Positions 1 through 64,000 of a stretch of 64,000 bases of DNA are shown here, piece after piece. Position 1 is the stretch's first letter. Each line of letters opens with the position of its first letter. The notes beneath the pieces were generated by a model. It was given only the letters and a program-made list of their open reading frames with translations. It was not told the DNA's origin and made no database searches. Made by a program: the position numbers and the translations under genes. Origin of the DNA: Paraescarpia echinospica (taxonomy: Eukaryota; Annelida; Polychaeta; Sabellida; Siboglinidae); assembly GCA_020002185.1 (NCBI GenBank), contig CM034534.1:64779966-64843965 (forward strand). The letters are read 5' to 3'.

Positions 1-2250
1 GTAGTTTTGACACCGCCACCAATGAATCTATCCCTTTCTTTCTAAGTTTAACCATTAAGCCACCACCACCTTCTTGACAAATGACACATTCGTCCATGTC
101 AGTGACCCGTTCCTGAAAAATATGTATGACTATTATCTAGGCAATATTCATAATATGCCTATGTGTACTATAATTATGGGTAATATGTTCAAGAACAGTT
201 GCTAACTTTACTTTATATAATTACTCAAACAGAGATTTTGGATCTAAAATGCTATCTTACTAACTCTGAATTTTTTACTGATAAATTTACCAAGATCTAC
301 CGTTACGCCTTGGCTACACAAGTATAAAGAATGTCATGTTTGGCTTTCCATACCACACATTTTCAAATCGCTCTAGCACAAATGCATAATAATCCGTAAC
401 AATAATTACATAAATTTATTATGCCTTTTTAACAATCTGTAAGCAAGTAATTAATACAATAACTGTCATATATTTAGAATATAGATCCAGTGTGTAAAAT
501 ATATTGAGGGGTTTACGAAAACGGTTTGTTCTATTAAGTACTACGCATTTTAGTGAAATTAATATATATGTGATATTATCGCTCGTGTTTGGATTTTAAA
601 ACATTGGCTTTCGATACACAATGGTAACATCTAATCTTGTGGCAAACACTTGATTTCTTATATTAGCGAGTTAATGGATACGTAAAATACAAATCAACAC
701 AAATATCCTAACCGTTAACTTGCTGGCCAGTGGAAGTCAGTGCGCCAAAACTCATTTGCATTTATGTATGGACAGCCAATAAAAAGGTTCCCCAGAGTTG
801 ATTTTGGTTGTTTTTTCTGGAAGTTCAGGAAACACTATTAGTCATCTTAAAATAAAAATTGGCTTTTTAACCAGTGTCCGGGTTTGGTAAAAAATGTGCT
901 GATTTCTACTGGACTATTAGCTGTTGTACTACAGGGGCGTTGTTCAATTGGCACTTCATCAGAAAAACTTCAGGACCCCAAGTAGTAGGCCCATCCTATA
1001 TATGCAACGTGTCACAGTTTATAACAAAAAGCACAATCTTGCCTAATTATGTGCTAATCGATCTGCCTAACTATTTGACCATAGCGTTCATTACATACTA
1101 TGTCAACAGACACGCACCTCTTGCGTAGCTGTAAAACACGCACTTTGTCATAGGATGTACCGTGTTGTTTTTGATGTCCCATGACGTCTACAACACTAGG
1201 CAAATAATCTGAAAACAATTGCATCAGGCGTACCTAAATGTTACAAGTTGTCATCCATGCCAGGGTTTATCCGTGACCTTTACGTGTCACAACCAGCCCG
1301 GATGACACTTTCTATTATGATTTTCTACTGTGTGGTGAGCTATTTTGTGAAAAGAGTGTTACGGCTTTTTCCATGCTTTTCAACGTATACTGTACATAAT
1401 AGGCATAATAGGACTACACAGATACATTTCACGTCAGCGCGGGTGGAATAACGAGGCACACATCCGTAGTAAATTGTAAATCAATATTATGACATGAATG
1501 CACAACACACACAAACATATTTTAATGTTTTAATTTGGTTTAGTCAGCGAGGGTGGTAAATATTTCAAAACCATCACTTACATACGTGACACACGGCAAT
1601 TATTTTTTTATATCAAAACTATCACAGTTCTTTTCCAAATACAAAAGTTATTGCCCCTGTCAGTGTTAATAGTGAGGAAGCTTAGCAACATTATTTGGAC
1701 ATGCCGGACAAAAGCACCGATTTTTTTTCTGACAATCTGAGTGCCATGACTTTTAATACATATATTGGAACCAAGTCACGTGACTTTGCTGGAGCCTGTT
1801 TCAGCTACTTAGAAGAAAATGGTAGAAGGAAACATTGAAAATAAAAATAAAAATTAAATACCCTGCTTTTCATGTAATTCGGCATATATATATACGTTGG
1901 CAAGCTCAACACAAATCTGCTATCGGCTTTTAATTCCGAGCCATATTGGGGTCACCAGAGGTCAATAAAAGGTCACATTGCTTCATTTTCTGCTTGTTTG
2001 AGCTAGTAAAATGTACAGTGAGGTAGCTTAGCAAAATTGAGGGACATTCCAGACAAAATATCTAACTGTGTTTCTAACACTTTATTAGTTCGTAGTCTTC
2101 TGTTTCCATTTGGCTCGTTAAAAATCTTTATTATTAAATTTATCACAAAGTAATGGGATAGCAAAATAGTTTCAATGATCTTGCTTAAACATTTAGTAAG
2201 AATAGCTTGTTTTGTCAGATCAACGTTTTTGTGAGTTCGGTTATGTGTCG
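1..2250. other. Intergenic stretch without recognisable genes
   Basis: This AT-rich stretch holds only short open frames without recognisable motifs. I see no convincing exon, repeat array or RNA gene in it. Confidence 0.5.
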
Positions 2251-2261
2251 CATTTGGTTAT

Positions 2262-3456
2262 ATGTTACAGTTGCAAAGCTCAGTGCATTTCCAGTGTGCC
2301 CTCTTGCACGAAAACCTTGCGCCATAGCCCCTCTCGCTATTGCACTCACACTTCACCAGTTCACTGCACGCGTTGGAGGCCATCGGTAGTGGGCTCCACG
2401 CAGGAAACCAGGTCTTGCTCTCTGTTTCGAATGTCCATCCCCATCCATCTGGAGTACAAGTTTACTGTTGGACGACTTCACATGTCGTCCATATTCCAGC
2501 ATGGTAGGCAACACGCCTCGAATGTTGTAGCAAAGCCTCCTGACTAGGTGGAATGTTCTCCATCGTTTTGTTCTTCTTGCAGAACAACTCTCTCCTTATC
2601 TCATTTACAGATTCCAGAGTGCTTGTCTTGTCATAGATAACGAATGTGAATCGCTCCAGTAGTTGGAAGTGTTTGGAGTCCACTGGCAATTGGGTGTGTG
2701 GGTTTCCTGCAATGTAGTTGAATGCCTGGGTAACCTAAGGGTAGGAATTCCCGGCTTTCCATGTTGACTTCTTCCCCTTTCTATGAAATGCTGACGCTGT
2801 ATTACATCCTGTAAAACTGTGGAAGAGGGGAAGGGCTGTAGACTTATCTTTCCCTAGCCCATGGCAGATGGCATTGATACGTAGGCACACGAAGTTCTTC
2901 CCAGTGCTAAAAGCAACCCAGATGTTTGCACGTGAATATTTTGCGACGATGGCGTGGAATTTGCCGATGAGGATTACGACTACATCAGTGTCCACAGTGT
3001 GCACCAAGCAGATGTTAAAACCATTCTCCGTGACACCTTGCAAGTGGATAAGTATTCTTGTATCCGCTTCCACGTGGTCACACTTCGACATGCAGTGGCT
3101 GGTGCCTCTGCTGACAACTTTGCTGCCAAATGTAATGAAGATCTGCTTGTCTTCTTTGCATTCGGCAGACACAACCTTGCTGGAAAGGAATGCAAATAGT
3201 TCTTGCTTATTGGTGGTGTCAAGCAGGAAATCTGCCCAGTTCCCTGGAACCTTAATATTTTGACCAGCAACTTCCTTCTGATGCCTTTGCCACGTTTCTC
3301 CCTGGTTGACTCTTTGATGCTGCAGGATACGTAAGTGTCCCAGACCACGTCAACTCTTGTAGATGTCTCCAACTGCTGCATGATGTGTGGAAGAATATTT
3401 AGCTTGCAATCAATGCCTGAAAACCCTCTCGTGAATCGCAAGTGATTTGTTGACAA
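2262..3456 (-). pseudogene. Decayed repeat-encoded protein with PIN/FEN-like motifs
   Basis: Read on the minus strand, several frames together give one protein. The order is a segment with VDVVWDTY (about 3350), a segment with VPGNWADFL (about 3240), then EADTRILIHLQ, VDTDVVVILIG, a FHSFTGCNTASAF block and GKKSTW (3100-2770), then a segment ending LLQHSRRVAYHAGIW (2480), and a Cys-rich tail (2370-2262). Frame changes near 3265, a stop near 2735 and another shift near 2450 show that it is not functional. The DTDVVVIL and TGCNTAS motifs resemble the acidic residues of PIN/FEN-type nucleases; this is inference. Proteins of this layout recur in many copies in invertebrate genomes, so I read it as a mobile-element-type family, possibly the same as the fragments at 13338 and 16662. 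Confidence 0.6.
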
Positions 3457-4850
3457 ATTTGGGGCACCCAGAAGTATCCCATTTTTGTTGTGAAGGAAGC
3501 ATGGAAGAATATTGAGAGTTATTAGTTATTTGTGTTGTAGAGACAAGCTTACACCTAGAAAACGTTTTGTGACAATACATGCTACGCCTCATTGACGTTT
3601 TTGGGTCGGACGTTGGTCAATGTTTAAGAAATATAACAACATACCATCTTTGCATATATACAGATTCATAACTAAGACAATTAGACCTGCCATATAACTC
3701 TGATTTGCACACTTGCATGTATATATACCAATTATACACAATAAGACCCAAATTTCAAACTGCCGTAACTCGAAAACTACTGGAGCTAGAACACTCAAAT
3801 GTCGGATTTTTGCTTTTGCTTTCTTACCAAAGACTTTCACCAAACTGATTTATTCAAAAATTTAAGAGATGAGAGCAAACAATTTCAGGAATTTTGTTTG
3901 GTTGTATTCACATGGCATGACCATATCTGTATCGTAAACACTCAATGTAACGAGGAGCAATACTGTGCCATATATTCGGTTAAACCAGTGGACACGCATT
4001 AACATCGCATAGTGTAAAATGAAGCCTGCCACCTAGAGAACATTTAGGCGGATAAATACACAAATTGCGCATTTACATATATAATTGTTACAATTTGCAT
4101 ACACATGCGGACCAGACGTTGTTTTGATACAGTGTCAAGCACTCCTTGCTGCCTTACAACGCTTCCTATTACCGTATCCACAGTTGCATCGTTTAAAGCT
4201 GTGTGCACTGTAAGCACAAAGAGAGACAGTTCAGTCTTTATAGTGTATACGAACTGTAAATGAGTTTGTTTTATATTCCGCTTTATTCCATCATTTGTGG
4301 AACGTGTAAAAGAAACTTTAGCATGGACTCCGCTTGAAGCAAACGAAGCCTATTCGACAGCTAAGAACGGTTCCCAACAAAATGTTTTCGGTCACCATGC
4401 CTTGATGACTATTTAATGTAATCAGGAACATAAGATGGTTGCGAGTGTGGATTAATAGTTAGCATCGTTAGATATCGGCTTAGCATCCGACTTGTGCCGT
4501 ACAAAGTTCAGTGGATGCATCACGAATTGAATTCGGTATTCTTTTCCGATTGTGTTAGCCAAGAGAATTTGAAATGTACAACTGGCAACGTTAATATGCA
4601 GGTGCAACCAGTGATGCGAGAACGAAATTCATATTGGGGTGAGGGGGCTAACGGAGCTTCAGCACCACTGAACAAATTTTTGCCGCCGCATATCTTCACA
4701 TCTTCCTTCACCTTGTAGCTGTCTTGGTTGGCTCGACAGTAACATCGGAAGATGGGAGGGGGGGGGGATGCTGTTGCAAATTTTTCGCCGCTGCACCTCC
4801 ACCGCTATAACTCAGCTTCTCCGCTGTCTCGGCTGTGAACTCATAACATA

Positions 4851-4883
4851 CACATTATGTGATGCATAGCATCACATAATGTG
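4851..4883. repeat. Perfect 14-bp-arm hairpin
   Basis: The arm CACATTATGTGATG is followed by a 5-base loop and its exact reverse complement. It may be an end or footprint of a small inverted-repeat element; no larger element boundary is visible. Confidence 0.7.
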
Positions 4884-5259
4884 CTTAATATTCATTTCAA
4901 ATCATCAAATAGTGAGAAAAAGAAAAATACATTTGTTACCATTTAATAATAATAATAACAATACTAATTCAATGTTTACACAATATGCGCATGCATGCCC
5001 AATAATTTACAAACGTCACTTTAATTACAAAAAAATTGCTTTATTTCTCGTTTTTAGTTGTTAGTATTTTGGCATGTATAGCAATTTGGGATTTTAATAT
5101 AACATCGTAGTTTGAGATGATGAATTGTTTAGTATACGTAATAAATCCATTCAGGGAATGAGTGCGAATTTTGTTTGTGATTAAATGTGTTGTTCAAAAC
5201 ATGAGCGATACTATATCTTATTATTCTTAGAAAATTCCGTGTTTACTCTGTCAGTGTGA

Positions 5260-5360
5260 ACAACAAACAAACAAACAAACAAACAAACAAACAAACAAAC
5301 AAACAAACAAACAAACAAACAAACAAAAAAACAAAAACAAACAAACAAACAAACAAACAC
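5260..5360. repeat. (ACAA)n microsatellite
   Basis: About 100 bases of ACAA units with two small interruptions near 5325-5335. Confidence 0.95.
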
Positions 5361-6607
5361 AACATACTCACTCACTCACGCATACGGACACGCACACACA
5401 CTCTTGTTTAAATGGGTGGTAATTATACAGAGCAAAGAATGACGTTGTAGCCGTATAATACGTTTCCGTGTCTTAATCAAAATAAACTATGTCTTAGTTA
5501 CTGCATTACGCGTTTCCGGATAATGGACGGTGCTAAGAGAATTTATGATTATAGACACGTGACTAATGCCTTGTCAGCAATTCGGGCAACCGACGAAGGT
5601 GTTCAATGATTGACGCAACATATAGCAATCAACATACTTCACGACGCGACATCGATACATTTCGATGCTCTCGCTTCCCTTGGTAGCAATTAGTATAACT
5701 AGATTTCAAAAGGTATTGTGGATCGTCACAGAATATACAGGTACTTGTTGGAGCATTGGTATCAGACGCGTCTTGAACAATCGTTGCGCTAACAACAACA
5801 AATATATTTTATAATTATGCAAGTAATTAAGAACATCAACGTTGCTTCTTGGAATGTCAAACCATTTCTGGAGACACATTTTCGATTGTTTAATGATGAA
5901 AGGTCCTGCATGTAGTTTAACAAAGGAGTGGGTTGTACACGAAAGACGCGCGGTCATAGTCTATTCCTTTATATTTGATGAGGTGACATATGCATATTTT
6001 TGTCATCTAAACGTGCAATTTACTACGTCTCTACTGTCTTACGTCTTACATGACAATGGTTACTTATGATTTAACTCGGTATATATTTGAGGATTTTTTG
6101 TTGTATCGCATTATACGTAACATATACCTTCTAGTTCAGAGATCTATAGCGATTTTGCTTGTAATACAAAATACAACTATCAATTATTTGAAGCATCTCA
6201 CTTAAATATATCCAAGAAAATACACATTGCACATGAAGTGAATTTACTTTGTCTGTTTGATTCATTACTTTACATTATATTGCGTTACGTATGGTGTATT
6301 TCTGAGAGGTTGTATTATACTAATCATTTTATATTTCTGTCACATTTTTTATTTTTGACTTCACCTATTATTCTCCCTCTGCAAGTTTATGATTCGTTGT
6401 GCATAACTCATATCATTGATAACACTTGACACTTTGTAAGCAAAAACATAGCCTGAATCAGAAAACGTTTTCTTGGTAATCAGGTTGGTTGTGTTTCCCT
6501 TATGGTTTAATTAGTAACAGTAATAAATATTTGCAGCGACTATCATAATGTCGGGTTTCAAGAGATGTTCTGGCAAAGTCATTTGGAATAATCTTATTAT
6601 TCGAAGA

Positions 6608-6765
6608 GTTCGTCATAATGAATATGCAGACAACGCAACTATGTCTCTACTCGTTGTTTTGTCTTCTCTTAGCAAGTACAATATGAGTTCGTCATAACGA
6701 ATATGCAGACAACGCAACTATTTCTCTACTCGTTGTTTTGTCTTCTCTTAGCAAGTACAATATAA
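6608..6765. repeat. 79-bp tandem duplication (two copies)
   Basis: A unit beginning GTTCGTCATAA at 6608 recurs at 6687 with very few differences. The right duplicate (about 54670) has only one copy, so the tandem arose after, or was lost since, the larger duplication. Confidence 0.85.
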
Positions 6766-6966
6766 TCCTTTGCTCGACTATTGTCTCCCTTTACTATCGT
6801 GTGATGTGGTTGATGAATCAAAATATTCCAGTTTGTGGTTCGCCTGCTTCTTAGTTTTATTTAGCCAAGCGACTCATAATAAGGACTTAATGGATGACAG
6901 CGTGAATATTGGAAGATTTATTAATGTGACATAACATTAATAAATTAATGATTTTGATGATTACCT

Positions 6967-7428
6967 GATTTTGCAAGGCATTAAAGAGAGCCATAAACCT
7001 GTTCGAATCTGGACGAAGAAAGGGTGTCCATGCCTTTCTATACCAACAAACTTCGGAGCGATAATTATTTATCGGGGGTATGGGGGTATGGGGGTGTAAA
7101 CTGGGAATGTATGGGACGCACACTGATTCGAAAACCAGCACAGTACAACATCATGTACACAGAATTAGTTATATTTTACCTACATCTGATTTTGCACGGC
7201 ATGCAAGAAAGCCATAATTTTTTCGAATCTGGACGAAGGGGCATCCATGCCTTTGTATAGCTACAAACTTCGGAGCGGTCATTATTTGTCGGGGTGTGTG
7301 GTGGGGGTGTGTAGACGGGGAATGTATGGGACACACACTGATTCGAAAACCAGCACAGTACAACATCATGTACACAGAATTAATTATATTTTACCTACAT
7401 CCAATATGCTCTGAAAAATGATCATATT
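6967..7428. repeat. 231-bp tandem duplication (two copies)
   Basis: A unit beginning GATTTTGCA at 6967 recurs at 7198, including the G-rich GGGGGTGT stretch and the AAAACCAGCACAGTACAACA string. The duplicate at about 54948 has one unit. Confidence 0.8.
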
Positions 7429-8714
7429 TCGTAATACAAAATATTCTATTGACACAACTCAGCACATTATAAATTGACCAATCCTCAAAACCCCCACATT
7501 ACATGCATTGAAACGTGAGCCCATTATTGTGTTTTCTGGACTACTGGTTCATTCGTGCAGCGCGAAGAAACTAGTCAGGATTAATCTTGCCCTCCCGTTA
7601 TGCCCTGTGTACCTTAGGCTTAGCCAAGCCGTCAGGTAGGGTAAGAACTCACTAAACATGACCTAGGATCCAATAATGTACACTGAAATCTGACCGAAAT
7701 TTGTATTACAAAATTCATTTGACATATTTCAGAACATTGTAAATTGACCAATCCCCAAAACTCCAACAATTATATGCGACCCACCCTCAATTTGTTTTTA
7801 TTAAGAATAGAGTCACCCGGTTCCTCTCAATCGAGGTTTATTCTTTAGAAAGTTTCACACTTTATAAGGAGTGTACAGTATGCAAAGAAAGGAATCGTGT
7901 TTTAAAATGAGATAGATATTTATCAATTACTACAATGTACTTAAGACTATGCCAACTATGTTGAAGGTATACTGTCCGCCAAAGTGTAAGCCGTAACAAC
8001 GGTCGCAATTTGAAGGCACCATCACAGGTGCATTTTCAAACAGTAAACAACGATGCTCACTTTACCACGGTCAACACAGCAAAATAGTATGTGAAGTTAC
8101 GGATAGTTATCGACGGAAGGAAAATTAATGCCAATAAAACCGTTATTCAAAAATGCTGAATAAATGCGACAATGTTTAACAAAATGTACAGAATTGTTTT
8201 TATTAAAAACGTTGTTAGTGTATAAAGCACTTTGCGTTGGTGCTAGCCGGTCACGTAGTTAAATCGTTTAACGCTCTGTGAGCTTGGAAAACAGTGAATC
8301 GATCCACTCGCTCAAGATTACGTGGAAGCTCAGTCATAGAAGACAGGGGAATGTTGCGAACAACGGTACGTAACTACGTCACGTCTTGTCATACGAAGGT
8401 TCTTACGATATTGTGGCTTCACTAGAACAAAATGTACGGATCAATAAGGAAACTCACTAACTTCCCTTTTGGGACTCAATACACACCGAAGTCCCTTTTT
8501 GGGTTAAAAATAACTGGATATATGTACCATAAATCATATTATTATCTTAGTTAGTTTCACTGGCATAAGGACGATACATTCCTTAAAAATGGTTGCGTTA
8601 AGCACGTTGACAATCCCCTTCGCCGACAGTTACGGTGACGACTTGGACTGCTCGCTTGGTTCAACACGTGGGAGTCCTCCCCGGCCACGTTCTTTTTCAA
8701 GATTCGTTTTAGTA

Positions 8715-8775
8715 TATATATATATATATGTATCTTCGTTTGGGGCGCACCCTGTTTCTTGTTCCTTCCCACAGT
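8715..8775 (-). mobile_element. RTE-type LINE 3' remnant
   Basis: About 60 bases match the 3' end of the LINE at 56165-59510 (shared strings CGTTTGGGG and CTGTTTCTTGTTCCTTC), with a short TA run at the tail. The rest of the element is absent from this copy of the duplication. Confidence 0.6.
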
Positions 8776-9419
8776 TATGAAAGTAGAGTTTGTTTTCGAA
8801 GTCTGCTTTCATCCATGCGAGCCACAGGATCTGTCGAACTGAAGTTGATTTGTATAAAAAGTTATTCCATGCTCGGCATGTTTGAGTATTTCTTTGTTTG
8901 TAATGTGGTCTCTCCATGGTGGATCTGAGGTGCTCACGGGAGTTTTTTTTTTATACAAGATTGCCATCGAAAGCATAACCCCAGATCAGATGTGAAAAAA
9001 AAACCAAAAAGTTGGCGTTTCGCGAGTTCTGCGATTATTAATCTATTTGTAAACCGTCTGTTATTTGTGTTTTAAGCATATTCCCAGTTGTAGCAGTTAC
9101 AATATCATTAGATAGTGTGTTTTATTTTTACAACTGTGCGGCACTCTATGAGAATGTCTACTTTCTTATATCCAACGTACACTCTTCCTTGACTTACGCA
9201 ACTTCAAGTCCTCTAATTTGCTTAATATTCTATAAATGTGCTACCTTTTTATCATTCTGTATCTTAGAACTCTTATTCTCCTCATGTCTAGTGTTGGGAA
9301 AATACATTCTATCAGCCATGTTCGTAACTAAGACCTCAGAATTCTAGAATATAGAAGAAGAAGTTCTCATCGGTTTGTCTACACATGCTATGTCCTTCTT
9401 ACAATATGGCATCCAGTTT

Positions 9420-9481
9420 ATGTGTGTGAGTGTGTGAGTGTGTGAGTGTGTGAATGTGTGAGTGTGTGAGTGTGTGAGTGT

Positions 9482-9516
<35 letters not shown>

Positions 9517-9517
9517 C
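9420..9517. repeat. (GTGTGA)n/(GT)n microsatellite
   Basis: An imperfect GTGTGAGT run passes into pure GT. The right duplicate (about 60070) has only a short GT stretch. Confidence 0.9.
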
Positions 9518-9599
9518 AATATTTTGAAATGGGCCCAACTATTGTTTAACACATATATTCATAATTATATATGTTTCTCTGTATGCTACGTAGATGTTA

Positions 9600-10110
9600 G
9601 ACTGGGGAGATCAACCCCCAATATCTTAGTGGGGGGGTGGGGGTGGAGATGGACTCATTCTCCAAATAAGCGCAATAGCTCAGTGACGCAGCGGTATTAG
9701 CTTCGGCCTCTAGCCTGAGAGAACCCGGGTTCGAATATTGTGCAGCGGTGTCGAACCTTGGGCAACTTCGTTTACTCTACATGGCTTCAGTTCACTCAAC
9801 TGTGTGAATGAGTACCTAGCTACAGACAGTGGTGGATATTTGTGTTCAAATAGTCTTCGCGCATTAACGGCTGAATTCTTCCCAGATAAGTCGAGATGGG
9901 TCTGCCAGGGAATAAAGCGCAAAGGACTGGATACTGCGCTATATAAGAACTTACTTTTAGTTTACTTTTTTTACAACTATTTTGCAACGCTAGGATGCAG
10001 TTGGAGGTTTTTGTTCGCCTCAAGGCGGGTTCAGTTGAATTGTTTTGTGAGCATTAGCCCCTGAAGATTCACCACGTTTAGACGCATTATATTCCTCCTA
10101 ATAACGCTAA
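9600..10110 (+). repeat. GCCTC-subrepeat family copy (split by a SINE)
   Basis: A copy of a dispersed repeat with a G-rich start (GTGGGGGGGTGGGG), a body with GATGCAGTTGGAGGTTTTTG and GCCTC, and an end near the ATTCACCACGTT string. Other copies are at 60170-60400, 16205-16530 and, inverted, 45640-45905. A SINE interrupts this copy. Confidence 0.6.
9668..9983 (+). mobile_element. tRNA-derived SINE
   Basis: The 5' end has a tRNA-like A box (ATAGCTCAGTGACGCAGCGG, about 9673) and B box (GGTTCGAAT, about 9729). The 3' part contains GCGCTATATAAGA and a T-rich tail, as in many animal tRNA-derived SINEs. The duplicated locus at about 60225 lacks it, giving an empty site. The flanks TCCAAATAA and ACAACTATT look like an imperfect target-site duplication. 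Confidence 0.75.
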
Positions 10111-10729
10111 CTCCCTAAGTCCATATATGTTATGGTTATAACTAGAATAATATCACCCATTTTATATCTTCATCCACGGTACTAATTCATGTATATAAAC
10201 ACTCAATTTCCAAAAATTTAATAAACTTAAATATTGCTCACGATTTGTTATTGATACTATGTTCCCTATCGTACCAACAAAATGTATGATTCATCTGCCG
10301 TTTTGCTAAATAAAACGAAGAAAAAGGGAAGCCCAAACCAATTATTTTTATTGTTGGCCACATCGCACGATAGTGGAGGAAGAACGTATTCCTAAAGACG
10401 GATACCAAATGTGTCTTATGAACGTTGCATTCAAGTGACATTGCGGCAGTGGACGCTCATTCACGACGACACGCACATCTAAACAGTCTTCTACAGGATT
10501 TGTTAATTAAAATCTCATTACCGGAATGTACCATAGTAATACTGCGGTATCCACTGAACTTCATTGTATTACTACAACAAATACAGGTGTTGTTAATACA
10601 CCGCTTGCGAGTTTATGCTTGGTACATATAGTGATATCATTCACCAGTAATACACGTCTATAAATTACTAAGTAGATGTCAGTCGGGTAGGAGGGTAGAA
10701 AACTCCACTGCATAATATTGCAACTTAAA

Positions 10730-11460
10730 GGAAAACTAAAGCCAATGCTTTGGTGTTAAGCACCTTAAAGAGTTAACACAAACTAACCATTTGTATTTAA
10801 AATCAACATTTTCAGTTCAGTGGTTTACTCAGAATGTAGTCTTAAAGTGGAAGATTCTAACGAAATCTGCGATAACATGAAGACTGCCATCTTACTGATG
10901 ACGCGTTGACTTGGCCGAAAGCAACCAATAAACGAGCAGCATTATTTTTGTTGTGTACATCACACTGTCTAGAGTAGTTGGTTCAGTTGTAAATACTCTT
11001 CAAGGCATGCGGTTCGTTATATTAAAGTAAGTTCGGCTTGCAATGAAAACATGACTTGCAATGTGCCATACTATTCTGCATACGGCTGTAGCAATAGTAC
11101 AGGAAGGATAATGAGCGGTGTTTTTTGTTTCCCATTGAATCGACCAGATTTATAACTGCTGACGGGCTGGTTGGAAGTGTCTTGGAAGTCCTCCAAATAT
11201 AATACACTTTGTTCGGCTAATTTTGAAGATTCGTGCTTTGAAGTATATGTATATCATCAGTTAATGGGACAAGATCCGACAAAATGTCGCCAACGTCGAT
11301 TTTGAAGCCTAGAGCAGTGCCGACGATATTTAGTTCTAGGACCTCCGCCGTCGAAGCGACGCATATTTTCGGTCAAACGCGCCGAGAAATAAGATCGCAA
11401 GAACGTTATTTCTACGACGTACTCAATATCGAATTATAATATTGTGCCATTTGAGATGTA
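10730..11460. other. Mostly non-coding; one THAP-like fragment
   Basis: Apart from the THAP-like stretch at 11051-11150 I recognise nothing. The sequence is unique within the window. Confidence 0.4.
11051..11150 (+). pseudogene. THAP-like zinc-finger fragment
   Basis: A plus-strand reading starting at an ATG gives about 33 residues with SAYGCSNS followed by GVFCFPLNRPDL, resembling the N-terminal C-x(2-4)-C and FP part of THAP DNA-binding domains. The frame then stops and the C2H half is not seen. THAP domains occur in P-element-like transposases and host factors, and this short match does not separate them. Confidence 0.35.
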
Positions 11461-11467
11461 ATAAGAT

Positions 11468-12165
11468 ATGCAGGAGGCAAGCGTCCTAGTTCCAACGGCT
11501 GTGCAACGTGTCGTGTTCGACAGTCTCCACGGCTTGGCACATCCAGGAATAAAGGTCGGCTTGGCGCTCGTCAAACGTTCATATTGGTGGCAAGGCATGG
11601 GGAAAGATGTCACTAAATGGACCAAATCATGCGAGGCATGTCAGAAAGCGAAAGTCTAAGTGCATACGAAAACGCCGTTTGAACGGTTACCAGCACCGAC
11701 CATGCGATTCAGTCATATCCACGTCGATCTCGTAGGCCCACTGACCCCAGCGTGTGAAGGGAAGAACACCTTGCTCACTGTGATCGACAGATAGACGGCC
11801 TGACCGGAAGCGTTTCCAATGACAATGTACGGAGAGGCGGCGAACGCAAAAGCTTGTGATAAAGTGTTGGTACGTCAATGGATCGCCAGATGGGGCGTCC
11901 GCGACATCATTACGTCAGACCGGGGATCGCAGTTCGTCTCTGATTTGTGGCGGGAGATTTGCCATTTGATGAGAATTACCCGCGACCCAACTACCAGTTA
12001 TCATACGCAACACATCTAGAGAAAGACCGGCGAGACGGTGGAGAGACGAACTAGACGAACAGTGGAAGGGCACAATCTGGCAGAGGATAGCGCAAGACAG
12101 GCGCTGATTTGGAAACGACATGCTGAGGCCTTCACCCAACCACGGGACACCACGGCTGCACAGTG
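11468..12165 (+). pseudogene. Gypsy-type integrase remnant
   Basis: The translation shows the zinc-binding H2C2 segment (HGLAHPG ... CEACQKAK), the first catalytic Asp in HVDLVGPL and the second in ITSDRGSQF, in the order expected for Ty3/Gypsy integrase. Stops occur after AKV, within the core (near 11790) and after the second Asp region (12019). The catalytic Glu block is not found. No LTRs or upstream pol were found, so this is an isolated dead fragment. Confidence 0.8.
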
Positions 12166-12169
12166 ATGA

Positions 12170-13270
12170 TGTTGATGGCAGCTAGAATATGGTGGTTTTT
12201 GATATAAAAATACTCAAATTGTGTTTCTTCCATATTCCAGTAGCTTAATATGTATGTTTACTATAAATTAATTAAGGTACCTCTAATAACAATTACGTAT
12301 CTCTAAATCACTTTTATTCATGGATAATATAACAGGCGTAGTAAAATGTATCATGTGTTCCAAGTTATCCGGAGATCATTAAAACCATATTGCATGACAT
12401 ATATGTTGTTCAAAGACGAAATTAGATTATATTTTTATGTCTGACCGGGTGACACGTCATGGTGCAGACATGTATGTATAATACTTGCATGTAGTCCAAT
12501 GACTCATTATTTAGTGTACATATATAATGCATAAGTTACATTACGAGGGCAGATTACGGGCATAGAACTTATAACTAATAGATAAAACATATACTTGATA
12601 CGTGAAATAAATGTCTCGCATACATGCATGCCAATATATGTGTACCCGACATATGCAGCTTCGCATGAGCAGTGGGACACGAGAATGCAGCTGGAGGTAC
12701 TTAAAGCTGAAATTCTCCTTAACTTATTTCAGAACTCAAACGTTTGCATGTATATGGATGCCATTCTTCTAGACAACATACATTAGTACAGTCTGAAGGT
12801 ATGTCCCCATGCACCCAGTGGATTTCTAAGTGAAACTTACTTTGTTTGCAACCCTGAAGGTGTCTAGTTAACATATTTGGATGTTCCCATTTCCAAGTAA
12901 TGTCCGAAGGGGTCAGTTTGGCGGCCATCCTGAATTTTGTCACGCGCGACTGGTAAAATCAAGGATACACATAACTTTTGAACCGTTCATCGTACACACA
13001 AATGAACCCACTTTTTCGTGTAATTGTGGCATGAGAAATCCCCTGAGTTGGTTATTTTGACGATTCAACGATATTTATTGCCTCAAAATACACAGTACCA
13101 TATTTTCATGCTGAAATCGAGTCAAATACTAAGTTAAGGATAGGTAAGCACTGACTCAACATTATATACCACTACAAGGCAGAAAATTGGCTAATTATGA
13201 GTCCAAGAAGAAAGGAAACTACTCGAAAATTACCCACTACGATCAGTATCTACATCAACTCAAATCAATC
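12170..13270. other. Intergenic stretch without recognisable features
   Basis: AT-rich, with short open frames only. Nothing is identified. Confidence 0.45.
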
Positions 13271-13337
13271 TCCTGATCATATTCCTTTCCCCCTTCTCCT
13301 CAGAAGCTTTCTCATTTTCTGATCTATTTCCACAACA

Positions 13338-13896
13338 TTGCTATGTCTGGAGAGGCAGAGGATGGAGAGAAGTGTCAGAAGTCGATATGCCGTGCTGTGT
13401 ATTTGCCAGGACCTCTGCCGTGCGGTGACGACGGGTGAGAGGAAGCTGCCGAAACACACCCTCCTCTGCTGCACAGTCCATCACCTGTACCGCAGCAAGC
13501 AGCTGACCACCATCCTTAACATACTCGGCCACTATGAGTCCTACGATTTCGGCGTGGAACTCGAGACGGCCATGGCCAATGCCATAAATGAGGTATCGAC
13601 CTACCTGACTCCTCAGATTATTAGTGGGGAAGGTAACGACGTGTTCCATCTCGAATGGGATAATCTAAAAAACCACTACCATAGTACAGGCGACATCATG
13701 ATTCAGGAGGTGAAACCTGGCTTCGATAGCATTCACTCAAGGTGGATACCCCCGAAACCCTTCCTCCTCTGCATATTTACAAAAAGTAAGACCCAAATTC
13801 CCAGATGGAGCCGTGTACATACCTCCTGCAGAGAACGACAAGGTGTACGAAGCGAGTTTGACGGAGTACCGTGAGTGGTTCTTGGTGCAGATGATG
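13338..13896 (+). pseudogene. Repeat-family ORF, N-terminal part
   Basis: An open frame of 178 residues includes KHTLLCCTVHHLYRSKQL and ILGHYESYD and is followed, after a frame change near 13780, by a reading ending TEYREWFLVQMM. The latter motif reappears at 16662 and there continues into a GGFISATG segment, so the ORF is interrupted by the CR1 copy and adjoining repeat at 13897-16661. The family is not named with certainty. From the style of its motifs I suspect the same multi-copy family as the minus-strand remnant at 2262-3456. Confidence 0.5.
13853..13896 (+). repeat. 44-bp direct repeat, left member
   Basis: Begins CGAGTTTGACGG and ends GATGATG. It matches 16662-16705 with a single difference and flanks a 2.8-kb insertion. 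Confidence 0.9.
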
Positions 13897-16190
13897 ATTT
13901 AAGAAGATTTAAGAAGATTGCCACCCAGTGAATTAACTCTAGGTGGCAGGAGGACAAGGAAGCCCTTTGGCTTATCGAGAGTCCAACCCTTTTATCTATG
14001 TGTATCCCGCCCTTCTGAGGTATGTGTCGATTTTATTTTTAAACATATTCACGCTACTAGCAACCACACAATCAGCAGATAATCTGTTCCATTCATTTAC
14101 AGTCCTTTGTGAAAATGAGAACTTTCTTATATCTAATCTACACTGCTCCTTTGCTAATGTAACTTCATGTCCTCTAGTCCTTCTATCTTTCTTAACTGAG
14201 AAAAAAATATTTCTATAAATATTTTCATAACCATTCATTATTTTAAACACTTCTATCTGATCTCCTCTCAATCTCCTGGTCTCTAGTGTTTCATAACTAA
14301 GATCCCTCAGTTTTGGTATCATTTTAGTCGCTTTCCTCTGTACTCTTTCTAGCATATATATGTCCTTCTTGCGATACGGTCTCCACGCTTGTATACAACA
14401 TTCTAAATGAGGCCTCACATTGTACAGCGGTATTATTAGTTCTTTTTCCTTATACGCTATATTTCGCCTAATTAATCCAATGATTTGATTTCCCTTTGAA
14501 GCTGCAATTCCGCACTGCTCTGAAACCTTCATATCAGCACTAATGGTTAACCCTAAGTCCTTTTCTTTTACTGTAGTACTTAGTACAGTACACCCCATTG
14601 TATATTCTACCTCTTCGTTCCCATGTCCTGCGGGGAGGCATTTACATTTCCCAAATTTAAACAGCATTTGCCACTTTTCAGAGCATTTGATCAACTTGTC
14701 AAGATCATCATCATCCAAATCGTTGATATATATTAAGAATAATATACGTCCTAGTACTGATCCCTGTGGTACCGCACTCAATACCGATTTCCAGTTTGAA
14801 GCCTCCCCATCAACCACTATACGTTGTCTTCTGTCAATCAGCCATATTTCTATCCAGTTTATTATACCATTTCCTATGCTATGGGCCTTTAGTTTAAGCA
14901 GTAATCCTTGATGTGGTATTGTGTTGAAAGCGTTTTGAAAATCTAAGTAGACGATATCTACTGGTGATCCCTCATCTACCCACTTAGTGATGTCTTCCAA
15001 AAAACTTAACATATTTGTTGAGCATGACCTCGCTTTAAAAAAACCATGTTGAGATGGGTTTATCAAGTTATGTTTCACAAGAAAATCCACCATGTGATCT
15101 TTAATTGAGACTTTAAGACCTGGCGCAAGACGTTTAAAGAAGATCTGGTAGAAATGGAAATCACCTGGAATGAGGCCAAAGAAATTGCGAAAGACCGTAG
15201 TAAATGGAGAAAGCTCGTCGCCCGATGTCCCGAAAGGAACAGGAGGAACTAAGTAAGTAAAGATATTTAATTAGTCTTTCTAATAATTTGCAAATCAATG
15301 ATGTTAAACTCACAGGTCTATAGTTCTCTGACTTGTTTCTCGAACCTTTTTTAAACAACGGTATAATATGTTTGTCTCTTTCCATTCTAAAAGAACCACT
15401 CTCCCTTATAATGACAAATTGAAAACTGTTGCAAGCGGTACGCTAATTTGTTCTACAATTTCCAATAGTAGTTTGGGCGGAATCCCATCCACTCCAGGTG
15501 ATTTATTATCCTTCATAGCCCTTATTTTCTTAGCTACCATTTGCGGGGTTACACTTAATTGTCCTAAATAGTCTGAATCTGTCCACTTGAACTTAGCCTC
15601 TGGAACGGGCAGTGAACTAATATCTTCCCTGGTAAACACTGAACTAAAATACTCATTCAGGTCTTTTGCCATTAAGAATCCCTCTGATATTATATTTCCA
15701 GCACTATCTTCTAGAGGACCGACCTGATCTTGAACGTCCTGTTTGCTTCGAACATACGCATACAAACTCTTGCTGTCATGTTTTATATTACTAGCTAATA
15801 GTTGTTCATAGCTTTTCTTAGAATTTCTAATTTCAGCTGTAGCTTGGTTAAGTGTTTCTTTATAAATGTTGTAGTCTTCATCATTTCCAGTACATCTATA
15901 TGACTTCCACATCATTTGTTTATACTTAATTTTTCTAATGGCTTTTTTCAATAAGTGTTTCTTATTGGACCGTTTCCCTTTTTTGAAGGGTACAAATTTA
16001 TCGACTTTGCACTTAATTTCACTAGATAATATATTCCAGCATTCTGTTGCTGTCTTATTTTTTAGTGTGTTATTCCAGTCTATCTTTGCTAAATATTTCC
16101 TCATGTCCGTATACCTTCCTTTGTGGAAATTTCTCCTATACTGTTTTTTAACATTTTGAACATCATTGCGGCGAAAAAATCTCAAACAGC
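13897..16190 (-). mobile_element. CR1 LINE, 5'-truncated copy
   Basis: The minus strand encodes the pre-RT and RT part of the same CR1 family as the long copy at 29.5-34.6 kb, from the [14 protein letters not shown] segment (16185) to the C-terminal YLRRAGYT and a 3' tail with AAGATTTAAGAAGATT. ORF2 is broken: a 155-bp foreign insert splits it at 15107-15261, frames change around 15400, and the catalytic FADD block present in the other copy is deleted (the reading passes from INDLDD directly to DLDKLIK). The element is therefore inactive. Confidence 0.9.
15107..15261 (+). mobile_element. Short LINE 3' insertion nested in CR1
   Basis: The plus strand of this insert encodes a C-terminal reverse-transcriptase-type tail (WRKTFKEDL, KEIAKDRSKWRKLVA) ending at a stop followed by a short TAAG repeat. 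It is flanked by GATCTTTAATT (15096-15106) and GATATTTAATT (15262-15272), an 11-bp target-site duplication with one mismatch. This is a heavily 5'-truncated LINE of a different family from its host. Confidence 0.8.
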
Positions 16191-16204
16191 ACCCCTCATT
16201 TCTA

Positions 16205-16530
16205 CTTAAGGCGTCGGAATATCGGGGGGGGGTGATTGTTTGGAGGGCGGAGCCCCCTCAACATTTTTGGTGGGGCTGGATATAGGATTAATTTAGAGAA
16301 GGGTTTCAATTTGTTGTTTTGGTGAGAGCCTCGGGTGCAGTTGGTGGTTTTCGGAGAGTCTCAATGGGATGCAACTGGCGGGTTTTTGGAGAGCATCAGG
16401 AGGAGTGCAGTTTGAGGTTTTGCAAGCCTCACGAGGGTGAAATTGGAGGTTTTTGGTGAACCTCAATCCCCAGAATATTCACAACGTTCTGACGCCAATG
16501 CATTTATTGGCCGTAACTTCAAGGGCATTA
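16205..16530 (+). repeat. GCCTC-subrepeat family copy
   Basis: Several roughly 35-bp subunits of the form GTTTTTGGTGAGCCTC...GTGCAGTTGG follow a GGTGGGGCTGGATATAGG start. The copy ends at CACAACGTTCTGACGCC. It is homologous to 9600-10110, 60170-60400 and inverted 45640-45905. Confidence 0.7.
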
Positions 16531-16536
16531 CTTTAC

Positions 16537-16660
16537 AATAGTGTTATTACATCATCTGCTGTCCACTTTCCCAGGAACAATGAAGTCATCTACCTACAGG
16601 CATATCATTACAATTGTGTTATTACATCATCTGCTGTCCACTTTCGCAGGAACAATGAAG
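16537..16660 (+). repeat. 77-bp tandem duplication
   Basis: The string GTGTTATTACATCATCTGCT with its downstream ...AGGAACAATGAAGTC occurs twice, near 16540 and 16617. Confidence 0.8.
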
Positions 16661-16661
16661 T

Positions 16662-16860
16662 CGAGTTTGACGGAGTACCGTGAGTGGTTCTTGGTGCGGA
16701 TGATGGGGAGCAGTGGGAAGCAGCCGGTCCCTGCATTTGGTGGATTCATCTCCGCCACTGGAACGAAGCCCCCCCCAGGAAGTCGACCATTGATTACATT
16801 TCATCGAGTAATGACAAACAAACGGACGAATTTGAATTTGGTAGCCCTAGACGTACATAC
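16662..16860 (+). pseudogene. Repeat-family ORF, continuation after insertion
   Basis: It begins with the 44-bp repeat (SLTEYREWFLV) and runs into GGFISATGTKPP, then loses frame. It is best read as the downstream half of the ORF at 13338, displaced by the CR1 and repeat insertion. Confidence 0.45.
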
Positions 16861-18109
16861 GCAACAGAGCGTATTTACGACAGTATAACCAAGCTTGGGG
16901 CCAGATTCTCTCAAGGATAGGTGTCACAGGAACGAATCTGCCGTCAAATCGATGCAGAAAGCATTGTTTCAAATAACTGAAAAACTAAACAAACAAGACA
17001 CAATTGTAGCAGCCGTGCGTGCCTTACAGGCAAAGGTGTTCGGCCCGGAAAGAGGCCCGATTGTGGAAATATGTGTCGGGGTCTGTTCAGGAGCCTGACC
17101 GAAGTACGCACAAACAGAACCAACATCATGTACATGGGGGGATATAGGCGAAACTAAGCATCGCGATGAGCACAAGTCCCTGTCAGCGGACGCGATATTT
17201 CTCGAGATATTTCGTCGGCCAAGTGACAGAAAAGTCACTATCGACAAATTTGATGGTAAACCAGGTGAATGGGGTAACTGGATTCACCAATTCGAATTAA
17301 TACCCGAGGCTTACAACTGGGACCCAGGTATAACGGGGGTGAGGATGCACGGCGTGGGAGATATAGGACTCCTGAACGTAGCGGTAGGCATGGTGGGAGG
17401 GATGATGATATTCGTGGGCAATATAACACCCCTAACCCCTTACGAGAGGATAATCGGGATGATACTCGTGGACGGTACAGGACTCATAATCCCCCCATGA
17501 TGATAACCGCGGAAGATATTATCAGCTTCCAGAGAATTACAGCCGAAGTCCCACTTCTCGTCGTGATATCCCCTCCCTTTCCAACAGAAAAGGTGATGGG
17601 ACGGATAAACCACTGTCAAACTAAATAAGGTAAACCCAGTTGGCCATGGGTCCACCACCACCCTTTGGGGTATTGGCCAACCAACGCACACTAATAAGAC
17701 CAACTTCATGTATGTCCACCAGTCCGGACAATTGTAATGGAGTAGGTATCATCAATGAGTCGAGCGTTAGGGTACCTACAACACCACCAAGGAAGATTGA
17801 CCAGGCAGGGCACCGATGTGCTAATACAACCTCCAGCATGTCCACTATTCAGGACAATTGTGGTGGTGTAGGTGTTAAAGTAGAAACTCTGTGTAGTATT
17901 GGGGCAGATGTCAAAGTAAATAGAATAGCTACATAAGCACTTTGGACTACCGACCAACAAACATCACCCATATAACAATAGGCTCCTGGACATGTCAAAT
18001 AAACAGCACAAAGATAATGGAGAACATGTGACAGTCAGAAGTACTCACCTGAGCCTAACAGTAGGCCACACACTGTTAATGCCAACCAGAATGTATGGGA
18101 GGGATACGC

Positions 18110-18420
18110 TCATGGTAGTAGTCACTGCTGCCAAAATGTCAATGGTCAGTCAATCCATTAAGAATGCAGACTACGGCTCGTATATGCAATGCTATCTAAT
18201 CAAGAAACTCTGAATAACCATACAACAAAATCAGTACAATTTCGATGTGGCTGTGGGACGGATAACAGGTGATTTTATTCTAGGGCTTGATTTTATATTA
18301 AAGCATCACTCTATTGTGGATATTGATAACAGCGCTGTAACAAAGGACGACACCACTGTATTGTATTGTCACTGTTCATGCCCTGATAAAAAAGGGGCCG
18401 ACGGTGAAGCACAATATAAG
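18110..18420 (+). pseudogene. Gypsy retropepsin remnant
   Basis: The translation carries VTAAKMSMVS and, after a stop, FDVAVGRITGDFILGLDFIL, the latter matching the ILGxDFL flap region of Gypsy proteases. Gypsy proteases normally carry Asp-Thr/Ser before AA/GA in the first motif. Here Val precedes Thr, so the active-site Asp appears lost. The frame stops between the two motifs. Confidence 0.6.
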
Positions 18421-19077
18421 TAGAATTCAAGTAGCGCAACGCACTGTAATTCTGCCAAAACAGACGTAATGTGATGGTAGAGTGCATTAACCCTTCTTGC
18501 AATGTCTACGTTACTTCACTGGATATGACGGACGAGTTAATCTTGTATAATTAATGGGAGAATTGGACCCCTTACTATGGAGATTATAAACGATTCAAAT
18601 AAACCAGTCACATTGCAGAGAGAGAAAATGCTAGTTTAGGCTGTGGAAATGGATGCCGTATTTGATACTAGCTCAGAGCCCTGTCGAGAAAGCATACAGG
18701 TCAGTCGTATCGAAATGATGGGGAATACTAATGGTGATAAAGGGCCTTCGTGGGAAGAGGTAAACAGGATTAACGAAACACCACCGCCTATAGCAGTATC
18801 CCTTATTCCAGATGGTAGCTTAGACGATACACAAGTATCCACTATGCTTACGGAGGTGGAATCACAAATACCTCCACAGTTAGAGGACATGTTTATCAAA
18901 GCAAAGAAGAATATACTCTATTAGGGAACAATTGGGGCTATTACTAGCTAAATGTGGTAGCGTTTTCTCCAAGGACAGTAACGTTTTAGGAAAATTCACT
19001 CTTATACGCCATCGCTTAATCACTTATAATGAAGACCCCGTCAGAGAACGATTGAGGGGCACTCCATTAAAATTCCA

Positions 19078-19330
19078 GAGTGAGGAGGAGAAGATACTGA
19101 CTAACATGCTTGATGCCCTAGTAATAAAGCCATCTTCATCAGAGTGAGGAGGAGAAGACACTGACTAGCATGCTTGATGCCCTAGTAATAAAGCCATCTT
19201 CATCAGAGTGAAGAGGAGAAGACACTGACTAACATGCTTGATGCCCTAGTAATAAAGTCATCTTCGTCAGAGTGAGGAGAAGACACTGACTAACATGCTT
19301 GATGCCCAAGTAATAAAGCCATCTTCATCA
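19078..19330 (+). repeat. 64-bp tandem array within RT start
   Basis: Four units begin at 19078, 19142, 19206 and 19270 (the last is 61 bp long). Each encodes, in its own frame, the EEEK...ML.ALVIKPSSSE segment that occurs once at the start of Gypsy RT. Because 64 is not a multiple of three, the array destroys the frame. Confidence 0.9.
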
Positions 19331-19511
19331 GAGTGGGCATCTGTACCCGTGTTAGTAAGGACAGAAGATGGGGAAGTAAGATTATCGACAACTAAATGTG
19401 AAAACTGTTGAAGATGCTTTTCCGTTGCCCTTGATCGAAGAGTGTATTGATAATTTGACAGGTACTCTGTGGTTCCACACATTAAACATGGCCAACGGCT
19501 ATTAGCAAATA

Positions 19512-19982
19512 ATGGTAGATGAACGCGACAGTCACAAGACGGCGTTCCTAACCAAATATGGTCTCTTCGAACATGCCAGAATGGCCCAAGGGTTATGTAA
19601 TGCACCTGTCACGTTCCCAAAGGTTACGCATCTTGTCCTACGCGGTCTCGCATGGAACAAAATACTAGTATACCTAGATGACGTAATCGTAGCAGCACGG
19701 AATATCCTACGTATGGCACAAAACCGTCAGAAGAAAGATTATGACATCCGAGCCCCAATTCGAGAAAGAACATTTGATGTGGGTGACCTAGTATATATCC
19801 GTAACTCTGGGACAATCTTGGGGCAAAGTAAGAAATTACTCCCAATATGGAAGGGGCCATTTGTAATTACGAAAGCAGTGTCGCGTTTCTTATACCGTAT
19901 CGCGGGTCGTAAGTGGGAATACGTGAAGCACCATGACAAGCTTCGGGTATGCGAGGACCGTAATATATCCCCGTATGGATAA
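19512..19982 (+). pseudogene. RT joined to integrase C-terminus by internal deletion
   Basis: One open frame of about 156 residues starts with RT motifs (KTAFLTKYGLFE, GLCNAPVTF, ILVYLDDVIVAA with the YLDD catalytic box near residues 54-57) and then switches at about residue 62 to integrase C-terminal sequence (FDVGDLVYIRN, PIWKGPFVI, HHDKLR). RNase H and the integrase zinc-binding and catalytic domains are absent. The junction is open and in frame, but it looks like a deletion product rather than a designed fusion, because the RT N-terminal part upstream is broken. Confidence 0.75.
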
Positions 19983-20526
19983 GATGGAAACGACAGGCAA
20001 TCCTCAACTTGGGTGGGCCTCCCACAGAGGTCACAGCCATTGACGGAGTTGAATCATTGTCCAACGCTAACCAACCACTAATCAGGCGAGATGTGGAAAT
20101 GACCACAACAAAAGGGGAAATCCCGCGAACTACCCGCGGGGGTCGACCCATCAATCGAACCTGTAGGTATGACGAGTAACCCCCCAGAAAGAGGAGAAGG
20201 TGCAAGATGGGCTGGGACAGAGCACCGTGTAACGCAACCACCAATTGCATACAACTCCATGTTAAGGTAACACACTTACCGGATACTGCTTGCTGGCTGT
20301 GTGAGCAGCAGTTTGGCGCCATACCCCCTACGGGCTCATCTGGCAGGGCATTTTGTGGAGGATAGGCAAAATCGAGAGTTTGCTCCACATTTTGCTAGGT
20401 GGGCATACTCCATGATCGAATTCCCCGAGAGTACGCGGATTATGGCCCCCATCCACACATTTTGAAGAGCTAGTTGTCCTGTTTAGAAAGAGAGGATGGT
20501 ACCCCAAACAGGGTTCCCGATCTAGC

Positions 20527-21455
20527 ATGGCCATGCGGGTCATGTTAGCCGAGATGATAGGCCGACCTATCGCTGCCGTCGACATCCGGCTGAGTCCATC
20601 CAATCACCAAGTATCGCTCCTCAACTGGGACGGCATGGGAAGGATGATGGCGGAGATGCCACCCCACATGCAGGACACCTTGAGAGAATGGCTAGTCCCG
20701 TCTGCCTCAATCCGTGAAACCCGCACTGTAACGGAGTCCGCCATGGACGCCCACTGCCAGCTACAATTACTACAGGCTAGGGAGATGAGGGTGAGGAAAT
20801 ACCAGGCGACAGCGACCCAGGAGAGAACAGCTGTCCCAGCGTGGGAAACGGTCTTCTTCCTCTGGCGAGATGATAATACGGTCAGCCTCACCGCAGTGGT
20901 GGATAACCGCGTCTTTCCAGACGACTGGCTGCGATCGGCCATACAGGAGGTCACCGTCAGTCATCAGACGGTGGTTATAAAAACCACTTATGGTGTTCAC
21001 CCTCGACTGGCAAAGTCGCTTGATAATGATTCAAGGCCAAAATCTGCAGTCCCGACTGCACTGCGATAGGCGAATGTGGCCACTACATTCACTTCCCAGC
21101 CAACGACTACCGTTCGAAAAGCATATTGCGTTGGCTACGGAGTTGGACTATGCACTGCTTCACCGGTAGTCTGGCAGACTATAGACAGTGGGTACGGCAG
21201 TTTACGAACAGTGTTTTCGGAATCTCTAACAAGTCGGTGTCCGCGCCAGGAATGAACGAACTGGCACGACAGATCGACCTGTACCGGCTGGTGCAGGAAA
21301 CAGATGCCCCCCTGTTTTCACCGCGGGGTCATAACCACGACCACCCGTATGAGCTGGTGCACCAGGCACGGTACATTGCGGCACTGCGCAATCTGCCAAG
21401 CTGCGTAGTGCTTCGCGTGGCCATCCTCAACGCGCAAGCGTTTTACAAGGTGTAA
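20527..21455 (+). pseudogene. TatD-like nuclease ORF in Gypsy 3' region
   Basis: The first open frame (20527-21069) ends with an N-terminal TatD-like segment: AVVDNRVFPDDW, then TYGVHPRLA. After a frame change near 21060 a second frame reads AIGECGHY, and the following frame (from 21126) reads MHCFTGS, GIS, ETDAP and a C-terminal IAALRNLP segment. These correspond in order to TatD motifs (HP, GE, H-C-F-x-G-S, E-T-D). The central part between GECG and HCFTGS is missing, so this copy is broken. The roughly 100 residues before the TatD part are not recognised. It sits between pol and the 3' LTR, where additional ORFs of LTR elements lie. Confidence 0.65.
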
Positions 21456-21813
21456 AACGGCAGCCGGGCACCAGCCCTCTTATGCTATCGACAGAACCCT
21501 GCACTTGCACTGCCTGGTCAAATAAGACTAGTGCAACAACGTTTCGTTGCCCACCACATTACTTTGTTATAAGGAGTTTTGGTTTTTGAATGTTTATTGT
21601 ACTAACTCTGTTCACAACAATCACTGGCAATATGTTCATAACACGTTGTATAATTATTTAACAATTATCGCTTTCATTGGGTTTATTAAATTGACTAGGT
21701 TTATTAGATTGACTAATTTGTGAAATATTACTTACATAATTATATTAAGTTTGAAATGGAATTCAAGTTGGATGCTTTAAAAGTGGGATATATGGTTGGC
21801 GACCAAACGTCAT

Positions 21814-21826
21814 AAGGAGGGAGGAA
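21814..21826 (+). promoter_or_regulatory. Polypurine tract before 3' LTR
   Basis: Thirteen purines in a row stand directly before TGTTGTAGTC, the expected arrangement for plus-strand priming in LTR elements. Confidence 0.5.
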
Positions 21827-22098
21827 TGTTGTAGTCACCAGATGGCAGCACTGCTCGTCACCACCCACCCAATACCCCTTGCACACACTACTGCACACCA
21901 ATAAACCCCAACCGCACCCATATCAAGCGCGCCATTCCGATACACCCGCGCAAGACATCCGACATCCGATGTACTGGCTCAGGATCAACGGCAGCCACAC
22001 ACATAAACGCAGCTACCGAACGTAAATAGCGAGCCACGTAAGTTACCAGTCATTACCCGTTCGCTGTTTGCCACAATACTACGACGAACGGTTACAGT
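21827..22098 (+). repeat. Candidate 3' LTR (solo end)
   Basis: It starts TGTTGTAGTCACC after the purine tract, has an AATAAA at about 21900, and could end near the ACA at about 22098. The 5' partner was not found, so the right border is a guess. Confidence 0.4.
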
Positions 22099-22179
22099 TG
22101 GTACACTTGCAGTCATGATCTTGATCAGCGACTACTTCAAAATTTCAGCTGGCTATCCGTCACATTTCCTCATCCTTAT

Positions 22180-22905
22180 TTCGATGATAACCAAACGTTG
22201 CAAAGACATCGGGTTATTTTGTCGACTTTATGTCAACGTTGTGACAACGTCACACCATCCAAGTCAATATATCGTCGATGGCAAGACTTTATAAAGACGT
22301 TGATTTCATGACACGAATTGAGTTGGTTGTGCTGTCAACTTGATTACAACGTTGCACGGACGTCACCTTTCCACGTTTTTATTTTGTTGATGACCAGACG
22401 TTGTAAAGGCGTCAGGTTAGGTTGTCGACTTGATATCAACATTGTGTCAACGTCAAATTTCAATGGTTTTACAACGTTGACGATCAGACGTTGTAACGAC
22501 GTTGTATTTATGGTGTTCGACGTCGCAACGTATATCCAACCAATAATCGACGTCGTACCACCATTGTGTGCCCACTGGGATTGAAACGACGTGGAAAACC
22601 GACGTTGGACCAACTATCAAATCCAACCCGTTTTCTACACCTTTACAACGTCGAAACAACGTATAAACATGACGTCGATCCAACTTTCAATTTCATGACG
22701 TTTTCAACCTCGTTACGACGTTGAAACACAACATCGATTCAATGTCTAAATGTGACGTTTATGCAACGCTGAAACCGGACATTGGGCGAACGTGGAAACC
22801 TGACGTCGAAACGGCGTCAAACCATTACGTAGATTCAACTTTCAGATCCAACTAGTTTCCAACATAGCTACAACGTTTGACATGACATTGAAACAACCTT
22901 TTCTC
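22180..22905. repeat. Degenerate ACGTTG/CGACGT tandem repeat
   Basis: About 0.7 kb of short, poorly conserved units built around ACGTTG, AACGTC and GACGTC alternating with GAAAC and CCAACT strings. Both strand orientations of the core occur, so it is rich in short palindromes. Confidence 0.7.
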
Positions 22906-24370
22906 CACGTAATTTTGTCCGTTGGGTGTAAACTGATACTAGCTCAGTGTCGTTGCTTTGGTGTGAATAACCGAATTGTTGCTAAGTTTGCACGTGATAG
23001 ATCTGATGCATATTTCGAGTCAAGTCAACATGTCACTCTTAATTGCTTTCTTGTGAGACTTTGGTGGATACTATATAAGATTAATATCCGTAAGGTTAAC
23101 ATCAGATACGATAGTTGCCGATTCCATCAAATGTATGGCAATTTGTTTCATGAGGCATGGAATACATTTGTGTCAAATTCCTGTTTTAATTTCAATTTAT
23201 TTATTTTCAATAAACACAAAACATAATTAATGAAATGGTAAGTTTATTGCACATGCCTGACATTGTTGCGTTGAGTTTATTTAATGTTTGGATATCTACT
23301 CTGAAAGACATCTTAATATAAACTGGATAGTGACAGAGAATGCAACTGACCGCATTCCGGACTACATACCTGCACCAGTTGGACCTCCATCTTGTGTTTA
23401 GAAGAAGTACAGAAGGCTACTAGAGCAGATAAATAAAGGAAAGTGCTTGGCGCGAATCGCATAACTGCTGAGTTATTGGTGGCAAGTGGCGAACAAGGCC
23501 GAGATGCTAAACGTTATTGGTGCAGTATCATCAACCCAGTATAAAAGAAAGGATTCAAATCAACACCATCAATGCAGTGTCTTTGATATGCTTTATAAGG
23601 TTTCTCCATGCGGATACTCACGAGGATGGACAACATCGATGCACCCCTAACAAGTCAGACGGACGGACGGACGGACGGACGGACGGACGGACGGACGGAC
23701 GGACGGACAGAAAGACGGGCAGACGACAGATGATAGACAGACGATATATTTTGACAGAAACTTTACAACGATAAACAATTAACATAACTAAAGAGCTAAA
23801 GGAGCTAAAGAATTGTAATAATCACAATTCTACATTAATAAATGAATTAATTAAACAGTTGTTATACAAATATAAATGTACCTTTACATTATACAAATCA
23901 TTGTATAATAAAATACTTTAATTCTTATAGATGCAACAAATATGTATATGAAGCTGATCCACAATTCGTAATTATACACATTTAAGTAGAACGTAGCACT
24001 CCCAGGCAGAGACAAGCTACTCGCAGTTATCGACTTCAAGGATGGTCAATGTCTTTGTCGTTGGACGATGTTTACTGATCTATCTTCGTGCCATCCCGTA
24101 CCACCCGTATTGTGTCCTGGCCAGTTGTTGTCGTAAAAGTGGTCATAATGTTCGTTTCCAAATAAGTGCGGCTGGATAACTAAGGCCATCAACTATTTGT
24201 GTGTTGTAAAACTCACCGCTCAACCGGTCAGATAAAATTAGGTATCAAAAAGGGTATCGCAAAAGGAATAGAACAAAATCAATTTATTCTTGAAGCTCGG
24301 ATGTTCGCAACAAGCCAGAAAAAAACAATGCTCTTTAATCCATATTGCCTAATTTGAAGAAAAGAGCGAA
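22905..24370. other. Non-coding stretch with (GGAC)n
   Basis: Contains (GGAC)n at 23658-23706 and a decayed THAP-like string near 24090. No gene is identified. Confidence 0.4.
23658..23706. repeat. (GGAC)n microsatellite
   Basis: About twelve perfect GGAC units. Confidence 0.95.
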
Positions 24371-24384
24371 CACAACGTGTTTTT

Positions 24385-24532
<148 letters not shown>

Positions 24533-25009
24533 CTTAAATGCCCCTACCACGGAATTCACCTTTAATAATAAATATACTACAGTAATAACAATAATATATT
24601 TACAAACTAATTTAGCTAATCATACATGAGTATGCCATAGTAAACATTATAATCTAAAGTTCATACAATAGCTGACATATACGTATGCACATACATGCAT
24701 ATAATTAAAAAAAATAACTAAATGCATCAATAGACATTACAGTAAATTTATTTTAAAGATAACATTAAATCTGCCAATACATAATTAACTAGTAACTACA
24801 ATATGTCAATGTTTTTATTTTCTTTATATAGATAAATATACACTAAAAGCACAACAAACATGCAGGTTGCTTTGAATATCTAATTTATTGACAATAAACA
24901 CAGAGATACAAGCTAGCTGATGTGGCGAAGGATGATCGAGTCACCATGTCGTTGCTGTGTTTGCGCACGATCGATTGATTTGACCTAGTTACACACTACC
25001 GAATCCCCC

Positions 25010-25115
25010 CTCTACTGTGTCGTGGTCAACTGTCGCAGTAAAGGGGACCGTAATGTTCGTCTTCAAGCATTCGGAACTGTGATTGAAGAGCTGAGAGCAT
25101 CAACTTGTGTATAGT
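25010..25115 (+). pseudogene. THAP-like fragment, with a decayed relative at 24100
   Basis: The reading YCVVVNCRSKGDRNVRLQAF followed by TVIEEL resembles the start of a THAP-type zinc finger. A related but more decayed string lies at about 24100-24170 (YCVLASC). The two segments share surrounding sequence and look like two copies of one repeat. The assignment rests on the Cys spacing alone. Confidence 0.3.
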
Positions 25116-25315
25116 GCCTTGTAAAATGCAACACACTCACCCGTCCGAATAAATTACAAAGAAAGAGCAAAGCAATTGAACCAGTGTAATTATGTTGTTG
25201 ACGTTCAACTCTACAAGCCACAAGCTTTAAACTAACTACAGCAAGTCCTTTGCCGCGTACTTCCTTGGCTGAATATAAGATGGAAGAAGTTAATCTTGTC
25301 TTCAGCAAGTGTACA

Positions 25316-25480
25316 GTATATATATATATATATATACATATTGCATGTACGCAAGCCCGCACTCAGCGCACACGTACTTACATGCACGTACACATTATTT
25401 GCATTTACGAAGGTATGGGACGACATATATATATATATATATACATACATACATACATACACACACATGTGTATATAAAC
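25316..25480. repeat. (TA)n and (CATA)n microsatellites
   Basis: TA runs at about 25316-25336 and 25425-25443, followed by CATA units to about 25460. Confidence 0.9.
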
Positions 25481-25995
25481 ATATGTGTGTATAAACAACA
25501 CTATTGACTTTTATTACAGAGGTAGGCGTCATTACACACAAGTACCTTTGACGTTGGTTTGTTACCAGGCGCCAGTACCTAAGGAGGACAAGGTACAGCT
25601 GATTCAGCGAAATGTCTTTTCATGCTATCACCACCTTTGGATTGATAGGGTGATTCCGGGTATGGGAGCAGACACAGCTGCTTTTAAACTAAGCGGTAGT
25701 TAAACAAATCGAACAATGATTGAAGGAATGTAAATTGCGCGTATATATATCTTACTTTTGAATGCAGGGTTGGGAAATAACTCATGATGTTGACTCATCT
25801 GAATAAAGTACGGCGCAGTAAAAACCACATATCTATTTATGACCAGAAAATGGACTATGTGCGAAGAATTTATTGCAATTTACACATGACTGACATCTGG
25901 CGGCGGATCACTAACTATCTTTCGAGCTCACAAACCTGGTTTAGCTCTTTAAAATCGATTTCGCTCCTTAACAATTATGGTATATATTGATAACT

Positions 25996-26888
25996 GAGTC
26001 ATGGAAATAGTGTCCTCTGTTCACTGGTGTGTCATGGAAATAGTGTCCTGGTTTCACTGATGTGTCACGGAAATAGTGTCCTCGGTTCACTGGTATGTCA
26101 TGGAAAGAGTGTCCTCGGTTCACTAGTGTGTCTTGGAAATAATATCATTGGTTCACTGGTGTGTCATGGAAATAACGTCATTGGTTCACTGGTGTGTCAC
26201 GGAAATAGTGTCCTCGGTTCACTGCTGTGTCACAGAAATAATGTCATCGGTTCACTGCTGTGTCATGGAAATAGTGTCATTGGTTCACTGGTTTGTCATT
26301 AAAATAGAGTTCTTGGTTCACTGGTTTGTGATGGAAATTTGTGTGGAAAATGTATCCTCGGTTCACTGGTGTGTCACAGAAATAATGTCCTCGGTTCACT
26401 GGTGTGTCATGGAAATAGTGTCATTGGTTCACTGGTGTGTCATGGACATTGTATCCTCGGTTCACTGGAATGTCATAAAAATTGTATCCTCGATTCACTG
26501 GTGTGTCACGGAAATAGTGTCCTCGGTTCACTGGTGTGTCACAGAAATAGTGTCCTCGGTTCACTGGTGTGTCATAGAAATAGTGTCATTGGTTTACTGG
26601 TGTGTCATGGACATTGTACCCTCGGTTCACTGGTGTGTCATGAAAATAGTATCCTCGATTCACTGGTGTGTCACGGAAATAGTGTCCTCGGTTCACTGGT
26701 GTGTCATGGAAATAGTGTCATTGGTTTACTGTTTTGTCATGGACTTTGTACCCTCGGTTCACTGGTGTGTCATGAACATAGTGTCCTCGGTTCACTGGTG
26801 TATGAATGAAATAGTGTCTTCAGCTCACTGGTGTATCATGGAAATAGTGTCCACGGTTCACTGGTGTGTCACGGAAATAGTGTCCTCG
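25996..26888 (+). repeat. 33-bp minisatellite, about 27 copies
   Basis: The unit is TCATGGAAATAGTGTCCTCG followed by GTTCACTGGTGTG, with substitutions at recurring positions (CCTCGG or CATTGG; CATGG, CACGG or CACAG). The 33-bp period keeps two forward frames open over long stretches, as 11-residue repeats such as VMEIVSSVHWC and CHGNSVLGSLV. I see no start context, splice signals or domain that would make this a gene. Confidence 0.95.
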
Positions 26889-26964
26889 CTGATACGGTAG
26901 CGGTGTTTTACATTTCGCAAAAGCTCCGTAAATTTAACAAAGGATTCTTTTAATGTTATGTTTG

Positions 26965-27260
26965 GTAAGTAAGTATGTAAGAAAGTAAGTAAGTAATTTA
27001 TTTCCAACAATATAAAAGAATTGTACATCACGTTTTTTCAACACGTGAACAAAAACAGTACTCATAAGTGTTGGTGGAAAGGGGGTGAAGACATGTGTAA
27101 TACTTATGTATGGTTCACCCCAAACCAGTATAATATTAGGTCATCATCCAGGTGAAACTGTCACGGGTTAGTGATTCGAACTAAGATCCTGGGACATCAG
27201 TCATGGAGCAGCATACACCTAGGTGTCAAATCCACTGCATCATGGTGTCAATACATCACA
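26965..27260 (-). mobile_element. tRNA-derived SINE (probable)
   Basis: The minus strand has a B-box-like AGTTCGAATCACT at about 27175, with an A-box-like region upstream (ATGATGCAGTGGAT, about 27240). The 3' end reads AAATAAATTACTTACTTAC, a LINE-like tail with short tandem units. It is a different family from the SINE at 9668. Confidence 0.5.
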
Positions 27261-27332
27261 ATACCTTGGCCGAACTGGTTTTGGTCGAAACACCCTCGGA
27301 CTGGTGTTGGACGCTCCAGAGTCCATATACAT

Positions 27333-27975
27333 ATAATAATAATAAGATAACGTTTATTGCGCCTAAATCCTTGCAAACCAAGCTCAGAGGCGCACCAAAA
27401 CAAAAGGATTGGTCAATCTCAAAATCCATAAGCAATATTCCAGTTGTCAACATATGGGTCAAGGCGCCAAGGAGCTATGGTGGATAAGCAAGGTTGTAAA
27501 GATGCGTTTTAAAATGACAACGGAATTTTGTAATCATTTCAACTGATCTAACACTAAGAGGGAACATATTCCAAAGAGTTGGTGCAGCAACAGAAAAAGC
27601 CCTAGTTCCAATGTTAGTGTGGACTCTAGGAACAAACAGTAGTTCAGAACTAGATGATCGAAGCTGGATAGGTTTTCTTACAGGAGTAAGCAGTGAATGC
27701 AAACAAGATGGTTGCTTACTGGACAGTGCCTGCTATGTAATGGAACATATCATAAATTTTATACCATATCGTACAGGAAGCCAATGCAAAGACTTGAAAC
27801 GTGGTAGTAGACAATTTTGGACACGCTGAAGTTTTGTGATATCCTTGCTAGCGATATTATAAAGAAGGGAATTGCAGTAGACAAGTATGCTGCTAACAAG
27901 CGCTGTTGCAATAATGGACGAAACAGTCAATACGGTCCGCCGGAAATTGACTGTGGATAGGACATTAAAACTCAT
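27333..27975 (-). pseudogene. CR1/L2-type LINE, C-terminal RT fragment
   Basis: Two minus-strand frames carry the C-terminus of a non-LTR reverse transcriptase: VYCNSLLYN, KLQRVQN, SLHWLPVRYGIKF (27975-27733), then VPRVHTNIGTRAFSVAAP and TLWNMFPLSVR (27702-27475). It ends with GCGCAATAAACGTTATC and an ATT repeat tail, as expected for the 3' end. A shift separates the two frames. It is another lineage from the esterase-bearing CR1. Confidence 0.85.
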
Positions 27976-28328
27976 AATGTATGTGTCTTCACACGAGACA
28001 ATCTTACATTTTCAGCCCCTGAGCCATAACCTGTGTTTTGCTACGAGAGGGAAATATTTAGCGACACAAAAGAAGACCGTTTACCTCCTTTGTAAGAAGG
28101 TTCCCATTTATCGTCTTTCTGGGTCGGACCTTCGCTTTTCAGTGAACGAAGTTTCAACTAACCGTAGATTGACACAAGCGCAAAAAGCTAACCATTTTCT
28201 AAAGGCGTTTCTTGTCATACGATGCACTAGCTCTTGTGGCCAGGTTCTACGATGCAAGTGTCACTTCGCATGCACCGTGGTCACGTGTAATTTAAACCAC
28301 TCCTCCTTAAAAGAGGGTCGCCATGGCG

Positions 28329-28337
28329 TATATAAAG
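28329..28337 (+). promoter_or_regulatory. TATA box of the CILP-like gene
   Basis: GTATATAAAGG lies about 74 bases before the start codon at 28403, which would place transcription initiation near 28360. A CAGGTGAGT string at about 28382 in the leader could be an alternative donor. Confidence 0.6.
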
Positions 28338-28402
28338 GAAGGGAGCGCCGACAATAAACACACCGGATCAGTGGAGTGTTTCAGGTGAGTCTTCAAGACA
28401 AC

Positions 28403-28472
28403 ATGGCGCCGATGACGTATTTCCGGCGCATCCTTGTGACAACAGCGGTTCTAGTGGCGGTAGCTGCGTCAG
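28403..28472 (+). CDS. CILP-like gene, exon 1 (signal peptide)
   Basis: Starts MAPMTYFRR followed by a hydrophobic stretch [14 protein letters not shown], then a GTAAGG donor in phase 1. It codes for the signal peptide. Confidence 0.75.
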
Positions 28473-31400
28473 GTAAGGTATACAGAAGGCTGTAGTAGTT
28501 TCGTGTGACCACACTCTGACCTACTATTTTATTCACACTAATGTTTTAAACTCACAATGGCTTACTTTGTACGAGCCAAGAGTCACGAATGACTACTGAA
28601 TTATTATTATTATGCTTATGAACTATTTTTGTAAGCAAACTTAATGAGACGAGCTGCAAGTTAGGTATGGACGATGTCTAACGGAGGTTTACAATAGTCT
28701 GTTTTATTAATAGTTACTAAAAGTTATTAGAGAATTACTGGTTGATAGAAAAATGTAGAATAACACGAGTAGACTGAAAGTTATTAGCGAACTACTGGTT
28801 GGTAGAAAATGTAGAATAACACGAGTAGACTAAAAGTAATTACAGAACTACTGGTTGGTAGAAAATATAGAATAACGCGAGTAGACTGAAAGAAGGTGCG
28901 GATAAAGAGAAGGAATCAGATGAAGAAACACGTTAAATGAAGGTAGTTGGGAGGAGACAAAGATGGGAAGGACACATACGGAAAATGAATGAGGAGATTT
29001 CGACACAAAGAGAGCATGAAAAAACCCAGAAGAAATTGATAAAAAGAGAACTGAAACACCGAAATTAAAATGGAGAGACAGTGTTAAGAGCGATATTTGG
29101 TATATGTTCTTCGTAAACATGACCTAAGCTGACCGACCTGCCTAGTGAGCTTACGATCGCAATAAAATAACGTTTGTACTTTATGATCACAACATAACCA
29201 TGAAGTGTAGGTTATCCTGTGCAATTCACAATTTATTGATTTACAATTTATTGCTGTAATCATCCCATTACTGTCGCACGTGCTTTGTATGTGCAATAAA
29301 ACTAATCAAGTTCCTTATCAATTATCGTCCAATCGTCTCAATAGTGAAATGACATTTATTGACACCAGGTGTGAGAGAGGTGTTAACAAACACGTTACAT
29401 TTATGGACGCTTTAGTAAACGGTACATATTTCTACCTGACATTTTCATAGCGGTCATTTCCTATAATGATATAAGAGTGTTGAATTTTGATAACATATTA
29501 TGTTCTGGAAATAAGATATTTTAAAGGTTTAGCGAGCGAGTTTACGATCGGAATGAAATAACGTTTGTACTGTGTGCGCCCATGTCACATACACGTCTCT
29601 GTTGAAAGCAACGATACAAGACAAATGTTGATTGAAACAGGCCAACTTGAACTTTCTTTTGGGGGACTTCCGGTGGTGAATTGATTTGAATTTGGTGCAG
29701 CAAACTTGCGAAAATATAAGGATATTTGATCAAGATAAGTGATATTACTGAGCGTATAGTATACATAACGTAATTATAGATATATATTAAGCAATATTTT
29801 TTTTTAAAAGTTAGCTAGAGGGAGTAATCTAGGGTAGATTAAAATTAAGCGATTTGCGAGCGATAATTGGGGACGTTAATGTAATCGGAACGTTGTTTAC
29901 AATGTAGGTCACTGGCGAAGTTAGCGTACCGTGAACGACAATAGAATAGCGTTATTTGAGATAATCGGTGTAGTTAGATGAGTAATTAAAACCTGAAATA
30001 ACAATCTTTTAAAGTGTATAATAGTACACAGGAAACAGTCTTTGTAAAGACTACCTTGTATCTAAGCCTAACTTGAATACATTGTCATCGACATCGTAAC
30101 TAGGTAAGGCACGGTGTGTCACTGTGTTAACAAATATAACTAACTATAACCTAAACAATCTGGTGTAAATTGTACACAGAAAAGTCTTTTCAAAGACTAC
30201 ATAAAAACTACTTTGAACATAAATAAATTCTGATATGGCACCTTGCAAGCGGCAACTCAGGGCAAAACGACACCTAGTTTGCAACGACTGCCAGAGCTGG
30301 GTGGATTTTGCGTTGTCTGGCTGTCCAAAATCATGGGCAGAGACCAAAGATGACGGATTCACATTTCGGTGTATGGGATGTTTGAGGGTGGAATGTCTGA
30401 TGAAGGAGGTGTGTAAGTTGACGGATATAGTGAAGGAGATGGAGGCGAGACTCAACATAGAAATAGATGGAGCAGAGAGGGATGACGCGGAGAGAGTTGA
30501 GAATTCTACAACACAGAAGGAGCAGAGTTGTGACACGGAGACTGAAGAAAGGAGACTGAGAGGAAGGAAGGTGACCGGTGTGAAGGAACAAGACATTGAG
30601 AAAACAGAGGGACGAAGGAAAAGTGTTCGGCAGAGGAAAAGAAAACGGGCCAGTGGGGATAGATCAGCAGATAGTCAGACTGTAGAGAACGAGGAGAGAC
30701 ACGACAGCGATACAGGTGGTGAAGAGGTAGATACCACAGAGGCAGTTGGTAAGACTGTGAGACAGAAGACTGATGGAAGAAGACAGAGTGTTCAGCAAAA
30801 AACAGAAAACATGACAGGCTTGAAGGTGACATGGGAGAAAGTGACCGTAGTGAAGGAGGTAGCCGGGGAAAAGGGACGGGAGAGGAGAGAAGAAAATGTG
30901 ATGGGAGGAAAGAAGAAGGGACGAAAGGAAGTGAGAGTAAATGTGCAAGAAGAGAAGATGACAGGAGGAAAGGGGACAAGAGAAAACGCGACAGGAAAGA
31001 AGGGAATGGAAGAGAATGTGACAGGAGAGAAGACGACAAGAAAAAAAAACAACAACCAGACATATGCAAACCGGAGGAGCTACTCCGAGACAGTGATTGA
31101 GGGGGCAAGGAGAAAAGAGAGAGTGTTTATGGGTGATTCAATTATGAGAAAAACAGACAAGACTATATGCGAGGGGAAGGACGTTGTTGTATGTCTACCG
31201 GGGGCTAGGATAGAGCATGTGACCGAAAGGGTAGAGAAGGTATTGGGGCATGGCAAGGGAGGGTCTATACTAGTACACGTTGGGACAAACAATGCAGACA
31301 AGGAGGGAACAACTGGGATAGTTAAGAAGTACAGACATCTAGTGAGGAAGCTAAAGAAGACAAGAGTGGAACAGGTTATTCTGTCAGGAATTTTGCCAGT

Positions 31401-34400
31401 AATGGGAGGAAGGGGGGCAAGATACAGAAACTGTAAGAGGATGGCGATCAAAGCACTAGTTGAGCAGATGTGTGAGGAAGAGGGCGTGGGATTCCTATAT
31501 TTATGGGGGTACTTTGTTGGGAGAGAAGATATGTACATGAGAGATGGCCTCCATCTAAGTGGAAAGGGGGCAGCAGTATTCTCAGAGAATCTGCTGCGAT
31601 ATGTTGACAGTGGGACAGGTTGCATCTATTTAAACTAAATTCGCAGGGGGGACTCGCAGAGAAGCCTGAAACTGGAGGCATAGAGAAAGGCAGCAAAAAT
31701 AATTCAGCAAAGAACAGTCTGGAAAACTGTTCTGAAGCTGGGTATAAATGTGTTTGTTTAAATGTAAGGAGTATAGTAAACAAAAGAAATGAACTAAACA
31801 TTATGGTAGAAGATATTGACCCTCACATAATAGGTATAACCGAATCATGGGCAACCACCATGCCGAATTGGGACTGACAGGATATGTAATGTTTAGGAAA
31901 GATAGAATAGGAAGAAGGGGAGTGGAGTTATTTTATATATTAAAGAATCTATCCAGGCTTATGAAATAAAAATTAGACACAGAAGCAGATTGCGAAGAAG
32001 CTGTTTGGTGTAACATAGTTACAGGAAACTCAACGTTAACGGTTGGATTAGTTTATCGAAGTCCAAACATAAGCATAGAAGAGAATGAAAAAATACAAAA
32101 CGCTATAAGGGAAGTGAGCAAACGGGACTGTGTTATTATGGGGGATTTTAACCATGGGCATATAAAATGGAAATCTCTACAGAGTATGGGTAGTGAGGAC
32201 CACAAGTTTTTAGTTTTAGTACAAGATAGTTTCCTTTCTCAACATGTGCTAGAACCAACCAGGGGAGAGAATGTGTTAGACTTAGTTTTGTCCTCACAGA
32301 ATGAATTAGTTGACAATGTTAAATTATGTGAGCCTCTGGGAAGTAGTGATCACAACCAGATACATTTTACCATCAAAGTAAAATCAGAAAGAAATAATAA
32401 AAAGCAGTTCAGGAGAAATTTCCACAAAGGAAGATATAAGGAAATGAGGAAATATTTAGCAAAGATAGACTGGAATAATACACTGAAGAATAAGACAGCA
32501 ACAGAATGCTGGAATATCTTAAAGAATGAAATAGAGTGCATCGTAGATAAATTTGTTCCCTTCAAAAAACAAGGGAAACGGACCAGAAAAAAATACTTAT
32601 CGAAAGAAGCCATTAGAAAAATTAAGTATAAACAAATGATGTGGAAGTCATATATACGTACTGGAAATGACGAAGACTACAACATTTATAAAGAAGCACT
32701 AAACCAAGCTACTGCTGAAATTAGAAATTCAAAGAGAAGTTATGAACATAAATTAGCTAGTAATATAAAACATGACAGCAAGAGTTTTTATGCGTATGTT
32801 CGAAGCAAACAGAAAGTTTAGGATAAGGTCGGTCCTCTAGAAGATAGTGCTGGAAATATAATATCAGAAGGATTCTTAATGGCAGAAGACATAAATGAGT
32901 ATTTTAGTTCAGTGTTTACCAGAGAAGACACTGGTTCATTGCCAGTACCAGAGGCTAAGTTCAAGGGGGCAGAATCAGACTATTTAAGACTTGTAACCCC
33001 AGAAATGGTAGCTAAGAAAATTAGGGCTATGAAGGAAAATAAATCACCTGGAGTGGATGGTATTCCACCCAAACTACTAGTGGAAATTGTAGAACAAATT
33101 AGCATACCGCTTGCAACAGTTTTCAACTTGTCATTAGAAGAGGGAGTGGTTCCTTTAGAATGGAAAGAAGCAAACATTATACCGTTATTTAAAAAAAGGT
33201 TCGAGAAACAAGTCAAATAATTATAGACCAGTTAGCTTAACATCGGTGATTTGTAAATTCTTAGAAAGACTAATTAAAGATCACATGGTGGCTTTTCTTG
33301 TTAAACATAACTTGATAAACCCATCTCAACATGGGTTTCTAAAAGCGAGGTCATGCTTAACAAATATGTTATGTTTTTTGGAAGATATCACTAAGTGGGT
33401 AGATGATGGATCACCAGTAGATATCATCTACTTAGATTTTCAAAAAGCTTTCGACAAAGTGCCACATCAGAGATTACTGCTTAAACTAAAAGCCCATGGC
33501 ATAGGAAATGGTATAATTAACTGGATAGAAAAATGGCTGATTGACAGAAGACAACGGGTAGTTGTTGGTGGGGAGGCTCCAAACTGGAAATCAGTTTTGA
33601 GTGGGGTTCCACAGGGATCAGTACTGGGACCAATATTATTCTTAATATATATAAACGATTTGGACGATGATATAGCTAGCAAGGTGTTGAAATTTGCAGA
33701 TGATACAAAAGTGTTTAGAAGGATTAAAAGTGATGGGGATAGACAGCATTTACAAGTTGATCTTGACAGGTTAATCAAATGGTCTGAAAAGTGGCAAATG
33801 TTGTTCAATTTTGGGAAATGTAAATGCCTTCACACAGGACATGCGAACGAATATGTAGACTATACAATGGGGGGAACTGTACTAAGTACTACTGTAAAAG
33901 AAAGGGCTGACAATTTGTGCTGACATGAAGGTTTCAGAGGAGTGTGGAATCGCAGCTTCAAAGGGAAATCAAATCCTTGGATTGATTAGGCGAAATGTAG
34001 CATATAAAGAAAAAGAACTAATAATACCGCTGTACAAAACAATAGTTAGGCCTCATTTAGAATATTGTATACAGGCATGGAGGCCATACCGCAAGAAGGA
34101 CATAGATATGCTAGAAAGAGTGCAGAGGAGAGCGACTAAAATGATACCAAAACTGAGGGATCTTAGTTATGAAAAACGCCTAAAAGAATGTGGTTTAACA
34201 ACACTAGAGACCAGGAGATTGAGAGGAGATCAGATAGAAGTGTTTAAAATATTGAATGGTTATGAAAATATTGATAGAAATATGTTTTTTTCAGTTAAGA
34301 AAGATAGAAAGACTAGAGGACATGAAGTTACATTAGTAAAGGAGCAGTGTAGATTAGACGTGAGAAAGTTCTCATTTTCACAAAGGACTGTGAATGAATG

Positions 34401-37201
34401 GAACAGATTATCTGATGATTGTGTGGGTGCTAGTAGTGTGAATATGTTTAAAAATAAAATCGACACATACCTCAGAAGGGCTGGATATATGTAGATAAAA
34501 GGGTTGGACTCTCGATAAGCCAAAGGGCTTCCTTGTCCACCTGCCATCTAGAGTTAATTCTCTGGATGGCAATCTTGTTAAATCTTGTTAAATCTTGTTA
34601 AACTTAATGACATTTCTTCTCTAACACATATTAAACAACACCATATATGCATACATCAATACATAGCAAGAATGCCGGCCCCAACAGTAGCGTTAAGCAA
34701 TACCTACAAATTTTAAGCATATAACATCTGTGACATCTAATTACTAACATGACTATCTACATGACTGCACTACATTTACAACTGCCACCGTAACGGTGGG
34801 GGTCACTCCGCCCACGCCACTTTCTCGTACCCTTATCAACATACTTCGTTTACCGCACTAAAAACACATTGATTACACTAGCATGATGACAAAACCCTAT
34901 GTGAAACCTCGCGTACTCCCCTGTTTCAAGAAAAAGCGTCAAGTAACAAACGTCTGAGCAAACAAGCAGTCAAAATTATACAGGGGGGAGAGTGGGCAAA
35001 ACAATGATAATAAATATAACTAAATCGACATAATTCGCAAAACTGAACAAAGAATGTGGGTGATTGGCGAGCCAATAACACACACTGGATCAATCAAGCC
35101 GAACCAGAGAGTGAGGCTGAATTTCCTTTGTAGCTGGCCTATATAGCCCCTATCATTCCTTTATATATTCTTCCGCGTTGTTCTCAGTTTGATCACTCGG
35201 GAAACCCCAGGCCTATCTACTAGAAGGCGCTACGCTACCGTTTGCCCCTTTACCACTATAAATATTGTATCCCTGCCTCACATAAAAATCAATTTATGAT
35301 CACAACATAACCATGAAGTGTAGGTTATCCTGAGCAATTCACCATTTATTGATGCAATCATCACATCACTATCGTGCGTGCTTTGCATGTGCAACAAAAC
35401 TAATCAAGTTCCTTATCAATTATCGTCCAACCCTCCCAATAGTGTAATGACATTTATTGACACCAGGTGTGAGAGAAATGTTGACAAAACACGTTACGTT
35501 GACGTTTTGGTAAACGGTACATATTTCTACTTGACATTTTTATAGCAGTCATTTCCTATAATGAGTTTTGAATTTTGATAAGATATTATGTTCTGGAAAT
35601 AAGATGTTTTATAGGTTGACCCGATGTTGGAAGAAATTAATATATTTATAATCTTAACAAAATGCTTCAAAAGAAGTATTATAAATAACATTAAACTGCT
35701 TTTAATTCAAACACATTAACTACTTGCAAACTAATATATATAAATATGTAGAGTGTAGTATGTTTAAGGCATATATGCAAATTGATCAAGCTATGACATG
35801 TTTAAATTTATCTCAAATTAGTACTTGCCAATAATTGAACAATACAACGCACACACTTGTCCATTGTCATTTAAACCAGATATTGAATATTTCTTCTGTA
35901 CACAACGATAAACTGTAAATAATATTACTGATACTGATGTTTCAGTAAAGGCAAAATGTGACACCACCGGAAGTGCATGCATCAGGTCATGCGAAAACCT
36001 AGAAAGTGGTGATTACCAGTCATGTGACGGGTGTCACGAGTATGTCACGTGCAGCAACGGGATAATGTACGAAAATCGGCCATGTCCGGGTAGACTCGTG
36101 TGGAACAACAACAGAAAGAGGTGTGCCTGGAGATCTCGCACTTGCAAGTGCGTTGGTGAGTTGTCATACATACATATATAACAACATTTAGACTGAAACT
36201 AATCACATTCTCTAACGCTAATGTCATTGCCATACACTAATACGGCTGTTTCGTGTTTCAATTAGAACCCTCTATTCCCAAAAATATAATTTGCGCGATT
36301 ACAATTCCAAACTTTCAAACTGGATGATAATAATAACGTAATTTGTCACAAACGTTTCATGACAAAAACGTAACACAATCTTTTGTGGTGTACTAAACGA
36401 AACCCCAAGGTTTACATGTATATATATATATTCTTCTCCCCCTTGCTCCCTTGCGGGGTGGGGCCCACATCAGTTCTTTCCACCTCTCGCTCTCATCCGC
36501 AATGGCCATCCATTCATGGCTGTTCACGCCAACCCTCCCAAGGTCTCTTTTTATGCTGTCGTTCCATCTCAGCCTTGATCTTCCTCTCCTTCGTCTGCCA
36601 CCCTCTTCTACTTTCCATGCTCGTTTCGCCAGTCTGTCTTCACCCATTCTATGTAATGTCCCGCCCATCTCATTCTGTTACCGGTTGCTTTCCTCATTAG
36701 GTGTTTTTTTTCCAATCCAATCTCCTCTCTCAATTCCTTCATCTTCCTTCTATCCTCTCGCGTTACTCTACATATTCTTCTGACCCAGTTGTTTTCTGCT
36801 ACCTGTAGTTTCTCCTCCTGTCTCTCTGTCAGTGGCAGTGTTCCCAACCTATATATACAGGATGGTACAACGAAGACTTCCAACACTTTTCCTTTCAGTT
36901 GTTTCTTCAGTTTTCTGTCCCACATAATGCCTTCTACCCTCTTCCATGTTGCTGCTCCTGCTTGCACCCTCCTCTGTATTTATTTAATACTCCTTCCATC
37001 CTCACACCCTGTACCGCCCAGGTATACAAAGCTGTTAACTTGTTTAATGGTCTTTCCTTCAACAACAACATGCAGATCTACCTCCTATTCACCTATCCAC
37101 ATTACATCAGTCTTCTCCAGATTTATTCGGAGGCCGTGTTTTCTGAATGTGTCACTCCATTCTTGCAATGCTTTCTGTAGTTCCTCTTTGTTATCTATCT
37201 A

Positions 37202-37278
<77 letters not shown>

Positions 37279-40200
37279 TACTCATATTACATGTGTGACA
37301 AGGCTAAACACTCCATTGTTTCTCATCTGTCTGCAGTACTGCCTAAGGGTCCTGCGATCGACGGTCAGTGGTCCGAATGGGATCCTTGGTCCTCGTGTTC
37401 AGACACTTGTGAAGGAGGTCTGCAGCAACGTGTTCGACACTGCGATGACCCGGCGCCACAAAATGGAGGCTCAGACTGCGCTGGCGTGTCTACTGAGAGC
37501 CAAAAGTGCAGTCAATGGGCGTGTCCAAGTACGTATGCACACACATGCACGCACGCACGCACGCACGCACGCACACACACACATACACATCCACCCACAC
37601 ACACACACACACACGTATGAATACATGCATGCACGCACGCACGCTCGCACACACGCACGCACGCACGCACGCACACAGTATGTAGAAAATAACACATAAC
37701 TACATATATATTTATAATTTTATTGTGCATAATATATATAAGTAGTAAAGGAGGTGGTCCAGCGCGCATGGTTAGATTCGGATGGGAGGAAGAGGAATGA
37801 CGTCATAAATAGGTCAAATACCCTCATGTAGGTCAAGGTCAAAGGTAACGTGACGCCGGCAGCGCACCCTCGCGAAATTTTTCGAAACTAAAACAGCGCC
37901 ACCTGGCGGATTTTTTTCTGGAACTAAAATAGGTTGACCATGCAGCCCCCTAGCGGAATTTTTCGAAACTAACTATGCAGGTGGTGCCACCTGACGAACA
38001 AAATTGTAAACTAAATGTTCGAGTACTGCCCAAATTCGTGCGTCTTGGTTTGACCATTAGCGCCATCTGGCGGATTTTTTTGAACTAAATTTCCCATGGC
38101 GGATAGGTCATGAACTATAAGTGGTGCCACCTAACGGACAAGTTGTAAACTAAATGTAGGAGTACTGCCCAAATTCACGCTTGCGTGCAATAGACACGAA
38201 TTTGGGCAGTGAGCCAATCACATATGTGGACAAGTGAGCGAATCACATATGAGTACTGCAAATATTCGTGTCTCTTGTTTTTGTCGAGTGCTTACTCCTG
38301 GTGGATATAGCATCATCAACTGAAAGCACCCCTCTTAGATAAGTGGTGAACTAAATAACTACTCTGCAGTTCGCGCTTGTGTACATTCTACTCAGCAGTC
38401 CGTGCTTTTGGATTTTCTACTCTACAATCTGTGATCTTTCGGCACGCCCACGTGATCTTTATGGTCTGTGTACTGGTTATAAAAGGCCTGCGTCTGCTTT
38501 TGTGGTCATTATAGCTTACATCTTGAAAATGGGTGTGAATTCATCTACTGACAACGTCCGAGATATTGCTACCGACAATGACCGAGATGTTGCGGGTAGC
38601 AACAAACGACGACACCCGGTGGCCGACCTTTGTGTCTATCAACCTGCCAAGCGACTGTCTCCGTCACTGATCACATCCGACCATCGCAAGCAGACACGAT
38701 GCCTCATGAGGTTGTCGATCGAGAAACTATGCGAGATGCGCAAGACGCGCAACCCGGAGTCTTGTCTGCGATGCTTCGTTCTCGTTAAGAACACACGGGT
38801 CCGGATAAAGCGTGAACAACAACAACGGAAACTCGTGTATCTGTCATCATCATCATCATCAACATCAGCATCATAAGAAAAATTCGACGAGATAACAAGA
38901 AACGGTTCTTTTCAGAGCCATCCACATTCTCACAAAAGAGTATTAGCTATTCTCATAGGTTAGAAATTTCGTGCTCGTTCGGCACGCCCACGTAACTTTT
39001 CGGCACATTTACTAACTATGTAAGCGCGGTGTTTTACCAATCGGACCGTCATTCGTATCACGACGACAGCACGCCTAACATCATCATGTTGAAGATACCC
39101 TACTACCGACCTCGCAATGTAGCGGACTCGAGCAACAAGGACGAGCCAACGAGCAGACCCATCATGCCGGTGACCAACCACCCTATCGGGCCATCGGAAC
39201 CAGACGTAGTGGACGTCCCAACTCTAGAAGCAAAGGTAAGTGTCGACCCTCCTATCAAGGTCAAAGGTCTCCTTATCGACAAAGTACCGCAGCATACTCC
39301 CTTCAACATCAGGTGTAGATACTGCAAGAAGGGTATGATTGTCGACGACAGGGGACATTTACAATGCGAACGACACGGTTACGTAGCCTCTGACATGTAT
39401 ATCATGGTTCAAACGGTTGCGACTGATGAGGAGGTCCTGCCACCAGCAAGATCATTACCACCATCGCTGAGACCCTTCACCTGCCCGGACTGTGGGGGAT
39501 CGTTCACACGGAAAGATAATAGCAAGCGCCACGTAACCAGCGGATGTTGTGCCCGTCGGAAGAGGACGGTCGATGAAGCCAAGTTGTATACGCCAGTGGT
39601 GAGTCATACTTTATATTGTTTTACTATATACTTTCACTTAAAACCTCGTCCCCCGTGTCTATACTTTCCCTAAAATGGCGTCCCTGTATATGTTTACTTC
39701 CGTCAAAATGGCGTCCACTGTGTCTTTACTTCCGCTAAAACTTCGCCCCGTTTTATACTTTATGATCATACAACGTGTCACCTTACTTCCTATCACGTCA
39801 CTTCTTATGATTGTTTCCTACCTAACCTTGTATCACCATACTCTAGCAACGGAGTACTATTTTCATGCAATCTTTAATATTTTTTAATGTTATCGAAATA
39901 TTCTTGCAGGGCTACAGTGAAGGTCCGCTACCACCAAAGCGGCAACGAATGGTCTCTGTGTCGTCAGAGACGATTAACGACAACAGAACATCATCGACAC
40001 CAACTTCCATTCCTAACGACGTCATAACTACCCACGCTGTCAATGTCACAACTTCTACCCAGCCTGCCAACGTTGCAATTTCCGCTCCTAACTTTGCTGG
40101 TCCGAACTTTACCATTGATTTTCCTGCGACCGAAATGAAGAAGACGCTTGCACGCCACATAGCATGTACCATCTTTGAACTCTCAAGACGACAATGCCGT

Positions 40201-43200
40201 GGTTGCGAGATAGATCATCCTAGTAAATTTCATCATGATTGCATGTTATCTGATGACATTCAAATTTGCATGCACTTTGACGAGGCTGTGGAGTCCATCA
40301 ATTCAACTGCAGTGGTGAAAGACTGTTTGAGTGTTTTGTTAGACGCAGGTGTGAAGCTAGCCGACGTGACAGTCGAACAGTTGTGTAATATCAATACTTG
40401 GTTGCAAGAAGCCGTTTCGAAACAGTGGCGAAACACTATGAAACATATGGTTCTGGCAGTAATAGAGGGTGACCTGTAAAGAACTTTCTTTTGTTTTGTA
40501 CACGATTGAACTTTGCAAGACTCTGTATCAATGTCTAATCTCTGGTTCTTGTAGTTATGGAGTGTGACATGTAAATACGTTTGTGTTGTTCACGAATAAA
40601 CTGTGCAAACCTTATCTTGCATCTTTTTTCGTGTCTGTTCACTCACTCACTCACGCATAGATACATACATAGAGATATACATATATACATACATAGAGAC
40701 AGACATATATACATACATAGATATATACACAGAGCAGACATAGAGACTTACATAAATACATACACAGAGACAGATATAGAGACATACATACATACATACA
40801 GACAGAACCACGGCGACGTCGAAAGCACTCACGCACTCACCCAATTTTTTCGAGTTGGTAGAACTTATCAATTTTTACAGAACCAGACACATCACACGAG
40901 ACTACGGATGACACATCACACGAGAGTACCGACGAGACAAGAGACGAGACTATGGCCGATATACGTCACGAGACTACATATGACACATCACACGAGAATA
41001 CGGACGAGACAAGGGATATGCCACGAGACTACGGATGACACATCACACGAGAATACGGATGACACATCACACGAGAGTACGGACGAGACAAGAGACGAGA
41101 CTATGGACGAGATACGCCACGAGACTACGGGTGACACATCACACGAGACTTCGGATGACACATCACACGAGAGTACCGTCGAGACAAGAGACGAGACTAT
41201 GACCGAGATATGTCACGAGATTACGGATGATACATCACACGAGACTACGGATGACACATCACACGAGACTACGGATGACACATCACACGAGAGTACGGAC
41301 GAGACAAGAGACGAGACTATGGACGAGATATTCCACGAGACTACGGATAGCACATCAGAATAGACGTGTTATCGCGTGATATCCCTCAAAATGGAGCAAA
41401 GCAAAGCAAATAGACGGGTTATCAAAGCAAAGCAAAGCAAATAGACGGGTTATCAAAGCAAAGCAAAGCAAAGCAAATAGACGGGTTATCGCGTGAGATT
41501 CCATCAAAAAGATGGAATTCCATCAGAATAGACGGGTTATCGCGTGAGATTCCATCAAAAGGGAGCAAAGCAAATAGACGGGTTAGCAAAGCAAAGCAAA
41601 GCAAATAGACGGGTTATCAAAGCAAAGCAAATAGACGGGGTATCAAAGCAAAGCAAAGCAAATAGACGGGTTATCAAAGCAAAGCAAAGCAAATAGACGG
41701 GTTATCAAAGCAAAGCAAAGCAAATAGACAGGTTATCGCGCAATTCAACTAGTGGTTCATTTCGTTGTTTGCATTTGAACAGTAAACACCTGCATCATGA
41801 GCTTATCTACTGTTCTACTGGCTGCCAACAAGCCCACACCATCACCGTCCTTGGCACCTTTCCGATGCCCAGATTGCAAGAGATATTTTACACGTAGGAA
41901 CAACTGGAAAAAGTCACATTGCTCACAATCACTGTAGGCCATCGACAAACACTACGACGACAAGCACTACATTGTTCAATTCACTTGCCTCGGTGCCTAC
42001 TTCGACATCTGTGTCTTTGATCCCACCAACAAGCTCGACATTCTCGTCTCCATCTCAGGCGCCTACTACAACACATGTACCCCTGACCTCAGCGACAAAC
42101 TCGACATTCTCGTCTCCATCTCAGGTGACCATGGAGTATACAAAGAAGATGGCCCTGGTCGATCCCCGTATTTTGGAAAACATCCAACCACAAGGCCCTT
42201 CTCCAGCTAATCCTATCGAAAGGGTCTTGCAACGACTCGACAGTGAAATGCTAGACATATTAGAACGAAGCGATATATACGAGAGGGAAAAGGTTGTGTT
42301 GTATAACCAGGTATTGAGTCGGTACAACGATCTTTCTGACAAACGTATGCAAGAACCCGTGCGTGTGGTCATTGAAAAAATCCCCAGTGAAGGGGAAAAC
42401 AAAGTACAACCTGCTAACGAAAACGAAGTCGTCGAAAAGGAGAGTATCGAAAACGAAATCATCGACAGCATGCCGAAAACTATGAAGCAGAAAGCACGGC
42501 GACTACTCGATAAAATGAAAGGGGCCGTAAGTTGGAACGATCGTGGCGATATGATGTACAGAAACAAGGCGGTTCCCGGAAGTAATATCGTGGACCTTGT
42601 GAATGACGTGTTGAGAAAACGGAAGTCGTTTGAACCGGTGGGATGGGAAACCTTTGCTCGTGGTCTCAAGGATATCAACACACCAATGGATTTAGTTGGG
42701 AACTCAGATCGTTGGCTTTACATGCAGACAGCGTCAGTGGACGGCGACATATCAAAGGAAACCAGCATTCCGTTTGACAGTGGTCGTCGTCGGCGTCGTA
42801 GACGACCTGCATCATCGCGGCGCGCAGTTCATTCGGCGACACCTTTGCAAATCACACGTTGGGAACCATATTAGCATTACCGATTTGCGACAAAAACCGA
42901 TTCGCGTGGGACATACAATTCACAGGAACAGTGTTCAAAAGAGCTCATATGAGGAATATTAAAATAAAATTGTGTTTATGGTATGGATGAGTGTGTTTGT
43001 TTGTTTTTAGTTTTCATAGTCATCAAGACACAACTATCTTTCCCTCATTTAACTGACAACAAAGTTGCACAATCGAAACATCAAACACTTATTAGGTTTC
43101 GGCGTCATCTCATTTGCATAGCCAATCAGACCGAACGTACATCACGTGACTTCCCTTAACACAAAAAACTATGCACGTTCATGAGAGAGGCGACATCCAA

Positions 43201-45122
43201 CGTCACTCAACGGACACCAATGTAATTAGTCAGAGTATTGCCATCTACCAACCATGACAGATCTCTATTCGTTCACACACTTCCGGGAATACTGGAAGCA
43301 TAGAGGCCACAATGACAGTCAAGTAACTTCCGGTGCGACGTCACTTCCGACCTAGCGTTCCTAGTAGAGGCTGCCATAGCAAGCGAATTTGAAAACGGCT
43401 GTGATCGAAAACGACTATGTCAATAACATGTAAGGACAATCACCTGACAGGACTTCATTCAAAGAGGTGACCATTATAGTTTCCGACGCCACTCAACGGA
43501 CACCAATGTAATTAGTCAGAGTATTGCCATCTACTGGCCATGATAGATCTCTATTCGTTGATACACTTCCGGGAATACCGGAAGCGTAGAGGCCGCTATG
43601 ACAGTCAAGTAACTTCCGGTGCGACGTCACTTCCGACGTACCGTCCCTAGTAGAGGCTGCCATGACAGTCAATTAACTTCCGGTACGACGTCACTTCCGG
43701 CGTAGCGCCCCCTAGTGGATAATCGGAGTACTACGTCACATGATGACGCCATCTAGCGGGTAAAATATATAATTACGTTAGATAGAGAAAAAAAGTTGGG
43801 GTTAATTTCGCGAAAATGTATACAACCACCTTGGTGGTTGTTTAAATTTTCGCGAAATTAACCCCATCCTACATCCGGGTACTTGACCTTGACCTTTGAC
43901 ATTGACCTACATCCGGGTATTTGACCTTGACCTAGTTATGACGTCATTCCTCTTTCTCCCATCCGAATCCAACCATGCGCGCTGGACCACCTCCTTTACT
44001 ACTTATATATATATATATATATATATATTGTTAATTGGACATATTACATGACTATAGATTCCGGGTCAACAAGAATACATATTACATGCAAATGTTGTTT
44101 ATTTTGCCTCAACTTGCCAGGTGAACCTGTCGACTAGTGTGTTTTGTTTGAATTACAGATTGTGACAGAACTTGCTATGATGGTGGCACACTTAGTGCTG
44201 ACTGTTCCCAGTGCCTCTGCACCAATGACGTCGTCGAAGGCAGGGTGACAGACAGACAGACGTCGCTGGGACTCGCAGATGTCAACATTTACACTGTCGG
44301 AAAAGAGTGGTCAGCGACACTTGTAAGTGACCGCGACGGAAAGTTCACGATTACTGGCATTTGTGCTTCTGGAATGAAGCTGACGGCGAGAAAGGACAGA
44401 TATGAGAGCGCCTTGCAAGAGTACATCGTCAGTAGTGGCAGCAGCGTCAGCATACTGATGTACAAACTAGGTGAGTACATCATCGTCAGTTCAGTACTGA
44501 ACCCAACATTAGAACAGACATGTTATAACTAGATGTATCCACCATAGATAGTCCCATAATAACTGCCACTATTAATGTCTTTCGTTTGGAGGAGGGGGTT
44601 GTGTCGTTTTCACAAATTTTCACACGAGGTACACTAATTAATGAATCACGTGCTGAGAAAGTATCAAGAAAATGTGGTTATATTTTCTGTCCAGCCCAGG
44701 AAACGTTATGAAGACTACCTGTGTCAATTTAAATTTGCCCGTTCTTGCGTGATACAAAAATACTTTAATATTGCTACGATCAAAGTACATTTTAAAGCTA
44801 GAAGCGATTTTAAGTAGGCACGTCACAACGAGTTGTTGGCTTTAGGGCTACCAGCCGGGAAGGACAGATTTCGAAGAGAGAATGGCGTTTATAAGGAAGT
44901 AAAAGGATCGTTAGTTTAGTATCTTGATATATTACATCAAATGTTTTATTTGTAGAGAAGCCGAAGTTCACGGAGGAGCCGCTGAGCACGGCCGGATTTG
45001 TTGGACGGGGGGCGAAGTTCTCCTGTCAGGCAACTGCTGAGCCGGCCGTCACTCAGTACGACTGGTGAGTGCAGCAACATGCAGGTTTGTTTGTATGTGT
45101 GTCTATGTGGTGGGTGTGTGTT

Positions 45123-45167
<45 letters not shown>

Positions 45168-45414
45168 GTTTGTGTATGTTTGTGTTTGTGTGTGTTTGTG
45201 TGTGTTTGTGTGTGTGTGTGTTTGTGTGTGTATTGTTTTTGTGTGTTTATGTTTGTTTGTTTGTGTGTGTGTGTGTGTGTGGGTGTGTGTGTGTGTGTAT
45301 GTGTGTGTGTGTTTGTGTATGTTTCTGTTTGTGTGTGTGTTTGTGTGTGTGTTTGTGTGTGTGTATTGTTTGTGTGTGTTTGTGTTTGAGTGTGTGTGTT
45401 TGTGTTTGTTTGTT

Positions 45415-45466
<52 letters not shown>

Positions 45467-46418
45467 TGTGTGTGTGTAAGTGTGTACGTGCTTGTGTCCG
45501 TGTATGAATCAATTTTACTTCGTCCAGCTGTATAGCTATATACTCGGACTCATGGACGCATGGATGCACGCCCATCAACATATACACACGCACACATGAA
45601 CGTACTTACGCACGAACGTACGCAAGCATATACAGGTGTATCGCTACCATTGGTGTCGGAACGTGGTAAATATTCGGAGATGAGGCTCACCAGAAACCTT
45701 CAGATGAGGCTCGACAAAACACCATTAGGCTCTGCAAAAACTTTAATTTGCACCCTCCCCCAAGACTCACAAAAAACCCACTTTGAGGCTTTCCAAAAAT
45801 CCAACTGCACTCGCCATTAGGCTCATCAAAAACCATTTACTCAAATTGCACCACCTAATCAATCCCGTTTCCTAAATACCCTATCTCCAGCCCCCACGTA
45901 AATTAGAGCTGAGAGAACAACTGGTATCAATCTCGATTAAAATAGGAAGTAGAAACTGTGCAATAACAATTGTTTAATCCACAATCACAATCACTACCGC
46001 TACCAGTACTCCTGCTACTATAATTTTACCGCCATTACGGTTAGTTACAGCCACAACCACCACTATACACGTGGCGCTACTGTCTACCAGGTTTAAAGAT
46101 GGGAACATAATAGCCGCCGACGGTGGCTCCGTCTATGAGATTACGGGTCTGACGAAAGAAGATGGAGGGCAGTACGCGTGTCGGGCCGCTTCCCTCGGAG
46201 GAAAGGTCTTCTCCCGTCTCGCCAGTCTCGTTATCAAAGGTCAGTGATGGTTTAATGTGGTAGAATAACATGTCGATGTCACGATAAACACAACATAGAA
46301 AGTGTTACTGGTAAACTCCGGTCAGAAATCAGAAATGGTAATAGTAGCTATGTCTGTCTGCGTGTCTGTCTGTGTGACTGGCTGTCTGCGTGTCTGTCTG
46401 TCTGTCTCTATCTCTGTA

Positions 46419-46516
<98 letters not shown>

Positions 46517-49500
46517 TATCTCTCTCTTTGTCTCACTCTCGCCCTCGCTCTCGCTCTAACTCTCTAACTATACCAACGTTAGCCAACTGCAATAAGAAAT
46601 GTACACTAAAGATGACACTGTTTTCTTCTAAAACAGTTGCAACGTAACACTGATTTACTTTAAAATTTGTGTCGGTACGCTATTTAAAAATAAACGGTCT
46701 AGTTAAAGCGATTTCATACACATTTCATAGAAGTTAAATACGAAATGAAACTGTTAAACGAAACTTTATAAAGTAAATATTGTTTAATAAAAAACGCCCC
46801 GATTCTCCCGTAGTACAGTGAAACTTCACTATTAAGGTCGCCCCATGTACTGAGCAAAAAAGACCCAAACAGTATTAACGAGACTAAATTCCTAAACTGA
46901 ACTGTTATATAAATAATTTGGGACTATTCTATAATGACCTAATTGCGAGGTGGCTGTATTACCAAGGTGAACGTAAAGCAGGGTTCGACTGTACCTGTGT
47001 ATGTTGTCCTTCATAGAGGCCGACGCAGCAGACACGTGTGAGGCGAAGCCACAAGACATGGAAGTGGAGCTCCCACCCACATGCCAACTCACCGTAGACG
47101 GTGGCAGTGTGACGTCCATCAACGTCGGTCGATGCTGCACCGAGCGTTGCGCGACGAAGGCGGCCCCTAACCAGGACGGCTTCTGTTGCGGACCGAGCAG
47201 CACGCGCCAACTGCACGTCGAATGCGGCGGCTTCAACTACGAGATCAACCAGGTCGTGTCCTGCGGTTGCGCCGAATGCGACAATGACAACCAGGTGACC
47301 GTAACCGGAGAAGTAAGGACAGGAGGTGCATCATCTTCTGATATCTACGCATTCTACGAAGGTCAATCGTTCTATGTCGATGACAGTCTGTTCACTTTCG
47401 AGGCGACACCGCAAGCGGGGCGCATCTCCTTCCAGGTCAAATCACCTTCTTTTATGCCGCGACAGGTCACTCTCGATGTCATGCCTGGCGTAACTGAAAT
47501 GTTCGTTGACGTCGCCCTCACAGAAAAACCGAATCCAAATGTCGTCGACCCGAAAACAGGCGGTGAGCTACCTATCAATTCATATCTACCCACTGCCGTC
47601 TCTGTAACAATTCCAGCCAACTCCTTCCAGGATGAGAACGGTGACCCGGTGTCTGACACCGTCAACGTCTATTTGACATTTGCCGACCCTCGACAAGTTG
47701 ACGGTCTTGATGCCGCCCCTGGAGAATTCACTTACGAGGACGAAGAGGGCGAAACTCGCATGCTGCAGACGTTTGGGGTCGTCACTTTGGTCGCTGAAGA
47801 CTCCAACGGCAACGAGGTCTTTTTGAGTGGCAAGACGACCATGAATTTTGATGGCGCTGCACTGGGTATGCAGCCGGGTGAATCTGTGTTCCTTAGTATT
47901 CTCGACCCAGAAAGCGGAGGTTGGATCAAATCTGGACAGTTTACGTACTCCGGTAGTCGCAGACGTCGACGAGATAACGGTAACGGCACAGTAGTAGAGG
48001 GCGAGACGGAAATTCCACCGTATGTTCCGTACATCAACTTAAACAAAGCGGTCTACCGTGAGCGTCTTTGTACCCTCGCTGTCAACGTCTACTACGGCGC
48101 CAACTTCGCCATTCCACTGCCCGGTGAAACGGTCTCGGCCTACCTGATGGAAAACGGACTCTTCATCGGTCGTACGTTAGCATACACCGACAAGAACGGC
48201 AGAGGTTGTTTGAAAGTGATGTGCGGCCTGAGAGTCATCGTCCGTCTCGAAACTGCTGGTCCGGTTGTTGTCCATCCTGTTCACTATCTCCCAGTCGGGT
48301 TTTCCTTCATCAATAGGGTTAACGGCTTCGAACTGACCCCTGCGTTCCCTACTGCCCCCAATGGTCCCGTGTACCGGAAGTTGACGTGGCACGGTGGGTG
48401 CTATGCCTCTACGCCGACCGACAATCACTTCATGCTGGCCAAAACACCGCTACGACCGGGTCTCTATGGCTCTCTAAACGCCGTCGAGATGCGTCCGGGT
48501 TTCGACGACAGCTGGTACCCGAACCCGCCTGCTCTGAGGGAAGTATGCGCCCTTAGGTTGACTGTTCTGGTATGTACTCGTATATTAAACCGACCAGTAC
48601 TTACATCAAAATCAACTGTACGAATCGGTGGCGTAGTCGCACACGTAATCGGACGAGACCATAGTACGATTACAATGGACCCATTTGATATGTATTTCAT
48701 ATTCCAAACTAATGACTGAATATAGCCAGTTCAAACACAATGCTATACACTATGTTCTCTGTCGCAGCTGTTGGTGGTCATGCGGTGTTAAAACAATTGC
48801 ATTTTGAATGCGGTGACCGATGAGTTGCTTAATTCTGGGTATTCAGTCTCCGTATAATAACACATTCCTACATTCTTTCTAAGATCTGTTTCGGCAGAAT
48901 GTCCGGGTTTTCCATGTTGATTTTGTTAACATTTGTTTATAAATAATTAAGAAACTGTCGATATTTCATTTAGACTCCGGACGCTCCCAAGATGAAAATC
49001 GTTGGCATCAGTCGCTCCCCTAGCGGTGTCCTCTATGGTACATACACGGCGATACTGAATGAAATAATTACGCGTCCACAGAAGAAACGAAGCATCGGCA
49101 TGAAAGCATACGGGGCATGCGTCTTAATACGATGTCCGAATGACACGGACTACACTGAGGTTGACTTGCAGATTGCCTACGAAAACCGCACGGAATGTCG
49201 ACTTGGGTGAGCGATGTTTGGGGTGATTTGGAAATTTAATAAGGTCAAAATCGACGAAACTGTAACTGAACAAGCAGTACTGCGATCACCGGCTGGCTCG
49301 ATCACAATTTTTTTACGATTTCGCAGCCGTTCATGTTAGTAACAGCATCCAACTTACATTTAGTCTCCCCATCCGTCTGGCGCCCGGCAGCATGACATCA
49401 TTAAGAAAGAGAGTCTGGTTACTGATATAGAGAATACCCGTATTAATGTCATCGTCAGAGGGCAGCACTTCATTTCTGCAAATTTCGTAGAATTCAAATA

Positions 49501-52500
49501 TTATATATTTAATGCGATTTAATAACTTTTTCAGAAAATAAAAGGTACACAAAATGTATTGGGAAAACTTGACATTATAACTGAAAGAAAGGTGCTGTCA
49601 TTTGATGACTTAGCACGAGACTCAATTTAATTGATTACCGTCTTTTGCGGTAGCCAATAATATTCGATGTTTCGTTACGGTGTGATTGGCAAATGTCCCT
49701 AAACTCTGTAGAAGACAAACCGCGGCGCCTCATTGCGGAGTCTGAGTAGTCGACGCTAGCTGACAACCTCAAGCGAAGACTAACGGGAATTTTCGGCCTA
49801 TTGCGGCGACAACGTGCCGACCGACTCTTAGACATCCAATGTTCAGGATATAGACAACCGTCTGAGCTGATGGAAGAGATGCTGGCCATCCTTGGTAACC
49901 ACAAGCCCTGCATGTTGTTCGAGAGTGTCTTCTTGAAATGTATGCCAGAGGACATTCAGCTAGCAACGGTCAGTTTTTATGATATGCGCACCCTGGCCAA
50001 GAGTGCCGACCAGCTCTTGCAAGCGAGAGGACAACCAGCAGCTGCTATTGCCTCAAACATCATGGACCAGAACCTCGTTGTAGATCGTCTACCGCGTAAC
50101 CAAAGGTTAAGGGCCATGACGAAACCGAAATCCGCAACTCCGGCCACGAAGTCGCAAGTTAAAGAAGTATGTTACTACCATCGACGATTTGGCAATGCAG
50201 CCAGAGGGTGCAATGTCCCGTGCATATTTTCGGGAAACGATCAAGCCGGCCTTCAGTAGTTGCTTCAGCGGCCGGCAAACGTAACAGCCTTTTATATCTC
50301 AATGACGATAACTCCGCTACTAGATTTCTTGTCGACACAGGGGCAGCTGTCAGTGTGTTCTCCGCCTCTCATCAGGTCACCAACAATGGCTCCAGTACGC
50401 CTTCTCTTGTAGCTGCCAACGGATCGACTATCGCAACATACGGGACCAGAACGATGTCGCTATGTTTAGCGAACCACCACTACACATGGCCCTTCATTCT
50501 GGCCGATGTGAAGACGCCGCTACTTGGAGCTGATTTTCTTCAGGCTAATGGATTGATGGTTGATCTCCAAAGCCGACGTTTGGTAAAGGCAACTTCGTTC
50601 ACAAGTGCTACACTCAAACATTCGAACCATCCGGCACTCATTTTCAAGCCCTTCAGCTCGTCACGGAGTGAAACATTTAATTCCAACAACAGGTCCACCT
50701 GTTCACGCCAGGGCCCGCAGGTTGCCACCAGATAAACTTGCGGTTGCTAAGGAAGAATTCAGAAAGATGGATAAAATGGGAATCATAAGACGATCAGACA
50801 GCCCATGGTCATTTCCCTTACACATGGTGCTGAAAGACTCTGGTGGTTGGAGGCCCTGCGGGAATTACAGACGTTTGAACGATGTCACGATATCCGACCG
50901 ATATCCGGTTCCACACTTTCAAGACTTCTCCTCGCAACTTGCAGGCGCTACTTTCTTTTCGAAGATCGACCTGGTGCATTGTTACCATCAGATTCCTGTG
51001 GCCCCAGAGGACATCAGTAAGACCGCCGTTATCACGCCTTTTGGGCTATTTGAGTTTTTGCGGACCCCTTTCGGCCTCAAGAATGCAGCACAAGCTTTCC
51101 AACGACTTATGGACACTGTCTGCAGCGGACTCGAGTTTGTTTTTGTCTACTTGGATGACATCCTGGTTGGCACTGCATCCGTAGATCAACACAAAGACCA
51201 TCTGCGAACAGCTTTCCACCGCCTGGCCTCTCACGGTTTAGTGGTCAATGTAAGCAAATGCCAATTTGGAACAGACACTATCGACTATCTGGGCCTACGA
51301 ATCACAAGTCAAGGGGCCGCCCCCTCCCCGCTAAGGTGGAAGCTATTCAGACCTTTACACGGACTACAACTGTCATGGCACTCCAGCAGTTTGCTGGAAT
51401 GGTGAATTTCTATCACCGCTTCGTCCCAAAGGCGGCTCATGTCATAATGCATTGGCAGGCAAACCCACCACTTTGGAGTGGAGAAAGGACTTCGAGCAAG
51501 CATTTACTGCCGCCAAGGAGGCTCTGGCGCATGCCACTATGCTCGTACACCCACATGCCGATGAACCCACAGCCCTGACAAAGGATGCATCAGGAGCAGC
51601 AATTGGCGCTGTCCTGGAGCAAAACATCGACTCCTGGAAACCGGTGGCGTTTTTTGTCGCAAGCTTCGACCTCCGGAACAAAAGTACAGTGCGTTCGACC
51701 GTGAACTATTGGCAGCCTACTTGGCTATTCGACACTGTCGATTCTTCCTAGAAGGTCGCGCATTTAGGCTTTTCACAGACCACAAGCCTTTGGTTTTCGC
51801 CATCTCCAAAGCAAGCGATCCGTGGTATCCGAGGCAACAGAGACAATTGGCCTACATCTCAGAATTCATAACAGATGTTCGCCACATCGAGAGCAAGAAC
51901 AGTACGGTTGCAGACACTTTATCAAGAGCTGGAATCTCTTCAATCACCTCACCACATCCTGGGGGAGGACTACAAAGCCATGGCAGCAGCTCAGCGAGCA
52001 AACGAAGGGATTACCTCCGTCCGCACAGCCACCACTGGCCTCGTAATCCGTGACATTCCACTTGACCCCAGCGGTGAGTCCATCTGTTGTGATATCTCTA
52101 CCGGACGACCCAGGCCTCTCGTCCCTGGCACCTGGCAGCGTACAGTTTTCGATGCTGTCCATGGCTTTTCTCACCCGTCCATCTGAGCAAGCAAGAAGAT
52201 GGTCGCGGACAGGTTAGTCTTAAGAAGCAGGTCGGCATTTTGGCAAAGGTATGCCTCCGTTGTCAGGCGGCCAAAATGCATTTACACACCACGGCCCCCA
52301 TGGGCCACTTCGTGCCAACGACACGCCGTTTCGATCACATCCACGTCGACCTCGTGGGTCCTCTTCCGCCTTCACAAGGTTGTCGGTATCGGTTCACCGT
52401 GGTAGACAGGTTCGCCAGATGGCCAGAAGCCATTCCTCTGGTCGATGCGCAGACAACGACGTGTGCGAAGGCCCTTGCATTCCACTGGATTGTTCGATTT

Positions 52501-53941
52501 GAGGTTCCGACAGAACTGACTTCAGACCGAGGGTGGCGGTTCACTTCAGAAATGTGGGCGGCTTTGTCACAGCTCTATGGTACCCGTCTGCATTTGTCAA
52601 CCGCGTACCATCCTCAGGCCAATGGACTAGTGGAAGGGTTTCACCGTCATCTCAAAATCTGCTCTCATGGCCCGCCTTAATGGTCCTAACTGGATCGATG
52701 AACTGCTATGGGTCCTGCTTGGTATTCGCACTGCACCTAAAGAGGATCTGGAATGTTCATCAGCTGAGATGGTTTACGGAGCCCCACTAACTGTTCCAGG
52801 TGATTTCTTACCACGCGACCAAGGAACACAAGAGGTAACTCACTTCCTTCCACGACTCCGTGAGACAAATCGCGGGCTGGCGCCTCGACCTCCTATTCCG
52901 GATGGTATAAGACCGTCATCTGTGCCAGCTACACTCGCAACCAGTCGTTACGTTTTTGTCCGTCGAGACAGGCACCGCCCGCCTCTGACGCCACCATATG
53001 AGGGGCCCTACAAGGTCTTAGCACACGGCGAGAAGTCGTTCCTTCTCGATTTCGGCAATCGACATGACAGAGTTGCCATCGATTGTCTCAAGCCTGCGTT
53101 TCTCGATCCGGTGAAACCGGTTGAGACAGCCAATCGACCTCCTTGTGGACGTCCTGCGGCCGTTTTGACTACCGCAGTGACAGCACAGGATCCTGCTACC
53201 AATCAAACGAGATCGGGACGTCAAGTCAGACTTCCAGAACGATGTATTCAGAACGCTCTAGTGCGATAGGTCTGCAAGTCTTGCACCCCCTTTGTCGGCA
53301 CCCTTAATGTGGTCGATGAACTTCCGGTTTCCGGTGGGGACGCTTCTTGAGTTGTTGTTCTTTGATCGAAATAAAGTTGTGCAGCTGTATACATTCGTAT
53401 ACGCTTTAATGTAGTAAATAATATATTTTAGGGAGATTTATAAAAAAACAAGATTGAACAACATCGCCGGCCTGAGCAAAACACTGATCGGGTAAGTGGA
53501 TAGGGATAGCTTTGGCTTACCGAGAGTATACCATACGTTGTACGCTCATAATGTATAACCTTCTGATGTATTCATTGTCTGTTTGATTAACTACCAATCG
53601 TTGTTGTTTTCAGCTATTCCGAGCTAACGGACGACCGCGCGCACGGGTTAACCAAGTACGTGTCAAATACAGACAGCAGCATCCAGGTCCGCGTCCTCTC
53701 GGAGGAAGATGACGTCGAGTCTTCGGGGAAAGGTGACACCAGTCCACGAGTGAAACGCGCTGTGTACGGGAAAGAGGACTACGGAATCGGCCTCTACCAT
53801 GCAACGGGCGCAGGAGAACTGGCGTTCAATCGCGTGTTGAGGGATTGCGGAAGGAAGGGTTGGAACATCCTCGCACAGTTTTATTGCAGTGGCACAGGTG
53901 ACGTTACCACTAGAACGCCGACGTCAGAATTACCTCTATAG
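28403..53941 (+). CDS. CILP-like secreted matrix protein with chitin-binding and TSP1 modules (9 exons)
   Basis: Coding exons: 28403-28472, 35946-36155, 37337-37528, 44159-44470, 44956-45064, 46091-46239, 47017-48569, 48974-49206, 53614-53941. All junctions are GT-AG, the phases (1,1,1,1,2,1,0,2) fit, and the sum is 3,156 nt (1,051 residues plus stop). Order: hydrophobic signal peptide (1-23), CBM14 chitin-binding domain (about 24-93), TSP1 (94-157), CILP-type Cys segment and carboxypeptidase-regulatory-like fold (158-261), Ig domain (262-347), Cys-rich mini-domain and large CILP core (348-942), C-terminal segment (943-1051). A run of five Arg at residues 662-666 fits furin-type cleavage, and RVKR near the C-terminus is a second candidate. 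CILP proteins are secreted matrix glycoproteins; a chitin-binding module is not part of vertebrate CILP. Full length and the last exon are inferred, without transcript evidence. Confidence 0.85.
28695..28890. repeat. About 64-bp tandem repeat, three units
   Basis: Units contain TACTGGTTGGTAGAAAA and AACACGAGTAGACT. They lie in intron 1. Confidence 0.7.
28890..29110 (+). pseudogene. Decayed LINE RT C-terminal fragment
   Basis: The translation contains [15 protein letters not shown] and, after a shift, [10 protein letters not shown], typical of the extreme C-terminus of non-LTR reverse transcriptases. It is short and damaged. Confidence 0.35.
29180..29530 (+). repeat. Intron-1 direct repeat, left copy
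   Basis: About 350 bp beginning TTTATGATCACAACATAACC, repeated at 35293-35618. It is itself flanked by a roughly 33-bp string around TTACGATCG...AAATAACGTTTGTACT at 29148 and 29538. Confidence 0.85.
30235..31638 (+). CDS. CR1 ORF1: PHD-like finger plus SGNH esterase
   Basis: An intact frame of 467 residues. Residues about 20-60 hold a Cys/His finger ([10 protein letters not shown] ... FRCMGC) of PHD type. Residues 60-295 are a highly charged Lys/Glu/Arg linker with many imperfect repeats. Residues 296-467 form an SGNH hydrolase: GDSIMR near the start of the domain (catalytic Ser), VHVGTNNAD (Gly/Asn blocks) and DGLHLS near the end (Asp and His of the triad). PHD and esterase domains in ORF1 are known from CR1-like non-LTR elements. 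The protein probably binds element RNA and lipid or acyl substrates; the substrate is unknown. Confidence 0.9.
   Translation: MAPCKRQLRAKRHLVCNDCQSWVDFALSGCPKSWAETKDDGFTFRCMGCLRVECLMKEVCKLTDIVKEMEARLNIEIDGAERDDAERVENSTTQKEQSCDTETEERRLRGRKVTGVKEQDIEKTEGRRKSVRQRKRKRASGDRSADSQTVENEERHDSDTGGEEVDTTEAVGKTVRQKTDGRRQSVQQKTENMTGLKVTWEKVTVVKEVAGEKGRERREENVMGGKKKGRKEVRVNVQEEKMTGGKGTRENATGKKGMEENVTGEKTTRKKNNNQTYANRRSYSETVIEGARRKERVFMGDSIMRKTDKTICEGKDVVVCLPGARIEHVTERVEKVLGHGKGGSILVHVGTNNADKEGTTGIVKKYRHLVRKLKKTRVEQVILSGILPVMGGRGARYRNCKRMAIKALVEQMCEEEGVGFLYLWGYFVGREDMYMRDGLHLSGKGAAVFSENLLRYVDSGTGCIYLN
31720..34494 (+). pseudogene. CR1 ORF2: endonuclease and reverse transcriptase, broken
   Basis: The N-terminal APE-type endonuclease starts [14 protein letters not shown], with ITESW as the ET motif, then VYRSPN, GDFN (32140) and GSSDHNQI (32340). 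The RT follows with SPGVDGIP, the FGFLKAR-like [23 protein letters not shown] and the catalytic FADD at about 33699. The C-terminal part ends YLRRAGYM. Breaks: frame change near 31875, stop at about 32818, frame change near 33205, frame change near 33905. It would be inactive as it stands. Confidence 0.9.
34610..35290. other. Intron 1 remainder, unannotated
   Basis: I see no gene or repeat structure in this part of intron 1. Confidence 0.4.
35293..35618 (+). repeat. Intron-1 direct repeat, right copy
   Basis: Homologous to 29180-29530 with small deletions. The two copies flank the CR1 element and about 0.7 kb of other sequence. Confidence 0.85.
35946..36155 (+). CDS. CILP-like gene, exon 2 (CBM14 chitin-binding domain)
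   Basis: TTTCAG acceptor, GTGAG donor, phase 1-1. The Cys spacing with [21 protein letters not shown] and RKRCAW is that of peritrophin-type (CBM14) domains. Confidence 0.85.
36418..37195 (-). pseudogene. RTE-like LINE 3' fragment in intron 2
   Basis: The minus strand encodes an RT thumb and C-terminus: [48 protein letters not shown], with frame changes. The 3' tail is a TA run at 36420. It lies antisense to the host gene. The clade is assigned only by style. Confidence 0.75.
37200..37275. repeat. (TATC)n/(TA)n microsatellite
   Basis: A short TATC run followed by about 70 bases of TA, directly before exon 3. Confidence 0.95.
37337..37528 (+). CDS. CILP-like gene, exon 3 (TSP1 repeat)
   Basis: TGCAG acceptor, GTACGT donor, phase 1-1. 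It contains [14 protein letters not shown] and RVRHCDDP, and ends CSQWACP. The WxxWxxW and six-Cys pattern are typical of thrombospondin type 1. Confidence 0.9.
37540..37680. repeat. (CGCA)n/(CA)n microsatellite
   Basis: Mixed ACGC and ACAC units directly after the exon 3 donor. Confidence 0.9.
37735..37740. repeat. Possible 6-bp target-site duplication (left)
   Basis: TATATA, matched by TATATA at 44004-44009. Both lie in TA-rich sequence, so the match could be chance. Confidence 0.4.
37741..37846 (+). repeat. Left terminal inverted repeat
   Basis: Pairs with 43892-44003. It contains the CRE palindrome TGACGTCA at 37798-37805 and a TAGGTCAAGGTCAAAGG string with nuclear-receptor-type half-sites. 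Confidence 0.9.
37867..38340. promoter_or_regulatory. Left subterminal repeats with CTCF-like motifs
   Basis: Motifs of the form GCGCCAYCTGGCGG at 37896-37909 and 38060-38073, with weaker forms at 37943 and about 38121, resemble the CTCF core. A unit with GTGGTGCCACCT, TTGTAAACTAAATG and GAGTACTGCCCAAATTC occurs twice about 139 bp apart. It lies upstream of gene A. Function is inferred from motif resemblance only. Confidence 0.45.
38438..38455 (+). promoter_or_regulatory. Shared upstream motif TTCGGCACGCCCACGT (copy 1)
   Basis: The same 16-mer occurs at about 38978, before gene B. Here it lies about 40 bases before the TATA box of gene A. Confidence 0.5.
38478..38485 (+). promoter_or_regulatory. 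TATA box of gene A
   Basis: TATAAAAG, 51 bases before the ATG at 38529, a normal distance for a short 5' leader. Confidence 0.6.
38529..38876 (+). CDS. TIR element gene A, unknown basic protein with Ser tail
   Basis: The first ATG (MGVNSSTD) after the TATA box opens a frame of 115 residues. The N-terminal third has a [16 protein letters not shown] near-repeat. The middle is rich in Arg and Lys, with three Cys (RCLMRLS, KLCEMRK, SCLRCF). The end is a basic REQQQRKL stretch followed by a run of Ser. I do not recognise the family; a nucleic-acid-binding role would fit the charge but is a guess. Confidence 0.55.
   Translation: MGVNSSTDNVRDIATDNDRDVAGSNKRRHPVADLCVYQPAKRLSPSLITSDHRKQTRCLMRLSIEKLCEMRKTRNPESCLRCFVLVKNTRVRIKREQQQRKLVYLSSSSSSTSAS
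38976..39000 (+). promoter_or_regulatory. Shared upstream motif TTCGGCACGCCCACGT (copy 2)
   Basis: Second copy, about 90-110 bases before gene B, followed by a partial repeat TTTTCGGCAC. No TATA box is seen here. Confidence 0.45.
39086..40479 (+). CDS. TIR element gene B: C2H2 zinc finger plus Cys/His-rich domain, one intron
   Basis: Exon 1 39086-39598 (171 codons), intron 39599-39909 with GTGAGT donor and TTGCAG acceptor in phase 0, exon 2 39910-40479 (189 codons plus stop), about 360 residues. A Cys pair CRYCKKG (about residue 75) is followed by LQCERH. A C2H2-like finger [19 protein letters not shown] stands near residues 130-150. Exon 2 starts with a basic PPKRQR stretch, then a Thr/Asn-rich linker, then [16 protein letters not shown] (about residue 270), a second probable metal-binding block, and an alpha-helical C-terminus. 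A polyadenylation signal follows at 40596. It is probably a DNA-binding protein of the element. I recall similar architectures as multi-copy, unnamed proteins of invertebrate genomes, but cannot name a family. Confidence 0.75.
40596..40601 (+). terminator. Polyadenylation signal after gene B
   Basis: AATAAA 117 bases downstream of the gene B stop codon. Confidence 0.6.
40640..40805. repeat. (CATA)n/(CAGA)n low-complexity stretch
   Basis: ACATACATAGAGA-type units between gene B and the 24-bp array. Confidence 0.85.
40885..41362 (+). repeat. GACACATCACACGAG tandem array
   Basis: Units of about 24 bp (GACACATCACACGAGACTACGGAT, varied) alternate with GAGACAAGAGACGAGACTATGG. One forward frame stays open as [12 protein letters not shown] repeats for about 100 residues, but no plausible start or domain accompanies it. 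Confidence 0.85.
41362..41745 (+). repeat. (AGCAA)n plus TAGACGGGTTATC array
   Basis: About eleven copies of TAGACGGGTTATC (a few varied) are separated by runs of CAAAG units, with occasional GCGTGAGATTCCATCA segments. Confidence 0.9.
41797..42874 (+). CDS. TIR element gene C: N-terminal zinc finger, conserved C-terminal domain, Arg-rich tail
   Basis: A first frame from ATG 41797 gives 46 residues with [21 protein letters not shown], similar to the gene B finger, and stops at 41937. The next frame, +1 relative to it, is open from upstream of 41972 to 42874, so the two may be one protein with a frameshift or separate ORFs (the first ATG of the second frame is at about 42130). The second part has a Ser/Thr/Pro linker, a helical segment ([11 protein letters not shown] ... 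[11 protein letters not shown]), a Glu/Asn-rich linker, a compact domain with [32 protein letters not shown] and LVGN, and an Arg-rich tail ending TRWEPY. I do not know its function; the tail suggests nucleic-acid binding. AATAAA lies at 42963. Confidence 0.6.
42963..42968 (+). terminator. Polyadenylation signal after gene C
   Basis: AATAAA 89 bases after the gene C stop, followed by TGTGTTTATGG-rich sequence. Confidence 0.6.
43195..43760. promoter_or_regulatory. Right subterminal array of ETS/CRE-like and CTCF-like motifs
   Basis: A 286-bp unit starting CACTCAACGGACACCAATG (about 43204 and 43490) is tandemly duplicated. Within it ACTTCCGG (ETS/GABP-type core) recurs about six times, several paired with GACGTCAC (CRE-like). 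GCGCCCCCTAGTGG at 43705-43718 and ACGCCATCTAGCGG at 43746-43759 match the CTCF core. No gene begins next to it on the plus strand, so it may act as enhancer or insulator; inferred from motifs only. Confidence 0.5.
43798..43865. repeat. Large hairpin next to right TIR
   Basis: Outer arms GGGGTTAATTTCGCGAAAAT (43798-43817) and its exact reverse complement (43846-43865) enclose inner arms ACAACCACC and GGTGGTTGT (43822-43841) around a TT loop. Confidence 0.85.
43892..44003 (-). repeat. Right terminal inverted repeat
   Basis: Inverse of 37741-37846, with the CRE TGACGTCA at 43939-43946. It is followed by TATATA and a TA run. Confidence 0.9.
44159..44470 (+). CDS. CILP-like gene, exon 4 (Cys segment and carboxypeptidase-regulatory-like fold)
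   Basis: TTACAG acceptor, GTGAGT donor, phase 1-1. [18 protein letters not shown] resembles the segment following TSP1 in [24 protein letters not shown] fits the beta-sandwich regulatory-like fold. Confidence 0.85.
44956..45064 (+). CDS. CILP-like gene, exon 5 (first half of Ig domain)
   Basis: TTGTAG acceptor, GTGAGT donor, phase 1 to 2. [12 protein letters not shown] holds the first Ig Cys, and the exon ends in the codon of the Ig Trp. Confidence 0.85.
45075..45500. repeat. (TG)n/(TTTG)n microsatellite in intron 5
   Basis: Over 400 bases of TG with TTTG interruptions. It starts about 15 bases after the exon 5 donor. Confidence 0.95.
45640..45905 (-). repeat. GCCTC-subrepeat family copy, inverted
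   Basis: The reverse complement gives GTGGGGGCTGGAGATAGG at the start, several GTTTTTGNNGAGCCTNA units, and an end TTACCACGTTCCGACACCAATG matching the end of the 16205 copy. Confidence 0.75.
46091..46239 (+). CDS. CILP-like gene, exon 6 (second half of Ig domain)
   Basis: TACCAG acceptor, GTCAGT donor, phase 2 to 1. [11 protein letters not shown] is the typical Ig D-x-G-x-Y-x-C block with the second Cys. Confidence 0.9.
46410..46520. repeat. (TC)n microsatellite in intron 6
   Basis: Pure CT for about 85 bases with TATC units after it. Confidence 0.95.
47017..48569 (+). CDS. CILP-like gene, exon 7 (CILP core)
   Basis: TTCATAG acceptor in phase 1, GTATGT donor in phase 0, about 518 residues. 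A Cys-rich block (CCTERC, FCCGPS, CGCAEC) is followed by a second regulatory-like fold (TGEVRTGG ... RISFQVKSP), a domain with [14 protein letters not shown] and [10 protein letters not shown], the RRRRRD furin-type site, and the C-terminal CILP part with [22 protein letters not shown] and [12 protein letters not shown]. The frame stays open to 48719, but the donor at 48570 followed by exon 8 fits the paralogue and the reading phase. Confidence 0.9.
48974..49206 (+). CDS. CILP-like gene, exon 8
   Basis: ATTTAG acceptor in phase 0, GTGAGC donor in phase 2. Contains [19 protein letters not shown] and [13 protein letters not shown] homologous exon with the same donor lies inverted at 62838-63068, which supports the model. 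Confidence 0.85.
49801..50260 (+). pseudogene. Gypsy gag C-terminal part
   Basis: Contains [18 protein letters not shown] and a Cys/His segment [18 protein letters not shown], as in Gag proteins of invertebrate Gypsy elements. The N-terminus is missing or out of frame. Confidence 0.7.
50220..50600 (+). pseudogene. Gypsy retropepsin
   Basis: [12 protein letters not shown] carries the active-site DTG, and [13 protein letters not shown] the flap-side motif. Its frame is shifted by -1 relative to gag, and RT returns to the gag frame. Overlapping frames may be natural or due to mutation. Confidence 0.8.
50605..51340 (+). pseudogene. Gypsy reverse transcriptase
   Basis: Shows [56 protein letters not shown] and VYLDDILV (YLDD box at about 51150). 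The catalytic residues are intact in this frame. A frame change near 51310 leads to the connection domain ([15 protein letters not shown]). Confidence 0.9.
51258..51990 (+). pseudogene. Gypsy RT connection and RNase H
   Basis: Reads [15 protein letters not shown], then after a shift [16 protein letters not shown], then after another shift [12 protein letters not shown] and the C-terminal [15 protein letters not shown]. At least two frame changes occur (near 51450 and 51690). Confidence 0.85.
52190..53269 (+). pseudogene. Gypsy integrase
   Basis: CLRCQAAK ends the zinc-binding part. HVDLVGPLP and LTSDRGWRF hold the two catalytic Asp, and [13 protein letters not shown] the Glu. A shift near 52670 separates the C-terminal part with [10 protein letters not shown] and [10 protein letters not shown]. 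The N-terminal HHCC half is partly lost upstream, where a stop follows HPSI at 52186. Confidence 0.9.
53614..53941 (+). CDS. CILP-like gene, exon 9 (C-terminal)
   Basis: TTTCAG acceptor completes the split codon of exon 8. The translation has [14 protein letters not shown], a RVKR cleavage-type site, and [18 protein letters not shown], then stops at 53941. A homologous segment with a stop shortly after the shared Cys lies inverted at 61677-61921. A possible donor GTGACG at about 53898 leaves room for another 3' exon. Confidence 0.8.
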
Positions 53942-56164
53942 TACCTGATGAGTACTTTCACTTGGTGTTCGATTTAGAGATGTGTAAACTGCTGTGTGAA
54001 ATGGGAAATCGGCGTATTTGCGCGGGATTGTCAAATTATGTACTTGTGCGTATATGTGTTGGTAGTATTTAGCCATCTATATTTATAGTATAATACGTCT
54101 CTACTTTCTTACGTCTTACTATTGTTACTCATGATTTAACTCGGTATATATTTTGGGGATTTTTTGTTGTAACGTATTATATGGAATGCGTACCTTCTAG
54201 TTCAGAGGCGATTTTGTTTGTATTACTAAAGTACAACTATTAATTATGTGGAGCCTCTCACAGCAATATATCCAAGTTATTATTCATGAAATGAAACCAA
54301 TCATCGTAAGAGTTTACTTTGTTTGTTTGATTCATTACTTGATGTTACATTGCATTACTTATTGTATTTGTGAGAGGTTGTACTATACTAATCATTTTAG
54401 AATACTATGTCACATTTTTGATTGTTGACTTCACCTATTATTCTCCCTCTGCAAGTTTGTGATTCGTTGTGCGTAACTCATATCATTGGTAACACTTGAC
54501 ACTGTGTAAGTGTATATAGCCTGAATCAGAAAAAAGTCTTCTTGGCAATCATGTTTGTTTTGTTTCCCTTATGGTTTAAATATTAACAATACTAAATATC
54601 TGCATCGACTATCATAATATCGGATTTCAAGAGATATTCTGGTAAAGTTAGTTGGAATAATCTTATTATTCGATGAGTTCGTTATAACGAATATGCAGAC
54701 AACGCAACTATGTCTCTACTCGCTGTTTTGTGTTCTCTTAGCAAGTACAATATAATGCTTTGCGTGACTATTGTCTCCCTTTACTATCGTGTGATGGGGT
54801 TGATGAATAACAATATTCCAGTTTATGGTTTACCTGCTTCTTCGTTTTATTTAACCAATCAACTCATAATTAGGACCTAATGGATGTCAGCGTGAAGGTT
54901 GGAAGAGTTATGACTGTGGCATAACATTAGCTGAATTACCAGATTTTGCACGGCATTGCACGCCATAAATCTGTTCGAATCTGGACGAAGGGACGTCCAT
55001 GCCTTTGTATAGCTGGAAACTTCGGAGCGGTCATTATTTGTTAAGGGGTGGGGGTGTAGACGGGGAATGTATGGGACACACTCTGATTCGAAAACCAGCT
55101 CAGTGCAAAATAATGTACACTGAATTATTTATATTTTATCTACATCCAACGTGCTCTCAAAAATAACCATAATTATTTTGTAATACAAAATACTTTATTG
55201 ACATAACTCAGATCATCGTAAATTGACCAACCCTCAACACCCCCATTATTTGTATTGAAACGTGAGACCATTATCCGTAGAGCGATGACGCTAGTCAGGA
55301 TTAATCTGGCCCTCCTCTTAAGCAACCCATACCTTAGTCTTAGTCAAGCCGGCAGATAGCGTAAGAACTCACTAAACATGACCTAGGATCCAATTATGTC
55401 CACTGAAATCTGACGAAACTTTGTATTACAAAATTAATTTGACATTTGTCAAAACATTGTAAATTGACCAATTCCCAAAACTTCAACAATTAAATTCGAC
55501 CCACCCCCAATTTCTTTGTATTAAAAAGAGAGCCACCGGGTTCCTTTCAATCGAAGTTTATTCTTTAGAAATTTCACACTTTATAAGAAGTGAACAGTAT
55601 GCAAAGAAAGTAATAGCATTTTAAAAGGAGACGGTCCGTTCCTAGTTTTTCATTTATTAATTAATACAAAGTTCTTAAGACTAACTATACTAACTATGTT
55701 GAAGGTGTACTGCCCGCCAAGTTGGGTTTTGTAAGCTCATAATAATGGTGGCAATTTGAAGGCACGACCGCGGGTGCATTTTCAAATAGTAAACAACGAT
55801 GCTCGCTTTCCCATGGGCAATACAGCAGAATTCCAGGTAGACGAACAAACTACATCCCTTTAATAAAGCATTGCATCGGAGTGAACGTTAAGAAGACCAA
55901 GGTGATGTGGAAAGTGGAACAGTACGTGACGTTACGGATAGTTATTGACGGAAGGATGATTAAGGTCGATGAAACCGTTATTAAAAAACGCTACGTAAAT
56001 GCGACAATGTTTAACAAAATATACAAAATAGTTTTTATAAAAAAATGTTTAGTGTATAAAATGCAGTTTTAGTAGGTGATAGCCGGTCACTATGTGAAAT
56101 CATTTAGCGCTTTGTGAGCACGAAAAACAGTGCTAGTTTTGTTTTAGCATATATCTGTATCATC

Positions 56165-59100
56165 GTTTGGGGAGTCCTCTGTTTCTTGTTCCTTCTCTCT
56201 TTCGCTTCTTCTCTCACTTTTCCCATCATCTGGGGTCGTCGGTATGGCTGGTAATTTTCTTTCTCCATGTCGGCCTGTCCATCACAACATCTGCACTCAG
56301 ACCCACGATTTCCATGTCTCTTCTGCATGTGTCTTTCCATCTGGTCTTCGGTCGTCCTCTCCTTCTTCTTCCTGCTATCTCTGCGTTTAGCACTCTCTTC
56401 ACTATGTGCTCCTCTTCCCTTCTCATCACACGCTCATACCATTTCAATCGTTTCTCTTTTATCTTTTTGGATGCTTGTGTCACTCTCGTTGCTCCTCTAA
56501 TATATTCGTTTAGGATCTTATCTTTCTTTGTTACTCCACACATCCACCTCAGCATCCTCTTCTCATTCATCTCTATCCTTGCTTCTTGTCCTTTCGTTGT
56601 TGCCCAGGTTTCAGCCCCGTACAGCATTGCTGGCCTGACTACTGTTTTATTGATCTTCCCCTTCAACTTCACTGTGCCTCCTGTCGCACAACACTCCACT
56701 GCATTTCTTCCAATTTCTCCAAGCTGCACTCACTCTCTGTTTGATCTCCGTTTCCATGCCTCCTGTCTCTTCCACGACTGACCCTAGATATTTGAAGTGT
56801 GTCACTTTTTCCAGCTCGTCTCCCAGTATCTTTACAGTTGGTCTGTCTATCTCCTCATTCCGTTCAAACATGAAGTCCATGAATTGTGTTTTCGGTCGAC
56901 TAACCCTCATACCTCTCTCTTCCAGTGCCTTCCTCCACGTCTCCTTGTACTCTGTCATGTCTACCTCCTTTCCTCCACACAGCATAATGTCATCTGGGAA
57001 CATCCTTGATTCTGGTGCATCTTTTCTCACCTTCTCCGTCAAGACGTCCATCAATATAAGGAACAGGTATGGACTAAATGCAGATCCTTGGTGCAACCCA
57101 ACCTTTATGCCAAAGTTGCTGCTTTCACCAGCCACACTGCGTACCTTTGTCTCACACCCCCGGTACATATCCTGTATCGGTCTGGTGTTCTTTTCCGGTA
57201 CATTCCTTTCTCTCGCACGTCTCCATATCTCCTCCCTTGATACCCGATCGTATGCTTTCTCCAAGTCGATAAATACCAATCTGATGTCCTTCTGCCCCTC
57301 CCTGTGTTTCTCTATTGTTTGTTTGATAATGAAAAGCGCATATGTGGTACTCCTGCCTAGCATAAACCCAAACTGACTTTCATGTATGTTTGTGCATTCT
57401 CTCATCCTCTTGTCTATGACTCTCTCCCATATCTTAAAGGTGTGCGTCAGGAGGTTGATCCCTCGGTAGTTCTTACACTCCTGAATGTCACCTTTTCCCT
57501 TGAAGATTGGGACCAGTAAGCTCGGTCGCCAAACCGATGGCATGTGGTCTGAAGTCATGACACAGTTGAATAGTCTGCATAGTAATTTTACACTAAAGTT
57601 GCCCATACATTTCCTCTGGTATTTCATCTGCTCCTACAGTCTTCCCACTTTTCATCCATCTGAGTGTTTTCTCTGTTTCTTCGTCACTGATATTCCTTAC
57701 CATTCGTTGATTCACACCCCTCTCATCGGTTTCTATTCTCCGGTTTTCCTCGTTCATCAACCAGTTAAAGTTTTGGCCCTATCTCTCTTTGATGTCAACG
57801 TCTTTCATCAATACTTCTCCCGTTTAATTTTTGACTGTACGTATCTGGCCTATGTCCTTTCCTGCACGGTCCCTAGCTGCTGCTATTCTATAGATGTCCG
57901 TCTGACCATCACTTGTTTCTAGGTTGTCGTACAATCTCTCTACTGCTTCTTCTCTCACTCTTGCCACCACCTTCTTAGCCGCTGCTTTCGCTCTCTTGTA
58001 CTCTGCCCTGTCTATCTTTGCTTCTGTTCGTTTCCATTTCTTCAGTCTGTCTTTCTTTTCTTTAACTGCATTCTCAGTGTCGACATTCCACCACCAGCTT
58101 TCTACTCCGGGCTTCTTCTTCCCCGTTGATCTCCCATATACTTCCTCCCCACACGTCCTGATCTGCTCCGCAGTTTCTTCCCACCATTCTTCCACGTTCT
58201 CCGTTGTTACTACATCTTTATCTGATAGTCTCTCCACTATATTTATCCTGAAGTTCTCTCTCACATCGTCGTCTTTTAGCTTCCACCATCTGATCTGTTT
58301 CCTTCCCACTGTTTTCCTCTGTCTTGTTTTCTTCACCTCCAGTTCAAAAACTAGTACCCTGTGTTTCTTGGTGTTGGCCTTTGATTGTAGTACTTTACAG
58401 TTATTTGATTCCTTAGCATGCTTTTTCCTCACCATGATGTAGTCAATTTGGGTTTTTCGTCCCCCGCTGTTACATGTTACAAGGTTGTTCCTTCTCTTCT
58501 TGTAGACTGTATTCAGTATCCTCAGCTGGTTTGGTGTAGCAAAGTCTTGTATTTTTATGCCTTACTCTCGTTTGCGACCCCTATTCCCTGTCCTCCGTGT
58601 ACGCCATTATATCCTGTCCGATCTCTTCCGACATGTCCATTTAGGTCTCCTGCCACCACTATTCTCTCGCAACTTGGTACAGCTTGCATCTCACCATCTA
58701 TGTGCTCCCAGAATTCCTCCTTTTCCTCTTCTGTGCATCAAGTTTGTGGTGCATAGCAACATTCCACACTCTCCTCCGATCTCTTGTTTCACTCTCATCA
58801 CTCTATCGCACGGTCGCTCCACTGCTAGTACTCTGTCTTTCAGATCTTCAGATAGTACAATTCCTACTCCATTCTTCGTCCCATCTTCTCCATGGTAGTA
58901 CAGTTTGTATCCGGCACCGGTCTCCCTTGCTTTGCTCCCTTTCAATTTTGTTTCCTGTACGCACAATACTTGCAGATTCTTCTTTAGCATCAATTGTACT
59001 ACTTCTCCACTTCTTCCTGTCATGCTCCCAACATTCAGTTTAATATTCCTCATTCTCCTTCCGCCTTCGTCCTTCCGCCGGTAGCCCTTGTCCATTTATC

Positions 59101-59510
59101 GCTGAGCTCGGGCGGGGGTCTCGCGCGTCGCTTACAGGATACGCCCTAGCACGGGCATTCACTCTATTTAATCCAGCCTTATTTAGGGGTTTCACTTAGA
59201 TTTTTATAGCCGGATGCCCTTCCTTCCGCCAACCACAGTTATAAGCGGTGGGCCTAGCCTCTAGCACCAATGTACCATCAACCTGTGAGACAGCAGGTGG
59301 TTTGAGATCGGAGTTGTTCTTCTCCTAGGCCGATTACCTGCCAAGGTTAACGAGCTGGGCCTGCCCGGGTTTGTAATCAGAGTTGTCCTTTTCCTATGGT
59401 AAGTTTGGTCCTAGGCACCTTCTTCTGTTTTATCCGGTGCAACCCCTCATGCTAAGGGTTTCCCCCATCCGCTACCCAGGGGACGCGCCTCTACGCAGGC
59501 TATCTTCTGA
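56165..59510 (-). mobile_element. RTE-type LINE, nearly complete but broken
   Basis: Minus-strand endonuclease (59095-58691: CVQETKLKG, GVGIVLS), a middle region (58435-57824), RT (57627-56647) and C-terminus (56729-56226: WATTKGQEARIEMNEKRML, KRLKWYERVMRR) lie in separate frames. The RT has VFIDLEKAYDRV and VGLHQGSAFSPYL, but the catalytic box reads FPDDIM instead of FADD. It is 5' bordered by GC-rich leader sequence to about 59510. Clade assignment is by motif style. Confidence 0.8.
56647..57627 (-). pseudogene. RTE-type reverse transcriptase core
   Basis: An open frame of 326 residues: PSLLVPIFKGKGDIQECKNY, FIDLEKAYDRVSREEIW, YRGCETKVRSV, GLHQGSAFSPYLFLILMD and MFPDDIMLCG. The Ala to Pro change before the two catalytic Asp is expected to harm activity. 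Flanking parts are out of frame. Confidence 0.85.
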
Positions 59511-60169
59511 CAGTTGTGAAAATAGAGTTTGTTTTGGAAGTCTGTGTTCATCCATGCGAGGCACATAACCTGTCGAACTGAAGTTTATTTGTATAAAAAG
59601 TTATTCCATGTTCGGCATGTTTGAGTATTTTTTTATTTGTAATGTGGTCTATCCGTGTTATGCTCATGGTGGGATCTGAGGTGCTCACGGGAGTTTTTAT
59701 ACAAGATTGCCATCAAAAGCAAAACGACAGATCATATGGGAAAGGACACAAAAGTTCGCGTTTCGCTAGTCCACCGATTATTAATCTAATTGTAAACCGT
59801 CTGTCATTTGTGTTCTAAGCGTATTCCCACTTGTAGCATTTATACCATCAATAGATAGTGTGTTCCATTTTTATAACTGTGCGGCACTCTGTGAGAATGT
59901 CTACTTTCTTATATCTAGCGTACACTCTTCCTTGACTTACGCAACTTCAAATCCTCTAATTTGCTTAATATTCTATAAATGTGCTACCTTTTTATAATTC
60001 TGTGTCTTATAACTCTTATACTTCTCATGTCTAGTGTTGGTAAATATAACATCCAATATAGCATCCAGTGTGTGTGTATGTGTCTATTTTGAAATGGGCC
60101 CAACTACTGCATAATACATCTGTATATGCATAATTATATATGTTCTCTGTTTGTTACGTAGGTGATGGA

Positions 60170-60400
60170 ATCGGGGGAATCAGCCCCCGATATTTTGGTG
60201 GGGGGCTGGAGAAGGACTTAGCTTCCAAATATTTCGCCAACGCTAGGATGCAGTTGGAAATTTGTGTTCGCCTCCAGGCGTGTGCAGTTGAAAGGTGTTT
60301 AGTGAGTGTCACAATCCGATGATTCACCACATTCCGACGTATATGCGTTACATTCCTCCTAACAACCCATCTGAAACCGCCTGAAGCTTTCGAGCCAGCA
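60170..60400 (+). repeat. GCCTC-subrepeat family copy (uninterrupted)
   Basis: Has the G-rich start GGTGGGGGGCTGGAG, the GATGCAGTTGGAAATTTGTG body and the ATTCACCACATTCCGACG end. It is the empty-site counterpart of 9600-10110. Confidence 0.65.
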
Positions 60401-61074
60401 CCAATCGTTCCTCCTAAGTCCATATATGTTATGTTTGTACTGAGAATAATATCGCCCATTTTATATCTTCATCCATGGTTCTACTTCATGTGTATAAATC
60501 CTCAATTTCCAAACATTAAATAAACTTAAATATTTCTTGACGATTTGTTATTGATACTATTTTCCCTATCGTACCAACATAATATATTATTCATCTGCCG
60601 TTTTGCTAAATAAAACGAAGAAACAAGGGAAGCCCAAACCAATTATTTTTATTGTTGGCCACATCGCACGATGGTAGAGGAAAAACGTATTCCTAGCGAC
60701 GTATACCAAATGTATTCAAATGACATTGCGGCAGTGGACGCTCATTCACGACGACACGCACATCTAAACAGTCTTCTACAGGATTTGTTCATTCAAATCT
60801 CATTACCGGAATGTACCATAGTAATACTGCGGTATCCACTGAACTTCATTGTATTACTACAACAAATACTGGTGTTGTTAACACACCGCTTGCGAGTTTA
60901 TGCTTGGTACATATAGTGATATCATTCACCAGTAATACACGTCTATAAATTACTAAATAGATGTCAGTCGTATGAACAAATGGATTAACAATATTTTCAG
61001 TATGATGTGTATGCAAACGTGAAAGTGATTCTAACACCGTGACGCGTTGGAGATAAGACTGTGTGAATGTTGAT

Positions 61075-61200
61075 TTAACAAAATTTAACAAGATTGCCAC
61101 CCAGGGAATTAACACTAGGTAGCAGGTGGACAAGGAAGCCCTTTGGCTTATCGAGAGTTCGACCCTTTTATCTATGTGTATCCCGCCCTTCTGAGGTATG
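61075..61200 (-). mobile_element. CR1 LINE 3' end fragment
   Basis: About 125 bp matching the 3' end of the CR1 copies at 13900-14040 and 34470-34600, with a TTAACAAAATTTAACAAGATT tail. Confidence 0.85.
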
Positions 61201-61676
61201 TGTAGCAAGAACCGTAATTGATCCGTTATAAGCATAGAATCCGGAAATACAATATGTTGTTACATCAAAATGTGACCCGCCACAGCGAAGCGGGTGATAC
61301 GTCGCAATTGGCCTATTATGGCTACGAGCCACAAATAGCTGTCTAAGTTAACATCCCATCAGTTTTGTATTACGAACATTTACTAATCCACGGATTAAAA
61401 CAATAGTTCAAATGACATTGTCTCGCAACATGTTGCTGCTTTTTAAAAGTCTGCTTCGATTTTAGCAATAAATAAAAAACTACTGGATCTATTTGAACAA
61501 AACTGATGTAACATGTTAACGCTAAATGATGTGTGGAATCCAAAAGGGTAGAAAACTCCACTTCATAGTATTGCAACCTAATACCCACGTTGAAGTGGCT
61601 GGTGACAACTGACCCCACGTATTTGTCCTACACTAAATCGTCACACGTGAAACATAATGACAGTGTCAAAGCGTTA

Positions 61677-61921
61677 TCAGCAGTCAAATCTCGCCGCAGA
61701 ACTCCGAGCTCTCGCTTTGCATTGCATTATCACTCGATAGAAAGCAAGATCTCCCGGAGCAGACGCACGGAAGAGCCCGAAACCGTAGTCTTCTCTTTCA
61801 TCGGCGGTGATGTCCCCTGAGAACTCGAAGACATCTCCCGACGTAGATCTGTAGGCTGCTGTCGGTCTGAGACACGTACTTTCTCACACCATCTGGGCTG
61901 CCGCTCACCAACCCCGAGTAC
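61677..61921 (-). pseudogene. Inverted CILP-like paralogue, exon 9 homologue
   Basis: The minus strand has a TGTTCAG acceptor, RKYVSQTDSSLQIYV, then after a one-base frame change near 61835 EDYGFGLFRASAPGDLAF and a stop after RFDC. It aligns over its length with exon 9 of the main gene. The frame change argues for a pseudogene unless it is a sequencing error. Confidence 0.75.
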
Positions 61922-62837
61922 CTGAACATAACAATTAGCGATTAGTATAAGCGTACCATAGACTAACGTGTTCATCGCTACTTAATGTCATCGCACGTCA
62001 CTTTTCCTTCTTCATAGTTTGATCGATACAGAAGGCGCGCTAGTGCGTGCGTACGTACGTGTGAGTGAACGTGAGCGTGTGTGGGTGAGTGCGCGTGCGC
62101 TAGTATGGGTGAAAGGCTGCGCGAGTGTGTGCGTGCGTGCGTGTCTTTTGTGTATGTGTGTGTGTGCATGTCTGTGCGAGCGTGCGTGTGTATATGAGTG
62201 GGAGAGGAGCTGATGAATGCTATCTCTGTATGTGTATAAACAAGGACACAAGGAGATTTGATTGCAAAATATACGCGGCGTATAAGGTCAGCGCTGTTAT
62301 TGACGTAGGTACTTACAACATATTCGGATATCACTAGTCTTTTTGCATAAAAATATACCTGCCAACTCTCCTGTGAAATCCGGGAGTCTCCCGGATTTGG
62401 GGAGTATCTCCCAGAATATAGGCAAATATTATGGACAGCATTCCCCCCCGTCTTCGAGACAGCGAACCGGTGAAGTTCCGGCGAAAAATCTGCGAGAGCA
62501 CCCTTCCCCATCTTCTGATATCAAGATCCGAGAAAAACGCGACGAGAGAGCGCGACACGGGAAGGGTGCTGAACCGCTGATGAATCCCCGGATTAATAAT
62601 GTATAATAAAAAAATAGGTGAATTTTAATGTTTAGCGAATTATCAGAGGACGGCATTAATAATCAAACCCTAGTATCGCTCACCCGAGTTGAGGTACTGT
62701 TACTGACATAGACGGCTGTGTAATCGTAACATAATTGAAGATCGAGCTAGCCGGTGATCGCAGTACTGCCTGGTCAGCTACAGTTTCGTCGATTTTGACT
62801 TAATAAAGTTTGTAAATCACCACAAAATATCGCTCAC
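61921..62837. other. Intron of the inverted paralogue
   Basis: Its exon 8 side (62690-62837) is homologous to the start of intron 8 of the main gene (49207-49350). A GTGTGCGTGCG-rich low-complexity stretch lies at 62040-62200. The Gypsy element found in the main gene's intron 8 is absent here. Confidence 0.6.
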
Positions 62838-63068
62838 CTAAGTCGACAGTCCGTGCGGTTTTTGCAGGCAATCTGTAAGTCAACCACGGTGTAGTTCGCG
62901 TCTTTCGGACATCGTATTAAGACGCATGCGCCGTAGGGCGGTGTCGGACGAATCGTCGTTTCCTTCCACATCGTTTTCGTTGCCGATGTTGCCATCGCTA
63001 AGAATCGCCGTGTATGTACCGTAGAGGGCGCTGCTGATGCCTACCACACGAATGTTGGCAGATTCCAT
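62838..63068 (-). pseudogene. Inverted CILP-like paralogue, exon 8 homologue
   Basis: The minus strand reads [15 protein letters not shown], then changes frame near 62940 to [12 protein letters not shown] and CKNRTDCRL before a GTGAGC donor identical to that of the main gene. An acceptor before the exon is not evident. Upstream exons would lie at or beyond the window's right side and are not seen up to 64000. Confidence 0.75.
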
Positions 63069-63074
63069 ACAATT

Positions 63075-64000
63075 AGTAATTAAAGTAGACTAATTGTATG
63101 CATTGTACGCAGCCCTCCCCAAGTGTATAGTTTATAATCAAGTTGGGATAGGCCTCATTTTAAAATGTGCATAACATAGAGCAGCCTTTATTAAATAAAG
63201 AGTAATATTCCTTGATGGTCTAGCAATCTGGCTCGTAAGGAGCTCACCTGAACTGTTTCAATTTGAATATAAAATGTGAACATTAAAGGGACATAATCGC
63301 AAATGCCTACAATTGATAAGGATGTATATACAACTAGAAGAATGAGACTGGCCTAGTTGTAAGAGGATGCTAATAGCATAATAACTTGTTATCTGGAGGA
63401 CAGGTGAGTTTTTCTATAAGTGGAACGACATATTTAAGATCTCCCATGGGATTAGGCTATCGTTACCGGAATAGCGAGGTGACCGAATTGGCGGGACTAA
63501 TTTGCTATACCTTATTGCATGCGGAACTAATTTTGCACTGTGCTAACGCGACCTTAATTGCGAGGTGAATGTATTACCGAGTTCATCGTCTGGTTTGGGT
63601 GAGGTCCGTCATGGGGCCGCCATGACACCTCTACAATACAGCCGGGAGGCCTTACTGAGTTTGCGACACAGCAGTGACATACCGCCCCCATCCTGATATT
63701 GACTTACCTGAAACAACACGCAAACGGAAGAGCAACAAGAAATCTGGTTTCTGAGAAGGTGTGAGAAACAGACTGAAGAAAAGTGCTTACGTGTCCCTAT
63801 TACCGTTGCTATCACCCTCTCCAAAGCACACTCCCTCCACAACAAACTCGATGAACTGTCTTCAGTCTTTCATTATTGTCGTTATGGGTGGCGGCGATGA
63901 AGAAAGTGTGCATGCACGTTCATGTTTTGTGCTTATCATTTACTTTATTGCCTTAGTCTGCATGTGTCAGGCGTTATTAACATTCATATACTTACGTTAT
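63075..64000. other. Unannotated right end
   Basis: No exon of the inverted paralogue is recognised here. A short string GACCTTAATTGCGAGGTG at about 63550 resembles GACCTAATTGCGAGGTGG at about 46936, just before exon 7, so both are probably pieces of one dispersed repeat. Confidence 0.4.

What the first reader, a model, noticed from the sequence alone, without database searches (positions are those of the whole stretch)
37741..44003. A 6.26-kb terminal-inverted-repeat element with a gene set I cannot assign to any known transposon
The sequence shows about 110-bp TIRs beginning AGTAGTAAAGG, TATATA on both sides, and three candidate genes with their own promoter or polyadenylation signals, one of them spliced. 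No transposase, integrase or polymerase is recognised. AG ends and a 6-bp duplication fit Maverick/Polinton-type integration (established for that group), which would make this a small non-autonomous or cargo-carrying derivative. That it was mobilised as a unit is inference. It sits in an intron of a matrix gene, in the same orientation.
Basis: partly seen in the sequence, partly recalled or inferred. Interest (0 to 1): 0.92.

Follow-up and report, generated by a model that had tools for sequence, protein, structure and literature searches.

The report
Small virus-like Maverick derivative in intron
A 6.3-kb stretch inside an intron of an animal gene is a mobile DNA element with the exact ends of a Maverick (a virus-like giant transposon); it lacks the copying and integration genes, keeps three genes of its own, and has many relatives in the same genome, some of them larger and carrying those missing genes.

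Summary
The element (37741-44003) has 106/112-nt inverted ends, starts AGTAGT and ends ACTACT, the commonest published end motif of vertebrate Mavericks. Its TATATA flank lies in a TA array, so this copy alone shows no target duplication. In the same genome the left end has 41 matches; 37 of 39 readable ends start AGTAGT. Of six sibling pairs, three have perfect 6-bp duplications, one has one mismatch, two have inverted flanks. One sibling (11.4 kb, perfect duplication) carries a broken type-B polymerase plus relatives of genes B and C. All three loci found with a polymerase profile encode a relative of protein C, between an ATPase-like gene and an integrase. So C is a Maverick gene, and this is a small non-autonomous Maverick-type element, probably copied and integrated in trans. 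A-B-C recur in the same order at two further loci; C shows purifying selection (dN/dS 0.14-0.23 against eight copies). A resembles a SERTA cell-cycle motif, below Pfam's cut-off. Both subterminal regions hold CTCF-like motifs, all in one direction. New variant of a known kind.

The parts
37741..37846 (+). left terminal inverted repeat, begins AGTAGTAAAGG
   Evidence: 41 matches in own genome
43892..44003 (-). right terminal inverted repeat, ends ACTACT
37735..37740 (.). left flank TATATA (possible target duplication, ambiguous in a TA array)
44004..44009 (.). right flank TATATA (same caveat)
37896..38137 (-). left subterminal region with 4 CTCF-like motifs (37896, 37943, 38060, 38124), all minus strand
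   Evidence: consensus recalled
38431..38460 (+). promoter-like box with CGGCACGCCCACGT upstream of gene A; second copy 38971-39000 upstream of gene B
   Evidence: (D11)
38478..38486 (+). TATA box TATAAAAGG of gene A
   Evidence: read directly
38529..38876 (+). gene A, 115 aa, SERTA-like motif at residues 59-96
   Evidence: PF06031 E 0.0022, 18.1 bits against cut-off 25, profile 1-36 of 36
39086..39598 (+). gene B exon 1, 171 codons, zinc ribbon and C2H2-like finger (both below Pfam cut-off)
39599..39909 (+). gene B intron (GTGAGT...TTGCAG), 311 nt, predicted
39910..40479 (+). gene B exon 2, 189 aa, CxxC...HPSK...HxC domain
   Evidence: 38 homologues at E<=0.001
40656..41737 (.). tandem-repeat arrays between B and C
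41797..41937 (+). 46-aa frame C0 with a C2H2-like finger resembling that of B; a different frame from C
42131..42874 (+). gene C, 247 aa, Maverick-encoded family
43196..43759 (+). right subterminal repeats (ACTTCCGG and ACGTCA motifs) with 3 CTCF-like motifs (43524, 43705, 43746) on the minus strand

Best explanation
The element is a non-autonomous member of a Maverick/Polinton (adintovirus-like) family. It keeps Maverick ends (AGTAGT...ACTACT) and one arm of a parental gene set (A, B, C) and has no recognisable polymerase, ATPase, integrase or capsid gene. It was most likely copied as linear DNA by the PolB of a full Maverick and inserted by that Maverick's rve-chromodomain integrase with a 6-bp staggered cut. 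Shown here: ends, multi-copy family, 6-bp duplications in siblings, a PolB-bearing sibling with the same ends, C as a Maverick gene. Inferred: trans-mobilisation, the roles of A (cell-cycle regulator) and B (DNA-binding regulator, part of which resembles the PolB N-terminus), and of the CTCF-like arrays.
For: End motif identical to published (AGT)2//(ACT)2. Own genome: 41 TIR matches; 37 of 39 readable ends AGTAGT, the window's two included. Perfect 6-bp duplications GTAGGC, CTAGTG, CTCGTG in 3 of 6 sibling pairs, 1 with one mismatch. L027/L028, 11.4 kb, same TIR family, perfect duplication, broken PolB (five main pieces between residues 142 and 1176, 45-52% identity to L037 PolB) plus C (84 and 86% in two pieces) and B pieces. 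All 3 PF03175 loci carry a C homologue at 44-48%; in all three the order is PolB, ATPase-like, C, integrase, LPSN frame (L039 in broken pieces). The integrase of L037 matches integrase cores and chromodomains in the PDB (E 6e-4 to 1e-3). A-B-C in the same order at L032 and L036; beside L032 lie ATPase, integrase and two LPSN frames on the other strand. C: dN/dS 0.14-0.23 against eight copies; 138 of the 150 best-scored genomic matches lack a stop.
Against: At this copy the 6-bp duplication cannot be told from the TA array. Two of six sibling pairs have inverted, not direct, flanks. A seventh locus (C14:13.85-13.87 Mb, A-B-C plus integrase) has AGTAGT at both sides, but its flanks TATTGC and CCCATC do not match and its two ends differ in sequence (read). 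The ends of the intact L037 Maverick were not determined; the window element shares with L037, L045, L046, L038 and L039 only gene C and 92 nt of simple repeat. Gene B has a predicted intron, whereas intact vertebrate Mavericks are reported intronless. No empty site was examined.
Confidence: 0.9

Rival explanations
1. A one-off decay product: an internal deletion of a larger A-B-C-carrying Maverick, not a lineage that spreads as a small unit.
For: Larger relatives with A-B-C plus ATPase, integrase and LPSN frames (L032/L070) or PolB (L027) exist; sibling pairs vary in size (0.39, 3.1, 6.7, 6.9, 10.9, 11.4 kb). No second 6.3-kb copy with the whole gene set was seen, but most of the other TIR matches were fetched with only about 200 bases on each side, so this was not tested.
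Against: A, B and C are intact although the TIR arms differ at 6 of 106 sites; if the arms were identical at insertion, random substitution at half that rate leaves no stop in 13% of simulations, indels not counted. Weak.
Confidence: 0.5
2. An independent cut-and-paste DNA transposon with TA or 8-bp duplications.
For: The local flank permits 2-, 4-, 6- or 8-nt duplications.
Against: Three siblings show 6-bp duplications at non-TA sites; published Maverick end motif; no transposase recognised; Maverick genes in a sibling with the same ends.
Confidence: 0.03
3. The inverted repeats belong to two unrelated repeats that happen to face each other.
For: Some TIR ends in the genome lie in inverted duplications or share one flank (L022, L024; four ends with flank TGTTCCAGTC).
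Against: Here both ends stop exactly at AGTAGT/ACTACT with arms alike at 100 of 106 sites and the same motif type inside both; three sibling pairs are bounded by perfect 6-bp direct repeats.
Confidence: 0.03

Closest known systems
Maverick/Polinton elements (vertebrate set of PMC8097293; section 7 and passages read)
   Same: (AGT)2//(ACT)2 ends, 6-bp duplications in siblings, TIR length within 46-1447 bp, accessory genes near the termini
   Different: 6.26 kb instead of 12.7-24.6 kb; no core gene recognised; gene B has a predicted intron
Adintoviruses (PolB, integrase with C-terminal chromodomain; passages of PMC11071296)
   Same: the full relatives in this genome have PolB and a chromodomain integrase, and encode a C homologue
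   Different: the window element has neither gene, and no capsid gene was identified in it
Virophages and satellite viruses (comparison from general knowledge, recalled)
   Same: small, with the ends of a larger virus-like element, needing its enzymes by inference
   Different: no capsid gene here; helper dependence not shown

Membership tests
Maverick/Polinton | conserved end motif (AGT)2//(ACT)2 or (AG)3//(CT)3 | tested here: met
   AGTAGT at 37741, ACTACT to 44003; 37 of 39 readable genomic ends AGTAGT
Maverick/Polinton | 6-bp target-site duplication | tested here: inconclusive
   ambiguous at this copy (TA array); perfect in 3, one mismatch in 1 and inverted flanks in 2 of 6 sibling pairs; a seventh locus does not match
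Maverick/Polinton | terminal inverted repeats of 46-1447 bp | tested here: met
   106/112 nt (range)
Maverick/Polinton | protein-primed PolB, rve integrase, packaging ATPase, protease, capsid genes in the element | tested here: not met
   none recognised in the gene frames or 20 further frames; so filed as a non-autonomous derivative, not a Maverick proper
Maverick/Polinton | size 12.7-24.6 kb (intact vertebrate elements) | tested here: not met
   6,263 bp; range
Maverick/Polinton | encodes at least one gene of full Mavericks | tested here: met
   C homologue in all 3 PolB loci, between ATPase-like and integrase genes
SERTA-domain protein (gene A) | score above the Pfam gathering cut-off | tested here: not met
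   18.1 bits against 25; E 0.0022 over profile 1-36/36; best E among 9 shuffles and the reversed protein 0.071
Satellite or virophage-like element | depends on enzymes of a helper | not testable with these tools
   inferred from missing genes and shared ends only
Tc1/mariner (TA duplication) | TA target duplication | tested here: not met
   sibling insertions with 6-bp duplications GTAGGC, CTAGTG, CTCGTG; the window copy itself would permit TA

The most novel reading that the evidence does not exclude
A satellite lineage of Mavericks: small elements that keep only Maverick ends and a regulatory cassette (a captured SERTA-type cell-cycle regulator, a spliced zinc-finger protein derived in part from the PolB N-terminus, and the Maverick protein C), use full Mavericks for replication and integration, and mark their borders with oriented CTCF-like arrays. 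A virophage-like parasite of a virus-like transposon in an animal genome.
Probability: 0.25. Interest if true: 0.85.

Novelty: new variant of a known kind. Interest (0 to 1): 0.62.

Why it matters
Small non-autonomous Mavericks seem little described: a full-text search for the phrases 'non-autonomous/nonautonomous Polinton/Maverick' found no paper using them (held open-access library and exact phrases only). Here ends, duplications, a PolB-bearing sibling and a shared gene can be read in one genome, so trans-mobilisation, the role of the large unnamed C family (920 relatives at E<=0.001 by profile; no convincing Pfam match in 17 members scanned) and gene capture by Mavericks become testable.

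Tried and rejected

IMG/VR scans: C, 31 pattern stretches, none confirmed; B exon 2, 162, none; a C motif, 13 loci, none a relative; TIR, 0; a small frame seen upstream of C in P0016, 0. That small frame has no counterpart in the element (best of the three upstream pieces E 0.10). Rfam: nothing at gathering scores; tRNA: none. A shared contig length between a C and a B homologue (298,951) suggested linkage in another genome (0.0035 by jittered lengths; compared were the 160 C rows and 38 B rows that were listed); it is superseded by the own-genome loci. Copy numbers of A and B in the own genome could not be obtained (B; A; none answered). The 10.9-kb sibling L025/L026 gave no match to A, B, C or the six L037 frames; three of its four long frames are tandem-repeat translations.

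The CTCF consensus was chosen after I had seen the repeats, so its expected counts are post hoc. The literature searches for SERTA or CTCF together with Mavericks listed no paper on point by title; the listings only were seen.

Full report
Observation. The inverted repeats, the AGTAGT/ACTACT ends, the TATATA flanks, the three genes and the CILP-like host gene are there. The arms align over 106 columns with 6 mismatches and one 6-nt gap. By my reading of the host splice sites the intron without the element would be about 370 nt. The flank is a TA array, so the local duplication is not readable. No other copy lies in the window.

End motif. PMC8097293 (section 7 read in full, other passages by search) reports 5'-(AGT)2//(ACT)2-3' as the most common end motif of vertebrate Mavericks, with 6-bp duplications, TIRs of 46-1447 bp and sizes of 12.7-24.6 kb. 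The window element matches the motif exactly and the TIR range, not the size.

Own genome. The assembly is 1.084 Gb in 3111 contigs; the window is on C4. The left end (160 nt) gave 41 matches, with 40 of 384 first-look candidates scored, so this is a lower bound. I fetched 40 of the 41 places (C6:15261402 was left out). Counting each place once (L016-L021 dropped, as longer loci cover them) and adding one weaker end found inside L042, 39 ends are readable, the window's two included: 37 AGTAGT, 1 AGCAGT, 1 TCGAGT; two more (L024) aligned only from base 20 but read AGTAGT directly. Not all are independent: four ends share one flank, the two ends of L022 share one, two on C549 share another. Six sibling pairs were examined: C1:78.54 Mb (10.9 kb, GTAGGC/GTAGGC), C2:60.87 Mb (11.4 kb, CTAGTG/CTAGTG) and C7:7.01 Mb (6.9 kb, CTCGTG/CTCGTG) have perfect 6-bp duplications; C14:9.37 Mb (394 bp) has TGAGTT/TTAGTT; C2:10.17 Mb and C6:56.77 Mb have inverted flanks, palindromic for 53 and 75 nt.

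Link to Mavericks. The polymerase family PF03175 rang at three places (338 candidates, 91 scored; 0 of 14 control genomes). All three loci (L037, L038, L039) carry a C homologue at 44-48% identity over residues 1-199. In L037, minus strand, the order is PolB (1462 aa), a 205-aa P-loop protein (GPTGCGKTTF; called ATPase by a recalled motif; no PDB match), the C homologue (253 aa), an integrase (368 aa) and a 268-aa LPSNAS-type frame that I take for a virion-type gene by recall only. L038 is a near-identical copy (95-100% for the parts matched, 81-89% for the sixth frame) and L039 a broken one, in the same order. The integrase matches PDB integrase cores at residues 100-233 (retroviral by recall) and chromodomains at 328-361 (E 6e-4 to 1e-3). 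The 11.4-kb sibling with the same TIRs and a perfect duplication holds a PolB broken into pieces (residues 142-1176, 45-52% in the five main pieces) with C and B relatives. On C6, L072 and L041 (20 kb together) hold LPSN, integrase, C, ATPase, PolB and B pieces and one TIR end; they were not shown to be one element. On C14, L070 and L032 put ATPase, integrase and two LPSN frames on one strand and C, B, A on the other, between AGTAGT ends 13.7 kb apart (C14:13854462-13868178, read); the flanks TATTGC and CCCATC do not match and the two ends differ, so I do not claim one intact insertion.

The cassette. A, B and C occur in the same order in L032 (A 82%, B 72 and 63%, C 95.5%) and L036 (A 89 and 72% in two pieces, B 72 and 63%, C twice in tandem, 92 and 93.5%). 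C is very abundant: 150 of 4565 first-look candidates were scored, all 150 match at 90-100% identity, 12 with a stop inside by my count of the table; one is the window itself, and these are the best-scoring, so intact copies are favoured. Eight full-length C copies from the fetched loci give dN/dS 0.14-0.23 against the window copy; broken or partial copies (L027, L040, one in L033) were left out. In the protein collection C has 308 relatives by sequence and 920 by profile (E<=0.001; 7997 candidates scored), B exon 2 has 38; none of the listed rows bears a name.

Functions. A: SERTA motif over the whole profile, E 0.0022, below Pfam's cut-off; none of 20 other frames reached 0.1 and the best of ten control sequences was 0.071. 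[quoted passage not shown] B: TFIIB-type ribbon (E 4e-4, below cut-off) and a C2H2-like finger (E 0.003, below cut-off); residues 67-154 resemble PolB residues 1-77 of L037 (29%, E 8e-6). These roles are inference.

Regulatory ends. With a recalled CTCF consensus (CCASYAGRKGGCRS, up to 2 mismatches), chosen after seeing the repeats, the left subterminal region has 4 sites and the right 3, against 0.09 expected in each; the coding part has none, the other 57.7 kb of the window 11. All seven point the same way. Of 300 permuted consensuses none reached 7. Some sites lie in related repeats, so they are not seven independent events. Binding is untested; they might equally be sites for an element protein.

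Mechanism and rank. Most likely the element is copied and inserted by enzymes of full Mavericks. Whether it is a spreading small lineage or one deletion product is open. I rate it a new variant of a known kind: a non-autonomous Maverick with a recurrent accessory cassette.

Noticed in passing
L022 (C2:10167264-10170407) and L024 (C6:56767647-56774369); also L045/L068 on C13: TIR-bounded copies whose host flanks are inverted copies of each other (perfect for 53 and 75 nt; 94% over about 297 nt between L045 and L068): inverted duplications that include the flank, either real fold-back events or assembly artefacts.
   Followed up: partly
own genome: C1009, C1312, C13:14.21 Mb, C5:46.99 Mb, C5:23.39 Mb, C10:29.34 Mb; C1599, C1169: Six facing inverted pairs of C genes 1.9-3.2 kb apart, and two tandem pairs about 1.24 kb apart, among the 150 listed matches.
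   Followed up: no
37741-37846 and 43868-44003: Both ends hold TGACGTCA and several TCAAGGTCA/TGACCT units (nuclear-receptor-like half-sites, motif recalled); the C14 relative has several copies of AAGTACCCGGATGTAGGTCAAGG inside its ends.
   Followed up: partly
38431-38460 and 38971-39000: Genes A and B share the upstream box CGGCACGCCCACGT; the 30-nt repeats end about 69 and 86 nt before the start codons.
   Followed up: no
30223-31638 +: A 471-aa frame ahead of a LINE-like endonuclease/RT has a GDSL-type esterase domain (Pfam E 5e-9), as in ORF1 of some LINEs (recalled).
   Followed up: partly
13996-16257 - and 31970-34494 +: Two LINE-like copies in opposite orientation, 88-91% identical; further repeat pairs 5998-8296/54068-56132 and 8765-10685/59504-60970.
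   Followed up: no
49750-53269 +: LTR-retroelement-like frames with reverse transcriptase and rve integrase (Pfam E 6e-32 and 3e-12).
   Followed up: partly
L025/L026 (C1:78541700-78552627): 10.9-kb sibling with Maverick ends and a perfect duplication but largely tandem-repeat frames; no match to A, B, C or the six L037 frames.
   Followed up: partly
L068 299 onward (C13:32581198): Another AGTAGTAATATAGG end begins next to the C13 Maverick region, with a B exon 1 relative (66% over 71 residues) 2.5 kb further in.
   Followed up: no
L037 and L038 (C13 and C5): Two PolB Maverick loci on different contigs are nearly identical (PolB 97%, ATPase-like 100%, integrase 98%), which points to recent movement or duplication.
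   Followed up: no
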